37,731 nucleotides of DNA from Betaproteobacteria bacterium (lineage in GTDB: Bacteria > Pseudomonadota > Gammaproteobacteria > Burkholderiales > Burkholderiaceae_C), in assembly GCA_028870715.1 (NCBI GenBank), contig JAGWOZ010000008.1:1-37731 (forward strand), written 5' to 3'. Shown here piece by piece: positions 1-37,731 of this stretch. The notes below the pieces were generated by a model. The model was not told where the DNA came from. It saw only the letters and a program-made list of their open reading frames with translations, and did not search any database. The translations under genes were made by a program, and so were the position numbers. The stretch's first letter is position 1. Each line of letters opens with the position of its first letter.

Positions 1-2
1 TG

Positions 3-1022
3 ATCACCAACGTCGAGAGCTACATCATCATCGGCGGCGGAGCCTTGCTGCTGGGGTTCAACGGCAGCAAGTGGACGCAGCCCTTCGCGGAAAAGTACTT
101 CGGCTACGCCTTCAGCATTGGCATCAAGCTCTTCGTTCTGTACCTCATCACGGGGCTCGGCCAGTCTCTGGCGGATGGCTGGATCACGATTTTGAACGGG
201 TACGCCACGAACCCGGGCACATTCGCCCTGCAGGCACCCATCGCCATCGGTGTGTCTTCGCTGGTCTACGGCGCCATGGGAGTCACGGTCCCGGGCATCG
301 CGAGCAGCATGCTCAATGGCTCACCCAGCATGAGCCTGGGCAACACGATGGGCGCCGCGGCTGGCGTTGCAGGTGGTGTGGCCGGCGCGGGCGCTGCGGC
401 AGTTGCGGGCTATGCCGGGGCTGTGGGCGCTGCTCAGGGCGGATTGAACAAACTGGCGGGACTCGTGGGCGCGGGCGCCGCTGGTTCGGGCGCATCTGCC
501 GCTGGCGGGATCGGCGGTGCGGACAAGCTCGCGTCACTCGGGGCCATGACAGGGACCGCAGGCACGTCAGCCGGAAGCGTCGGCGGATCGAAGCCAGGCG
601 CTGGTCCGACGCGCGCTGTTGGTGGAGCAGGGGGAGCCCCAGGCGTTCCCGCTCCTTCTTCTGGCGCACCTTCCAAAGCTGTTGCGGACGCTGGTCGCAT
701 GGGCGGTTCCAGCCCGGCGTCGGCGCGGTTCCAACAGGATGGACAAAGCAGTTCCGCTGCGGAGGCGTCGGCGGCTTCTCCCAGTGCCAGTCCGACGGCT
801 CCGGCAACTGGTGGCGCGGACACGCTGGGCGCACCGAACCTGCCGATCGGAGGGGAAGCCGGTACTGGTGGCACGCAAGCAGGCGAGAAGGGGGACGAAG
901 GCAAATCCCCCTGGAACGTGATGAAAGACGGGCTCGGTCGGGCTGCCGGCACCAAAGACGACATCGCGCGCCACGAAGGTGGTGGCGGTGGGATCCAGAT
1001 TCGCCTCGGTCATTCGGAGTAA
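3..1022 (+). CDS. trbL: TrbL, conjugal transfer inner-membrane protein (5' part missing)
   Basis: This is the C-terminal part of a TrbL/VirB6-type polytopic protein of the P-type mating-pair apparatus. The frame is open from the first bases of the window, so the gene starts upstream. The visible part has hydrophobic segments (ALLLGFNG region; FSIGIKLFVLYLITGLG; APIAIGVSSLVYGAMGVTV) and then a long Gly/Ala/Ser-rich tail with low complexity, as is usual in TrbL of Tn4371-type elements. VirB6-like proteins form part of the inner-membrane translocation channel. The partner genes trbF, trbG and trbI should follow directly but lie about 13.6 kb downstream, so the operon is split by inserted DNA. 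The small gene at 1026 follows after 3 bases. Family assignment is firm; the start is outside the window. Confidence 0.9.
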   Translation: MTNVESYIIIGGGALLLGFNGSKWTQPFAEKYFGYAFSIGIKLFVLYLITGLGQSLADGWITILNGYATNPGTFALQAPIAIGVSSLVYGAMGVTVPGIASSMLNGSPSMSLGNTMGAAAGVAGGVAGAGAAAVAGYAGAVGAAQGGLNKLAGLVGAGAAGSGASAAGGIGGADKLASLGAMTGTAGTSAGSVGGSKPGAGPTRAVGGAGGAPGVPAPSSGAPSKAVADAGRMGGSSPASARFQQDGQSSSAAEASAASPSASPTAPATGGADTLGAPNLPIGGEAGTGGTQAGEKGDEGKSPWNVMKDGLGRAAGTKDDIARHEGGGGGIQIRLGHSE

Positions 1023-1025
1023 GGC

Positions 1026-1304
1026 ATGGCGAGAAATGTGCTGCGAGACGAACTGGTGGATGACATGCGAGCGCGCGTCGCGCATGCCTGGCGTCACGAT
1101 CCTCTGGCGCTGTGGGTCGGGCTCATCAAGCTGATCAACGCCGTGTCCTTCGCTGTCCTGATCCTGAAGCCGGTGGGGTGGAAACTGGGCCTGTGGTTCG
1201 TCTTGTGCGTCGTCAGCTTGACTGTGGCCGCAGTCATCGAGAAGGCGAGGATGGCACGGCAAGCTCCACCGGCTGAGGCTGGAGAATTATTGAGTTTTCC
1301 CTAA
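1026..1304 (+). pseudogene. Small membrane protein of the trb operon, 3' end cut by IS630-family element
   Basis: The frame begins ATG GCG AGA three bases after the trbL stop, so it is probably translationally coupled. It encodes a short protein with a charged N-terminus (about residues 1-25) and two hydrophobic stretches (about 27-48 and 53-70). I do not recognise a named family. The natural frame stops being gene sequence at 1289: the last codons (SFP and stop) come from the left end of the insertion sequence that begins at 1290. Joining the flanks across the element would continue the frame from 2390 for about 15 codons to a TGA, so the original protein may have been only slightly longer. 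Small membrane proteins of this kind sit between trbL and trbF in related elements, but no function is inferred here. Confidence 0.6.
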
Positions 1305-2387
1305 ATGGCGACATCACCAGAGACCGGCCTGAACCCAGCAAGCGGCGATGATCGACGGGCGGTGTTGCGCGCTCTTGAGCTTGGCGCGGGCTGTGGTGTT
1401 GAGCTCGCCGAGATTGGCCGGACAGAAGTTGGCGAGGGCATGCCGCTTGAGCCAGGCCCACAGGTACTCGACCGGGTTCAAGTCCGGCGCGTACGGCGGC
1501 AGGAACGCCATCTGGACAGCGCCCTCGGTGGAGTCCAGGTACTCGCGCACGAGCCTGCTGCGATGGGCCTTCAGGCCGTCCCAGATGATCAACAGCGGCT
1601 GCTTCAAGTGCGCACGCAGCGCCTTGAGGAACTCGACATGCTGCTCCTTCTTGATCGCGCCCTCGTGCAGCCGGAACAGGCAGTTCGTGCGGCTGAGGCC
1701 GGCGATGACGGAGATGTGCGTCCAGTTGAAGTGGAACTGGATGATCGGCGTCTTGCCCTTGGGCGCCCAGGTGCGCACCCGCGTGGGTCGCTCGCTCAGG
1801 CCGGACTCGTCGATGAAGACGATCAGCCGTGTGTCGCGCTTGGCTTTTTTTTGAGCGCAGGCCAGGTCTTGCGCTTCCAGGTCTGCACGGCATCCTCGTC
1901 ACGCTCAATGGCCCGGCGCTCGGGCTTTTGCACCGAGAACCCCAGACCACCCAGGATGCGCCAGATCTGGGTCTGGCCGAACTGGACACCGTACAGGCGC
2001 GCGATGAGCACGCCCACGCGCTTGAGCGTCCACAGGTCCGTGCCGAAGCCATGCTCCGTCGGGCGTTGCAGCAGCGCGCGTCCCAAGGCCTGCAACTGGT
2101 CTTCATCCAGTCGGGCCGGACGGCCTCGCGTAGGCATCGCCCGCAACGCATCGATGCCGCCTTCATCGAGCACCGCCTTCCAGGTGTATGCAGTCTGCCG
2201 TGCCACACCCACCGCATGTGCAGCCTGTGCCGGCGTCTTGCCCGCCAGCAACATGCGACCGGCTCGCAAGCGCCGCCGCATAGAGTCGTCCAATCGTTTC
2301 GTCACCATCTCTCGCGTCCCCGTCTTCCCCAATATCGGTACAACGCATGACCAGCTCAACGGTTGTCATGATTTACGGAAAGATCAA
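1290..2387 (-). mobile_element. IS630-family insertion sequence (1098 bp, TA target duplication)
   Basis: Imperfect terminal inverted repeats are visible: TTGAGTTTTCCCTAAAT at 1290 and, read on the minus strand from 2387, TTGATCTTTCCGTAAAT. Both ends are flanked by TA (1288-1289 and 2388-2389), the target duplication typical of the IS630/Tc1 group. The only gene inside is the two-frame transposase on the minus strand. The element is inserted in the small gene after trbL and marks the left border of the DNA that separates trbL from trbF. Ends and duplication are read directly; subgroup within IS630 is not assigned. Confidence 0.85.
1314..2359 (-). CDS. IS630-family transposase made by -1 ribosomal frameshift
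   Basis: Two overlapping minus-strand frames together make one DDE transposase. The first (2359 down to 1823) has an N-terminal helix-turn-helix region (RAGRMLLAGKTPAQAAHAVGV) and linker. The second (ending 1314) carries the catalytic part, with IVFIDESG, then LLIIWDGLKAHRS, then PDLNPVEYLWAWLK. They meet at a run of eight A residues (minus strand, 1852-1845), where frame 1 reads ALKKKPSATHG and stops while frame 2 reads KKAKRDTRLIVF. The shift needed is -1 on an A-AAA-AAA-G type slippery run, as is common for transposases. The more likely start is the internal ATG giving MVTKRLDDS, since the residues before it lie in the terminal repeat region. The element may therefore be functional rather than a pseudogene. 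Confidence 0.8.
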
Positions 2388-2543
2388 TAGATGCTCGAAT
2401 AGCTCGGAAAATAGCATCTGGAATGAATTGTTGAAATTACAAGATTCTGACCTCAGTTCTGTTGACGGTGGATTCCAGGATCGATAGCCTGATGCTGTCG
2501 GCACGGCGCCAAGTTTTTGTGCTTGCATGAACCCCGCCCTATG

Positions 2544-2558
2544 TGATGGACCATAGCG
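2544..2558 (+). repeat. Left copy of 15-bp inverted repeat around crcB block
   Basis: TGATGGACCATAGCG here is repeated exactly, in inverted orientation, at 3660-3674. The pair encloses DUF190, crcB and the ISL3 remnant. The core is itself nearly palindromic (TATGG..CCATA), so it could be a transposon end, a regulator site or chance. No target duplication was recognised outside it. Confidence 0.5.
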
Positions 2559-2586
2559 CGAAAATTTCAGACTTGTTCGTCCCAGA

Positions 2587-2901
2587 TCAATCAGGGCACT
2601 GCGCTTGCCAGAAGACGATATGCCCGGCCGGCACCATCTGTTGGATGTGCGGCAGCACCGACGCCACCACTTCTGGGTCATCGTAGAACTCCAGCACAAG
2701 CGGCAGGTGTACGATCATCCGCAGCAGGTCGTCGGCGTGCACTTCGCCCCTGCTGCCGAACCCAGCGACGCCACGAAACATGGTGATGCCGTGCACTTTA
2801 TGCTGGTTGTGCAGCAGCTTGAAGACTTCCTCCATAAGGCTGTGGTTTTCGATCTTGTCACCTTCCTTGATGTAGATACGCACGATGGTGACTGTTTTCA
2901 T
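2587..2901 (-). CDS. DUF190-family protein, partner of the fluoride channel
   Basis: The 104-residue product begins MKTVTIVRIYIKEGDK and shows the ferredoxin-like small-protein pattern of DUF190 (RIYIKEGDK, ITMFRGVAGFG, LPLVLEFYDDPEVVASVLP). The family is often encoded next to crcB, and members have a PII-like fold. A regulatory or accessory role in fluoride export is suggested by context rather than shown. Its ATG (2899-2901) overlaps the crcB stop in an ATGA arrangement, so the two are translated from one message. Length and motifs look complete. Confidence 0.85.
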   Translation of the reverse strand: MKTVTIVRIYIKEGDKIENHSLMEEVFKLLHNQHKVHGITMFRGVAGFGSRGEVHADDLLRMIVHLPLVLEFYDDPEVVASVLPHIQQMVPAGHIVFWQAQCPD

Positions 2902-3281
2902 ACCGTGACTCCGAGGTTGCGTGACAGGTAAGCACCGAAGATCGCCGCCGCGACCGACAGCACCACAGAGCCGACCATGTACAAGCCGGCCTTGACCAAC
3001 TCGCCGTTTTCGATCAGGTTGAGCGACTCCAGCGAGAAGGTCGAGAACGTGGTGTAGGCACCCAGACCGCCGGTGAGGATGCCGGTGCGAAGCTCGGGGC
3101 TGATGTTGATGCGTTCCAGGGTTTCGAAAAACAGAAAGCCCATGAGGAAAGACCCCAGCACGTTGATCGACAGCGTGGCGAATGGAAAGCCGCGGCCAAG
3201 CACGCTTTGCACGGCGAGGGTTTGTCCATAGCGGGCATAGGCACCGAAAATGGCAAAGATTGCGATGTAGACAAAGGTCAT
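2898..3281 (-). CDS. crcB: CrcB/Fluc fluoride ion channel
   Basis: The 127-residue protein has four hydrophobic segments (about 1-14, 33-52, 66-86 and 98-120) and the family signatures GAYARYG near the N-terminus, GSFLMGFL, and GGLGAYTTFSTFSLE in the third segment. That last stretch carries the Thr-Thr-Phe-Ser pore motif of Fluc channels. Fluc proteins work as dual-topology dimers in the inner membrane and let fluoride leave the cell. The start ATG at 3281 lies close downstream of an ISL3 transposase relic. I looked for the fluoride riboswitch that often precedes crcB and did not find its conserved core. Full length; function is confident by family. Confidence 0.93.
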   Translation of the reverse strand: MTFVYIAIFAIFGAYARYGQTLAVQSVLGRGFPFATLSINVLGSFLMGFLFFETLERINISPELRTGILTGGLGAYTTFSTFSLESLNLIENGELVKAGLYMVGSVVLSVAAAIFGAYLSRNLGVTV

Positions 3282-3316
3282 GTCGAGTGGTCCTTAGTAT
3301 CGGGTTCTGTTGATTT

Positions 3317-3477
3317 TTAAGTGGGTCGCCGGGCATGAGGGATTGCATGGAGATCGAGCTTGCCGACGATCAAGAAGATGACGGTCTTGATGATGGAGTG
3401 ACGCCGCGAGTGCGGTGCTTGGCGGCCTGAAACAGGCTGTTGATACCGTCCAGAAATCCATGGACGCAGTGAGCACA
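3317..3477 (-). pseudogene. C-terminal relic of an ISL3-family transposase
   Basis: Read on the minus strand, one frame gives GFLDGINSLFQAAKHRTRG, and after a frame change the sequence continues SIIKTVIFLIVGKLDLHA...RRPT and stop. This matches the usual end of ISL3-group transposases (LEGINSLxQAAKxKARG ... IYLIAGKLDL). Only about 50 codons remain and at least one frameshift is present, so it is dead. It lies directly upstream of crcB, which suggests that the fluoride genes arrived with or beside an ISL3 element. Confidence 0.6.
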
Positions 3478-3659
3478 ACGTCGAGGCGGATTCATGACTG
3501 ATGTTCGTCAGCTCGGGATATTGGCGTGTCAGCAGTTGTGCATCTTGAGGTGTTGGTCATCCGGACGTTTGCCGTTTTTTGCACAAAAAGCTGTCTCGCC
3601 ATGCATCATCCCTTGTCAGATTGCGTGAAGGGATGCGCTATGCACCCTCTATGTCACGA

Positions 3660-3674
3660 CGCTATGGTCCATCA
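3660..3674 (-). repeat. Right copy of 15-bp inverted repeat around crcB block
   Basis: This is the exact reverse complement of 2544-2558. See the left copy for what the pair encloses. Confidence 0.5.
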
Positions 3675-3770
3675 TAGAAAGCGCACCGCGGCGGCGAATC
3701 CCCCGTCGTAGGCAAACGTGCTCGCCTGAGTGCGCGAGATGGTGACCATCCCTCAGGATGAGACGGGTTT

Positions 3771-3831
3771 CACCTGATCAGGTTGGCTGTACTCACCCAA
3801 TTGGATGAGATGATTCTCACCCAAACGGGTG
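3771..3831. promoter_or_regulatory. Array of three related palindromic operators
   Basis: Three palindromes follow at 23-24 bp centre-to-centre spacing, about two helical turns. They are CACCTGATCAGGTT (3771-3784), CTCACCCAATTGGATGAG (3792-3809) and CTCACCCAAACGGGTG (3816-3831). Consensus: TCACCY-N4-RGGTGA. The same double site, with matching 24-bp spacing and inverted orientation, lies upstream of the amide operon at 14202-14243. The repeated architecture argues for binding by one dimeric regulator. The neighbouring LuxR-type protein is the obvious candidate, but this is inference. The array lies just past the 3' end of that gene, an unusual place. Confidence 0.55.
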
Positions 3832-3884
3832 CAAAAACACCGCCGCGCGGTCGGCCGGCGCTAAAAGGGTGGGGTGCTTGGGCG

Positions 3885-5036
3885 CTACGAAAGCGCTGGG
3901 CAAACGCGCGCATGCAGGTGGACAAGATCCATCTGGCCGTGCGTATCGGTCTTTTGAAAGATCTGCTTCAGGTGGCTGCGGACCGTATTTTCGGACACGT
4001 TCAGCGAATGCGCGATCGTCGACAACGACTGCCCGGCGAAGACCAGCGAGCTGACCTTGGCCTGTGCCGAGGTCAGCTCGTACTGGCGCGCGAACACACA
4101 CGTGGCGGGGTCGTGCAGGGCGTGGCCCCCTCGAACAGTGACGAGAACCAGACCGCGGCGTACGCCGGTCTGGCGCATGAAAACCTGGCCCGCCGCACGC
4201 ACCACGGCTACGACAGGAGGCATCGGCGGCGCGCAAGCCAGCGTCACTACGCACGGTGAGGTGACAGCATGCGCCGGATCGTTCTGTGCCACATGCGCGA
4301 TCGTCTCGCGCAGCAGGCGCTGGTCAACGGGGCTGGCCGCCATCAGACGCTTGCCGTCCAGACACAGACCGATGCGCCCGTCAAGCAAATGGTCAGCGGC
4401 CGGATTGCGATAGATCGGCTCCGCGTCGGCGGTGACGAGGAACACCGGATTGGCGTCATGATCGGTCAGCGCCAGCAGCGCACGTGAAAGGTCGTCGGCC
4501 TCCTGCCAGCGCCATTGGTTCTCCAGCGACAGTGTGATGTGGTCAATCAGGACCGTCAGCTCCGTCTTCTCTCGCGTGCCGAAAGCGTCCTGCTCCTCAG
4601 CACGGTAGGCCGAAAGGAAGTAGGCCCCGGACGAACGCTGGGCAACGACGCCGCACAACCGGTGCAGCAGGCCGCGCGGCTGGAGGAAGCCGCGGTAAAA
4701 ATCGGTGCGCCGCAGGTCGCTGTTGCTGATCGCCTCGTCGCCGGCAATCACCCTCCCCGGCCTGTAGTCTTCAATCGACAGGAACCAGGGGTTGCGTGCC
4801 GAAAAGCCTGCCATGTCATGACTAAAGCATGCGTCGTTGGGTGATTCAAACAAGTCTGAATCGGCCCCGGTCGTGAACTCGTGATGCCCGAGAGTGACGA
4901 TGCGAGCGTCGAGATACTTGCGAATCTGCTCCAGTACGCCGGGCCATTCTGTGGCGCTGACGCTTGCTGCATGGATCGCGCGCACCAGTGAGGTCGCCGT
5001 GGGCTGGCATTCCTGATGAAACCTCGTCCTGGCCAT
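3885..5036 (-). CDS. LuxR-family transcriptional regulator
   Basis: The 383-residue protein ends in a typical LuxR/FixJ helix-turn-helix (about residues 318-378: LTSAQAKVSSLVFAGQS, then IAHSLNVSENTVRSHLKQIFQKT). The long N-terminal part lacks a receiver or autoinducer domain; around residues 185-235 the text NPVFLVTADAEPIYRNPAA is PAS-like. Large stand-alone LuxR proteins of this build are common in proteobacteria. The gene is divergent from the permease-kinase, sharing a 278-bp promoter region. It is a likely regulator of the amide operon through the palindromes at 3771-3831 and 14202-14243. Start ATG at 5036 gives MARTRFHQ. Family firm; target inferred. Confidence 0.85.
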   Translation of the reverse strand: MARTRFHQECQPTATSLVRAIHAASVSATEWPGVLEQIRKYLDARIVTLGHHEFTTGADSDLFESPNDACFSHDMAGFSARNPWFLSIEDYRPGRVIAGDEAISNSDLRRTDFYRGFLQPRGLLHRLCGVVAQRSSGAYFLSAYRAEEQDAFGTREKTELTVLIDHITLSLENQWRWQEADDLSRALLALTDHDANPVFLVTADAEPIYRNPAADHLLDGRIGLCLDGKRLMAASPVDQRLLRETIAHVAQNDPAHAVTSPCVVTLACAPPMPPVVAVVRAAGQVFMRQTGVRRGLVLVTVRGGHALHDPATCVFARQYELTSAQAKVSSLVFAGQSLSTIAHSLNVSENTVRSHLKQIFQKTDTHGQMDLVHLHARVCPALS

Positions 5037-5314
5037 TGAGTCAACTCCACCTACGCGCAGCGGCTAACGGACTAGCGATGAAGCTGTTGCTGGGCGGGTC
5101 GAGGCCGCGATGACCACCCCATGCCTCCATTCGCCAGCGTGCGCGGATTATTCCCCCCGCCCGCCTCGACTGTCAACCGCCAATGCGGTGGGTCAGCGCG
5201 GCATCACTCCCTCTTACGCCGGGTTGCCACAAGGCTCCAAGAGGCACGCTCGCCGCGTCAATCGAGTACCCTTGGTATACCGGGGCTGCGGAGCCCGATG
5301 GAGTGACCCGGACC
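5037..5314. promoter_or_regulatory. Divergent promoter region between LuxR gene and permease-kinase
   Basis: This 278-bp gap separates two genes transcribed away from each other, so it must hold both promoters. I see no copy of the CACC-N6-GGTG palindrome and no clear -35/-10 pair. An in-frame ATG at 5183 would extend the kinase by 44 residues that look non-coding; the start at 5315 is preferred. Confidence 0.45.
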
Positions 5315-8053
5315 ATGCTTCGAGTCAGACGTGAATACCAGTCATGGGTGGCCAATGAGTCGCTTGAGGACTATGCGTTGCGCTATGCGGCGAGTTCCTA
5401 CCGCCGCTGGACGCCCGGAGTCGTGGCCAACACTGCGATCGGCGGCATTTCCTTCCTCGCGCTCGAGGCCATCGGGGCCAGCATCACGCTGAGCTACGGA
5501 TTTCAGAACGCGCTGACGGCGGTGCTGGTTGTGTCGCTGCTGATCTTCCTAGTGAGCCTGCCGATTGCTTACTGGTGCAGCGTCGCTAACGTCGATATCG
5601 ACCTGCTGACCCGAGGCGCCGGGTTCGGCTACATCGGTTCGACCATCACCTCGCTGATCTACGCCTCGTTCACCTTAATCTTCTTCGCAATCGAGACCGC
5701 GATCTGGGCGCAGGCACTGCAGCTGGCCCTCGGTCTGAAGCTGGTCATCGGCTACCTCGTGTGCTCGTTGATAATCATCCCGTTTGTCTTCTTCGGCATC
5801 ACGTCCATCAACAAGCTGCAGGCCTGGACGCAGCCGATCTGGGTTGTGCTCATGTTGACGCCGTTCGGTTTCATCTTGTTCAAGGATCCTGCACTCCTGC
5901 ATGCATGGGCCACGTTCGATGGCCGCGCGGGGGGCGGAGGCTTCAACTTGCTTTTGTTCGGTGCAGCATCGGGCATGCTCTTCTCGTTGATCGCACAGAT
6001 TGGCGAACAGGCCGACTACCTGCGCTTCCTGCCCGAGCGCACGCCAGCGAATCGGCGAACCTGGTGGACCGCAATGCTGGTATCGGGACCCGGCTGGATC
6101 GTCATCGGGGCGCTCAAGATCAGCGCCGGCAGCCTGCTGGCAGTGTTGGCGCTGCGCATGGGCAGCAGCACGGCGCATGCGATCGAGCCGATCCACATGT
6201 TCGTCCATGCGTACGGGCGTGTGGTCGACGACCCGGTGCTGGCGTTGGCGCTGGCTACCGTCTTCGTCACCGTGTCGCAGGTCAAGATCAACGTCACCAA
6301 CGCCTATAGCGGATCTCTGGCGTGGTCGAACTGTTTCGTGCGGCTGGCGCACTTCCACCCAGGACGCGTGGTGTGGTTGGTGTTCAACGTGGTGATCGCG
6401 CTGCTGTTGGCGCTGTTGGGGATCTTCGAGACGCTACAGACCGTGTTGTCGGTGTATTCGACAGTCGCGGCCGCCTGGATCGGCGCGCTTGTGGCCGACC
6501 TAGTCGTACTCAAGCGAACAGGGATTAGCCCACCGTACATCGAGTTCAAGCGCGCACACCTGTACAACTTCAACCCAGTGGGCTGCGGAGCAACCCTGAT
6601 CGCCTCGGCCGTCGCGATTCTTGCCTACGCCGGGGCCTTCGGCGTGGTTGCCCAGGCCTTCTTCGGTTTCATCGCACTGGCCGTCGCATTCGTATCCGCG
6701 ATCATCATTGCTTACGCGACAGGTGGCCGCTACTACATCGCACGCCCGGACCAGCACTACCGTTGCAAGCCCGCGCGCACGCTGGTTGAATGCTGCATCT
6801 GCGAGCGTGAGTACGAGGCTCCCGATATGGTGCACTGTCCCTTCTACCGCGGGGCGTTGTGCTCGCTGTGCTGCGGCCTGGACCTGCATTGCCATGACTT
6901 CTGCAAGCGGCCAGAGGCACTGCGGGGCGAGGTGCCAGAAATCAACCTGGGAGGACTGCGCTTTCGGCCGCATATGCTACGTCGCGTCGGACGCTTCATA
7001 GGGCTGCTAAGCGTCACGGCTGCGCTGTTGGGGGCAGCGTTTCTGTTGACCTACCGCTTCATGGACCTGCCTGATGTGTCGTCTCACTTTGACCTGATCA
7101 ACGTGATGGTGCACCTGTATCTCGCTACGCTTGTGGTGGCGTCGCTGGGCATCTGGTGGATTGTGCTGTCGCACGAGAGTCAGGAGCAGTCGGAGCGCGA
7201 GCTGCTGGGGTCGATGCGCCACCTCGAACAGACCCGCAGGAATCTTGTTGAATCCGAGAAACTTGCCTCGCTCGGCGGCTTAGTGGCTGGCGTGGCTCAT
7301 GAAATCAACACTCCTGTCGGCATTGCTGTCAGCACGGCCTCGTACCTCAGCGAACGAACCCAGTCTGTGCAGGGCTTGGTGAAGGCGGGTCAGTTCGACG
7401 CAGTGGCGCAGGAGAAATACTTGCGCGACGCGGGCGAGTCGGCCCGGCTGCTGCTGTCCAACGCTAGGCGGGTGGCCCAACTGGTGCTGAACTTCAAGCA
7501 GCTCGCGGTGGATCGAATCAGCGAAGCACGGTGTCGCTTCGATCTGCGCGAACACTTTGAGGAAACGATTCGGGACCTCCGGCCGAAGTTGGTTGAAGCT
7601 GGCGTTGAGGTAAGCATCGAAGTTGCGCCGAGCATCCAGATGGATAGTTACCCAGTCTCGCTGGCGCAGGTGGTGACAAACTTGACGATCAACTCGCTGC
7701 AGCATGCGTTCGAGCCAGGGAGTCCGGGACGAATCGTGATTCGCGCCGAGCTGCGCGAAGGCAACGAGGTCCGCATTGTTTACAGCGACGATGGCCGAGG
7801 CATCGATCCCTCGCTGCTCGGTCGGGTCTTCGAGCCTTTCTTCACCACCCGTCGAATGATCGGCGGTAGCGGGCTCGGCTTGTATATCGTTAACCAGATC
7901 ATTACGCGCCAGCTTGACGGCTCCATCGCCCTCGAAAGCAACGTCGAGCGCGGCGCGCGTTTCGTGATGCATTTTCCCAGGGTGGCCCAGCAATCGCCGA
8001 ACGGTGGTCGCATCCTGGCCCCCTTGACGAGGAACCCCATCGATGAACCTTGA
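5315..8053 (+). CDS. Histidine kinase with an NCS1-type permease as sensor half
   Basis: A 912-residue protein with three parts. Residues about 20-480 resemble NCS1 nucleobase/hydantoin permeases (cytosine-permease-like), with about twelve membrane segments (YRRWTPGVVANTAIGG, DIDLLTRGAGFGYIGS). Residues 493-530 form a Cys/His-rich knot (CCICERE ... HCPFYRG ... CSLCCGLDLHCHDFC), probably metal binding. Two further membrane segments (about 555-610) precede a HisKA domain with H-box VAGVAHEINTP (His about 662) and a HATPase domain (NLTINSLQHAF; DDGRGIDPSLLGRVFEPFFTT; GGSGLGLYIV). All kinase boxes are intact. Start at 5315 is chosen because GGAG lies upstream and residues before it are not membrane-like. 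It overlaps the next gene by 11 bases. Substrate sensing or transport of an amide or nitrogen compound is inferred from neighbours. Confidence 0.88.
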   Translation: MLRVRREYQSWVANESLEDYALRYAASSYRRWTPGVVANTAIGGISFLALEAIGASITLSYGFQNALTAVLVVSLLIFLVSLPIAYWCSVANVDIDLLTRGAGFGYIGSTITSLIYASFTLIFFAIETAIWAQALQLALGLKLVIGYLVCSLIIIPFVFFGITSINKLQAWTQPIWVVLMLTPFGFILFKDPALLHAWATFDGRAGGGGFNLLLFGAASGMLFSLIAQIGEQADYLRFLPERTPANRRTWWTAMLVSGPGWIVIGALKISAGSLLAVLALRMGSSTAHAIEPIHMFVHAYGRVVDDPVLALALATVFVTVSQVKINVTNAYSGSLAWSNCFVRLAHFHPGRVVWLVFNVVIALLLALLGIFETLQTVLSVYSTVAAAWIGALVADLVVLKRTGISPPYIEFKRAHLYNFNPVGCGATLIASAVAILAYAGAFGVVAQAFFGFIALAVAFVSAIIIAYATGGRYYIARPDQHYRCKPARTLVECCICEREYEAPDMVHCPFYRGALCSLCCGLDLHCHDFCKRPEALRGEVPEINLGGLRFRPHMLRRVGRFIGLLSVTAALLGAAFLLTYRFMDLPDVSSHFDLINVMVHLYLATLVVASLGIWWIVLSHESQEQSERELLGSMRHLEQTRRNLVESEKLASLGGLVAGVAHEINTPVGIAVSTASYLSERTQSVQGLVKAGQFDAVAQEKYLRDAGESARLLLSNARRVAQLVLNFKQLAVDRISEARCRFDLREHFEETIRDLRPKLVEAGVEVSIEVAPSIQMDSYPVSLAQVVTNLTINSLQHAFEPGSPGRIVIRAELREGNEVRIVYSDDGRGIDPSLLGRVFEPFFTTRRMIGGSGLGLYIVNQIITRQLDGSIALESNVERGARFVMHFPRVAQQSPNGGRILAPLTRNPIDEP

Positions 8054-9323
8054 ATCCCAAGCCGTGGCTGATCCAGCGCCCTGGAAGGTCCTGCTGGTCG
8101 ACGACGAGCCCGCAGTGCACGATGTATCACGGCTCATCCTGGCCGGGCTGAGCTTCGAAGGCCACAATATCCAACTGCATAGCGCAGCATCCGCCGCGCA
8201 GGCGCGTGAGTTCCTGACCCGCCACGGCGACATGGCGCTTGTCCTGCTTGACGTCGTGATGGAGACCGATGATGCCGGCATCGGACTTGTGCAACATATT
8301 CGAGAGCAGCTCCCCGACAGCGACATGCAGATTGTGCTGCGCACCGGCCAGCCGGGTATGGCGCCGGAGCGAGACGTCTTGTTGCGCTACGAGATCAACG
8401 GCTACTGCTTGAAAACCGACGTCACGGCGCAGCGCCTGCACTCGATTGTCATTTCGGCACTCCGGAGCTATCGCTACGCGCGTTCGCTGCGTGCCATGCT
8501 GCAGCGCGCCGCGCCGAGTGCGATACCACAGCGGCTCGACTCGACGCGAAGTGCGCTGGCGATGGAACTAGCACAGTCACACGACGGCGACTTGGTTCTC
8601 ATGCAGGCGCAGCCCATAATCGTCCTAACCTCAAATCAAATCGCCGGCATCGAGTTGGCACCACAGTGGAGGACCTCTTTGGGTCTGTTGCCTGCCGAAC
8701 GGGTATGCGATGCCGTACCCGAAGGCCCAGTGCGGCGTCGGATCGTGCGGTGGCTACTCGCCCAAGCCTGCTTCTGGGCAAGTTCATGGCGCGCGATCCT
8801 CGGTGTATCCGTGCCGGTATCGATTCCTGTGATCGGCGAAAGTCTGGGTGATTGCGACACACTCGAGGCGATCGTCGACGCGGTGCGCGATGCCGGCTTG
8901 CAACGTGGGGCACTGGACCTGTTGGTGAGCGAAGCGACCTTGCTCAGTGGTCACCCAGATACGCGTGCCGCCGTGGAGACGCTGCGCGCCGTCGGCCTGA
9001 CGTTCACGCTGGCGGACTTTGGCGCGCAGACGATCTCGCTGCAACGCCTGAATCAACTGATTCCCGACCGCCTGAAAATCCACCGTCTTTTCGTACGCGG
9101 AGTGGTGAACGACCCCGAACGACAGGCGCTGGCGCGTTCGTTGATTGCGTTGGCTCAGACGCTGAACATCGTGGCCATTGCCGATGGACTCTCATCCGAC
9201 AGTGACGCGCAGTTTTTCAGGTGGGAGGGCTGCGATCTAGGGCAGGGCGATGCACTGGCCCCCGCATGCGCACCCGCCGACGTGGCCGAATTCCTGCAGC
9301 ATGGTAAGCGAGGCGTCCACTGA
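8043..9323 (+). CDS. Response regulator: receiver plus degenerate EAL-like domain
   Basis: The 426-residue partner of the permease-kinase. Residues 14-135 form a receiver with acidic pair VDDE (about 20-22), phosphoacceptor Asp70 (VLLDVVME), Thr101 and Lys124. The C-terminal region (about 185-420) keeps the outline of an EAL fold: LADFGAQTISLQRLNQLIPDRLKIHR corresponds to the DDFGTG...LKID block, and a GxxLGQGDALAPA ending is present. The catalytic residues are gone: no EAL/ELL motif, DDFG reads ADFG, KID reads KIH. It should therefore not cleave cyclic-di-GMP and may act as a binding or scaffold output. No DNA-binding domain is seen. The start overlaps the kinase stop, showing tight co-expression. 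Confidence 0.85.
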   Translation: MNLESQAVADPAPWKVLLVDDEPAVHDVSRLILAGLSFEGHNIQLHSAASAAQAREFLTRHGDMALVLLDVVMETDDAGIGLVQHIREQLPDSDMQIVLRTGQPGMAPERDVLLRYEINGYCLKTDVTAQRLHSIVISALRSYRYARSLRAMLQRAAPSAIPQRLDSTRSALAMELAQSHDGDLVLMQAQPIIVLTSNQIAGIELAPQWRTSLGLLPAERVCDAVPEGPVRRRIVRWLLAQACFWASSWRAILGVSVPVSIPVIGESLGDCDTLEAIVDAVRDAGLQRGALDLLVSEATLLSGHPDTRAAVETLRAVGLTFTLADFGAQTISLQRLNQLIPDRLKIHRLFVRGVVNDPERQALARSLIALAQTLNIVAIADGLSSDSDAQFFRWEGCDLGQGDALAPACAPADVAEFLQHGKRGVH

Positions 9324-9598
9324 ACTGCATCACCCCGAATTCCTGCTCAACCCGCGACTCGCGCCAGGCCGCAAGGTGTACCAACTTTCATCCGACAAGC
9401 CCGACTTCGTAGCTGTCTCGGCGTTGTTGAACAAAGAAGCAACAACTCAATGCATCAGGCTACGCGGAGGTGATCGCATCGCCGACGCTTATGGCGCCAG
9501 GTGCCGAAATTGAGCAGTAAATGCCGGCGTTTTGATCAGCTTTTTGCACAACCGTGCGCAGCATGCTCTTTTCGAATAGCAGCCCCTCTTGGGCCCTA

Positions 9599-10709
9599 GT
9601 CCACTGCGTCATTGAAAAAGCACCCCATTGATGGTGAAATGGGGGCATGGGCAAGATGAATCTGAGTGCAGCAGAGCGAAGTCAACTGGAGGCGATCGTG
9701 CGCAGTCGGACGATGCGTGTGGCCGATGTGCGCAGGTCGAAGTTGATCCTTATGCTTGAAGATGGCGAGTCGCGTGAAGCGATCATGCGCCGGCTCGAAT
9801 GTGACTCGCGATTTCTTTCACGCTGGTCGAGCCGCTTCCTGAGCGAAAGGTTGGGCGGTGTGTACGCGAGGCATCCCGGGCGCGCGCCGAAGCAGCCGGT
9901 GGCCAAGCTCGAAGCACGGGTTCTCAATCGCACGCTCAGACACAAGCCATCGGACGGCTCGACGCACTGGAGCAGCTACAAGTTGGCGAACGAACTTGGG
10001 GACGTGTCGGCGTCGACCGTGCAGCGTATCTGGCGCAAGCACAACATTCGTCCGCACAGGCTCGAGTGCCACATGATCTCCAACGACCCGGCGTTCGAGA
10101 TCAAGGCGGCGGATGTCATTGGGCTGTACTTGAACCCGCCTGCGCACGCGGCGGTGTTTTGCGTGGACGAGAAGACCGCGATCCAGGCGCTTGATCGCAA
10201 GGACCGCATGCTGCCGCTGTCGCGCGGGCGCGCCGAGAGCCATTCGTTCGAATACAAGCGCAACGGCACGCTGAGCCTGTTTGCGGCGCTCAACACAGCC
10301 ACCGGCGAAGTCCTGGGCAAGACCGCACCGCGCCACACCAGCGAACAGTTCGTTGCCTTTCTCACCGACATCGTGGCCAGCCAACCCGCACACCAGGAAA
10401 TTCATGTGATCTGCGACAACGTCAGCTCTCACAAAACCGAGCGGGTCGCGCAGTTCCTGGCTGAGCATGGCCATGTGCGCGTTCACTACACGCCCACGTA
10501 TTCGTCGTGGCTCAATCAGGTGGAGAACTGGTTCTCCCGCATTCAGCGTGACGTGATCAGCCGTGGCATCTTCACCTCCGTGAAGGATCTGGATCGCAAA
10601 TTGATGCGCTACATCCGCGCCCACAACAAAAATCCCAAACCCCTGAAGTGGAAGTACGACGATCCATCGCGCCGAATCCGCCCGGCGCCATCTCATTGAC
10701 GCAGTGGAC
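9599..10709 (+). mobile_element. IS630-family insertion sequence (1111 bp, TA target duplication)
   Basis: Terminal inverted repeats GTCCACTGCGTCATTGA (left) and GTCCACTGCGTCAATGA (right end, read on the minus strand) differ at one base. TA flanks both ends (9597-9598 and 10710-10711). The element lies in the MOSC gene in opposite orientation to it and carries one intact transposase. It is a different IS630 branch from the element at 1290: the transposase is a single frame and the ends differ. Confidence 0.9.
9647..10699 (+). CDS. IS630-family transposase, intact
   Basis: A 350-residue DDE transposase. An N-terminal helix-turn-helix region (about 8-75, RADVRRSKLILMLEDGESREAI-type pattern) is followed by a homeodomain-like linker (about 85-135). 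The catalytic triad is visible: Asp174 (FCVDEKT), Asp257 (VICDNVSSHKT) and Glu293 (NQVENWFSRIQ), with spacing normal for IS630. Length matches the family and no frameshift is seen, so it could be active. The alternative start MNLSAAERS three codons in is possible. Confidence 0.93.
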   Translation: MGKMNLSAAERSQLEAIVRSRTMRVADVRRSKLILMLEDGESREAIMRRLECDSRFLSRWSSRFLSERLGGVYARHPGRAPKQPVAKLEARVLNRTLRHKPSDGSTHWSSYKLANELGDVSASTVQRIWRKHNIRPHRLECHMISNDPAFEIKAADVIGLYLNPPAHAAVFCVDEKTAIQALDRKDRMLPLSRGRAESHSFEYKRNGTLSLFAALNTATGEVLGKTAPRHTSEQFVAFLTDIVASQPAHQEIHVICDNVSSHKTERVAQFLAEHGHVRVHYTPTYSSWLNQVENWFSRIQRDVISRGIFTSVKDLDRKLMRYIRAHNKNPKPLKWKYDDPSRRIRPAPSH

Positions 10710-11338
10710 TAGTGATCGCACCACACCGCGGGGTCGCGCAGATGCAGTCCACTGACGCACCGCCAATTTGCAATCGGCTACCGATCCAATTCTGCTCCAC
10801 CAACCCTACCAGGCTTGGCTCGGTCTCGATCACAAAATTCGGACGAAACCTCTTACATCCCAGTCGCCCGCTGCATTCCAGGCCTTCATTTGTCGCAAAG
10901 TTGCAGTTGTAACGACATGAATTGGAGCGACGAGTTGAAAGGTGCCAGGCGCAGCCACAAACTCAACCATCGACGGTGGCAACTGACTGAAATCTGGCAA
11001 GGGCTCGCCGGGCTCACGGGCAAACGTCGCAATCAGGTCCTGCAGCCATTGATCACCGCCAGCGTTATAGCGCCGATAAAACTCGGTATCCGACGCAGGC
11101 CGTCGCCGCTCCAATGTAACGTCGACACCCGTCAGTAGCGCCAGGCGCACATCAATGTCCGGACTGTCGGAGGCGATCTCAACACCATCGGCTAAGCTGA
11201 TCCGAACGTGTCCTATAGTCCCGTTCAGCGGCTCGCGGACGTAACGCGCCGTACACCGTAGCAAACTCGGATGTCGCTTGAAAACTGTCGTCAGCCGATT
11301 CCAGCGAAAATTAGCCGAGTCCGCAAAGTCGTGCCCTG

Positions 11339-11584
11339 TCAATGCGAACCAGCGCAATGCGCGCAGCCGAAGCCACACGCAGTTCGCCAAGGTACGCGGG
11401 TTGGATCGTTACGCGGGCGCTCATTTCGACCATTTGCGCTCATGCCCGCCAGGAATGGTGCTGAAAACATCCTTTCCGCAAAGTCGCCGCATATAGGACA
11501 CCTGCGAGAGACTCCGGACTCGGTCATCGGCAGCATTTCACGAAAATTACCGCATTTTTTACAGCTATAATCGTAGATTGGCAT
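11339..11584 (-). CDS. fmdB: FmdB-family zinc-ribbon protein
   Basis: The 81-residue protein begins MPIYDYSCKKCGNFREML and has a second knuckle CPICG near residue 37, so it forms the two-CxxC zinc ribbon of the FmdB family. FmdB was named from formamidase gene clusters; members are thought to be regulatory or accessory but the mechanism is unknown. The C-terminal tail ends ACGFGCAHCAGSH. Start at 11584 is chosen over the longer frame because MPIYDY is the family N-terminus. It lies 51 bp after the AmiS gene in the same direction, and its end overlaps the broken MOSC frame, suggesting a small deletion fused them. Confidence 0.8.
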   Translation of the reverse strand: MPIYDYSCKKCGNFREMLPMTESGVSRRCPICGDFAERMFSAPFLAGMSANGRNERPRNDPTRVPWRTACGFGCAHCAGSH

Positions 11585-11635
11585 GAAAAGGTCTTTCTGT
11601 AAGTTGGTTGGCAAAATCGGAAATGAGTGGCCCCG

Positions 11636-12151
11636 CTATTTCAGGTAACCAATAAGCAGCAAATAACCTGGTAGCCAACCGGTCAGAATACCCTCGATGA
11701 TCGTAAGGCTACCGACGAACTTGGCGATTGGTTTCTTCATCACGAGAAGAACAAAAAACAGAAGCCACAAGATCCCCCATGCACCCCAACATAGACCGAA
11801 CCAGATACCCCAAGTGGTGGTTGCGGTTAATAGCGTTTGAATGGTCACCGGAACAGCTGTGATAGCGACAAACAAGCAGAACCAGCCCAATCCACGCCCA
11901 TCAGCCCCGTTGTAACGGTTTACCGCAACCCAAAAATAGGTGAATGTGAACAGAAGCGTAAGGGCAGCCCCTTTGATCGACCCCAAATCAGCGCCTGGAC
12001 CAAAGGCAAGGTACAGAGATACCAGCAGCGTGATTCCGCCTACGAAAATATCGATGACTGCAATTTCGTTATCGCCGATCCGACCAAGCAACCAGAGGCC
12101 GTTTAAGCACAAAACGGCCCCAACATAGAACAAAGCTAGTCCTAACAGCAT
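11636..12151 (-). CDS. amiS: AmiS/UreI-family amide or urea channel
   Basis: The 171-residue protein begins MLLGLALFYVGAVLCLNGLWLLG and has six to seven hydrophobic helices, including NRYNGADGRGLGWFCLFVAI and TWGIWFGLCWGAWGILWLLFF. Length and the Gly/Trp-rich pattern fit AmiS of aliphatic amidase operons and UreI proton-gated urea channels. It would let short amides or urea cross the inner membrane for the formamidase encoded 123 bp upstream. The longer frame starting at 12217 adds 22 charged residues and is rejected. Which amide it carries cannot be read from sequence. Confidence 0.87.
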   Translation of the reverse strand: MLLGLALFYVGAVLCLNGLWLLGRIGDNEIAVIDIFVGGITLLVSLYLAFGPGADLGSIKGAALTLLFTFTYFWVAVNRYNGADGRGLGWFCLFVAITAVPVTIQTLLTATTTWGIWFGLCWGAWGILWLLFFVLLVMKKPIAKFVGSLTIIEGILTGWLPGYLLLIGYLK

Positions 12152-12274
12152 GGTACATTCTCCAACAGTTATCGAATCATTCCGAGCACGCCCCGACCCA
12201 AAAGAGCCGGGACGCATTCGAGGCGTTTTCTAGTAACTTTTTGAATGTTTTCGTGGCATAAGGAAACCGCCGCG

Positions 12275-13531
12275 TTAATTCGATGATCTCGGCACTTGCA
12301 TGCCTTGCTTCACCTGGTGCGGAGCCCCCTTCGCTGAGGGGCGGATGTCGAAGTCGAAGATCGCTCTTGGGATGTAGATGGTTGAGCACGCATTCGGGAT
12401 GTCCACAACACCGGATAACCGGCCTTCAACCGGCGCTGTCCCAAGAATCATGTAGGCCTGAATATCGGTATAGCCAAACTTCATGAGATAGTCGATTGCG
12501 TGATTGCAGGCATTCATATACGCCAGCCACGAGTCCAGATAGTGCTGCTTGCCATTGCTGTCTACTGAGACCCCCGAGAATGCAATCCATTCGGAGTAAT
12601 GCGGATCGCGGATGCCGGGCATGAAAATGGCATTCTCACGGACACCATATTTCTCCATGCCGCCTTTGATGAGATCGACGTGCAGGTCCATGAAACCACC
12701 CATTTCGATCGCACCACAGAACGTGATCTCGCCGTCACCCTGGGAGAAGTGGAGGTCACCGAACGATAGCTTCGCTCCAGGGACAAAGACGGGGTAAAAC
12801 ACCCGACTGCCTGCGGTGAGATTCTTAATGTCCTGATTCCCACCGTTTTCACGTGGTGGAGCTGTTCGGGCGGCCTCGCGAGCGACCCGATCGAATTCAG
12901 CACCTTTGAGTGACCCCAGGATGGCGCTGTCGGGGAGTGGGGGGAGCGCCAGCGGCGGGACACGCATGGGGTCGGTCGCAATCAGCGCGGTTTCGCGCTT
13001 CGTCCATTTTGCGAGCAACTCGGCCGATGGTGCTGTGCCCATCAAGCCAGGGTGGTGGATGCCGGCGTAAGAGACTTCCGGAATGTGGCGTGAGGTGGCA
13101 ATGTCGCCGTTGAAGTCCCAGATCACCTTGTAGGCATCGGGGAATCGATCAGTGAGAAAGCCGCCGCCATTCTTTGTGGCGAACACACCCGTATATCCCC
13201 ATCCCATGCCGGAGAAGGGCCCAGAATCCTCCTGGTCGCAGGAGTCGATCTCAAGGATGTCGACGATGAGCAAGTCTCCGGGCTCAGCCCCCTCGACGTG
13301 GAAGGGCCCAGAGAGAACGTGCACGCCTGCAAGTGGGGCGTGCCGAACGTCATCTGCAGAGTTATCGTTCTTGATGGCACCGTCGAACCACTCACGGATA
13401 TCGGCGCGAAAGACCTCACCCGGTTTGATGGTTACGGCTGCGGGGATATCCGGGTGCCAGCGATTGTGACCAACAAGCTTCTGATCCTTGAACTTCTTGG
13501 TGTTGTCCAGTGGAAATAGATTCTTAGGCAT
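12275..13531 (-). CDS. fmdA: Formamidase/acetamidase (FmdA family)
   Basis: The 418-residue protein belongs to the FmdA_AmdA family, which hydrolyses formamide or acetamide to ammonia and the acid in the cytoplasm. Recognisable blocks are VHVLSGPFHVEGAEPGDLLIVDILEID, GWGYTGVFATKNGGGFLTD, and HHPGLMGTAPS. Others are LSFGDLHFSQGDGEITFCGAIEMGG and AYMILGTAPVEGRLSGVVDIPNAC. The middle blocks carry the conserved Asp, His and Glu residues of the metal or acid-base site. Length fits the family (about 400). It is the core enzyme of the minus-strand operon FmdB-fmdA-amiS-FmdB. ATG at 13531 has GAGG a few bases upstream. Formamide is the best guess for substrate. Confidence 0.93.
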   Translation of the reverse strand: MPKNLFPLDNTKKFKDQKLVGHNRWHPDIPAAVTIKPGEVFRADIREWFDGAIKNDNSADDVRHAPLAGVHVLSGPFHVEGAEPGDLLIVDILEIDSCDQEDSGPFSGMGWGYTGVFATKNGGGFLTDRFPDAYKVIWDFNGDIATSRHIPEVSYAGIHHPGLMGTAPSAELLAKWTKRETALIATDPMRVPPLALPPLPDSAILGSLKGAEFDRVAREAARTAPPRENGGNQDIKNLTAGSRVFYPVFVPGAKLSFGDLHFSQGDGEITFCGAIEMGGFMDLHVDLIKGGMEKYGVRENAIFMPGIRDPHYSEWIAFSGVSVDSNGKQHYLDSWLAYMNACNHAIDYLMKFGYTDIQAYMILGTAPVEGRLSGVVDIPNACSTIYIPRAIFDFDIRPSAKGAPHQVKQGMQVPRSSN

Positions 13532-13765
13532 TTTGAGACCTCATGAGAGTTAAGAGTTCAATGCTGAACATTACAAATCCGACAAGGCTATGATTGATTT
13601 CCAGATGCGCTCTCCTTTCCTTCAAGTACCAGGGATATAGCGCGGCGGATGTGCGAACAAATCCACGTGAGTTACACAAGCGATCTGCATATTTGTCCGG
13701 CATGCCTTGGACTTGCACTTGCCATTCGAAACAGGCGGCTCTGCTCATCTGCCCAACAAAGACCG

Positions 13766-14053
13766 TCATGGTCTGGGGAGCTGCCACAGATCAGGCGTCA
13801 TGGAAAGAGTGCGTTTGCCCGCACTGGAGGAAGGCACCGAGGTGACAACGTCCGGCTCATGGCGGCTCTTCTCCGCGTGATCCATCGCAGCGACCAAAGC
13901 ACTGTTTGACCCGCGCTTAACCATGCCGACCGAGAAGACTCGCCTCGCCTCCCTACCGCACACCGAACATGTGGCCAACTCCGGCGCCGTACCGAGCGGC
14001 CGAGTTACCTCGAACAGACCATCCTGATCACAACGATATTCGTATATGGCCAT
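13766..14053 (-). CDS. fmdB: FmdB-family zinc-ribbon protein, first gene of amide operon
   Basis: The 95-residue protein begins MAIYEYRCDQDGLFEVTRPLG and has one knuckle CSVCGREARRVFS, typical for FmdB. The first pair is incomplete (Cys8 only; the second Cys is replaced in RCDQDG), so zinc binding may be altered compared with the downstream paralogue at 11339. A strong Shine-Dalgarno (GGAGGAG) stands just before ATG 14053. It is the promoter-proximal gene, with the operator pair 150-190 bp upstream and fmdA 234 bp downstream. The region between the two genes (13532-13765) shows no credible gene. Confidence 0.78.
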   Translation of the reverse strand: MAIYEYRCDQDGLFEVTRPLGTAPELATCSVCGREARRVFSVGMVKRGSNSALVAAMDHAEKSRHEPDVVTSVPSSSAGKRTLSMTPDLWQLPRP

Positions 14054-14123
14054 AACGCTCCTCCTTCTCAGTCAACAACTTCACAATGCGGCGCGACCCC
14101 GACCCCGACCGAGGCCGAATGCG

Positions 14124-14143
14124 TCATCCGTTCACTCGGATGA
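14124..14143. promoter_or_regulatory. Inverted repeat in amide operon leader
   Basis: TCATCCG and CGGATGA are separated by six bases and form a 7-bp stem about 70 bp upstream of the first operon gene. It could be a regulator site or a leader hairpin; no run of T follows, so it is not a normal terminator. Confidence 0.35.
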
Positions 14144-14201
14144 CAGTAGGAATGCTAGGCAGGCGTCGATCCCGACGAATCCCATGAATCGATGAATGTG
14201 G

Positions 14202-14243
14202 CTGATCCGAATGGGTGAATTTCTACTCACCTAATTAGGTGAG
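14202..14243. promoter_or_regulatory. Paired palindromic operators upstream of amide operon
   Basis: CTCACCTAATTAGGTGAG at 14226-14243 is a perfect 18-bp palindrome. CTGATCCGAATGGGTGAA at 14202-14219 is a degenerate second copy centred 24 bp away. Read on the minus strand the pair aligns closely, including spacing, with sites two and three of the array at 3792-3831. Its place about 150-190 bp before the first gene of the minus-strand operon fits an activator site. The LuxR-type protein at 3885 is the likely binder by context only. Confidence 0.65.
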
Positions 14244-14666
14244 TGTCGGCACCGTCGTTACCTGCGAATTGGAAATGCCAGCAGCCGGCGTGCATTGAGC
14301 CCAAGCTCTCCGCTGCGGGAGCTAGGCTGGCCGCGTAAGTGCAAGACTTCCCTGGAAATGAGCGTCGTAGAGCGGGCGGCGTTACCAAGCGCGCAAGCGC
14401 ACCGAGTCCAAGTAATAGGGGAGCACCGGAATGACCGTGTTCGTGTCGAGGCCGGCAGCAGATGGGCTCACCGAACCATGAGGGTGCTGGCCGGTGCGCG
14501 GCTATCGCACGTTGAGACCGTCATCAAGTGCATCGCTCGCCAGAATTGGGAAGGTGCGGTTCTTGTGCTTCGCGAACGAAGACCACTGACCGTACAAGCT
14601 GCACCTGCTGCAACCTCCTGCGCAATCCAGGTAAGGGCCTAGGCCCAACACCCATGCACAGGAGGA
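14244..14666. other. Non-coding junction before trbF
   Basis: No gene is supported here: frames on both strands lack start signals or family features. The right border of the DNA inserted between trbL and trbF must lie in this stretch, but no transposon end or target duplication was recognised. Confidence 0.45.
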
Positions 14667-14669
14667 ATG

Positions 14670-15320
14670 ATGGCGGAAGCCAACCCCTATTTGAACGCGC
14701 GCCGCGAGTGGGATGAGCGTTATGGCGATGCGCTCGCCCGCGCCAAGAGCTGGCGCTACGCGGCGATTGGTGCGCTGGCAGTCGCTGCCATCGCCGTCAC
14801 CGGCGTCGTCTTCATCGGTGCCCAGTCCAAGATTAAGCCCTATGTCGTGGCGATCGACAAGATGGGCAATCCGGTCGCTATGGCGCAACCCGTCTCGGGC
14901 GGCGCTGTCGATCAACGCATCATCGAGGCGCAGGTCGCCAACTGGATCTGGAACGCCAGAACCGTCATCCCGGACGCTACGGCGCAGAAGACGCTGATCC
15001 ATCGCGTCTACGCCATGGCGAGCAGCGACACCGCCGCCTACCTCAACGGCTACTACAGCAAGCATCCTCCGTTCGGCGACTTCACAGTGAGCGCCAACAT
15101 CACCAGCATCCTGCCCGTGAGCAAAGACACGTGGCAGGTCGGCTGGGATGAGATCCGGGTGAACGGCGGGCAGCCACAGCCGGTTGAGCACTGGAAGGCC
15201 GACGTCACCACGGGCATCGACCCCAAGCTCGCTGAGAGTCCAGAGGTCATGCTGGACAACCCGCTCGGGCTGTTCGTCAAGAACGTGACCTGGACGCAGG
15301 TCTTCTCCCAAGGCCAGTAA
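14670..15320 (+). CDS. trbF: TrbF, VirB8-like conjugal transfer protein
   Basis: The 216-residue protein begins MAEANPYLNARREWDERYGD, a TrbF signature, followed by one membrane anchor (about 27-48) and a periplasmic VirB8 domain (IKPYVVAIDKMGNPV, WIWNARTVIPD, WQVGWDEI, NPLGLFV). VirB8 proteins bridge inner-membrane and core parts of the type IV secretion channel. Two ATG codons stand in tandem at 14667 and 14670; the second has the better distance from the AGGAGG ribosome site. It begins the trbF-trbG-trbI block, spaced by 10 and 9 bases. Full length. Confidence 0.93.
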   Translation: MAEANPYLNARREWDERYGDALARAKSWRYAAIGALAVAAIAVTGVVFIGAQSKIKPYVVAIDKMGNPVAMAQPVSGGAVDQRIIEAQVANWIWNARTVIPDATAQKTLIHRVYAMASSDTAAYLNGYYSKHPPFGDFTVSANITSILPVSKDTWQVGWDEIRVNGGQPQPVEHWKADVTTGIDPKLAESPEVMLDNPLGLFVKNVTWTQVFSQGQ

Positions 15321-15330
15321 GGAAGCCACC

Positions 15331-16296
15331 ATGAAACTCTTCCCCTATGCCCTGGTGGCACTCACCATGGTGGCCAGCTCCGCCGTGGCCATGCCGAGCA
15401 CCACGACGATTCACCTGATCGGCACCCCGGACAAGGGCCGCACCAGCGACCAACTGGTCCACGGGGTCGCTCCGGTCCCGCTCTCATCGCGGGCTACGGA
15501 GGATGCCAGCCAGGAATGGCTGCAAACCGGGATTGCGCCATCTCTCGTCGGAACGAATGGTCAGGTGATGTACCCCTACGGCCAAAGCCGGCCCACGATC
15601 ACCTGCGCACCGCTGCACATTTGCGTCATCAACCTGATGGCCGGGGAGCACATCACCAACATCTCCATCGGCGACTCGGTGCGCTGGCTCGTGCAATCGG
15701 CCGGCGCCGGCGATCGCCCCGTGGTGGTGGTCAAGCCCACGGCCGCCGGTCTGGTCACCAATCTGGTGGTCACGACCGACGCCGGGCGGGTCTACTACAT
15801 GACGCTGGTGAGCGACGCCCATGACTACGTGCCGCTGGTCGGCTTCTACGACCCGCAGCAACTGGTGATCAACATGCAGCAGCAGGCAGCGCAGGCGCGG
15901 GCGGCCGAGCAGGCCAAGGTCGAGGCCAAGAGGAAGGCCGTGGTTGCGCCCATGGGCAGCATCGATCCGGCAAGCCTGGACTTCGACTTCACCTGCAAGG
16001 CGGATGGCGGCCATGCCGACCTTGAGAACGCCGATCTGAAGCCCGTGCGCGTCTTCGCCGGCGGCGGGCACACCTACCTGCAGATGCCGCCCGACATGAA
16101 ATACACCGACGCGCCAGCCGTGTTCAACGTCACCAACGGCCAGACTGAGCTGATGAACAGTCGCCTGGTGCATGGTTACTACATCATCGATGGCCTGCCG
16201 CAGACGTTCACACTGGTCGTCGGCGTCGGCAAGGATGCTCGCAGCGTGACCTGCCGGCACGGCCAGGCAGGTGGTGGCTGGTTCTCTGGGCGGTGA
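15331..16296 (+). CDS. trbG: TrbG, VirB9-like outer-membrane core protein
   Basis: The 321-residue protein has a signal peptide (MKLFPYALVALTMVASSAVA) and the VirB9/TrbG layout. The N-terminal beta domain has YPYGQSRPTITCAPLHICVINL and an ISIGDSVRWLVQSA block. A charged Gln/Ala linker follows (about 185-205). The C-terminal domain is VFAGGGHTYLQMPPDMK ... RLVHGYYIIDGLPQTFTLVVG. VirB9 forms the outer-membrane core ring with VirB10 (trbI, next gene). No defects seen. Confidence 0.94.
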   Translation: MKLFPYALVALTMVASSAVAMPSTTTIHLIGTPDKGRTSDQLVHGVAPVPLSSRATEDASQEWLQTGIAPSLVGTNGQVMYPYGQSRPTITCAPLHICVINLMAGEHITNISIGDSVRWLVQSAGAGDRPVVVVKPTAAGLVTNLVVTTDAGRVYYMTLVSDAHDYVPLVGFYDPQQLVINMQQQAAQARAAEQAKVEAKRKAVVAPMGSIDPASLDFDFTCKADGGHADLENADLKPVRVFAGGGHTYLQMPPDMKYTDAPAVFNVTNGQTELMNSRLVHGYYIIDGLPQTFTLVVGVGKDARSVTCRHGQAGGGWFSGR

Positions 16297-16305
16297 GGGC
16301 GCGTC

Positions 16306-17709
16306 ATGACTGAAGCGATTCAAGACGACAAGGCCCTGGACGAGAGTCTGCTCAACCAGGACCTCGATGGCGCCGCGGCGCCCAAGAAGGGAGTCCTGCG
16401 CATCAAGGGCACGCCGCGCGAAGGCGGAGCGCGCCTGAGCAGGAATTTCAAGAAAATCGCCTTCATTGGCGGCAGTGTCGTCGTCGGCGGGATGGTGATC
16501 GGCATTCTGACCGCCGGCAACAAGAGCCAGCCCGCCGAGAGCTCCGGGACGACCGCGATGGTCGGGCAGACCTCGCCGGACGTCGCTGCCATGCAGCGCG
16601 CGGCGCAGCAGCATTGGGGCGGGCCGGTGGCGGCGTCTTCCGATCCAACCGGCAACGCCGCATCTGAGCCCGTCGGCGCAGCCAGCAGCCCGGGCGCGCC
16701 TTTGAACCACCCGAACAACCCCGGCGCGGCATTGCACGCCAGCGGCGAGCCGCCGCAACTTACGCCGGCCCAGAAGTACCGCCGTTGGCTGATCGAGCAG
16801 CACTACAAGGCTCTGGAAGGCGCCACATTGGCGGACCAGACGGCACACTTGGCCACGACCAGCGCGGGGAGCGTGGGAATGATGGGCGCCATCCAGTCCC
16901 AGGCTGCGGCACCATCGCGAGCCGACGCACTGCGCAACCTCACGGCTCTGGCCGCAACGCCCCAGGGCGCGGCTGATCCCAACCTCCAGAAAGCCCTGGC
17001 GGCACTTCAGGGTGCCTCGGGTATGGTTGGCGGCGCCCAGAGCCCGCAAGCCCAGAACAAGGCGTTCCTGGTCAGCCAGGAGCGCAAGGCGTCGAGCGGC
17101 TACCTTGATGCGGCTGCGCAACCGCCCATCGGCAACCATGAACTGTTTGCCGGCGCCGTCATCCCTGCAGTCATGCTGACTGGTATCGACAGCGATCTGC
17201 CGGGCACGATCACGGCGCAGGTGCGGCAGACGGTCTATGACAGCCTCAATCCGGCCGTGGTGCTCATTCCCCAGGGCACGCGCATCATCGGCGCGTACAG
17301 CAGCGAGGTGGCCTATGGCCAGAGCCGCGTGCTGGTGGCCTGGAATCGGTTGATCTTCCCCAACGGCGCCATGATGGATCTGAAGGGAATGGATGGCACG
17401 GACGGGGAGGGCCAGGCCGGATTCCACGACGGGGTCGACAACCACACCATGCGAATCTTTGGCAGTGCTGTCTTGATGAGCCTGCTTGGTGTTGGCGCTC
17501 AGCTGAGCCAGCCGCAAAACGCCGGCGCCCTCAACACCCCGTCGGCGAGCCAGCAGGCAGCCTCAGCTCTGGCCCAGCAAATGGACAATGTCGGCACCAA
17601 CCTGCTCAACAAGAACCTGAGCATCCAGCCGACGCTGACGATCCGGCCGGGCTATGCCTTCAACGTGCTGGTGAATCGGACGATGATCCTGCCGCCATAT
17701 CCAGGGTAG
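16306..17709 (+). CDS. trbI: TrbI, VirB10-like core protein
   Basis: The 467-residue protein has a cytoplasmic N-terminus, one membrane helix (about 48-68), a Pro/Ala-rich periplasmic region, and the VirB10 beta-barrel domain. That domain has HELFAGAVIPAVMLTGIDSDLPG, IPQGTRIIGAYSS and RVLVAWNRLIFPNGAMMDL, with the C-terminus AFNVLVNRTMILPPYPG. VirB10 links the inner and outer membranes and responds to the ATPases. The gene is intact. Its last 180 bases recur, diverged by roughly 8 percent, at 28274-28461, where a second trbI 3' end sits without the rest of the gene. Confidence 0.95.
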   Translation: MTEAIQDDKALDESLLNQDLDGAAAPKKGVLRIKGTPREGGARLSRNFKKIAFIGGSVVVGGMVIGILTAGNKSQPAESSGTTAMVGQTSPDVAAMQRAAQQHWGGPVAASSDPTGNAASEPVGAASSPGAPLNHPNNPGAALHASGEPPQLTPAQKYRRWLIEQHYKALEGATLADQTAHLATTSAGSVGMMGAIQSQAAAPSRADALRNLTALAATPQGAADPNLQKALAALQGASGMVGGAQSPQAQNKAFLVSQERKASSGYLDAAAQPPIGNHELFAGAVIPAVMLTGIDSDLPGTITAQVRQTVYDSLNPAVVLIPQGTRIIGAYSSEVAYGQSRVLVAWNRLIFPNGAMMDLKGMDGTDGEGQAGFHDGVDNHTMRIFGSAVLMSLLGVGAQLSQPQNAGALNTPSASQQAASALAQQMDNVGTNLLNKNLSIQPTLTIRPGYAFNVLVNRTMILPPYPG

Positions 17710-18231
17710 GCATCCCTTTGCGGTGCATGCGGATGACTTGTTTTCGCCTCTCGTCCAGTACTTCCCGCGACTGCTTGCGGGCATCTTCTTTTCCACGTGC
17801 AATGAGACACGATAGGCACCCTAAAGTTCACGGATAAAGCGTGCCCAGTCTATATAGTCAGCGGGAGCCGCAACAGTCGCGGCGGTTCATAGGGTGCGCT
17901 GGAAGTGCAAGAGATACCACATACTCATCTATCAAGTTGTTCTGAACACGTGCCATTATCCAAACTGGAAACAGATCGACTACGTGCCATGGAAAATGCG
18001 TAAGGAGGTGGCGGTTGACCTGAAGCGCCTCTACGCCAACGCCACCGCCGACGAGGCCGAGCAACCGCTTGCCGAGTTCGAGGCGAAGTGGAACACCGAG
18101 AGTATCCGCCGGAGATCCGCATGGTGATCTACACCACCAACGCCATCGAATCGGTGAACATGAGCCTGCGCCAGATCACCAAGAACCGGTGATCATTCCC
18201 GAGCGATGAGGCTCTGCTGAAACTGTTCTAT

Positions 18232-19705
18232 TCTTACTGTGTCAATAAAATCATGGCATTATGTGCATCTCTGCATTCTGCACATGAGGAACGATGGGTG
18301 CGAGCGAACGGTTTGACCGGTACATGGAACACTTGTCTGAGGGGCTGGGGCATTTGGACCGTCACGCCGGGCTCAAGGGCTATTGCACGGGGCTGATGCT
18401 GCCGCTGTCGCGCAAGAGCGTGGAGCCGATGGCCGCGCGGGTCGACCCGATGCATGCCAGCGCCCGGCATCAATCGCTGCATCACTTCGTGGCCAAGGCC
18501 CAATGGTCCGATGCGGAGATGCTGCGGCGAGTGGCCCAGTGGGTCGTGCCGCAAATGGACTTCAGCCGTGGCGGCTGGTGGATCATCGACGACACGGGGT
18601 TCCCGAAGAAGGGCAAGCACTCGGTGGGCGTGGCACGTCAATACTGCGGGATGCTGGGCAAGCAGGACAACTGTCAGGTGGCGGTGAGTGTGTCGCTCGC
18701 GTGCGACCAAGGCAGCGTTCCTGTGGCGTGGCAACTCTATCTGCCCGAGGATTGGTCCAAGGACCTCGTGCGTAGACGGGTGGCCGGCGTGCCCGAGGAG
18801 GTGCACTTCGCCACCAAGACACAGATTGCACTGGCGCAATTGCGCACCTTGCTGGCTGAGGGAGCCCCTCATCACTGCGTGTTGGCTGACGCCGGCTACG
18901 GGGTGGACGCTGGTTTTCGCCAAACGCTCAGCGACATGGGATTGCTCTACGCGGTGGGCGTGACTTCGGCGGTCGCCGTCTGGCCGCCCGGGGTCGAGCC
19001 CCTGCCGCCCAAGCGCTACAGCGGCAGGGGCCGTCCGCCAGTGATGCCTCGGCGCACCGCGCGGTTGCAGCCGATGAGTGTGAAGGCGCTGGCCTTGTCG
19101 CTGCCGGCGCAGGCATTCCATACGATCAGCTGGCGCGAAGGTACCAACGAGCCTCTGAGTGGACGCTTTGCCGCGCTGCGGGTTCGCCACGCCGGTGGCA
19201 ACGCCGGCAAGGCACGACTGCGCTCGCTTGAGTGGTTGCTGGTCGAGTGGCCCGCGGACCAGGCCGAGCCAACCAAGTACGTTCTGTCCACGCTACCTGA
19301 AGACACGCCGTTGAACGAACTGGTCGCAGCCGCCCACCAGCGCTGGCGCATCGAGCGCGACTACCAGGACCTGAAGCAGGACTTCGGGCTGGGGCACTAC
19401 GAGGGCCGCGGCTGGCGAGGGTTCCACCACCATGCCAGTCTGAGCATCGCGGCCTACGGGTTCCTGATGACCGAGCGACTCATTGCCGACAAGCCAGTGG
19501 GCAGTAAAAAAAACTTCATCGAACGCCAAGTGCCTGCTGTTCCCAAGGATTACATCCCCCGCGGCGCTCCTGCGCGCGCAGCGGCACGTGGACCATTCGA
19601 TCACGACGCTACGCCATCGCCTGAGCTACGAACTGATCGCCCGTCTCGGGCAGTGCCCCTGCTGTGGCAAAGCAAGCGCAAAACTACTTTTGTGACACAG
19701 TAAGA
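18232..19705 (+). mobile_element. IS701-family insertion sequence (1474 bp, CTAT duplication)
   Basis: Terminal repeats TCTTACTGTGTCA (left) and TGACACAGTAAGA (right) are perfect inverted copies over 13 bp. A 4-bp target duplication CTAT is present at 18228-18231 and 19706-19709. Excising the element and one CTAT restores the IS256 transposase reading LFYLALK. The nested order shows this element arrived after the IS256 element. Confidence 0.88.
18294..19703 (+). CDS. IS701-family transposase
   Basis: The 469-residue protein carries the DDE_5 catalytic block with WWIIDDTGFPKKGKHSVGVARQYCG (first Asp pair near residue 99), VLADAGYGVDAGF (second Asp near 201) and the late RWRIERDYQDLKQDFGLGHYEGR segment with the catalytic Glu. 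The last 70 residues after VGSKKNF look poor as protein. Another frame after the run of eight A at about 19506 reads RAQRHVDHSITTLRHRLSYELIARLGQCPCC, which resembles the usual tail of related transposases. A frameshift, programmed or mutational, may therefore have altered the C-terminus. Catalytic part intact. Confidence 0.85.
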   Translation: MGASERFDRYMEHLSEGLGHLDRHAGLKGYCTGLMLPLSRKSVEPMAARVDPMHASARHQSLHHFVAKAQWSDAEMLRRVAQWVVPQMDFSRGGWWIIDDTGFPKKGKHSVGVARQYCGMLGKQDNCQVAVSVSLACDQGSVPVAWQLYLPEDWSKDLVRRRVAGVPEEVHFATKTQIALAQLRTLLAEGAPHHCVLADAGYGVDAGFRQTLSDMGLLYAVGVTSAVAVWPPGVEPLPPKRYSGRGRPPVMPRRTARLQPMSVKALALSLPAQAFHTISWREGTNEPLSGRFAALRVRHAGGNAGKARLRSLEWLLVEWPADQAEPTKYVLSTLPEDTPLNELVAAAHQRWRIERDYQDLKQDFGLGHYEGRGWRGFHHHASLSIAAYGFLMTERLIADKPVGSKKNFIERQVPAVPKDYIPRGAPARAAARGPFDHDATPSPELRTDRPSRAVPLLWQSKRKTTFVTQ

Positions 19706-19854
19706 CTATCTGGCGCTGAAAAAAACATCAGCCGGAAATGGACCCTGCCGATCCGGGATTGGAAGGCCGCATTGACTCGCTTTACCATCCAGTCGAAGAC
19801 CGGATGGCGAACCTTTAACCAAAACCCCGTTTACACAGAATTCCGGACACCCTC

Positions 19855-20162
19855 TGGCTCGGGTGTCACGCGGGACGCCCGTGACATTCGAGATTGTCGA
19901 CAACATCATCGAATGACATTCTTTCGGTCGAAACAGGCATTCGGGGCAGCTTGCGACGACGGCCGAAATGCTGTCGTCCGTCGGCATCAATGGTCTCGTG
20001 AGCATCGGTTTCCAGCCACTACCCCGTACACAATAGGTGCGAGATCAATAAGCTCAGGCGACGCTAAGTGTTCGACGCTAGTCTTACGACGCTTCGATTC
20101 ACGCACGCCTGCCGACACCACATCCGGCCGTGCGTTTCCATATTGCTTCATGAAGGCCCCGG
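19855..20162. other. Non-coding stretch, nothing recognised
   Basis: This gap lies between the IS256 right end and the beta-propeller gene. No gene, repeat or RNA signature was seen. It should hold the promoter of the next gene; no clear consensus elements are visible. Confidence 0.4.
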
Positions 20163-21236
20163 ATGACGCCCTCCATTTCCCGATTGCTATCCTGCCTTGC
20201 ATTGCTGGCGTGTACCAGCGGCGCACTGCACGCCGAGCCCATTTCCCAACTGCCGCGAAACATCCACGTGCCAGGGCACGCCTTGCGTAGCTTCGACATC
20301 GGCTACGCCCAGGACGGCGTGTACGCCTTCGCCGATCGCTCCAACCACGGCGTGGACCTGATCGACACCCGCACACTCCGCTTCCTTGGCCGCATAAGTG
20401 GCTTCGCTGGACCACGCAGCGGGGGCCAGGGAGGGCCGAATGGAGTACTCATGGTTGACGGCAGACAACTATGGGCCGGTGATGGCGGCAGCCGGATACG
20501 CGTGGCCGACATCCGCTCGCGCCGCATCGTCGCAACCATTTCCACTGGCGGCACGAAACACGTGGATGAACTTGCGTACGACGCACGTGACCATCTGGTG
20601 ATCGCTGCGAACAATGCCGATGATCCGCCGTTTCTCAGCTTCATCTCGGCCCGAGCCCCATATCGCGTACGCGCCCGCCTGATGCTGCCGCAAGCCACCG
20701 ATGGATTGGAGCAGCCCATTTGGGACCCACGCACAGGCATGGTGTACGTCGCCGTGCCGGAACTGGAAGGCGTTGCGGCGCGCGGAGGCGTTGCCGTGAT
20801 CGACCCGCGCACAAGGCGCTTGGTAGCCATGCACGACGTTGCTAGCTGCATGCCGGCGGGTCTGGCACTCGGTCCGACAGGCAAGCTGCTGGTCGGTTGC
20901 AGCGACGACGCAGTGGCCGCCGGCTTCAAGGCTGTTTCATTACTGCTTGATCCGGTCTCCGGCAAGATCCTGCGGGCCTTCCATCAGGTCGGCGGCTCCG
21001 ACGAAATCTGGTACGACTCCGCCAGCGGCGACTTTCTGCTCGCGGCGGTGGCCAATCCAGACGGCCCGGTATTGGGCGTGATCAATGCGCGCCAACCGCA
21101 TTGGGTCAAGAACATCCCCAGCGGTCGGCACGCCCATTCGGTGGCGGCGGACCCCAGCAGCGGCCGTGCGTTCGTTCCAGTTGCTGCAGGCGACAAGGCC
21201 TGTCCTCGCGGCTGCGTGGAGATCTTCGGAAAGTGA
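20163..21236 (+). CDS. Exported YncE/NHL-like beta-propeller protein
   Basis: The 357-residue protein has a signal peptide (MTPSISRLLSCLALLACTSGALHA) and then repeated blade-like units. Examples are YAFADRSNHGVDLIDTRTLRFLGRI, LWAGDGGSRIRVADIRSRRIVATI, MVYVAVPELEG ... GGVAVIDPRTRRLVAMH and FLLAAVANPDGPVLGVINA. This fits YncE-type periplasmic propellers, which bind ligands or act as scaffolds; no catalytic residue set is seen. It ends with a Cys pair (ACPRGC) near the C-terminus. It precedes the glucan operon in the same direction with 400 bp between, so a link is possible but not shown. Confidence 0.72.
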   Translation: MTPSISRLLSCLALLACTSGALHAEPISQLPRNIHVPGHALRSFDIGYAQDGVYAFADRSNHGVDLIDTRTLRFLGRISGFAGPRSGGQGGPNGVLMVDGRQLWAGDGGSRIRVADIRSRRIVATISTGGTKHVDELAYDARDHLVIAANNADDPPFLSFISARAPYRVRARLMLPQATDGLEQPIWDPRTGMVYVAVPELEGVAARGGVAVIDPRTRRLVAMHDVASCMPAGLALGPTGKLLVGCSDDAVAAGFKAVSLLLDPVSGKILRAFHQVGGSDEIWYDSASGDFLLAAVANPDGPVLGVINARQPHWVKNIPSGRHAHSVAADPSSGRAFVPVAAGDKACPRGCVEIFGK

Positions 21237-21240
21237 CTCC

Positions 21241-21375
21241 GTGACGAGACCGACCTCTGCAAGCGCCGTGAGGTGGTTGCTCGTCGAAGACGACGCCATG
21301 ATTGCTGATGCGGTCAGCCCATTGCGTGAGCACGGGTCCACTCGAATATTTGAGGTCGAAGGGTCGATGCCTGGA
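21241..21375 (+). pseudogene. Stump of a response-regulator receiver domain
   Basis: From GTG 21241 the frame reads VRWLLVEDDAMIADAVSPLREHGS, the first strand, acidic pair and first helix of an OmpR-type receiver. After about 40 codons all resemblance ends and no phosphoacceptor or output domain follows. It is probably the 5' remnant of a two-component regulator lost by deletion. The rest of the gap to 21651 shows no further gene. Confidence 0.5.
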
Positions 21376-21651
21376 AGCCGGAGGAAGTGGCCATGCCAGC
21401 CATGGCGTCGGCGCGCGAAGGCGACTGAGGCAGCCCGAGGGTCGATCGCCCCGAGGCGCAATCGCCGGGAGTCTCGGCGCCGGTGCATGCACTTATGCCC
21501 AACCGCGAACGCGTTCCACGCGGCACCCGAACACGCGGACTGCGCACGCGGCCCGGCGCAAAGCAACCGCCTTGCAGGCCGACCGCGACACTTCTTACCA
21601 ATCCCCATCACCGAAGTGATTCCTGCCTCCGGTAGCGAACCCCAATGCCCC

Positions 21652-22689
21652 TTGTTCCGAACAATCCAAGTCCTTTGGATCGGGTTGCTTATGCTGTGTA
21701 CGTTGGGCGGTTGCGCCTCGCTGCAAAGCCCTGTCGGTGCGCGGGCATCCGAAGCCGCGCTGAGCGCCGACGCCGCTCCGGCCATGGCATGGTGGGCGGG
21801 AGCTGGCGATCCGTTGCTGGCCCGCTTGATCGACAACGGGCTGGCGGCGGACCCGCTCCTGGGCCGCGAAGCCCGGGCCCTGGCCGAACTGCAGGCGCGC
21901 CCGCGGCACTGGCGCTTCCGTGTCGCCAGCTGGATCGACCGCATACTGCAGCAGACACCCGAAGCCCCCGAATTCCCCGAGGTGCAGGCCGTGCGACTGG
22001 CCGACGCGCGCCAGCGCAAGGCCGCGCGCATCGCACGCGCCTACGTCGAGGTGCGCCGCCTGCAAGCGAGCCTGGCCTTGCGCCAGGTGTTCCAGTATCA
22101 GTTCCACGACGATGCCGACTTCGCCCGCTGGCGCCACGAGGCCGGCCTGGTCTCGGCGGTCGACGGCGGGCTGGCGGCCTCGCTGGTCGGCGTCAATGCC
22201 GGCGCGCTTGCCGACATTCGCGCTCGCTTGGCCGCGGCCGAGGCGACGCTGGCGCGGCGTGCGGCGCTTGCGCCATCGCAACTGGCGTTGTGGCTTGACG
22301 ACGGCGCGCAGGTGCCACGGCTCGACGCCGACGGCGCGGCCGCGGCGGCGTGCGACGACGCGCGAGCGGCAGGCCCGCGCGCCGCGCTGACCGAAGCAAG
22401 GGAGCGCGAGGGCGCGCTGCCCAAGCTCGAGCGCGACGCCGAACGCACCGCGGACGACGCCCGCGCGGCCTACCGCCTGGGGACCGGCGATTTCGCCACC
22501 CTGTACGTGGCGCAAACTGCAGTATTGGCGGTGCGCGAAGCACGCATCGCCGCCCAGGCGCGCCGCGCGCGCGCGGCGATCAACCTGTGGACGGACGCAG
22601 GTCTGCGCAGGAACCAGGCCGGGCTGCGCGAACCGGCGCGCAGCCCGGCCGGCGACGTGCCGATGGCAGCCAGAGACGGCCGTGGCTGA
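21652..22689 (+). CDS. TolC/NodT-like outer-membrane lipoprotein (short)
   Basis: Starting at TTG 21652 the product (345 residues) has a lipoprotein signal FRTIQVLWIGLLMLCTLGGC with lipobox LGGC. ATG 21691 would leave too short a signal. The body has WWAGAGDPLLARLIDNGLAADPLL, then long Ala/Arg-rich helices (KAARIARAYVEVRRLQASLALRQ; DDARAAYRLGTGDFATLYVAQTAVLAVREARIAAQ). Both are typical of outer-membrane efflux proteins, including the GxxDxxxLL-like motif near the end. It is shorter than the usual 450-500 residues, so part of one repeat may be missing. The stop overlaps the adaptor start by 8 bases. It would be the outer-membrane channel of an exporter. Confidence 0.75.
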   Translation: MFRTIQVLWIGLLMLCTLGGCASLQSPVGARASEAALSADAAPAMAWWAGAGDPLLARLIDNGLAADPLLGREARALAELQARPRHWRFRVASWIDRILQQTPEAPEFPEVQAVRLADARQRKAARIARAYVEVRRLQASLALRQVFQYQFHDDADFARWRHEAGLVSAVDGGLAASLVGVNAGALADIRARLAAAEATLARRAALAPSQLALWLDDGAQVPRLDADGAAAAACDDARAAGPRAALTEAREREGALPKLERDAERTADDARAAYRLGTGDFATLYVAQTAVLAVREARIAAQARRARAAINLWTDAGLRRNQAGLREPARSPAGDVPMAARDGRG

Positions 22690-23881
22690 GCCGGGCGAGG
22701 CATCGCATGTCGATGCGCTGCTCGATGCGCGCCCGCGCAGTCGCGCGCGGCGCTGGATCAGCATCGCGCTGCTGCTGCTGGCGCTGGGCGTGGCGGGCAG
22801 GCTGCTGCTGCGTTTTCTCGAGGGCAATACGACCCCGTACTACATGGCGCCGATCGTTCGCGCCGACCTGCGTCCACAGGTGACCATCACGGGCCAGGCG
22901 CACCTGCTCGGCGAGATCACGGTGCGCGCGCCGCGAGACGCCATGATCACCGCGGTACCGGTGGCCCCGGGCACCACGGTGGTGTCCGGTCAGGCGCTGG
23001 CCGTGGTGGATACCAGCGCCTTTGCACAGGCCATCGGCGCTGACCGCTTGGCGCTGGCCGCCGCGCGCGACCAGCTGGCGCGTGCCGTCGTGGATTCCAG
23101 GCTGGCCGCGGCCCGGCTCGCACGGTACGACAAGGTGTGGCGCGAGTCGAGCCACCGAGTGCCCTCGCTGGACGAGATGGACTCCGCGAGCGCCGCTGCG
23201 CGCAGCGCGGCGCTCGCGGTGCGGCAGGATCGCACGCTGCTCGACGCGGCCCGGCGCCGCCTCGACGACGACATGGCCAATCTGCAGGCCGCTCTACCGC
23301 GCAGTCCCATCGCCGGCGTGGTGGTCCAGCGGTTGGTTGCGCCGGGAAGCCGGATCCAGGCCGGACAGCCGCTGCTTGAGTTGGCGCCGCTGGGTGCCCC
23401 CGCGCGCGTGGTCGTGCCGCTGTCCCATGGCATCGGCCAGCTGCCCGCAGGCATGCCGGCACGCGTGGTTGTCGCCGGGATCGGCGGCGCCGAGCACGAT
23501 GCCACGTTGCTGCGCATTGGCACCGACCCGGCGGGTGTGCGCCAGGCCGTGTTCGCGCTGGGGCCCAACCCGCGTATCCCGCCGGCCGCCGCGGCCACGC
23601 TCAAGATGACCCTACCGGTACGCCACCATGTGTTGCTAGTGCCGAACGCAGCGCTGGCCTTCTCGCCCCATTGCGCGACGCAACCCGAACTCGAACGCAG
23701 CAGCATCTGCCTGCTCGATCGCGACGGCACAGCGCGCAGCGTGGACATCATCGCTGGTCCCAGCGACGGCCATCGCACGCAGATCCTCGGCGGACCGGTG
23801 CGTCCGGGACAGCTGGCGATCATCGGCTGGCGCGAGGCGCCGGGCGCGTCGGCCTCGAAGCCCCGGTCCTCCGGCCCCTGA
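22682..23881 (+). CDS. HlyD/RND-type periplasmic adaptor protein
   Basis: A 399-residue membrane-fusion protein from GTG 22682. A membrane anchor (about 24-45) precedes the lipoyl half-motif (VTITGQAHLLGEITVRAPRDAMITAVPVAPGTTVVSGQALAVVDTS) and an Ala/Arg-rich coiled-coil hairpin (about 113-205). The second lipoyl half (LPRSPIAGVVVQRLVAPGSRIQAGQPLLELAPL) and a beta-barrel domain follow. These proteins bridge an inner-membrane pump to an outer-membrane channel. No RND, ABC or MFS pump gene is nearby; instead the operon continues with OpgD and OpgH genes, so an unusual partner is possible. Coupled by overlap to the lipoprotein gene. Confidence 0.85.
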   Translation: MAEPGEASHVDALLDARPRSRARRWISIALLLLALGVAGRLLLRFLEGNTTPYYMAPIVRADLRPQVTITGQAHLLGEITVRAPRDAMITAVPVAPGTTVVSGQALAVVDTSAFAQAIGADRLALAAARDQLARAVVDSRLAAARLARYDKVWRESSHRVPSLDEMDSASAAARSAALAVRQDRTLLDAARRRLDDDMANLQAALPRSPIAGVVVQRLVAPGSRIQAGQPLLELAPLGAPARVVVPLSHGIGQLPAGMPARVVVAGIGGAEHDATLLRIGTDPAGVRQAVFALGPNPRIPPAAAATLKMTLPVRHHVLLVPNAALAFSPHCATQPELERSSICLLDRDGTARSVDIIAGPSDGHRTQILGGPVRPGQLAIIGWREAPGASASKPRSSGP

Positions 23882-23918
23882 CGCAGCCACTGCGCCAGCC
23901 ATTGACCTTCACGACACC

Positions 23919-25448
23919 ATGACTACCTCCGCTCCCAAGTTCACCCGCCGCCAGGCCGGCGGCGCGCTTGCATCGCTGGCCGTCGGACTGCTGCAACCTA
24001 GCGTGGCCTTCGCCGCGGGCGGCGGCCGCTGGGGACCGCCACGCCCGTTCTCCTGGGATCTGCTCGTCGAGCGCGCCCGCCGACTCGCGGCCCGACCGTA
24101 CGTGGCGCCCCGCCCGTCAGCGCACGCGGTATCGGACTTGGACGCCTTCGCGCGCCTGACCTACGGCGCCGCCGAGGCCGTGACGGGCACGGTGCGCCTG
24201 TTCCCGACGCGCCGCGGCGTGGCGCCGCTGGCGGTGTCGATCCATGTCGTCGACCACGACATGGCAAGGAAGCTGATCGACACGCGGGGGTTGTTCGGCG
24301 GCGGACAGACCGCAGATCCGGCCGGCTGGCGCGTGCTGGCGCCCGACGCGCGCACCGACTGGATGGCCTTTCTCGCAGCCTCGTACTTTCGCTGCTCGGG
24401 AACGTCCAACCGCTACGGTCTTTCGGCACGGGGCATCTCGGTGGACACCGGCTTGGCGGGGCCGGAGGAGTTTCCGGTCTTCACCGATTTCTGGATCGAG
24501 CAACCGTCGGTCGACCACGTGATCACCCACGCCCTGCTCGACGGCCCGTCGCTGTCCGGGGCGTACGCAATCGACACCTGGCGTCGCGAGGGCGTGGACG
24601 TAGTGCAGGACGTGCGCTGCGCACTGTTCCTGCGACGCGACGTGCAGCGCCTGGGCATCGCCCCGCAGACCAGCATGTTCCTGTACGACCAGACGCGCGC
24701 CGACGGCATGCCACATGCCCATACCATCGGCGATTGGCGCCCGCAGGTGCATGACTCGGGGGGGCTGGCCATCCGCACCGGAATCGGCGAGCGCATCTGG
24801 AGCCCGCTGCACAACCCGTCGAAGGCGCGCATGCACGCCTTCCGCGCCGACCACCCGAGCGGCTTCGGCCTCATGCAGCGCGATCGCGATTTCACCAGCT
24901 ACGAGGACGACAAGTTGTTCTACGACCTGCGACCTTCGCTGTGGGTGCAGCCCCAGGGCGACTGGGGCAAGGGCAGCGTGATGCTCTACGAGATGGCATC
25001 GATCTCGGAGACCGTGGACAACATCGGCGTGTTCTGGGTCGCCGACGAGCCGGCGCGCGCCGGGCAACGCCGCGACGTGGCGTACCGCTTGACGTGGACG
25101 TCCGCCGATCCCAGCAGCGACACCAACGCGCACTGCTGCAATTTGCTTATCGGGCCGACCGGCCCGGTCCACGAGCCGCCCGATCCGGCCACGCGCAAGT
25201 ACGTGCTCGACTTCCGCGGCGATGTGCTGGCCGGGCTCGACGATGCCAGCGGCGTGCAGGCGCTGACCAACCTGCCGCCTGCCGCGGTCATGGGCCTGCG
25301 CGCTCATCGTCTGCACGGTCGTAAGAGCTCCTGGCGAGTCGTGCTGGATCTGCGCCTAACGGGGCTGACGCAAAACGAGTTCCGCGTGTTCCTGCACCGC
25401 GGCACGCAGGCGCTCAGTGAAACCGTCGTGGTCTCGCTCGAGGATTGA
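23919..25448 (+). CDS. opgD: OpgD/OpgG-family periplasmic glucan biosynthesis protein
   Basis: The 509-residue protein has a twin-arginine signal (FTRRQAGGALASLAVGLL, Arg10-Arg11), the trait that separates OpgD from OpgG. The MdoG domain shows YFRCSGTSNRYGLSARGISVDTGL, EEFPVFTDFWIEQP, SMFLYDQTRADG, RPQVHDSGGLAIRTGIGERIWSPLHNP, GLMQRDRDFTSYEDDKLFYDLRPSLWVQPQGDWGKGSVMLYE and NIGVFWV. Family members act on the glucan backbone of osmoregulated periplasmic glucans; recent work assigns glycoside hydrolase activity to OpgG/OpgD. It lies 21 bases upstream of opgH. Complete length. Confidence 0.92.
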   Translation: MTTSAPKFTRRQAGGALASLAVGLLQPSVAFAAGGGRWGPPRPFSWDLLVERARRLAARPYVAPRPSAHAVSDLDAFARLTYGAAEAVTGTVRLFPTRRGVAPLAVSIHVVDHDMARKLIDTRGLFGGGQTADPAGWRVLAPDARTDWMAFLAASYFRCSGTSNRYGLSARGISVDTGLAGPEEFPVFTDFWIEQPSVDHVITHALLDGPSLSGAYAIDTWRREGVDVVQDVRCALFLRRDVQRLGIAPQTSMFLYDQTRADGMPHAHTIGDWRPQVHDSGGLAIRTGIGERIWSPLHNPSKARMHAFRADHPSGFGLMQRDRDFTSYEDDKLFYDLRPSLWVQPQGDWGKGSVMLYEMASISETVDNIGVFWVADEPARAGQRRDVAYRLTWTSADPSSDTNAHCCNLLIGPTGPVHEPPDPATRKYVLDFRGDVLAGLDDASGVQALTNLPPAAVMGLRAHRLHGRKSSWRVVLDLRLTGLTQNEFRVFLHRGTQALSETVVVSLED

Positions 25449-25469
25449 GTAACCGCGCACGCATACGCC

Positions 25470-27266
25470 ATGTCCGCTAATCACGCGATGAACCCCGCGC
25501 CTCCGATGCTGCCTCCCGAGGCCGCGCTGGACATGCCCATCCAGCGCCTGGACGGCCCGCCTCCGGGGGCGATCGAGGTGAAGACTCAGCCACACGGCTT
25601 GCTGGTCAAGCGACTGCTGCTCATCGCGCTGACGGCCGTGCTGGCGCTCGCGGCGTCCACGCAATTGCGCATGGTGCTCGCACGCGAAAAGGTCAACGCG
25701 CTCGACATCGTGCTGTTGGTGGTGTTCGTGCCGCTGTTCGCGTGGATCTCCTTCGGCTTCGTGAATTCCGCGATTGGCTTCTTCAAGCTGATCAGCGGGG
25801 ATCATCCAGGCTTCACGGCGGTGCCCAGGCCGGCGCAGGCGCTGCGGCATCGAGTCGCGGTACTGATGCCGGTCTACAACGAGGATATCGACGCCACCTT
25901 CGGCCGTGTGCGCACCATGGCGCGCTCCATCGCTGCCGCGGGCGGAGCCGCCTGGATCGACTTTTTCGTGCTGAGCGACTCGAGCGAGAGCAACGGCAGG
26001 TGCGAGCAGGCGGCGTGGCTCGAGCTGGCTCGCGAGGCCCCCATCGCGGTGTACTACCGCCGACGCGAGCACAACACCGCGCGCAAACCGGGCAACATCG
26101 CCGAATGGGTGCGCCAGTTCGGCTCGGCCTATGAGTGCATGCTGGTGCTCGACGCCGACAGCTTGATGAGCGGCGACGCCATCGTTGGCATGGCGTCAAT
26201 CATGGAGGAACGGCCATCGATCGGCTTGCTGCAGACGGTACCGATGATTACCAACGCGCGCACCCTGTTCCAGCGCTGGATGCAGTTCGCCAGCGAAGCA
26301 TACGGCCCCATCGCCAGCGCGGGGCTGCTGTGGTGGGCGGGCTCGGAGGCCAATTTCTGGGGCCACAACGCGATCGTGCGGACGCGCGCGTTCGCGCAAA
26401 GCTGCGGCCTGCCCGAGTTGCCGGGCAAGCCGCCTTTCGGGGGCCATATCCAGAGCCACGACATGTTCGAGTCGGCACTGCTGCGCCGCCGCGGTTGGGC
26501 AGTACACATGGTGATGATCGACGGCAGCTACGAGGAATTTCCGCCGTCGATCATCGACTACGCCAAGCGCGACCGACGCTGGATGCAGGGCAACGTGCAA
26601 CATTTGCGGCTACTCGGCTCCTCCGGGCTGCACTGGGCCAGTCGACTGCACTTGCTGTTAGGCGCTTCGGCCTACCTGACATCGCCAGGTTGGCTACTGC
26701 TGTTGCTAGCCAGCGCATTGCAGGTGTTCTTCTCCCACCAGGCCACGCTGGTGGGCATGTCGACGCCTTGGGTTCTGTGGCTGACCCTGCTGCTGTTGTT
26801 CGGGCCCAAGTTGATGGGCCTGACCTGGATGCTGGCGTCCGCCGATCGCAGGCGCAGCTTCGGCGGCGCCACGCGCATCGTGCGATCCGTGGCACTCGAT
26901 ATTCCCCTGGCTGTCCTGATGGCGCCGGTGACCATGATGACCCAGACCAAGGCCTTGCTGACGATGGCGCTGGGAATTCCCTCCGGCTGGTCGGCCCAGG
27001 TGCGCGAGGCTCACCGCATTCCGGTGCTGTCGGTACTGGCCGACCTGCGCGAGCACCTGATGCTCGGCCTGGCCTTCGCAGCGCTGGCCTGGTTCGCCCC
27101 GGCAGTTGGCCTGTGGTTCTCGCCCATCACGCTCGGGCTGCTCGGTTCGCCGTGGCTGATCAGCTGGACTTCCAGCGCGCGCCTGGGCACCCTGGCCCAT
27201 ACCTGGGGCTTTTTCTGGGTGCCGGCTCCGCAACTGGGGGGAGACGCACCGGCGGTGGATTCCTGA
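25470..27266 (+). CDS. opgH: OpgH glucan glucosyltransferase
   Basis: The 598-residue membrane GT2 enzyme makes the beta-1,2-glucan backbone of osmoregulated periplasmic glucans and passes it across the inner membrane. Seen: two N-terminal helices (about 50-68 and 80-105), VAVLMPVYNEDIDATFGRV, FFVLSDSSESNGR, CMLVLDADSLMSGD (DxD), WWAGSEANFWGHNAIVR, HIQSHDMFESALLRRRGW, the acceptor-site block YAKRDRRWMQGNVQHLRL (RxxRW), and several C-terminal helices. It is shorter than the E. coli enzyme (about 850), lacking much of the N- and C-terminal extensions, yet the catalytic core is complete. Last gene of the operon. Confidence 0.93.
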   Translation: MSANHAMNPAPPMLPPEAALDMPIQRLDGPPPGAIEVKTQPHGLLVKRLLLIALTAVLALAASTQLRMVLAREKVNALDIVLLVVFVPLFAWISFGFVNSAIGFFKLISGDHPGFTAVPRPAQALRHRVAVLMPVYNEDIDATFGRVRTMARSIAAAGGAAWIDFFVLSDSSESNGRCEQAAWLELAREAPIAVYYRRREHNTARKPGNIAEWVRQFGSAYECMLVLDADSLMSGDAIVGMASIMEERPSIGLLQTVPMITNARTLFQRWMQFASEAYGPIASAGLLWWAGSEANFWGHNAIVRTRAFAQSCGLPELPGKPPFGGHIQSHDMFESALLRRRGWAVHMVMIDGSYEEFPPSIIDYAKRDRRWMQGNVQHLRLLGSSGLHWASRLHLLLGASAYLTSPGWLLLLLASALQVFFSHQATLVGMSTPWVLWLTLLLLFGPKLMGLTWMLASADRRRSFGGATRIVRSVALDIPLAVLMAPVTMMTQTKALLTMALGIPSGWSAQVREAHRIPVLSVLADLREHLMLGLAFAALAWFAPAVGLWFSPITLGLLGSPWLISWTSSARLGTLAHTWGFFWVPAPQLGGDAPAVDS

Positions 27267-27412
27267 GACCGGACATCCGACCGCGGCCCGCGCGGCCAGC
27301 GGTCACAACCTTGCGAAAATTCACATCAGGGCCTCCGCACATGTGGCTATGCATGCGATGGGCGAGCTGTGACGGCTCCGCGCGGGAGAAGCGCGTCATG
27401 CTTAGCTCGAAC

Positions 27413-28262
27413 TGACCTTGCCCCCGAAAGACGTACTCCATAGCTGAAGCTGAAAATGCATTCAAGGAGCACGAAAGATGAGCAAGACGAGTCAAGGCCA
27501 GCACCGCGCGCGGTACACGCTGGAGTTCAAGCTGGAGGCCTTACGGCTGATCAAGGCTGGGCAGGAGGCGTCGGTGACGGCGCGAGTTCTGGGCATGCCC
27601 AAACAGACCCTGAGCAACTGGGTTCGACTGGCTGAGAAGGGTGCACTCCAGGGTGCCGGGGTCGGCCGGTAAGAATCACTGTGAAGTACGCCTGGATTGG
27701 CAAGAACAAGGCGGCGTGGCCAGTCACCGTGACGTGCGAAGTGCTGGGCGTGAGCACCAGCGGCTACTTTGAGCATCAGCGTTGGCGGCGCAGCGCTCAG
27801 CCCGGTCCGCCTCGCGGTGCGCAGATCAGCAACGAGGCCCTGCTGGCACACATCCGAGCCGTCCACGCCCAGGTCAAAGGCGAATACGGCTGGCCAGGGG
27901 GGTGGAAGGAGTTGCTGGCGCGAGGTGTTCGCGTGGGCAAAGCCCGGATGCAGCGACTGATGCACCCGCATGGCATCAAGGCGCGCCGCAAGAGGAAATT
28001 CGTGGTGACGACCGATAGCAAACACGATCTGCCGATCGCTGAGAACCTGCTGGGGCGCGACTTTGCCCCGACGTCGTCCGATAGGCTGCTGGAGCAGCGA
28101 CATCATCTACATTGCCACCGCAGAAGGCTGGCTGTACCGGACGGTGGTGCTTGACCTGTTCAGTCGCCAAGTGGTGGGCTGGAGCATGCAGCCGCACATG
28201 CAGACCAGCCTGATCACCGACGCGCTGCGCATGGCGTGGTTCAAGCGCCATCCGAACCAACA
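27413..28262 (+). pseudogene. Decayed IS3-family element (orfA and orfB parts)
   Basis: A left end (TGACCTTGCCCCCGAAAG) starts near 27413. orfA from 27478 reads RYTLEFKLEALRLIKAGQEASVTARVLGMPKQTLSNWVRLAEKG but stops at 27672, missing its 3' third. orfB from about 27681 reads KYAWIGKNKAAWPVTV ... GEYGWPGGWKELLARGVRVGKARMQRLM ... ARRKRKFVVTTDSKHDLPIAENLLGRDF. It then shifts frame near 28080 and continues SSDIIYIATAEGWLYRTVVLDLFSRQVVGWSMQPHMQTS ... MAWFKRHPNQQAGLM, where it breaks off at the trbI-like sequence. The last third with the catalytic Glu and the right end are absent. Confidence 0.85.
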
Positions 28263-28461
28263 GGCCGGGCTGATGGCCCTCAACACCCCGTCTGTGAGCC
28301 AGCAGGCGGCCTCAGCCCTGGCTCAGCAGATGGACAATGTCGGCACCAACCTGCTCAACAAGAATCTGAGCATCCAACCGACGCTGACGATCCGGCCGGG
28401 CTATGCCTTCAACGTGGTGGTGGATCGCACGATGATCCTGCCGCCATATCCGGGGCAGTAG
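28263..28461 (+). pseudogene. trbI: Second, diverged copy of the trbI 3' end
   Basis: The frame reads ALNTPSVSQQAASALAQQMDNVG ... IRPGYAFNVVVDRTMILPPYPGQ and stop, matching the last 60 or so codons of the complete trbI at 17527-17709. Many third-position changes (for example GTG GTG GAT CGC against CTG GTG AAT CGG) show it is a related, not a recently duplicated, sequence. The upstream part is replaced by the IS3 relic. This is probably the native end of another trb operon. Confidence 0.85.
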
Positions 28462-28580
28462 GGCGGCAGGCAGCCCGCAAGGCCAGGCGCATTGGCGGCA
28501 GAAAGCGCAGCATGACGTCGGCCAAGGACGTGGCGGCCACGCTGTATCGCTGGGTGCCTGTGGGGGAGGGAATGTGCAAG

Positions 28581-28608
28581 TGTTGATTGACAAAAATGCA
28601 ACTACAAT
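28581..28608 (+). promoter_or_regulatory. Possible promoter of brnT-brnA
   Basis: TGTTGA (28581-28586) and TACAAT (28603-28608) are 16 bp apart. The -10 box ends only 6 bases before the brnT ATG and no ribosome site lies between, so the message would be nearly leaderless if this start is right. Confidence 0.4.
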
Positions 28609-28614
28609 AGCGGC

Positions 28615-28926
28615 ATGACAACCAACTTGCGCTTTGAGTGGGACGAGGCCAAGAACCGCGCCAATCAGCGCAAGCATGGGGTGAGCTTTGAAGAGGCCGT
28701 TCACGTCTTCCGCGACCCACTGCAGGTTTCCATACAGGATCGCATTGAAGGCGGCGAGCAACGCTGGCAGACCTTCGGCCTGGTCAGTGGGGTGGTCCTG
28801 CTGATGGTGGCGCATGCCGTGCGCGGGGACGATGAAAACGGCCACGCCATCGAGGTCATTCGTATCATCTCGGCGCGTCGCGCCGACCGCATGGAAAGGC
28901 AACGCTATGAAGAGCAAAATCGTTAG
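28615..28926 (+). CDS. brnT: BrnT-family ribonuclease toxin
   Basis: The 103-residue protein shows the BrnT pattern: FEWDEAKNRANQRKHGVSFEEAVHVFRDPL near the N-terminus, then RWQTFGLVSGVVLLMVAHAVR and the IEVIRIISARRADRMERQRYEE ending. BrnT is a RelE-like RNase that slows growth by cutting RNA, held inactive by BrnA. The gene precedes its antitoxin and overlaps it by 20 bases. Key residues of the family (KHG, ISAR) are present, so it should be functional. It lies between the trbI fragment and the attachment site, a place where addiction modules help retain an element. Confidence 0.92.
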   Translation: MTTNLRFEWDEAKNRANQRKHGVSFEEAVHVFRDPLQVSIQDRIEGGEQRWQTFGLVSGVVLLMVAHAVRGDDENGHAIEVIRIISARRADRMERQRYEEQNR

Positions 28927-29209
28927 ACACACTCTGGACTCGCTGCCGCCCCTGACGGGGGCACAGCAGATCCACCTGAAGGCGCTGGCTGCGCAGCCTG
29001 ACAGCACCATCGATACGAGCGATAGCCCTGTGTTGAACGCAGCGCAATGGGATACCTCCGTGCGTGGGCGGTTCTATCGACCGATCAAGCAGCAGATCAC
29101 GGCCCGCATCGATGCCGATGTGCTGGACTGGCTCAAGGGCCAGGGCAAGGGCTACCAATCCCGCATCAATGCCATCTTGCGCAAAGAAATGCTGGCACAC
29201 AAGGCTTGA
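28907..29209 (+). CDS. brnA: BrnA-family antitoxin
   Basis: The 100-residue protein starts at ATG 28907 inside the brnT end. Its N-terminal part wraps the toxin; the C-terminal part (FYRPIKQQITARIDADVLDWLKGQGKGYQSRINAILRKEML, about 56-97) is the ribbon-helix-helix domain of BrnA, which binds the operon promoter and represses it together with the toxin. Complete, with the usual toxin-first order. Confidence 0.92.
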   Translation: MKSKIVRHTLDSLPPLTGAQQIHLKALAAQPDSTIDTSDSPVLNAAQWDTSVRGRFYRPIKQQITARIDADVLDWLKGQGKGYQSRINAILRKEMLAHKA

Positions 29210-29309
29210 GCGAGCAGCAACGTCAGCACTGGCTAGGTCAGTGCGGCACCACTGTAATGGTTCTAATCATGGTATCAATGTATTAAGTACATGATTTTAT
29301 GAATAAAAA

Positions 29310-29329
29310 GAATCCCCCTCTCTCCGCCA
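29310..29329 (+). other. tRNA-Ser 3' end fragment, probable attachment site
   Basis: GAATCCCCCTCTCTCCGCCA matches the T-arm and acceptor 3' end of a bacterial tRNA-Ser, including the CCA, but the rest of the tRNA is absent upstream. A Rho-independent terminator follows directly, as after a real tRNA gene. Integrases of islands commonly recombine at tRNA 3' ends and leave such copies at junctions. It would mark the boundary between the trb element and the next island. Confidence 0.6.
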
Positions 29330-29334
29330 GATAT

Positions 29335-29366
29335 AAGCCCAAGCCCTTGAAAAGCTTGGGCTTTTT
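29335..29366 (+). terminator. Rho-independent terminator after tRNA-Ser fragment
   Basis: AAGCCCAAGC (29335-29344) pairs with GCTTGGGCTT (29354-29363), a perfect 10-bp stem with a 9-base loop, followed by a T run. It is placed where a tRNA terminator would be and also serves brnT-brnA. Confidence 0.85.
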
Positions 29367-29381
29367 ATTTTATACGTCTAC

Positions 29382-29403
29382 TTGTCATCAACTTTGTCAT
29401 CAA
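29382..29403 (+). repeat. Two tandem 10-bp repeats near attachment site
   Basis: TTGTCATCAA occurs at 29382-29391 and 29394-29403, a 12-bp period. Position just beyond the probable attachment site makes recombinase or excisionase arm sites a possibility. Confidence 0.4.
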
Positions 29404-29488
29404 TTTAGATCGGCCTGGGAAATTGTTTTTCGGCGCTTGCTGTGTCTCGCGTACCCGCCTGGCGCGGGGTTTCGCGAGGCATCCGTCG

Positions 29489-29719
29489 ATGGACAAAAAC
29501 CCAACACTCTCCTACCCGGAGGTTCTTCTTTCCAGCACCCAGGTCCAGCAGATGCTGGGCTTGAGCCGCACCAGCGTGTGGCGCCTGACCCGCCGAGGCC
29601 TCCTGCTGCCCGTGCACATCGGCGCCGCACTGCGCTTTCGGCGCTCGGAGGTGCTCGCGCTGATGCAGGTCGGCACCAGCCAGCAGCACACACAAAAAGG
29701 CCCGCCTGCGCGGGCTTAG
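29489..29719 (+). CDS. AlpA/excisionase-like helix-turn-helix protein
   Basis: The 76-residue protein begins MDKNPTLSYPEVLLSSTQVQQML and has one winged helix-turn-helix of the AlpA/MerR type: LLSSTQVQQMLGLSRTSVWRLTRRGLLLPVHIGAALRFRRSEVLALM. Proteins of this kind act as recombination directionality factors or as activators of integrase genes. It stands about 160 bp from the probable attachment site, which supports that role. No integrase gene is in the window. An imperfect hairpin (GCCCGC/GCGGGC, 29700-29715) overlaps the last codons. Confidence 0.72.
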   Translation: MDKNPTLSYPEVLLSSTQVQQMLGLSRTSVWRLTRRGLLLPVHIGAALRFRRSEVLALMQVGTSQQHTQKGPPARA

Positions 29720-30340
29720 GAAAAGGGAAGGCCGCGCCCCGGAGTTTCATCGGATCTTCGCGCGTTCAACCGCACGCTCGACAGTCCGCTTGACATAGGT
29801 CAGGGCTTGGCTCCCATTCCTGCGTGCGATGTCGGGCGAGTGCATGCTGCGGCTATCGGGCCGAACTCATCCGCATCAACCACGACATCGTCGCGGCCGG
29901 GCTGCGACCCCTGCCCGTCGAAGTCGATGCCGCTGGCCGGCGCGACCTGCGCACCCAGACCACGGGGGCGGCGGTGCCGAAAGGCTGAGCCCATTACCTC
30001 GATACGCGATGCGCACAGTCCGCGCGCACCTATGCACTCGTCGCCCAGCTGGGCGCCAAGCTTTGCCGTCGGCGGTTTTGTTGCCAATTGTTCCGACCAG
30101 ACCGGCGAGATCGGCCTGGCGGTCGGAGCTCGCTTCGCTTAGGTCGACCTCGAACCATACGACGCCCTTATGGGCATCCCAAGACGCTGCCTCGCTTGCC
30201 GGTCGAGCACATTGAACGTGCAAGCCGGAGGCTGACGATGCATCATTGATGCGTGGCTTCACAAGGAGGACGGGCATACGACACAAGTCGTCGCCTTTCT
30301 CAGGCATGATGAGCATGGTCAATGGTCACTTCACCCCATC
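29720..30340. other. Gene-poor stretch with an unassigned gene remnant
   Basis: On the plus strand about 29860-29988 reads AELIRINHDIVAAGLRPLPVEVDAAGRRDLRT ... VPKG and stop, with good codon use but no start, so it may be the tail of a lost gene. On the minus strand a 148-codon frame (30322 to 29876) starts divergently from the nuclease gene; its first 75 or so codons look protein-like and the rest does not. Neither is recognised. The start signals of the 30341 gene must lie at the right end. Confidence 0.35.
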
Positions 30341-31822
30341 ATGCGAACCCTCTCCAAGTCCAAGATCATGGCCTTCCGCCAATGCCCTCGCCGTGTCTGG
30401 CTCGAGGTTCACAGGCCGGACTTGAAGGAAGACTCGGCCGCGACGCAGGCCAGCTATGACACCGGCCACACGGTTGGCGATCTTGCACGGCGTCTGTACG
30501 ATCGCGGTGGGGACGGGGAACTGATCGACATCGACAAGCTCGGCTTCCCTGCGGTGTTCGATGCGACCGCCGAGGCCCTGGCGAGTCGGCATCCGATCTT
30601 CGAGGCGGCCTTCACCACGGGCGATGCCCTGGCGCTGGCCGACGTCCTGCTGCCGGTCGGGCAAAGGCAATGGCGCATGGTCGAGGTCAAGTCGTCGACC
30701 TCGGTCAAGGATGCCCAGCGCGAGGACCTGGCGATCCAGGCCCACATCGCAACCAAGGCGGGCGTGAACCTCAAGTCCATGGCGCTGGCCCACATCGACA
30801 GTTCCTGGGTCTATCCGGGGGACGAGGATTACAGCGGTCTTCTGGTCGAGGCCGATCTGACCGATGAGACCAAGGAGCGCGTGGGCGAGGTCCAGGGCTG
30901 GATCGACGCCGCCCAGGCCATCGTCGCCGGATCCGACATGCCGGCGATCAAGACTGGGCCACAGTGCGATAGCCCCTATGCCTGTGGCTTCTTCGAGCAC
31001 TGCGCCAGCCTCGAGCCCGTGGTAGAGATGCCCATCCAGTGGCTGCCGAGGTTTCGCGCCCAGCCCTGGATTGAGCAAGGTGTCATCGATCTGCGCAATG
31101 TCCCTCTGGAAGAACTCAACGATGTCCAGCGCCGTGTGCGCGAGTGCACCGTTCAAGGCCGGGTGCATTTCGACGCCGAGGGTGCAAAGGCGGATCTGGC
31201 CGCACACGAGCTGCCGGCTTACTTTCTCGACTTCGAGACCATCCAGTTTGGCGTGCCGATCTGGGCGGGAACGAGGCCGTATCAGCAGATCCCCTTCCAG
31301 TACAGCGTGCATCGCCTGGACGCGCGAGGCCACCTGGAGCATGGGGAGTTTCTCGATCTCTCCGGCCGCGATCCATCGCGTGCCTTCGCCGAGCAACTGA
31401 TCGCCGACTGCGGCGACGCGGGCCCGGTGTTCGTCTACAACGCCGCGTTCGAGAAGTCACGCATGGCCGAACTGGCTGGGCGCTTCACGGATCTGAAGGA
31501 AGGGCTGGAGGCGATCATCGCGCGGGTCATCGACCTGCTGCCAATCGCGCGCAATCGTTACTACCACCCGTCGCAGAAGGGAAGCTGGAGCATCAAGGCC
31601 GTGCTCCCGGCGGTCGTGCCCGAGTTGTCCTACGAGGCGCTCGATGGCGTGCGCAACGGCGGCGACGCCCAGGAGGCGTTTCTCGAGGCCATCCATCCGC
31701 AAACATCGGCAGAGCAACGTGAGACGCTGAGGACGCAGCTTCTCGCCTACTGCGCGCTGGATACCTATGCGATGGTGCGGCTTTGGCAGGTGTTCGCCGG
31801 CCGCACCAATTGGAGACTGTGA
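30341..31822 (+). CDS. DUF2779 protein: Cas4-like nuclease fused to DEDD exonuclease
   Basis: The 493-residue protein has two nuclease modules. The N-terminal PD-(D/E)xK domain shows Asp101 (ALADVLLP) and Glu115-x-Lys117 (MVEVKSS). Four cysteines, Cys15 (FRQCPRR), Cys209, Cys215 and Cys221 (CDSPYACGFFEHC), are arranged as in Cas4/AddB iron-sulfur nucleases. The C-terminal DUF2779 part starts YFLDFETIQFGVP (Asp297, Glu299), continues VFVYNAAFEKSRM and ends YCALDTYAMV, a DEDD-type 3'-5' exonuclease pattern. Such proteins occur in mobile and defence islands; the substrate is unknown. The WYL gene begins 1 base after its stop, so they form an operon. Confidence 0.85.
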   Translation: MRTLSKSKIMAFRQCPRRVWLEVHRPDLKEDSAATQASYDTGHTVGDLARRLYDRGGDGELIDIDKLGFPAVFDATAEALASRHPIFEAAFTTGDALALADVLLPVGQRQWRMVEVKSSTSVKDAQREDLAIQAHIATKAGVNLKSMALAHIDSSWVYPGDEDYSGLLVEADLTDETKERVGEVQGWIDAAQAIVAGSDMPAIKTGPQCDSPYACGFFEHCASLEPVVEMPIQWLPRFRAQPWIEQGVIDLRNVPLEELNDVQRRVRECTVQGRVHFDAEGAKADLAAHELPAYFLDFETIQFGVPIWAGTRPYQQIPFQYSVHRLDARGHLEHGEFLDLSGRDPSRAFAEQLIADCGDAGPVFVYNAAFEKSRMAELAGRFTDLKEGLEAIIARVIDLLPIARNRYYHPSQKGSWSIKAVLPAVVPELSYEALDGVRNGGDAQEAFLEAIHPQTSAEQRETLRTQLLAYCALDTYAMVRLWQVFAGRTNWRL

Positions 31823-31823
31823 C

Positions 31824-32786
31824 ATGGCTGGCGATCGCAAGGACAGCCTGGACACAGCATTTCTCCTGCTGGAAATCCTCAAGCGCATTCCGAAGGTTCG
31901 CAAGGTCACGGCCAGCGAATTGCAGGAGCAATTGGCCGCGGAAGGGTTGGAGCGCGACATCCGCAGCATCCAACGTCACCTCGACACTCTGAGCGAGCGT
32001 TTCGGCATCGAGCGCGACGACCGGACCAAGCCCTACGGCTACCGCTGGAAAGAGGGCGCCACAGGCATCGCACTGCCATCCCTGTCGCCGCAGGAGTCAC
32101 TGCTGCTCAAGATGGCGCACGAGCATCTGCGGGCGCTGCTGCCGCCAAAGCTGAGCAAGGCCATGGCGGGGTTCTTCGAACAGGCTGAACGCAACCTCGG
32201 GCCGGGAACATCGGCACGACAGGAGCGAGCTTGGCTGAATAAGGTTCGCGTGGTGCCCACCAGCCAGCCGCTGCTACCTCCTGAGGTGAGCCCCTCCGTG
32301 TTCGAGACGGTCACGGACGCCCTATTCGAGAACCGATTTCTCGAGGTCGTTTATCGCAACGCTGCGGGGCGAACGGTGGAGGCGAAGGTCATGCCGCTCG
32401 GGCTCGCACAGCAGGGCCCGCGTCTGTACCTGGTGTGCCGCTTCGACGGCTACGACAACGAGCGGAACCTGGCGCTGCACCGCATCGTCAAGATCAGCAA
32501 ATCCACCCTGACCTTCGATTACCCGAAGGACTTCGATCTGGTGCGCTTCGATGCCGATGGGCGATTTGGGTACGGCAACGGCGAGAAGGTTCGCCTCACC
32601 TTCCGCATCGACAAGGACGCTGGCTTCCACATCACCGAGAGCCCGCTGTCCAAGGATCAGACCGTCATCGAGCACGAGGACTGCTATGAGATCAGCGCGA
32701 CCGTGGTGGACTCGGCGATGCTGGATTGGTGGCTGAATGGGTTTGGGGATCAGGTTTGGGACATTGAAAAGGTGGCAGCGGGGTGA
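31824..32786 (+). CDS. WYL-domain transcriptional regulator
   Basis: A 320-residue protein with an N-terminal winged helix (about 6-68: TAFLLLEILKRIPKVRKVTASELQEQL ... IRSIQRHLDTLSERFGIE) and a WYL domain (about 150-240). The WYL core is VYRNAAGRTVEAKVMPLGLAQQGPRLYLVCRFDGYDNERNLALHRI, with the WYL triad changed to LYL. A WCX-like C-terminal part follows. WYL proteins sense nucleic acid or nucleotide ligands and often regulate anti-phage loci. The start at ATG 31824 is chosen because it follows the nuclease stop; a longer frame overlapping it is unlikely. Probably controls the nuclease and perhaps the downstream genes. Confidence 0.88.
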   Translation: MAGDRKDSLDTAFLLLEILKRIPKVRKVTASELQEQLAAEGLERDIRSIQRHLDTLSERFGIERDDRTKPYGYRWKEGATGIALPSLSPQESLLLKMAHEHLRALLPPKLSKAMAGFFEQAERNLGPGTSARQERAWLNKVRVVPTSQPLLPPEVSPSVFETVTDALFENRFLEVVYRNAAGRTVEAKVMPLGLAQQGPRLYLVCRFDGYDNERNLALHRIVKISKSTLTFDYPKDFDLVRFDADGRFGYGNGEKVRLTFRIDKDAGFHITESPLSKDQTVIEHEDCYEISATVVDSAMLDWWLNGFGDQVWDIEKVAAG

Positions 32787-32850
32787 AGAGCCGATCGGTT
32801 GATAGACTAGCAGCCGCGATTATTGCGTTGAGATTTTTTGGTGATTAATT

Positions 32851-33318
32851 ATGCAGATGGATGGAAATGATAATTCGGCGTCACTCGTCTTCGTGACAAG
32901 CTTGCTTCTTGTCAAGCATTTCAGGAATATTTTGGCGCTGAGCACAACTGGGCGTGGCTTCCATACGCGAATATTTTCGCACGCGTTGCATCCAGAGGTT
33001 GAATTTGTGTTCGCTGGAAAATCAGTCGCTCTCCGAGATGGCGAGAATGGATATCCCGAGCATGTCGTGCCCTGTGCGGTCATGATCAGTGAAATCAAGC
33101 GGCTGATAGGCGAGGAGCACATGTCCGATGAGGAGATCGCCAGCCTGCTACAGAAGCATTGGAAAATCGCTTTGATTGCGCCTGAAGAGCAGCAACGATT
33201 GGACTCTAAAGACGGAATGCGGTGGAAAGACAAGATGCCACCAGGGTGGGTGTTCGAGAGTGGCAACACATTTGCTCGCCTTGAGGGCGCTGGCATCCGT
33301 TTAGCCTCCGCGACTTAG
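32851..33318 (+). CDS. Unknown 155-residue protein, AT-richer than neighbours
   Basis: I do not recognise this protein. It begins MQMDGNDNSASLVFVTSLLLVKHFRNILAL and has a hydrophobic N-terminal stretch (about 10-30), a middle part with EFVFAGKSVALRDGENGYPEHVVPCAVMISEIKRLIGE, and an acidic helix SDEEIASLLQKHWKIALI. The middle reads like an endonuclease or metal-binding fold (the GYPEHVVPC motif recalls some HNH-like sequences) but no family can be claimed. Base composition is clearly lower in GC than the genes on both sides, which suggests separate origin. Codon frame is clean from start to stop and no other frame competes. Confidence 0.6.
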   Translation: MQMDGNDNSASLVFVTSLLLVKHFRNILALSTTGRGFHTRIFSHALHPEVEFVFAGKSVALRDGENGYPEHVVPCAVMISEIKRLIGEEHMSDEEIASLLQKHWKIALIAPEEQQRLDSKDGMRWKDKMPPGWVFESGNTFARLEGAGIRLASAT

Positions 33319-33418
33319 TCATTCTGGCATTTGACTGAGGTGCGGACAACGTGATTGCGACACGTGTTGTCGCTTGGAGCCGCTAGTCTTCTTCGAGTCC
33401 ATAACCCAGGAGAAGCAC

Positions 33419-33724
33419 ATGAGCTACATCTGTTCCATCTGCGGTCATAAATCGTCCTCGGCGGCGGGCGGCTCCTGCTCGCATTCGCCGTCCCGATCCC
33501 ACATCTACATTGAGGAGGGCCCGTCTGGGTACCTCTGCAAGTTCTGTGGGCACACATCCAGCGGCGCATCGGGTGGATCCTGCAACGCGAGCCCGTTCGA
33601 CGTGCATCAGTACATCGCCCGGCATAGTGGTCAGTACACCTGCAAGTACTGTGGTCACAAGACCACCAGTCCATCCCGCGGATCCTGTAACAAGAGCCAG
33701 GACAAGAACCACGAATTCATGTGA
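33419..33724 (+). CDS. Small protein of three tandem zinc-knuckle repeats
   Basis: The 101-residue protein starts at ATG 33419 after a good ribosome site (AGGAG). It consists of three repeats of about 32 residues: CSICGHKSSSAAGGSCSHSP, CKFCGHTSSGASGGSCNASP and CKYCGHKTTSPSRGSCNKSQ. Each has the pattern C-x2-C-G-H ... G-S-C ... H, so each can hold one zinc ion. No catalytic motif is seen. I do not know a named family for the triple form; it may bind nucleic acid or a partner protein. It sits in the nuclease-WYL-AAA island. Confidence 0.8.
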   Translation: MSYICSICGHKSSSAAGGSCSHSPSRSHIYIEEGPSGYLCKFCGHTSSGASGGSCNASPFDVHQYIARHSGQYTCKYCGHKTTSPSRGSCNKSQDKNHEFM

Positions 33725-34156
33725 ACCAGGCGGTCTAACAACTCTGGGCGCTGCGCGCGCTGAACCCGGGTGAGGGATTGGCGCGCCTAGCTGACGATGC
33801 GAGGCGCGTTGACGAAATCCGTCGGCACCTCGACGTGTTGTCGGCGAGCACTCGCGACGCCGAGCCCTTCGACCTGCATGAGCTCGAACAGCGCGCAAGC
33901 GGCCTCTAGCCCAGGCGCAGGTGGCGCTGGACCAAGGCAACTGGGCGTCGTTCTGATCCCGAACGAGGGCCTTGGCCTAGGCGTAGATCGTGTCGATGGT
34001 GGGCGTCGAACTTTCCATGAGATTGGGCAGGCAGCGTGACGAGAGCCCTCGGGCCGGTTTCGTCACCATCGCCATCGCCATCGTCGAGTCGTCATGCGAC
34101 ACAGTGTGTCGCACAGATTCGCACAATCCTGCTCAAACTTTCTGGAGAACATCGTC
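33725..34156. other. Intergenic stretch with an unassigned gene tail
   Basis: About 33739-33909 reads, on the plus strand, LWALRALNPGEGLARLADDARRVDEIRRHLDVLS ... FDLHELEQRASGL and stop. The composition is protein-like but there is no start, so it may be the end of a lost gene. The remainder up to the ATPase shows no gene. Confidence 0.35.
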
Positions 34157-36292
34157 ATGTCTGACCATGCCACATCAAATGAATTTCGCGCCTTTGCCGC
34201 GAACCTCTCGCCTGCCGTCAGGCTCTGGATGCTGCGCGTTCTATCGCCGATGGGTGGTGTGCGCAACCTTGTGCGCCAATGCTGCAGAGAGGATGAGGTG
34301 CTGATGGCCCTGGGAATCGATCCGCGAGACTTCGAGGCATGCGACGGGGAAGGTGAGCGCATCGCTGCTCTTACGCCAATCCTTCGCGCTGCCTGGCATG
34401 CGACGGAAGGTCGCGACGACAGCGGCGAGATCGACATCGACCTCGCGGTGAATGTGTTCCGGGTTGGGGAGTTGGTCAGGCTCGACGAGACTGATCGGCG
34501 TCTCCTCGAGTTTGCCGTGTCGCTGCGGGAAACCACGCTGCTGGAATCCGTGACGGACTTGCTTGGGCGGGTTAATGCCAATCAGGCAATTGCTCGAACC
34601 TCATCGATTCTTCAAATGCCCGTCCAGGCTGTCCAGCGTGCGCTTTCGTCCAAGGGGCGTCTGGCCCAGAGCGGTCTCTTGAGCATGAGCAAGGACGGCA
34701 GTCGTGATCTCATCGGGATGTTCGACTTGCTGTCGCGCGATTTTGCTTCGTCCATGATGCGCGCCGGCGTCGACATGTTCGACCTGCTGCGCAGTCGCGT
34801 GAGCATTGCCCCGCAAGGGAACTTGGCGCTCGGTGACTATGCGCATCTCGGGCCCCGGGTCAATCTGATCCGCGCCTACCTCGTCAAGGCTCGCGAGCAA
34901 CAGCGTGCTGGGGTCAACATCCTCGTGTACGGGCCACCGGGGACGGGCAAGACCGAGTTCGCCAAGGCATTGGCCGAGGCGATCGGTGTGCCCCTGTTCG
35001 AGGTCAATACCGTCGACAGCGACGACGATCCGATTCGCGGCACCGAACGCCTCAACGCCTTCCGTGCAGGCCAACGCTTTCTCGGGTGCCAGAGCGCGAT
35101 GATCCTGTTCGATGAAGTCGACGACGTGTTCGAGACCGAAGGCGGATCCCTTGCGCGCCTCTTCGGGATGCGGGCAATGCACAACAAGCACAAGGGTGCA
35201 ATCGTGAAGGTCCTGGAAGGCAATCCGGTGCCGACCATCTGGCTGACCAATGACGTCCGCGGAATCGATCCGGCATTCCTCCGGCGCTTCGACTGGGTGC
35301 TGGAAATGCCCGTTCCTCCGCGCAGTGTGCGCGAACGCTTGATCGCACGGCACTGCGAGGGCCTAATCGTAGGCACGGCTGGAAAGCGTCTGGCCGATTC
35401 GGAACACCTGGCTCCAGCCATCTTGACCCGCGCCGCTTCGGTCGTGAACATGCTCAGGGATGAACTCGACACGCGATCGGCTAGCGACACCTTGGTCGGG
35501 ATGGTCGACAGTACACTGCGCGCCCAGGGACACAAGCCGCTGCGTCACGCGACCGCCGACGCCGTGTTGGAAGCCTATGACCTTGCCTTCGCTAACGCCG
35601 ACGCCGATCTCGATGCGCTTGTTCGCGGAATGGGCCGGCATGGCGAGTCCAGGCTGCTGCTGTACGGTGCGCCCGGGACCGGAAAAACGGCGTTCGCCGG
35701 TCACCTTGCCCGACGCCTGGACAAACCACTGCTTGTGCGCCGTGCATCGGACCTGTTGTCGAAATGGGTCGGCGAGTCCGAGCGCAACATCGCCTCGGCC
35801 TTCGACGAGGCCAGAGGTGGGGACTGCGCACTGTTGATTGACGAGATCGACAGCTTCCTGCATGACAGGACCAAAGCGCAGGCCTCGTGGGAGGTCAGCC
35901 AGGTCAACGAACTGCTCACCCAGATGGAGTCCTTCGAGGGCCTACTCATCGCGACGACCAATTTCCTCGATGGGCTCGATCCGGCAGCACTTCGACGCTT
36001 CGATCTCAAGGTTAGATTCGATGCCCTGCGGGCCGGCCAAGCCTGGGACTTGCTGTGTCGGCATTGCGCCCTGGCCGGTCTGCCCGAGCCTGATCGCAGT
36101 CTGTACCCGGAAGTTCAGCGCATGGCTGGCGTCGTGGCGCCCAGTGATTTCGCGGCCGTGTCGCGGCGGAATCGCTTCCAGCCGCTGGCTAATGCAGGGG
36201 CGTGGGTGGAGGCGCTGAAGCGCGAGTGCAACCTCAAGCCGGACGTTCCCGCGCCGATTGGCTTTGTCACTGCCATCGGTCGCTGTGCCTGA
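34157..36292 (+). CDS. Protein with two AAA+ ATPase domains
   Basis: From ATG 34157 (GGAG upstream) the product is 711 residues. An unrecognised helical N-terminal domain (about 1-230) precedes AAA module 1, with Walker A GPPGTGKTEFAK (Gly259 on), Walker B MILFDEVDDVF and Arg-finger region FLRRFDWVLEMPVPPR. AAA module 2 has Walker A GAPGTGKTAFAG (Gly504 on), SKWVGESERNIASAFDEA, Walker B LLIDEIDSFLHDR, sensor 1 IATTNF and ALRRFDLKVRFD. Both sites look active. The second module resembles classic (Vps4/FtsH/Cdc48-like) AAA, pointing to an unfoldase or remodelling role. It is the last gene of the candidate defence island. Confidence 0.85.
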   Translation: MSDHATSNEFRAFAANLSPAVRLWMLRVLSPMGGVRNLVRQCCREDEVLMALGIDPRDFEACDGEGERIAALTPILRAAWHATEGRDDSGEIDIDLAVNVFRVGELVRLDETDRRLLEFAVSLRETTLLESVTDLLGRVNANQAIARTSSILQMPVQAVQRALSSKGRLAQSGLLSMSKDGSRDLIGMFDLLSRDFASSMMRAGVDMFDLLRSRVSIAPQGNLALGDYAHLGPRVNLIRAYLVKAREQQRAGVNILVYGPPGTGKTEFAKALAEAIGVPLFEVNTVDSDDDPIRGTERLNAFRAGQRFLGCQSAMILFDEVDDVFETEGGSLARLFGMRAMHNKHKGAIVKVLEGNPVPTIWLTNDVRGIDPAFLRRFDWVLEMPVPPRSVRERLIARHCEGLIVGTAGKRLADSEHLAPAILTRAASVVNMLRDELDTRSASDTLVGMVDSTLRAQGHKPLRHATADAVLEAYDLAFANADADLDALVRGMGRHGESRLLLYGAPGTGKTAFAGHLARRLDKPLLVRRASDLLSKWVGESERNIASAFDEARGGDCALLIDEIDSFLHDRTKAQASWEVSQVNELLTQMESFEGLLIATTNFLDGLDPAALRRFDLKVRFDALRAGQAWDLLCRHCALAGLPEPDRSLYPEVQRMAGVVAPSDFAAVSRRNRFQPLANAGAWVEALKRECNLKPDVPAPIGFVTAIGRCA

Positions 36293-36302
36293 AGCAACTC
36301 GG

Positions 36303-36360
36303 AGCCAGCGCCCTCGGCGCAGGTACTCGCGCACCGTGTAGTGGCTGCACCCCAGCTCTT
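36303..36360 (-). pseudogene. Fragment of an IS21-type (IstA-like) helix-turn-helix
   Basis: The minus strand reads ELGCSHYTVREYLRRGRW directly after an in-frame stop. This is the recognition helix region at the start of IstA-like transposases. Only about 20 codons are left. Confidence 0.45.
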
Positions 36361-36374
36361 ATGCGCTGAGCGCC

Positions 36375-37001
36375 ACAGCCCGCCCCCGGGCCACCTGGCC
36401 TACTTCATCCACGACAGCATCGACACGCTGGACCTGAGCGCGTTCTATGCGCGCTACGAGGGCGGCGGGTCGCGCAACCAGCCCTTCCATCCGGCGATGA
36501 TGGTCAAGGTGCTGGTGTACGGCTATGCCACCGGGGTGTTCAGCTCACGCAGACTCGAGCGTCGGCTGCATGAGGACTTGGCGTTTCGGATGCTGGCGGC
36601 GGGGAATTTTCCCAAGCACGATCCGCGATTTCCGTGCGCTGCACCTCAAGGAGTTCTCGGAGCTGTTCGTGCAGGTGGTGCGCCTGGCGCGCGAGATGGG
36701 GCTGGTCAAGCTGGGCACGGTGGCCATCGACGGCACCACGGTCAAGGCCAAGCATCACGCCGGCGTCGATGCCCGGAGGCTGCCGCACACCACGGCCATG
36801 GTCGTGAAGATGCAGACCACCGCGGGGCGCGCCGCCTATCGCAAGCGCAAGTGGATCGCCGAGCCGCCCAACGGCTGGATCAAGAGCGTGCTGGGATTTC
36901 GCCAGTTCAGCCTGCGCGGCCTCGAGCGCGTGCGCGCCGAGTGGAAACTCGTCTGCGCGGCGCTGAACCTGCGGCGAATGGCCACCTTGATCCCCGCCTG
37001 A
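36375..37001 (+). pseudogene. IS1182-family transposase, truncated and frameshifted
   Basis: The first frame reads GHLAYFIHDSIDTLDLSAFYARYEGGG ... QPFHPAMMVKVLVYGYATGVFSSRRLERRLHEDLAFRMLAAGNFP. A frameshift near 36620 moves to RDFRALHLKEFSELFVQVVRLAREMGLVKLGTVAIDGTTVKAKHHA (first catalytic Asp present). An internal deletion then joins this to the tail RAAYRKRKWIAEPPNGWIKSVLGFRQFSLRGLERVRAEWKLVCAALNLRRM. The N-terminus is missing. Inactive. Confidence 0.85.
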
Positions 37002-37320
37002 GCGGGCAAGGACGGGGCATACCGCCCTCGCAGATGCTCTCGCCTGGCTTCTCTGGGGCCCCACAGGCCGACGGCCATGCACATCAGGCCGGAAAACCCA
37101 ACCGACTTGCCAGCCTTCCGCGGTCCAACGCAGCCCCAGGGACTTCTGCTGCCCACGCTCCTAGGGCAGTTTTCCATATCGCCTGAAAGGCGCTAGACAC
37201 TGGGAGGCTTCGCAGACCTGCGAGCCCAGGGGGTGGGGCACGCGCTGGGCACCGCGCGGCCTAAGCCGTTTAACGCCCGATCAGGTCCAGATACTCCACC
37301 TGAAGTGTGAACTCGCGAGC
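37002..37320. other. Non-coding stretch, nothing recognised
   Basis: No gene is supported. The stretch lies between the transposase relic and the origin-like repeats and shows ordinary GC-rich sequence without recognisable ends of an element. Confidence 0.4.
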
Positions 37321-37347
37321 TTTCAGGAGGCCGTTCCCCACACAAAT

Positions 37348-37376
37348 CTGTGGATAACGTGGATGTTGTGGATGTG
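37348..37376 (+). repeat. 29-bp direct repeat, copy 1, with perfect DnaA box
   Basis: It begins CTGTGGATAACGTGG and matches copy 2 at 37487-37515 in 28 of 29 positions. TGTGGATAA inside is the complement of the consensus DnaA box TTATCCACA. Confidence 0.75.
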
Positions 37377-37377
37377 C

Positions 37378-37407
37378 TGTGGATGTAATCCACGCACTAC
37401 ATCCACA
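37378..37407. repeat. 10-bp perfect inverted repeat next to DnaA box
   Basis: TGTGGATGTA (37378-37387) and TACATCCACA (37398-37407) enclose 10 bases. Both arms are variants of the DnaA-like TGTGGAT motif, as expected of an initiator or repressor site. Confidence 0.6.
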
Positions 37408-37486
37408 CCCCATTTTCAGAACAACACCCCGTTCCCCACAGAAACTATGTCGTAAATAAGCTCGAAAACAGACCTTTTACCGAGAC

Positions 37487-37515
37487 CTGTGGATAACGTG
37501 GATATTGTGGATGTG
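37487..37515 (+). repeat. 29-bp direct repeat, copy 2, with perfect DnaA box
   Basis: It has one mismatch to copy 1 and starts 139 bp further on. It also contains TGTGGATAA. A small frame (ATG 37547, 27 codons, good GAGGAG site) follows, but its content is repetitive and no gene is claimed. Confidence 0.75.
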
Positions 37516-37589
37516 GTTCTACGCGCACGTACGCGAGGAGAAAACTATGGGCATCCTGCCAAATCACGATCAAAAGCGGGAGGGCTCGC

Positions 37590-37731
37590 AGCGCACGTCA
37601 CGCGCACGCCCGCGTCACGCGCACGCGTGAGCACACGCATATACGCGCGTACACGCGAGCGCGCGCCCGCACCCGCATGCACGGATTCGATCAAATCCAC
37701 AAAATCCACAAATCCACAAAACGAGCTTATC
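37590..37731. other. Alternating purine-pyrimidine tract and AAATCCACA iterons
   Basis: About 37590-37680 is dominated by CGCGCACGCG- and ACACGCATATACGCG-like alternation, favourable for left-handed DNA or easy melting near regulators. At 37693-37720 the unit AAATCCACA is repeated three times in tandem with small offsets. Together with the DnaA boxes this looks like a replication origin or partition region; the replication gene would lie beyond the window. Confidence 0.5.

Follow-up and report, generated by a model that had tools for sequence, protein, structure and literature searches.

The stretch of DNA that we analysed (the window: 37,731 nt, positions 1-37,731 of the forward strand of contig JAGWOZ010000008.1, assembly GCA_028870715.1) encodes what is best explained, with a probability of roughly 0.6, as a two-component system that senses small amides through a domain derived from a transporter. 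The initial annotation had placed an NCS1-type body, a cysteine knot and a kinase core in one chain, an observation confirmed by fold comparison, by a HATPase_c match (E=7.2e-24) and by the conserved cysteines. Its description of the overlapping gene as a receiver joined to an EAL-like domain devoid of catalytic residues was likewise borne out, by Response_reg and EAL matches and by residue counts over 26 sequences. The locus comprises:

3885..5036, minus strand: divergent LuxR-type regulator without a receiver; GerE (PF00196) E=1.7e-9, with a helix-turn-helix
5170..5180, plus strand: short CTGTCAAYCGG block between the LuxR and kinase genes, similar in many loci of the branch
5315..8053, plus strand: permease-fused sensor histidine kinase, 912 aa
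5315..6745, plus strand: NCS1-fold permease domain, kinase residues 1-477
6791..6907, plus strand: eight-cysteine knot (residues 493-531) linking the permease to the transmembrane (TM) hairpin
6968..7174, plus strand: two more hydrophobic helices, residues ~552-620 (helices from the predicted model, membrane nature read from sequence)
7232..8014, plus strand: histidine kinase core, residues ~640-900, with the HATPase_c match and conserved boxes
7298-7300, plus strand: codon of kinase H662
8043..9323, plus strand: REC-EAL response regulator, 426 aa, overlapping the kinase gene by 11 bases
8082..8492, plus strand: receiver domain; Response_reg E=1.2e-8, five key residues in 26/26
8250-8252, plus strand: putative phospho-acceptor D70 of the receiver
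8583..9263, plus strand: EAL-fold domain, residues 181-407, without the full catalytic set; EAL E=1e-36
9596..10712, plus strand: insertion sequence, which we take to be IS630-type; 29-base inverted ends, 83% complementary
9647-10699: DDE_3 transposase of the insertion sequence
11636..12217, minus strand: AmiS/UreI-type amide/urea channel; PF02293 E=1.6e-57
12275..13531, minus strand: formamidase FmdA; NF045496 669 bits against an equivalog cut-off of 500; PF03069
13766..14053, minus strand: FmdB-like small protein upstream of fmdA; open reading frame, tblastn to locus L197

A histidine kinase built on an NCS1-fold permease

The protein carries the DHp histidine and ATPase boxes of sensor histidine kinases: H662, N789 and N793 were invariant in all 51 aligned sequences, and the HisKA score of the window kinase was 16.6 bits, under the Pfam cut-off of 26.9. 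Pfam gave no match to a PAS domain in the kinase, nor to an SLC5 body or STAC linker at E<=1, in a search that misses the NCS1 body too. An Rfam scan of the window returned no family at gathering score.

Comparison of the predicted structure assigned the permease domain to the NCS1 fold, with those of the listed chains that we take to be SLC5-type ranking below NCS1. In profile-profile comparison, hhalign of the domain against three stand-alone permeases gave 99.85% and E=8.7e-31 over 425 columns; two of these three match PF02133 themselves and the third was not scanned. Direct searches of Pfam, NCBIfam and PDB sequences found no match for the permease half, and a profile of 28 fused permease domains alone found no PDB sequence, which leaves fold and profile-profile comparison as the grounds for the NCS1 call. 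PF02133 gave no match to the window domain at E<=10, short of its curated cut-off, and we therefore term the domain an NCS1-fold relative and not a PF02133 member. Among 30 rows PF02133 matched 2, equal to the number of stand-alone rows (2) that match it.

The degenerate REC-EAL partner and the linked regulator

The receiver acidic pair, phospho-Asp, Thr and Lys were intact in 26/26 sequences, as expected of a response regulator, and the downstream domain matched positions 9-235 of the 236 in PF00563, indicating an EAL fold. Residues were counted in 26 of 30 rows, after three cyanobacterial REC-MarR rows and L089 (an open frame of 168 aa) were dropped. The EAL Asn was retained in 0/26 (Arg in 1, Pro in the others), the metal Glu in 3/26, the base Glu in 4/26 and the first Asp of DDFG in 1/26; these catalytic and metal roles, like other residue roles given here without citation, are those that we take the motif positions to have. 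The substitutions strongly indicate that REC-EAL would be unable to hydrolyse c-di-GMP, and as the catalytic and metal residues are lost we do not file it as an EAL phosphodiesterase.

A degenerate EAL domain might instead act as a c-di-GMP receptor, as in FimX and LapD, in which case amide and c-di-GMP would together steer biofilm formation or motility and not the fmd operon. We consider this unlikely: the fold is intact and the final Gln (26/26), EAL-motif Glu (20/26) and Lys (19/26) are retained, but the Arg of ExLxR, which matters for binding in FimX, survives in 1/26, the Asn has become Pro in 25/26, and a LuxR gene of the window type lies divergently beside the kinase in 27/27 branch loci of an 80-locus set (two of them cut by contig ends). 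This LuxR type was matched in 3 of the remaining 53 loci.

It is similarly improbable that the receiver-EAL protein serves only as a sink for phosphate or is a non-functional remnant, the kinase acting elsewhere (on a remote receiver, or solely on transport) and the LuxR-type protein responding independently to its own ligand. Such a view would fit genome G444, which has no detectable permease-kinase and in which the same LuxR type still adjoins an FmdB-like gene and FmdA, as well as the lower mean conservation of the EAL N-terminal half (0.51, versus 0.76 for REC). The EAL C-terminal half, however, averages 0.65 and retains a block (F391, W394, E395, G396, C397, Q401 and G402, each at >=85% of 26) that would hardly be expected under neutral decay. 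In the window branch the signal seems to leave via an EAL domain without an active site, and its likeliest way out is a putative contact between REC-EAL and the LuxR-type regulator encoded alongside; REC-EAL could instead act on some other target.

The model of the LuxR-type protein may be read as a GAF-like domain, a PAS-like domain and a helix-turn-helix. Taken across the full chain, TM scores of the fold matches were low, the highest seen being 0.69 with normalisation to a single-domain target, so the GAF-like and PAS-like labels are readings of the model. In the LuxR/kinase gap, CTGTCAAYCGG matched at 10 or 11 of its 11 positions in 12/26 gaps versus 1/520 shuffles, a post hoc test, as the pattern was picked from six of the same gaps; the window holds one match versus 1.42 expected. 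None of 26 loci had the block within 320 bases upstream of fmdA, and searches for a motif shared by the gap and the region ahead of fmdA came up empty. A common-word search of 10 loci gave a best match that beat all three shuffles in two (L088 and L106), by one base each and with unlike sequences. Outside the genus, aligned fmdA upstream regions showed no conserved block other than the start site, and a scan of the gap and upstream alignments detected no sigma-54-type site. Given the lack of a shared motif and the absence of the gap block before fmdA, a common operator is unsupported.

Linkage to amide and urea genes

In the window, the insertion sequence separates REC-EAL and the sensor from the amide operon, whose first product is called FmdB-like from its resemblance to an FmdB-like open reading frame of L197 (56%, E=7e-31, tblastn). 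Outside its own genome we found 64 fused places, of which 39 were fetched with their surroundings; L079, a stand-alone permease, was fetched too and excluded from the neighbourhood count. Scored by six amide/urea query genes, linkage was present in 38/39 fetched fused loci versus 0/40 control stretches of 20 kb, drawn from 20 genomes that carry the kinase and of which 13 also contributed to the 39 loci, and in 72/80 loci of the second, named set. Four loci (L041, L043, L047 and L046) are counted in both sets; L091-L094 are the same contigs and were dropped from the tree. The eight loci of 80 without any query gene were L081, L089, L093, L107, L110, L115 and L158, each with <14 kb of sequence, and L120, in which a full-length kinase had none of the six genes within 21 kb. 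At the genus level, the kinase co-occurred with true FmdA in 8/8 versus 0/17 genomes. The initial annotation had staked its proposal on resemblance of the N-terminal half to NCS1 permeases and on co-occurrence of the kinase with amide genes in other species; both were found, the former as an NCS1 fold with distant sequence kinship, and together they support its reading of an amide or nitrogen-source sensing system.

The enzymes beside the kinase vary (FmdA, the nitrilase-type formamidase AmiF, urease, the Urt urea transporter) and the substrate class stays constant: neighbours in the linked fetched loci were a formamidase, an amide/urea ABC transporter, urease or AmiS. Linkage changed from amide to urea at least four times on the tree, which was of a quick kind with long branches flagged. 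A switch-site search found Gly at position 390 of the permease domain in 89/91 amide-linked sequences and a non-Gly residue in 11/13 urea-linked ones, making this position a candidate amide-to-urea switch, as a lead only. It is very unlikely that the permease domain senses ammonium, a nucleobase or hydantoin, the classical NCS1 substrates, with the amide genes belonging merely to a broader nitrogen regulon; cytosine and hydantoin permeases do have this fold, but the amide/urea neighbours in 38/39 loci, with only those six genes queried, speak against this.

Long kinase matches (E<=1e-100) occurred in 52/398 sampled genomes of the phylum, and a plasmid search gave 342 Klebsiella records. Annotations among the listed rows were ATP-binding protein, response regulator, ArcB, PotE, hybrid kinase or none. 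Outputs scanned in two other clades were DNA-binding receivers.

The eight-cysteine knot

The knot's eight cysteines were invariant in 51/51 sequences from two phyla. Across 299 genomes a knot profile hit 42 places, each of them inside a permease-kinase frame when compared with the kinase search, suggesting a domain specific to this family that may couple permease to kinase. That the knot is instead a metal or redox sensor, with the permease as a structural scaffold, as its invariance and restriction to the family might suggest, is highly doubtful given that the permease domain is tightly conserved too (109/478 positions at >=98%, 116 sequences) and that the linked enzymes have a common substrate class.

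Proposed mechanism

In the transporter-derived amide sensor that we favour, the outside ligand bound by the NCS1-fold domain would be formamide or another short-chain amide (in some relatives, urea), and the resulting movement would reach the kinase by way of the cysteine knot and the TM hairpin. The gene overlap and intact residues suggest that the kinase phosphorylates the receiver of REC-EAL. Phosphorylation might then alter how REC-EAL contacts the LuxR-type protein encoded in the opposite direction, and this protein might in turn switch the fmdB-like-fmdA-amiS operon; this is the least certain step. It is favoured by the divergent LuxR gene of the branch loci, by the G444 genome (where this LuxR type stays with FmdB-like and FmdA genes in the absence of a detectable permease-kinase), by the DNA-binding outputs of two other clades and by the BluF precedent; weighing on the other side are the insertion sequence in the window, locus L120 and the lack of a shared operator motif. 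In other clades the same sensor is wired to REC-LuxR or REC-MarR, receivers that bind DNA directly, or to a second kinase. A broader and more tentative idea is that the family is an exchangeable transceptor: a single amide/urea receptor of NCS1 descent, coupled through the eight-cysteine domain peculiar to it, would have acquired four different outputs. Here a dead EAL domain, once phosphorylated, would control a ligand-sensing GAF/PAS-LuxR protein by contact, and an outside signal and an inside one read by LuxR would both be needed to switch amide breakdown.

Significance

In the open-access literature searched, transporter-built kinases are few, and the window family, which subscription papers may describe, adds another transporter fold. 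CbrA, for instance, is described in a 2026 preprint as a rare transceptor (PMC13022988). What the present family offers is a ligand class known from linkage, a coupling domain found in this family alone, and outputs and ligand classes that have been swapped in nature; its sensor adjoins genes for small amide or urea breakdown in many distant bacteria. Two questions thereby become testable: how binding to a transporter fold becomes kinase signalling, and what role degenerate EAL domains play as outputs.

Comparison with known systems

The comparisons with published systems hold as far as the available text of the cited papers describes them. CbrA and CrbS/MxtR are SLC5-STAC sensor kinases in which a LeuT-fold transporter, a small linker domain and a histidine kinase are joined, and CbrA is reported as a histidine carrier (PMC13022988, PMC7918813). 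The window protein shares the plan of a LeuT-fold transporter domain joined to a histidine kinase via a small linker; unlike the CbrA type, it has an NCS1-type body and not an SLC5 one, the knot and TM hairpin as linker, a kinase without a PAS match, and linkage to amide/urea genes. Ks-Amt5, an ammonium transporter-histidine kinase in which ammonium binding reportedly triggers the kinase, with transport lost (PMC5764959), is similarly a nitrogen-source transporter turned kinase sensor; it has the Amt fold, is a trimer and is described without a named response regulator, whereas the window system has a linked regulator and a likely target operon. GrtK, an ammonia sensor of Burkholderia glumae, was also considered and rejected, being 427 aa with a PilS-like membrane part (PMC12918730).

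Annotated records of FmdA/AmiF with HAAT/Urt uptake operons show the same enzyme and transporter types beside kinase relatives; there the kinase is labelled an ATP-binding protein or hybrid histidine kinase and the permease sensor is unnamed. One apparent locus of such a kinase is listed as a hybrid kinase (PMC13296017). On the output side, PvrR/RocR-type regulators (NF052596; PDB 3sy8) have the same REC-EAL domain order, but the window protein falls far under the PvrR cut-off (71 vs 580 bits) and has lost the catalytic set. Closer to the role proposed for REC-EAL is BluF of E. coli, a degenerate EAL protein without phosphodiesterase activity that antagonises the transcription factor BluR (PMC3509220); BluF is switched by light through its BLUF domain and BluR is MerR-like, whereas the window system would pair a phospho-receiver with a LuxR-type protein.

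Gene layout around the sensor

The initial annotation had described a permease-fused histidine kinase with a receiver/dead-EAL partner beside an amide operon, and the gene models confirmed this arrangement:

3885-5036, minus strand, LuxR-type gene, divergent from the kinase gene
5315-8053, plus strand, sensor gene (permease-kinase)
8043-9323, plus strand, response-regulator gene (REC-EAL, a receiver joined to an EAL-fold domain)
9596-10712, plus strand, element with 29-base inverted ends, which we take to be IS630-type; it separates the sensor half from the amide-operon half
11636-12217, minus strand, amiS
12275-13531, minus strand, fmdA
13766-14053, minus strand, fmdB-like gene

The sensor and response-regulator genes overlap by 11 bases, and the fmdB-like gene, fmdA, and amiS are consecutive and run in the same direction. 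Trb-type conjugation genes (TrbL C-terminal part; VirB8, CagX, and TrbI families) were observed on both sides of the sensor-amide block, at 45-1022 and 14667-17709, and the block looks like cargo put into a conjugation cluster along with IS elements. A CrcB-type gene (2898-3281) lies within imperfect 24-base inverted repeats (2535-2558 and 3660-3683), a region (2535-3683) with no match in Rfam. Further along, consecutive genes at 22682-27266 encode an HlyD-type protein, an MdoG glucan-synthesis protein, and a glycosyltransferase, and those at 30341-36292 (DUF2779/Cas4-like protein, WYL-domain protein, double AAA ATPase) are possibly a defence-type cluster.

The sensor is linked to amide and urea genes

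Sensor matches at E<=1e-5 were present in 56 of 398 genomes of the phylum sample, reaching E<=1e-100 in 52 of them and being weak or fragmentary in the remaining four; in the order sample, 42 of 250 genomes had a match at E<=1e-60. The genus and phylum searches gave 64 fused loci beyond the window's own genome, and neighbours were counted in 39 of them (11-20 kb per locus). In 38 of the 39 loci, the sensor had near it one or more of six genes, namely those for FmdA, AmiS, AmiF, urease alpha, UrtA, and the amide/urea ABC binding protein, compared with 0/40 control stretches, each 20 kb long, in 20 genomes that carry the kinase. At the sole miss, L047, the sensor is at a contig edge and the FmdA of that genome is on a different contig. 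Among the 80 named loci, 72 had at least one of the six genes; thus, the co-occurrence proposed earlier held in other species. Within the genus, FmdA (E about 1e-172) occurred in 8/25 genomes, exactly the eight with the permease-kinase; six of the other 17, some of which are incomplete assemblies, had only distant FmdA matches near 1e-20. The Nitratireductor locus L120, with the kinase and a second kinase, had none of the six genes within 21 kb.

The strongest argument for the ligand is that the enzyme beside the sensor changes from family to family (FmdA, nitrilase-type AmiF, urease) and the substrate class does not, which suggests that amides/urea would be the sensor's ligand class. These data support and extend the original idea of amide or nitrogen-source sensing, and the sensor part of that interpretation is well founded.

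Two further settings were observed. A Klebsiella plasmid (L193, AP022158.1, IncFIB/IncFII) carries the permease-kinase with an ABC transporter and AmiF formamidase; the permease domain was matched in 342 Klebsiella plasmid records, with gene content examined in this one. In L079 (8948-12167), a carbon-nitrogen hydrolase gene adjoins a stand-alone NCS1 permease, and the genome carries the fused sensor as well.

An eight-cysteine knot marks the family

Eight cysteines at residues 493-530 of the sensor were invariant in 51/51 homologues from proteobacteria and cyanobacteria. A profile of this knot matched in 38 of 299 genomes, at 42 places in all, and since all 42 adjoin permease matches in the same frames (compared by eye with the phylum-sample matches), the knot looks like a domain specific to the permease-kinase family. 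The knot may bind metal. A stand-alone Arthrobacter relative (L195:7881-9608, 44.7% identity to the sensor domain) has a knot-like tail in which an FExPDM stretch matches that of the knot in kind but most cysteines are lost.

Output partners vary across the permease tree

Output classes were assigned by tblastn over 116 tree rows, with Pfam scans on single examples. The sensor is followed by REC-LuxR in 61 rows, where both scanned kinases (L048, L066) have an extra REC of their own; by REC-EAL in 30; and by a second kinase in 16, the scanned example (L050) being REC-HK and the kinase part alone aligning in L108, L109, and L123. Three cyanobacterial rows (L116, 12869-14146, by Pfam scan; L115 and L136 by alignment) have REC-MarR, in which a MarR DNA-binding domain is joined to the receiver, and six rows are unassigned. 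On the permease tree, a quick tree with several long branches, output class requires three changes, the minimum number, and amide versus urea linkage requires four. The window sensor clusters with Rubrivivax L082 (89% identity), away from the seven other kinase-bearing members of its own genus, a placement that fits acquisition by transfer. Short frames in L089 (response regulator, 168 aa) and L119 (kinase, 627 aa) are possible truncations or assembly faults.

The EAL domain has lost its catalytic residues

Across 26 REC-EAL proteins (38-100% identity to that of the window), the key receiver residues were intact in all. In the EAL domain, residues with catalytic and metal roles were largely lost: none of the 26 proteins kept the metal Asn (Pro in 25, Arg in one), three kept the metal Glu, four kept the base Glu, and a single protein in each case kept the first Asp of DDFG or the Arg of ExLxR. 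This bears out the earlier description of a domain without catalytic residues. The second Asp (25/26), the EAL-motif Glu (20), the Lys (19), and the final Gln (26) were retained, as was a block at about F391-G402 in the C-terminal half. Loss of the catalytic residues with retention of other surface suggests a binding role for the domain. Among 250 genomes of the order, no REC-EAL match covered both domains except the window's own.

A LuxR protein may connect the sensor to fmdA

A LuxR gene of the window type stands divergent beside the kinase in 27/27 named REC-EAL-branch loci (two cut by contig ends) and was matched in 3 of the 53 other named loci. Its predicted model has two sensory-type domains, read as GAF-like and PAS-like, ahead of the HTH. 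Genome G444 (locus L197) has the same LuxR type (43%) together with an FmdB-like gene and FmdA, and the permease-kinase was not detected in its assembly (96% complete). Gene content thus suggests that LuxR probably regulates fmdA directly and that REC-EAL modulates LuxR. A LuxR acting by itself would be compatible with this gene content, too. A short block, CTGTCAAYCGG (5170-5180), lies in the LuxR/kinase gap, and 12/26 gaps agreed with it in no fewer than 10 of its 11 positions. The block was absent upstream of fmdA in the compared loci, and no operator common to the gap and the fmdA upstream region was found; therefore, the step from LuxR to fmdA remains a proposal, and the route from REC-EAL to the amide operon is the least settled part of the system.

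Comparison with known systems

Searches of the open-access literature returned no paper that describes an NCS1-fused kinase; an apparent locus of this type is given in PMC13296017 as a hybrid kinase with urtABCDE. By the membership tests made, the system is assigned to none of the CbrA, Ks-Amt5, or BluF types. The knot occupies the position where CbrA carries STAC. CbrA (PMC13022988, PMC7918813) and Ks-Amt5 (PMC5764959) are transceptor kinases that the sensor resembles in how it works, and the REC-EAL output may work like BluF (PMC3509220).
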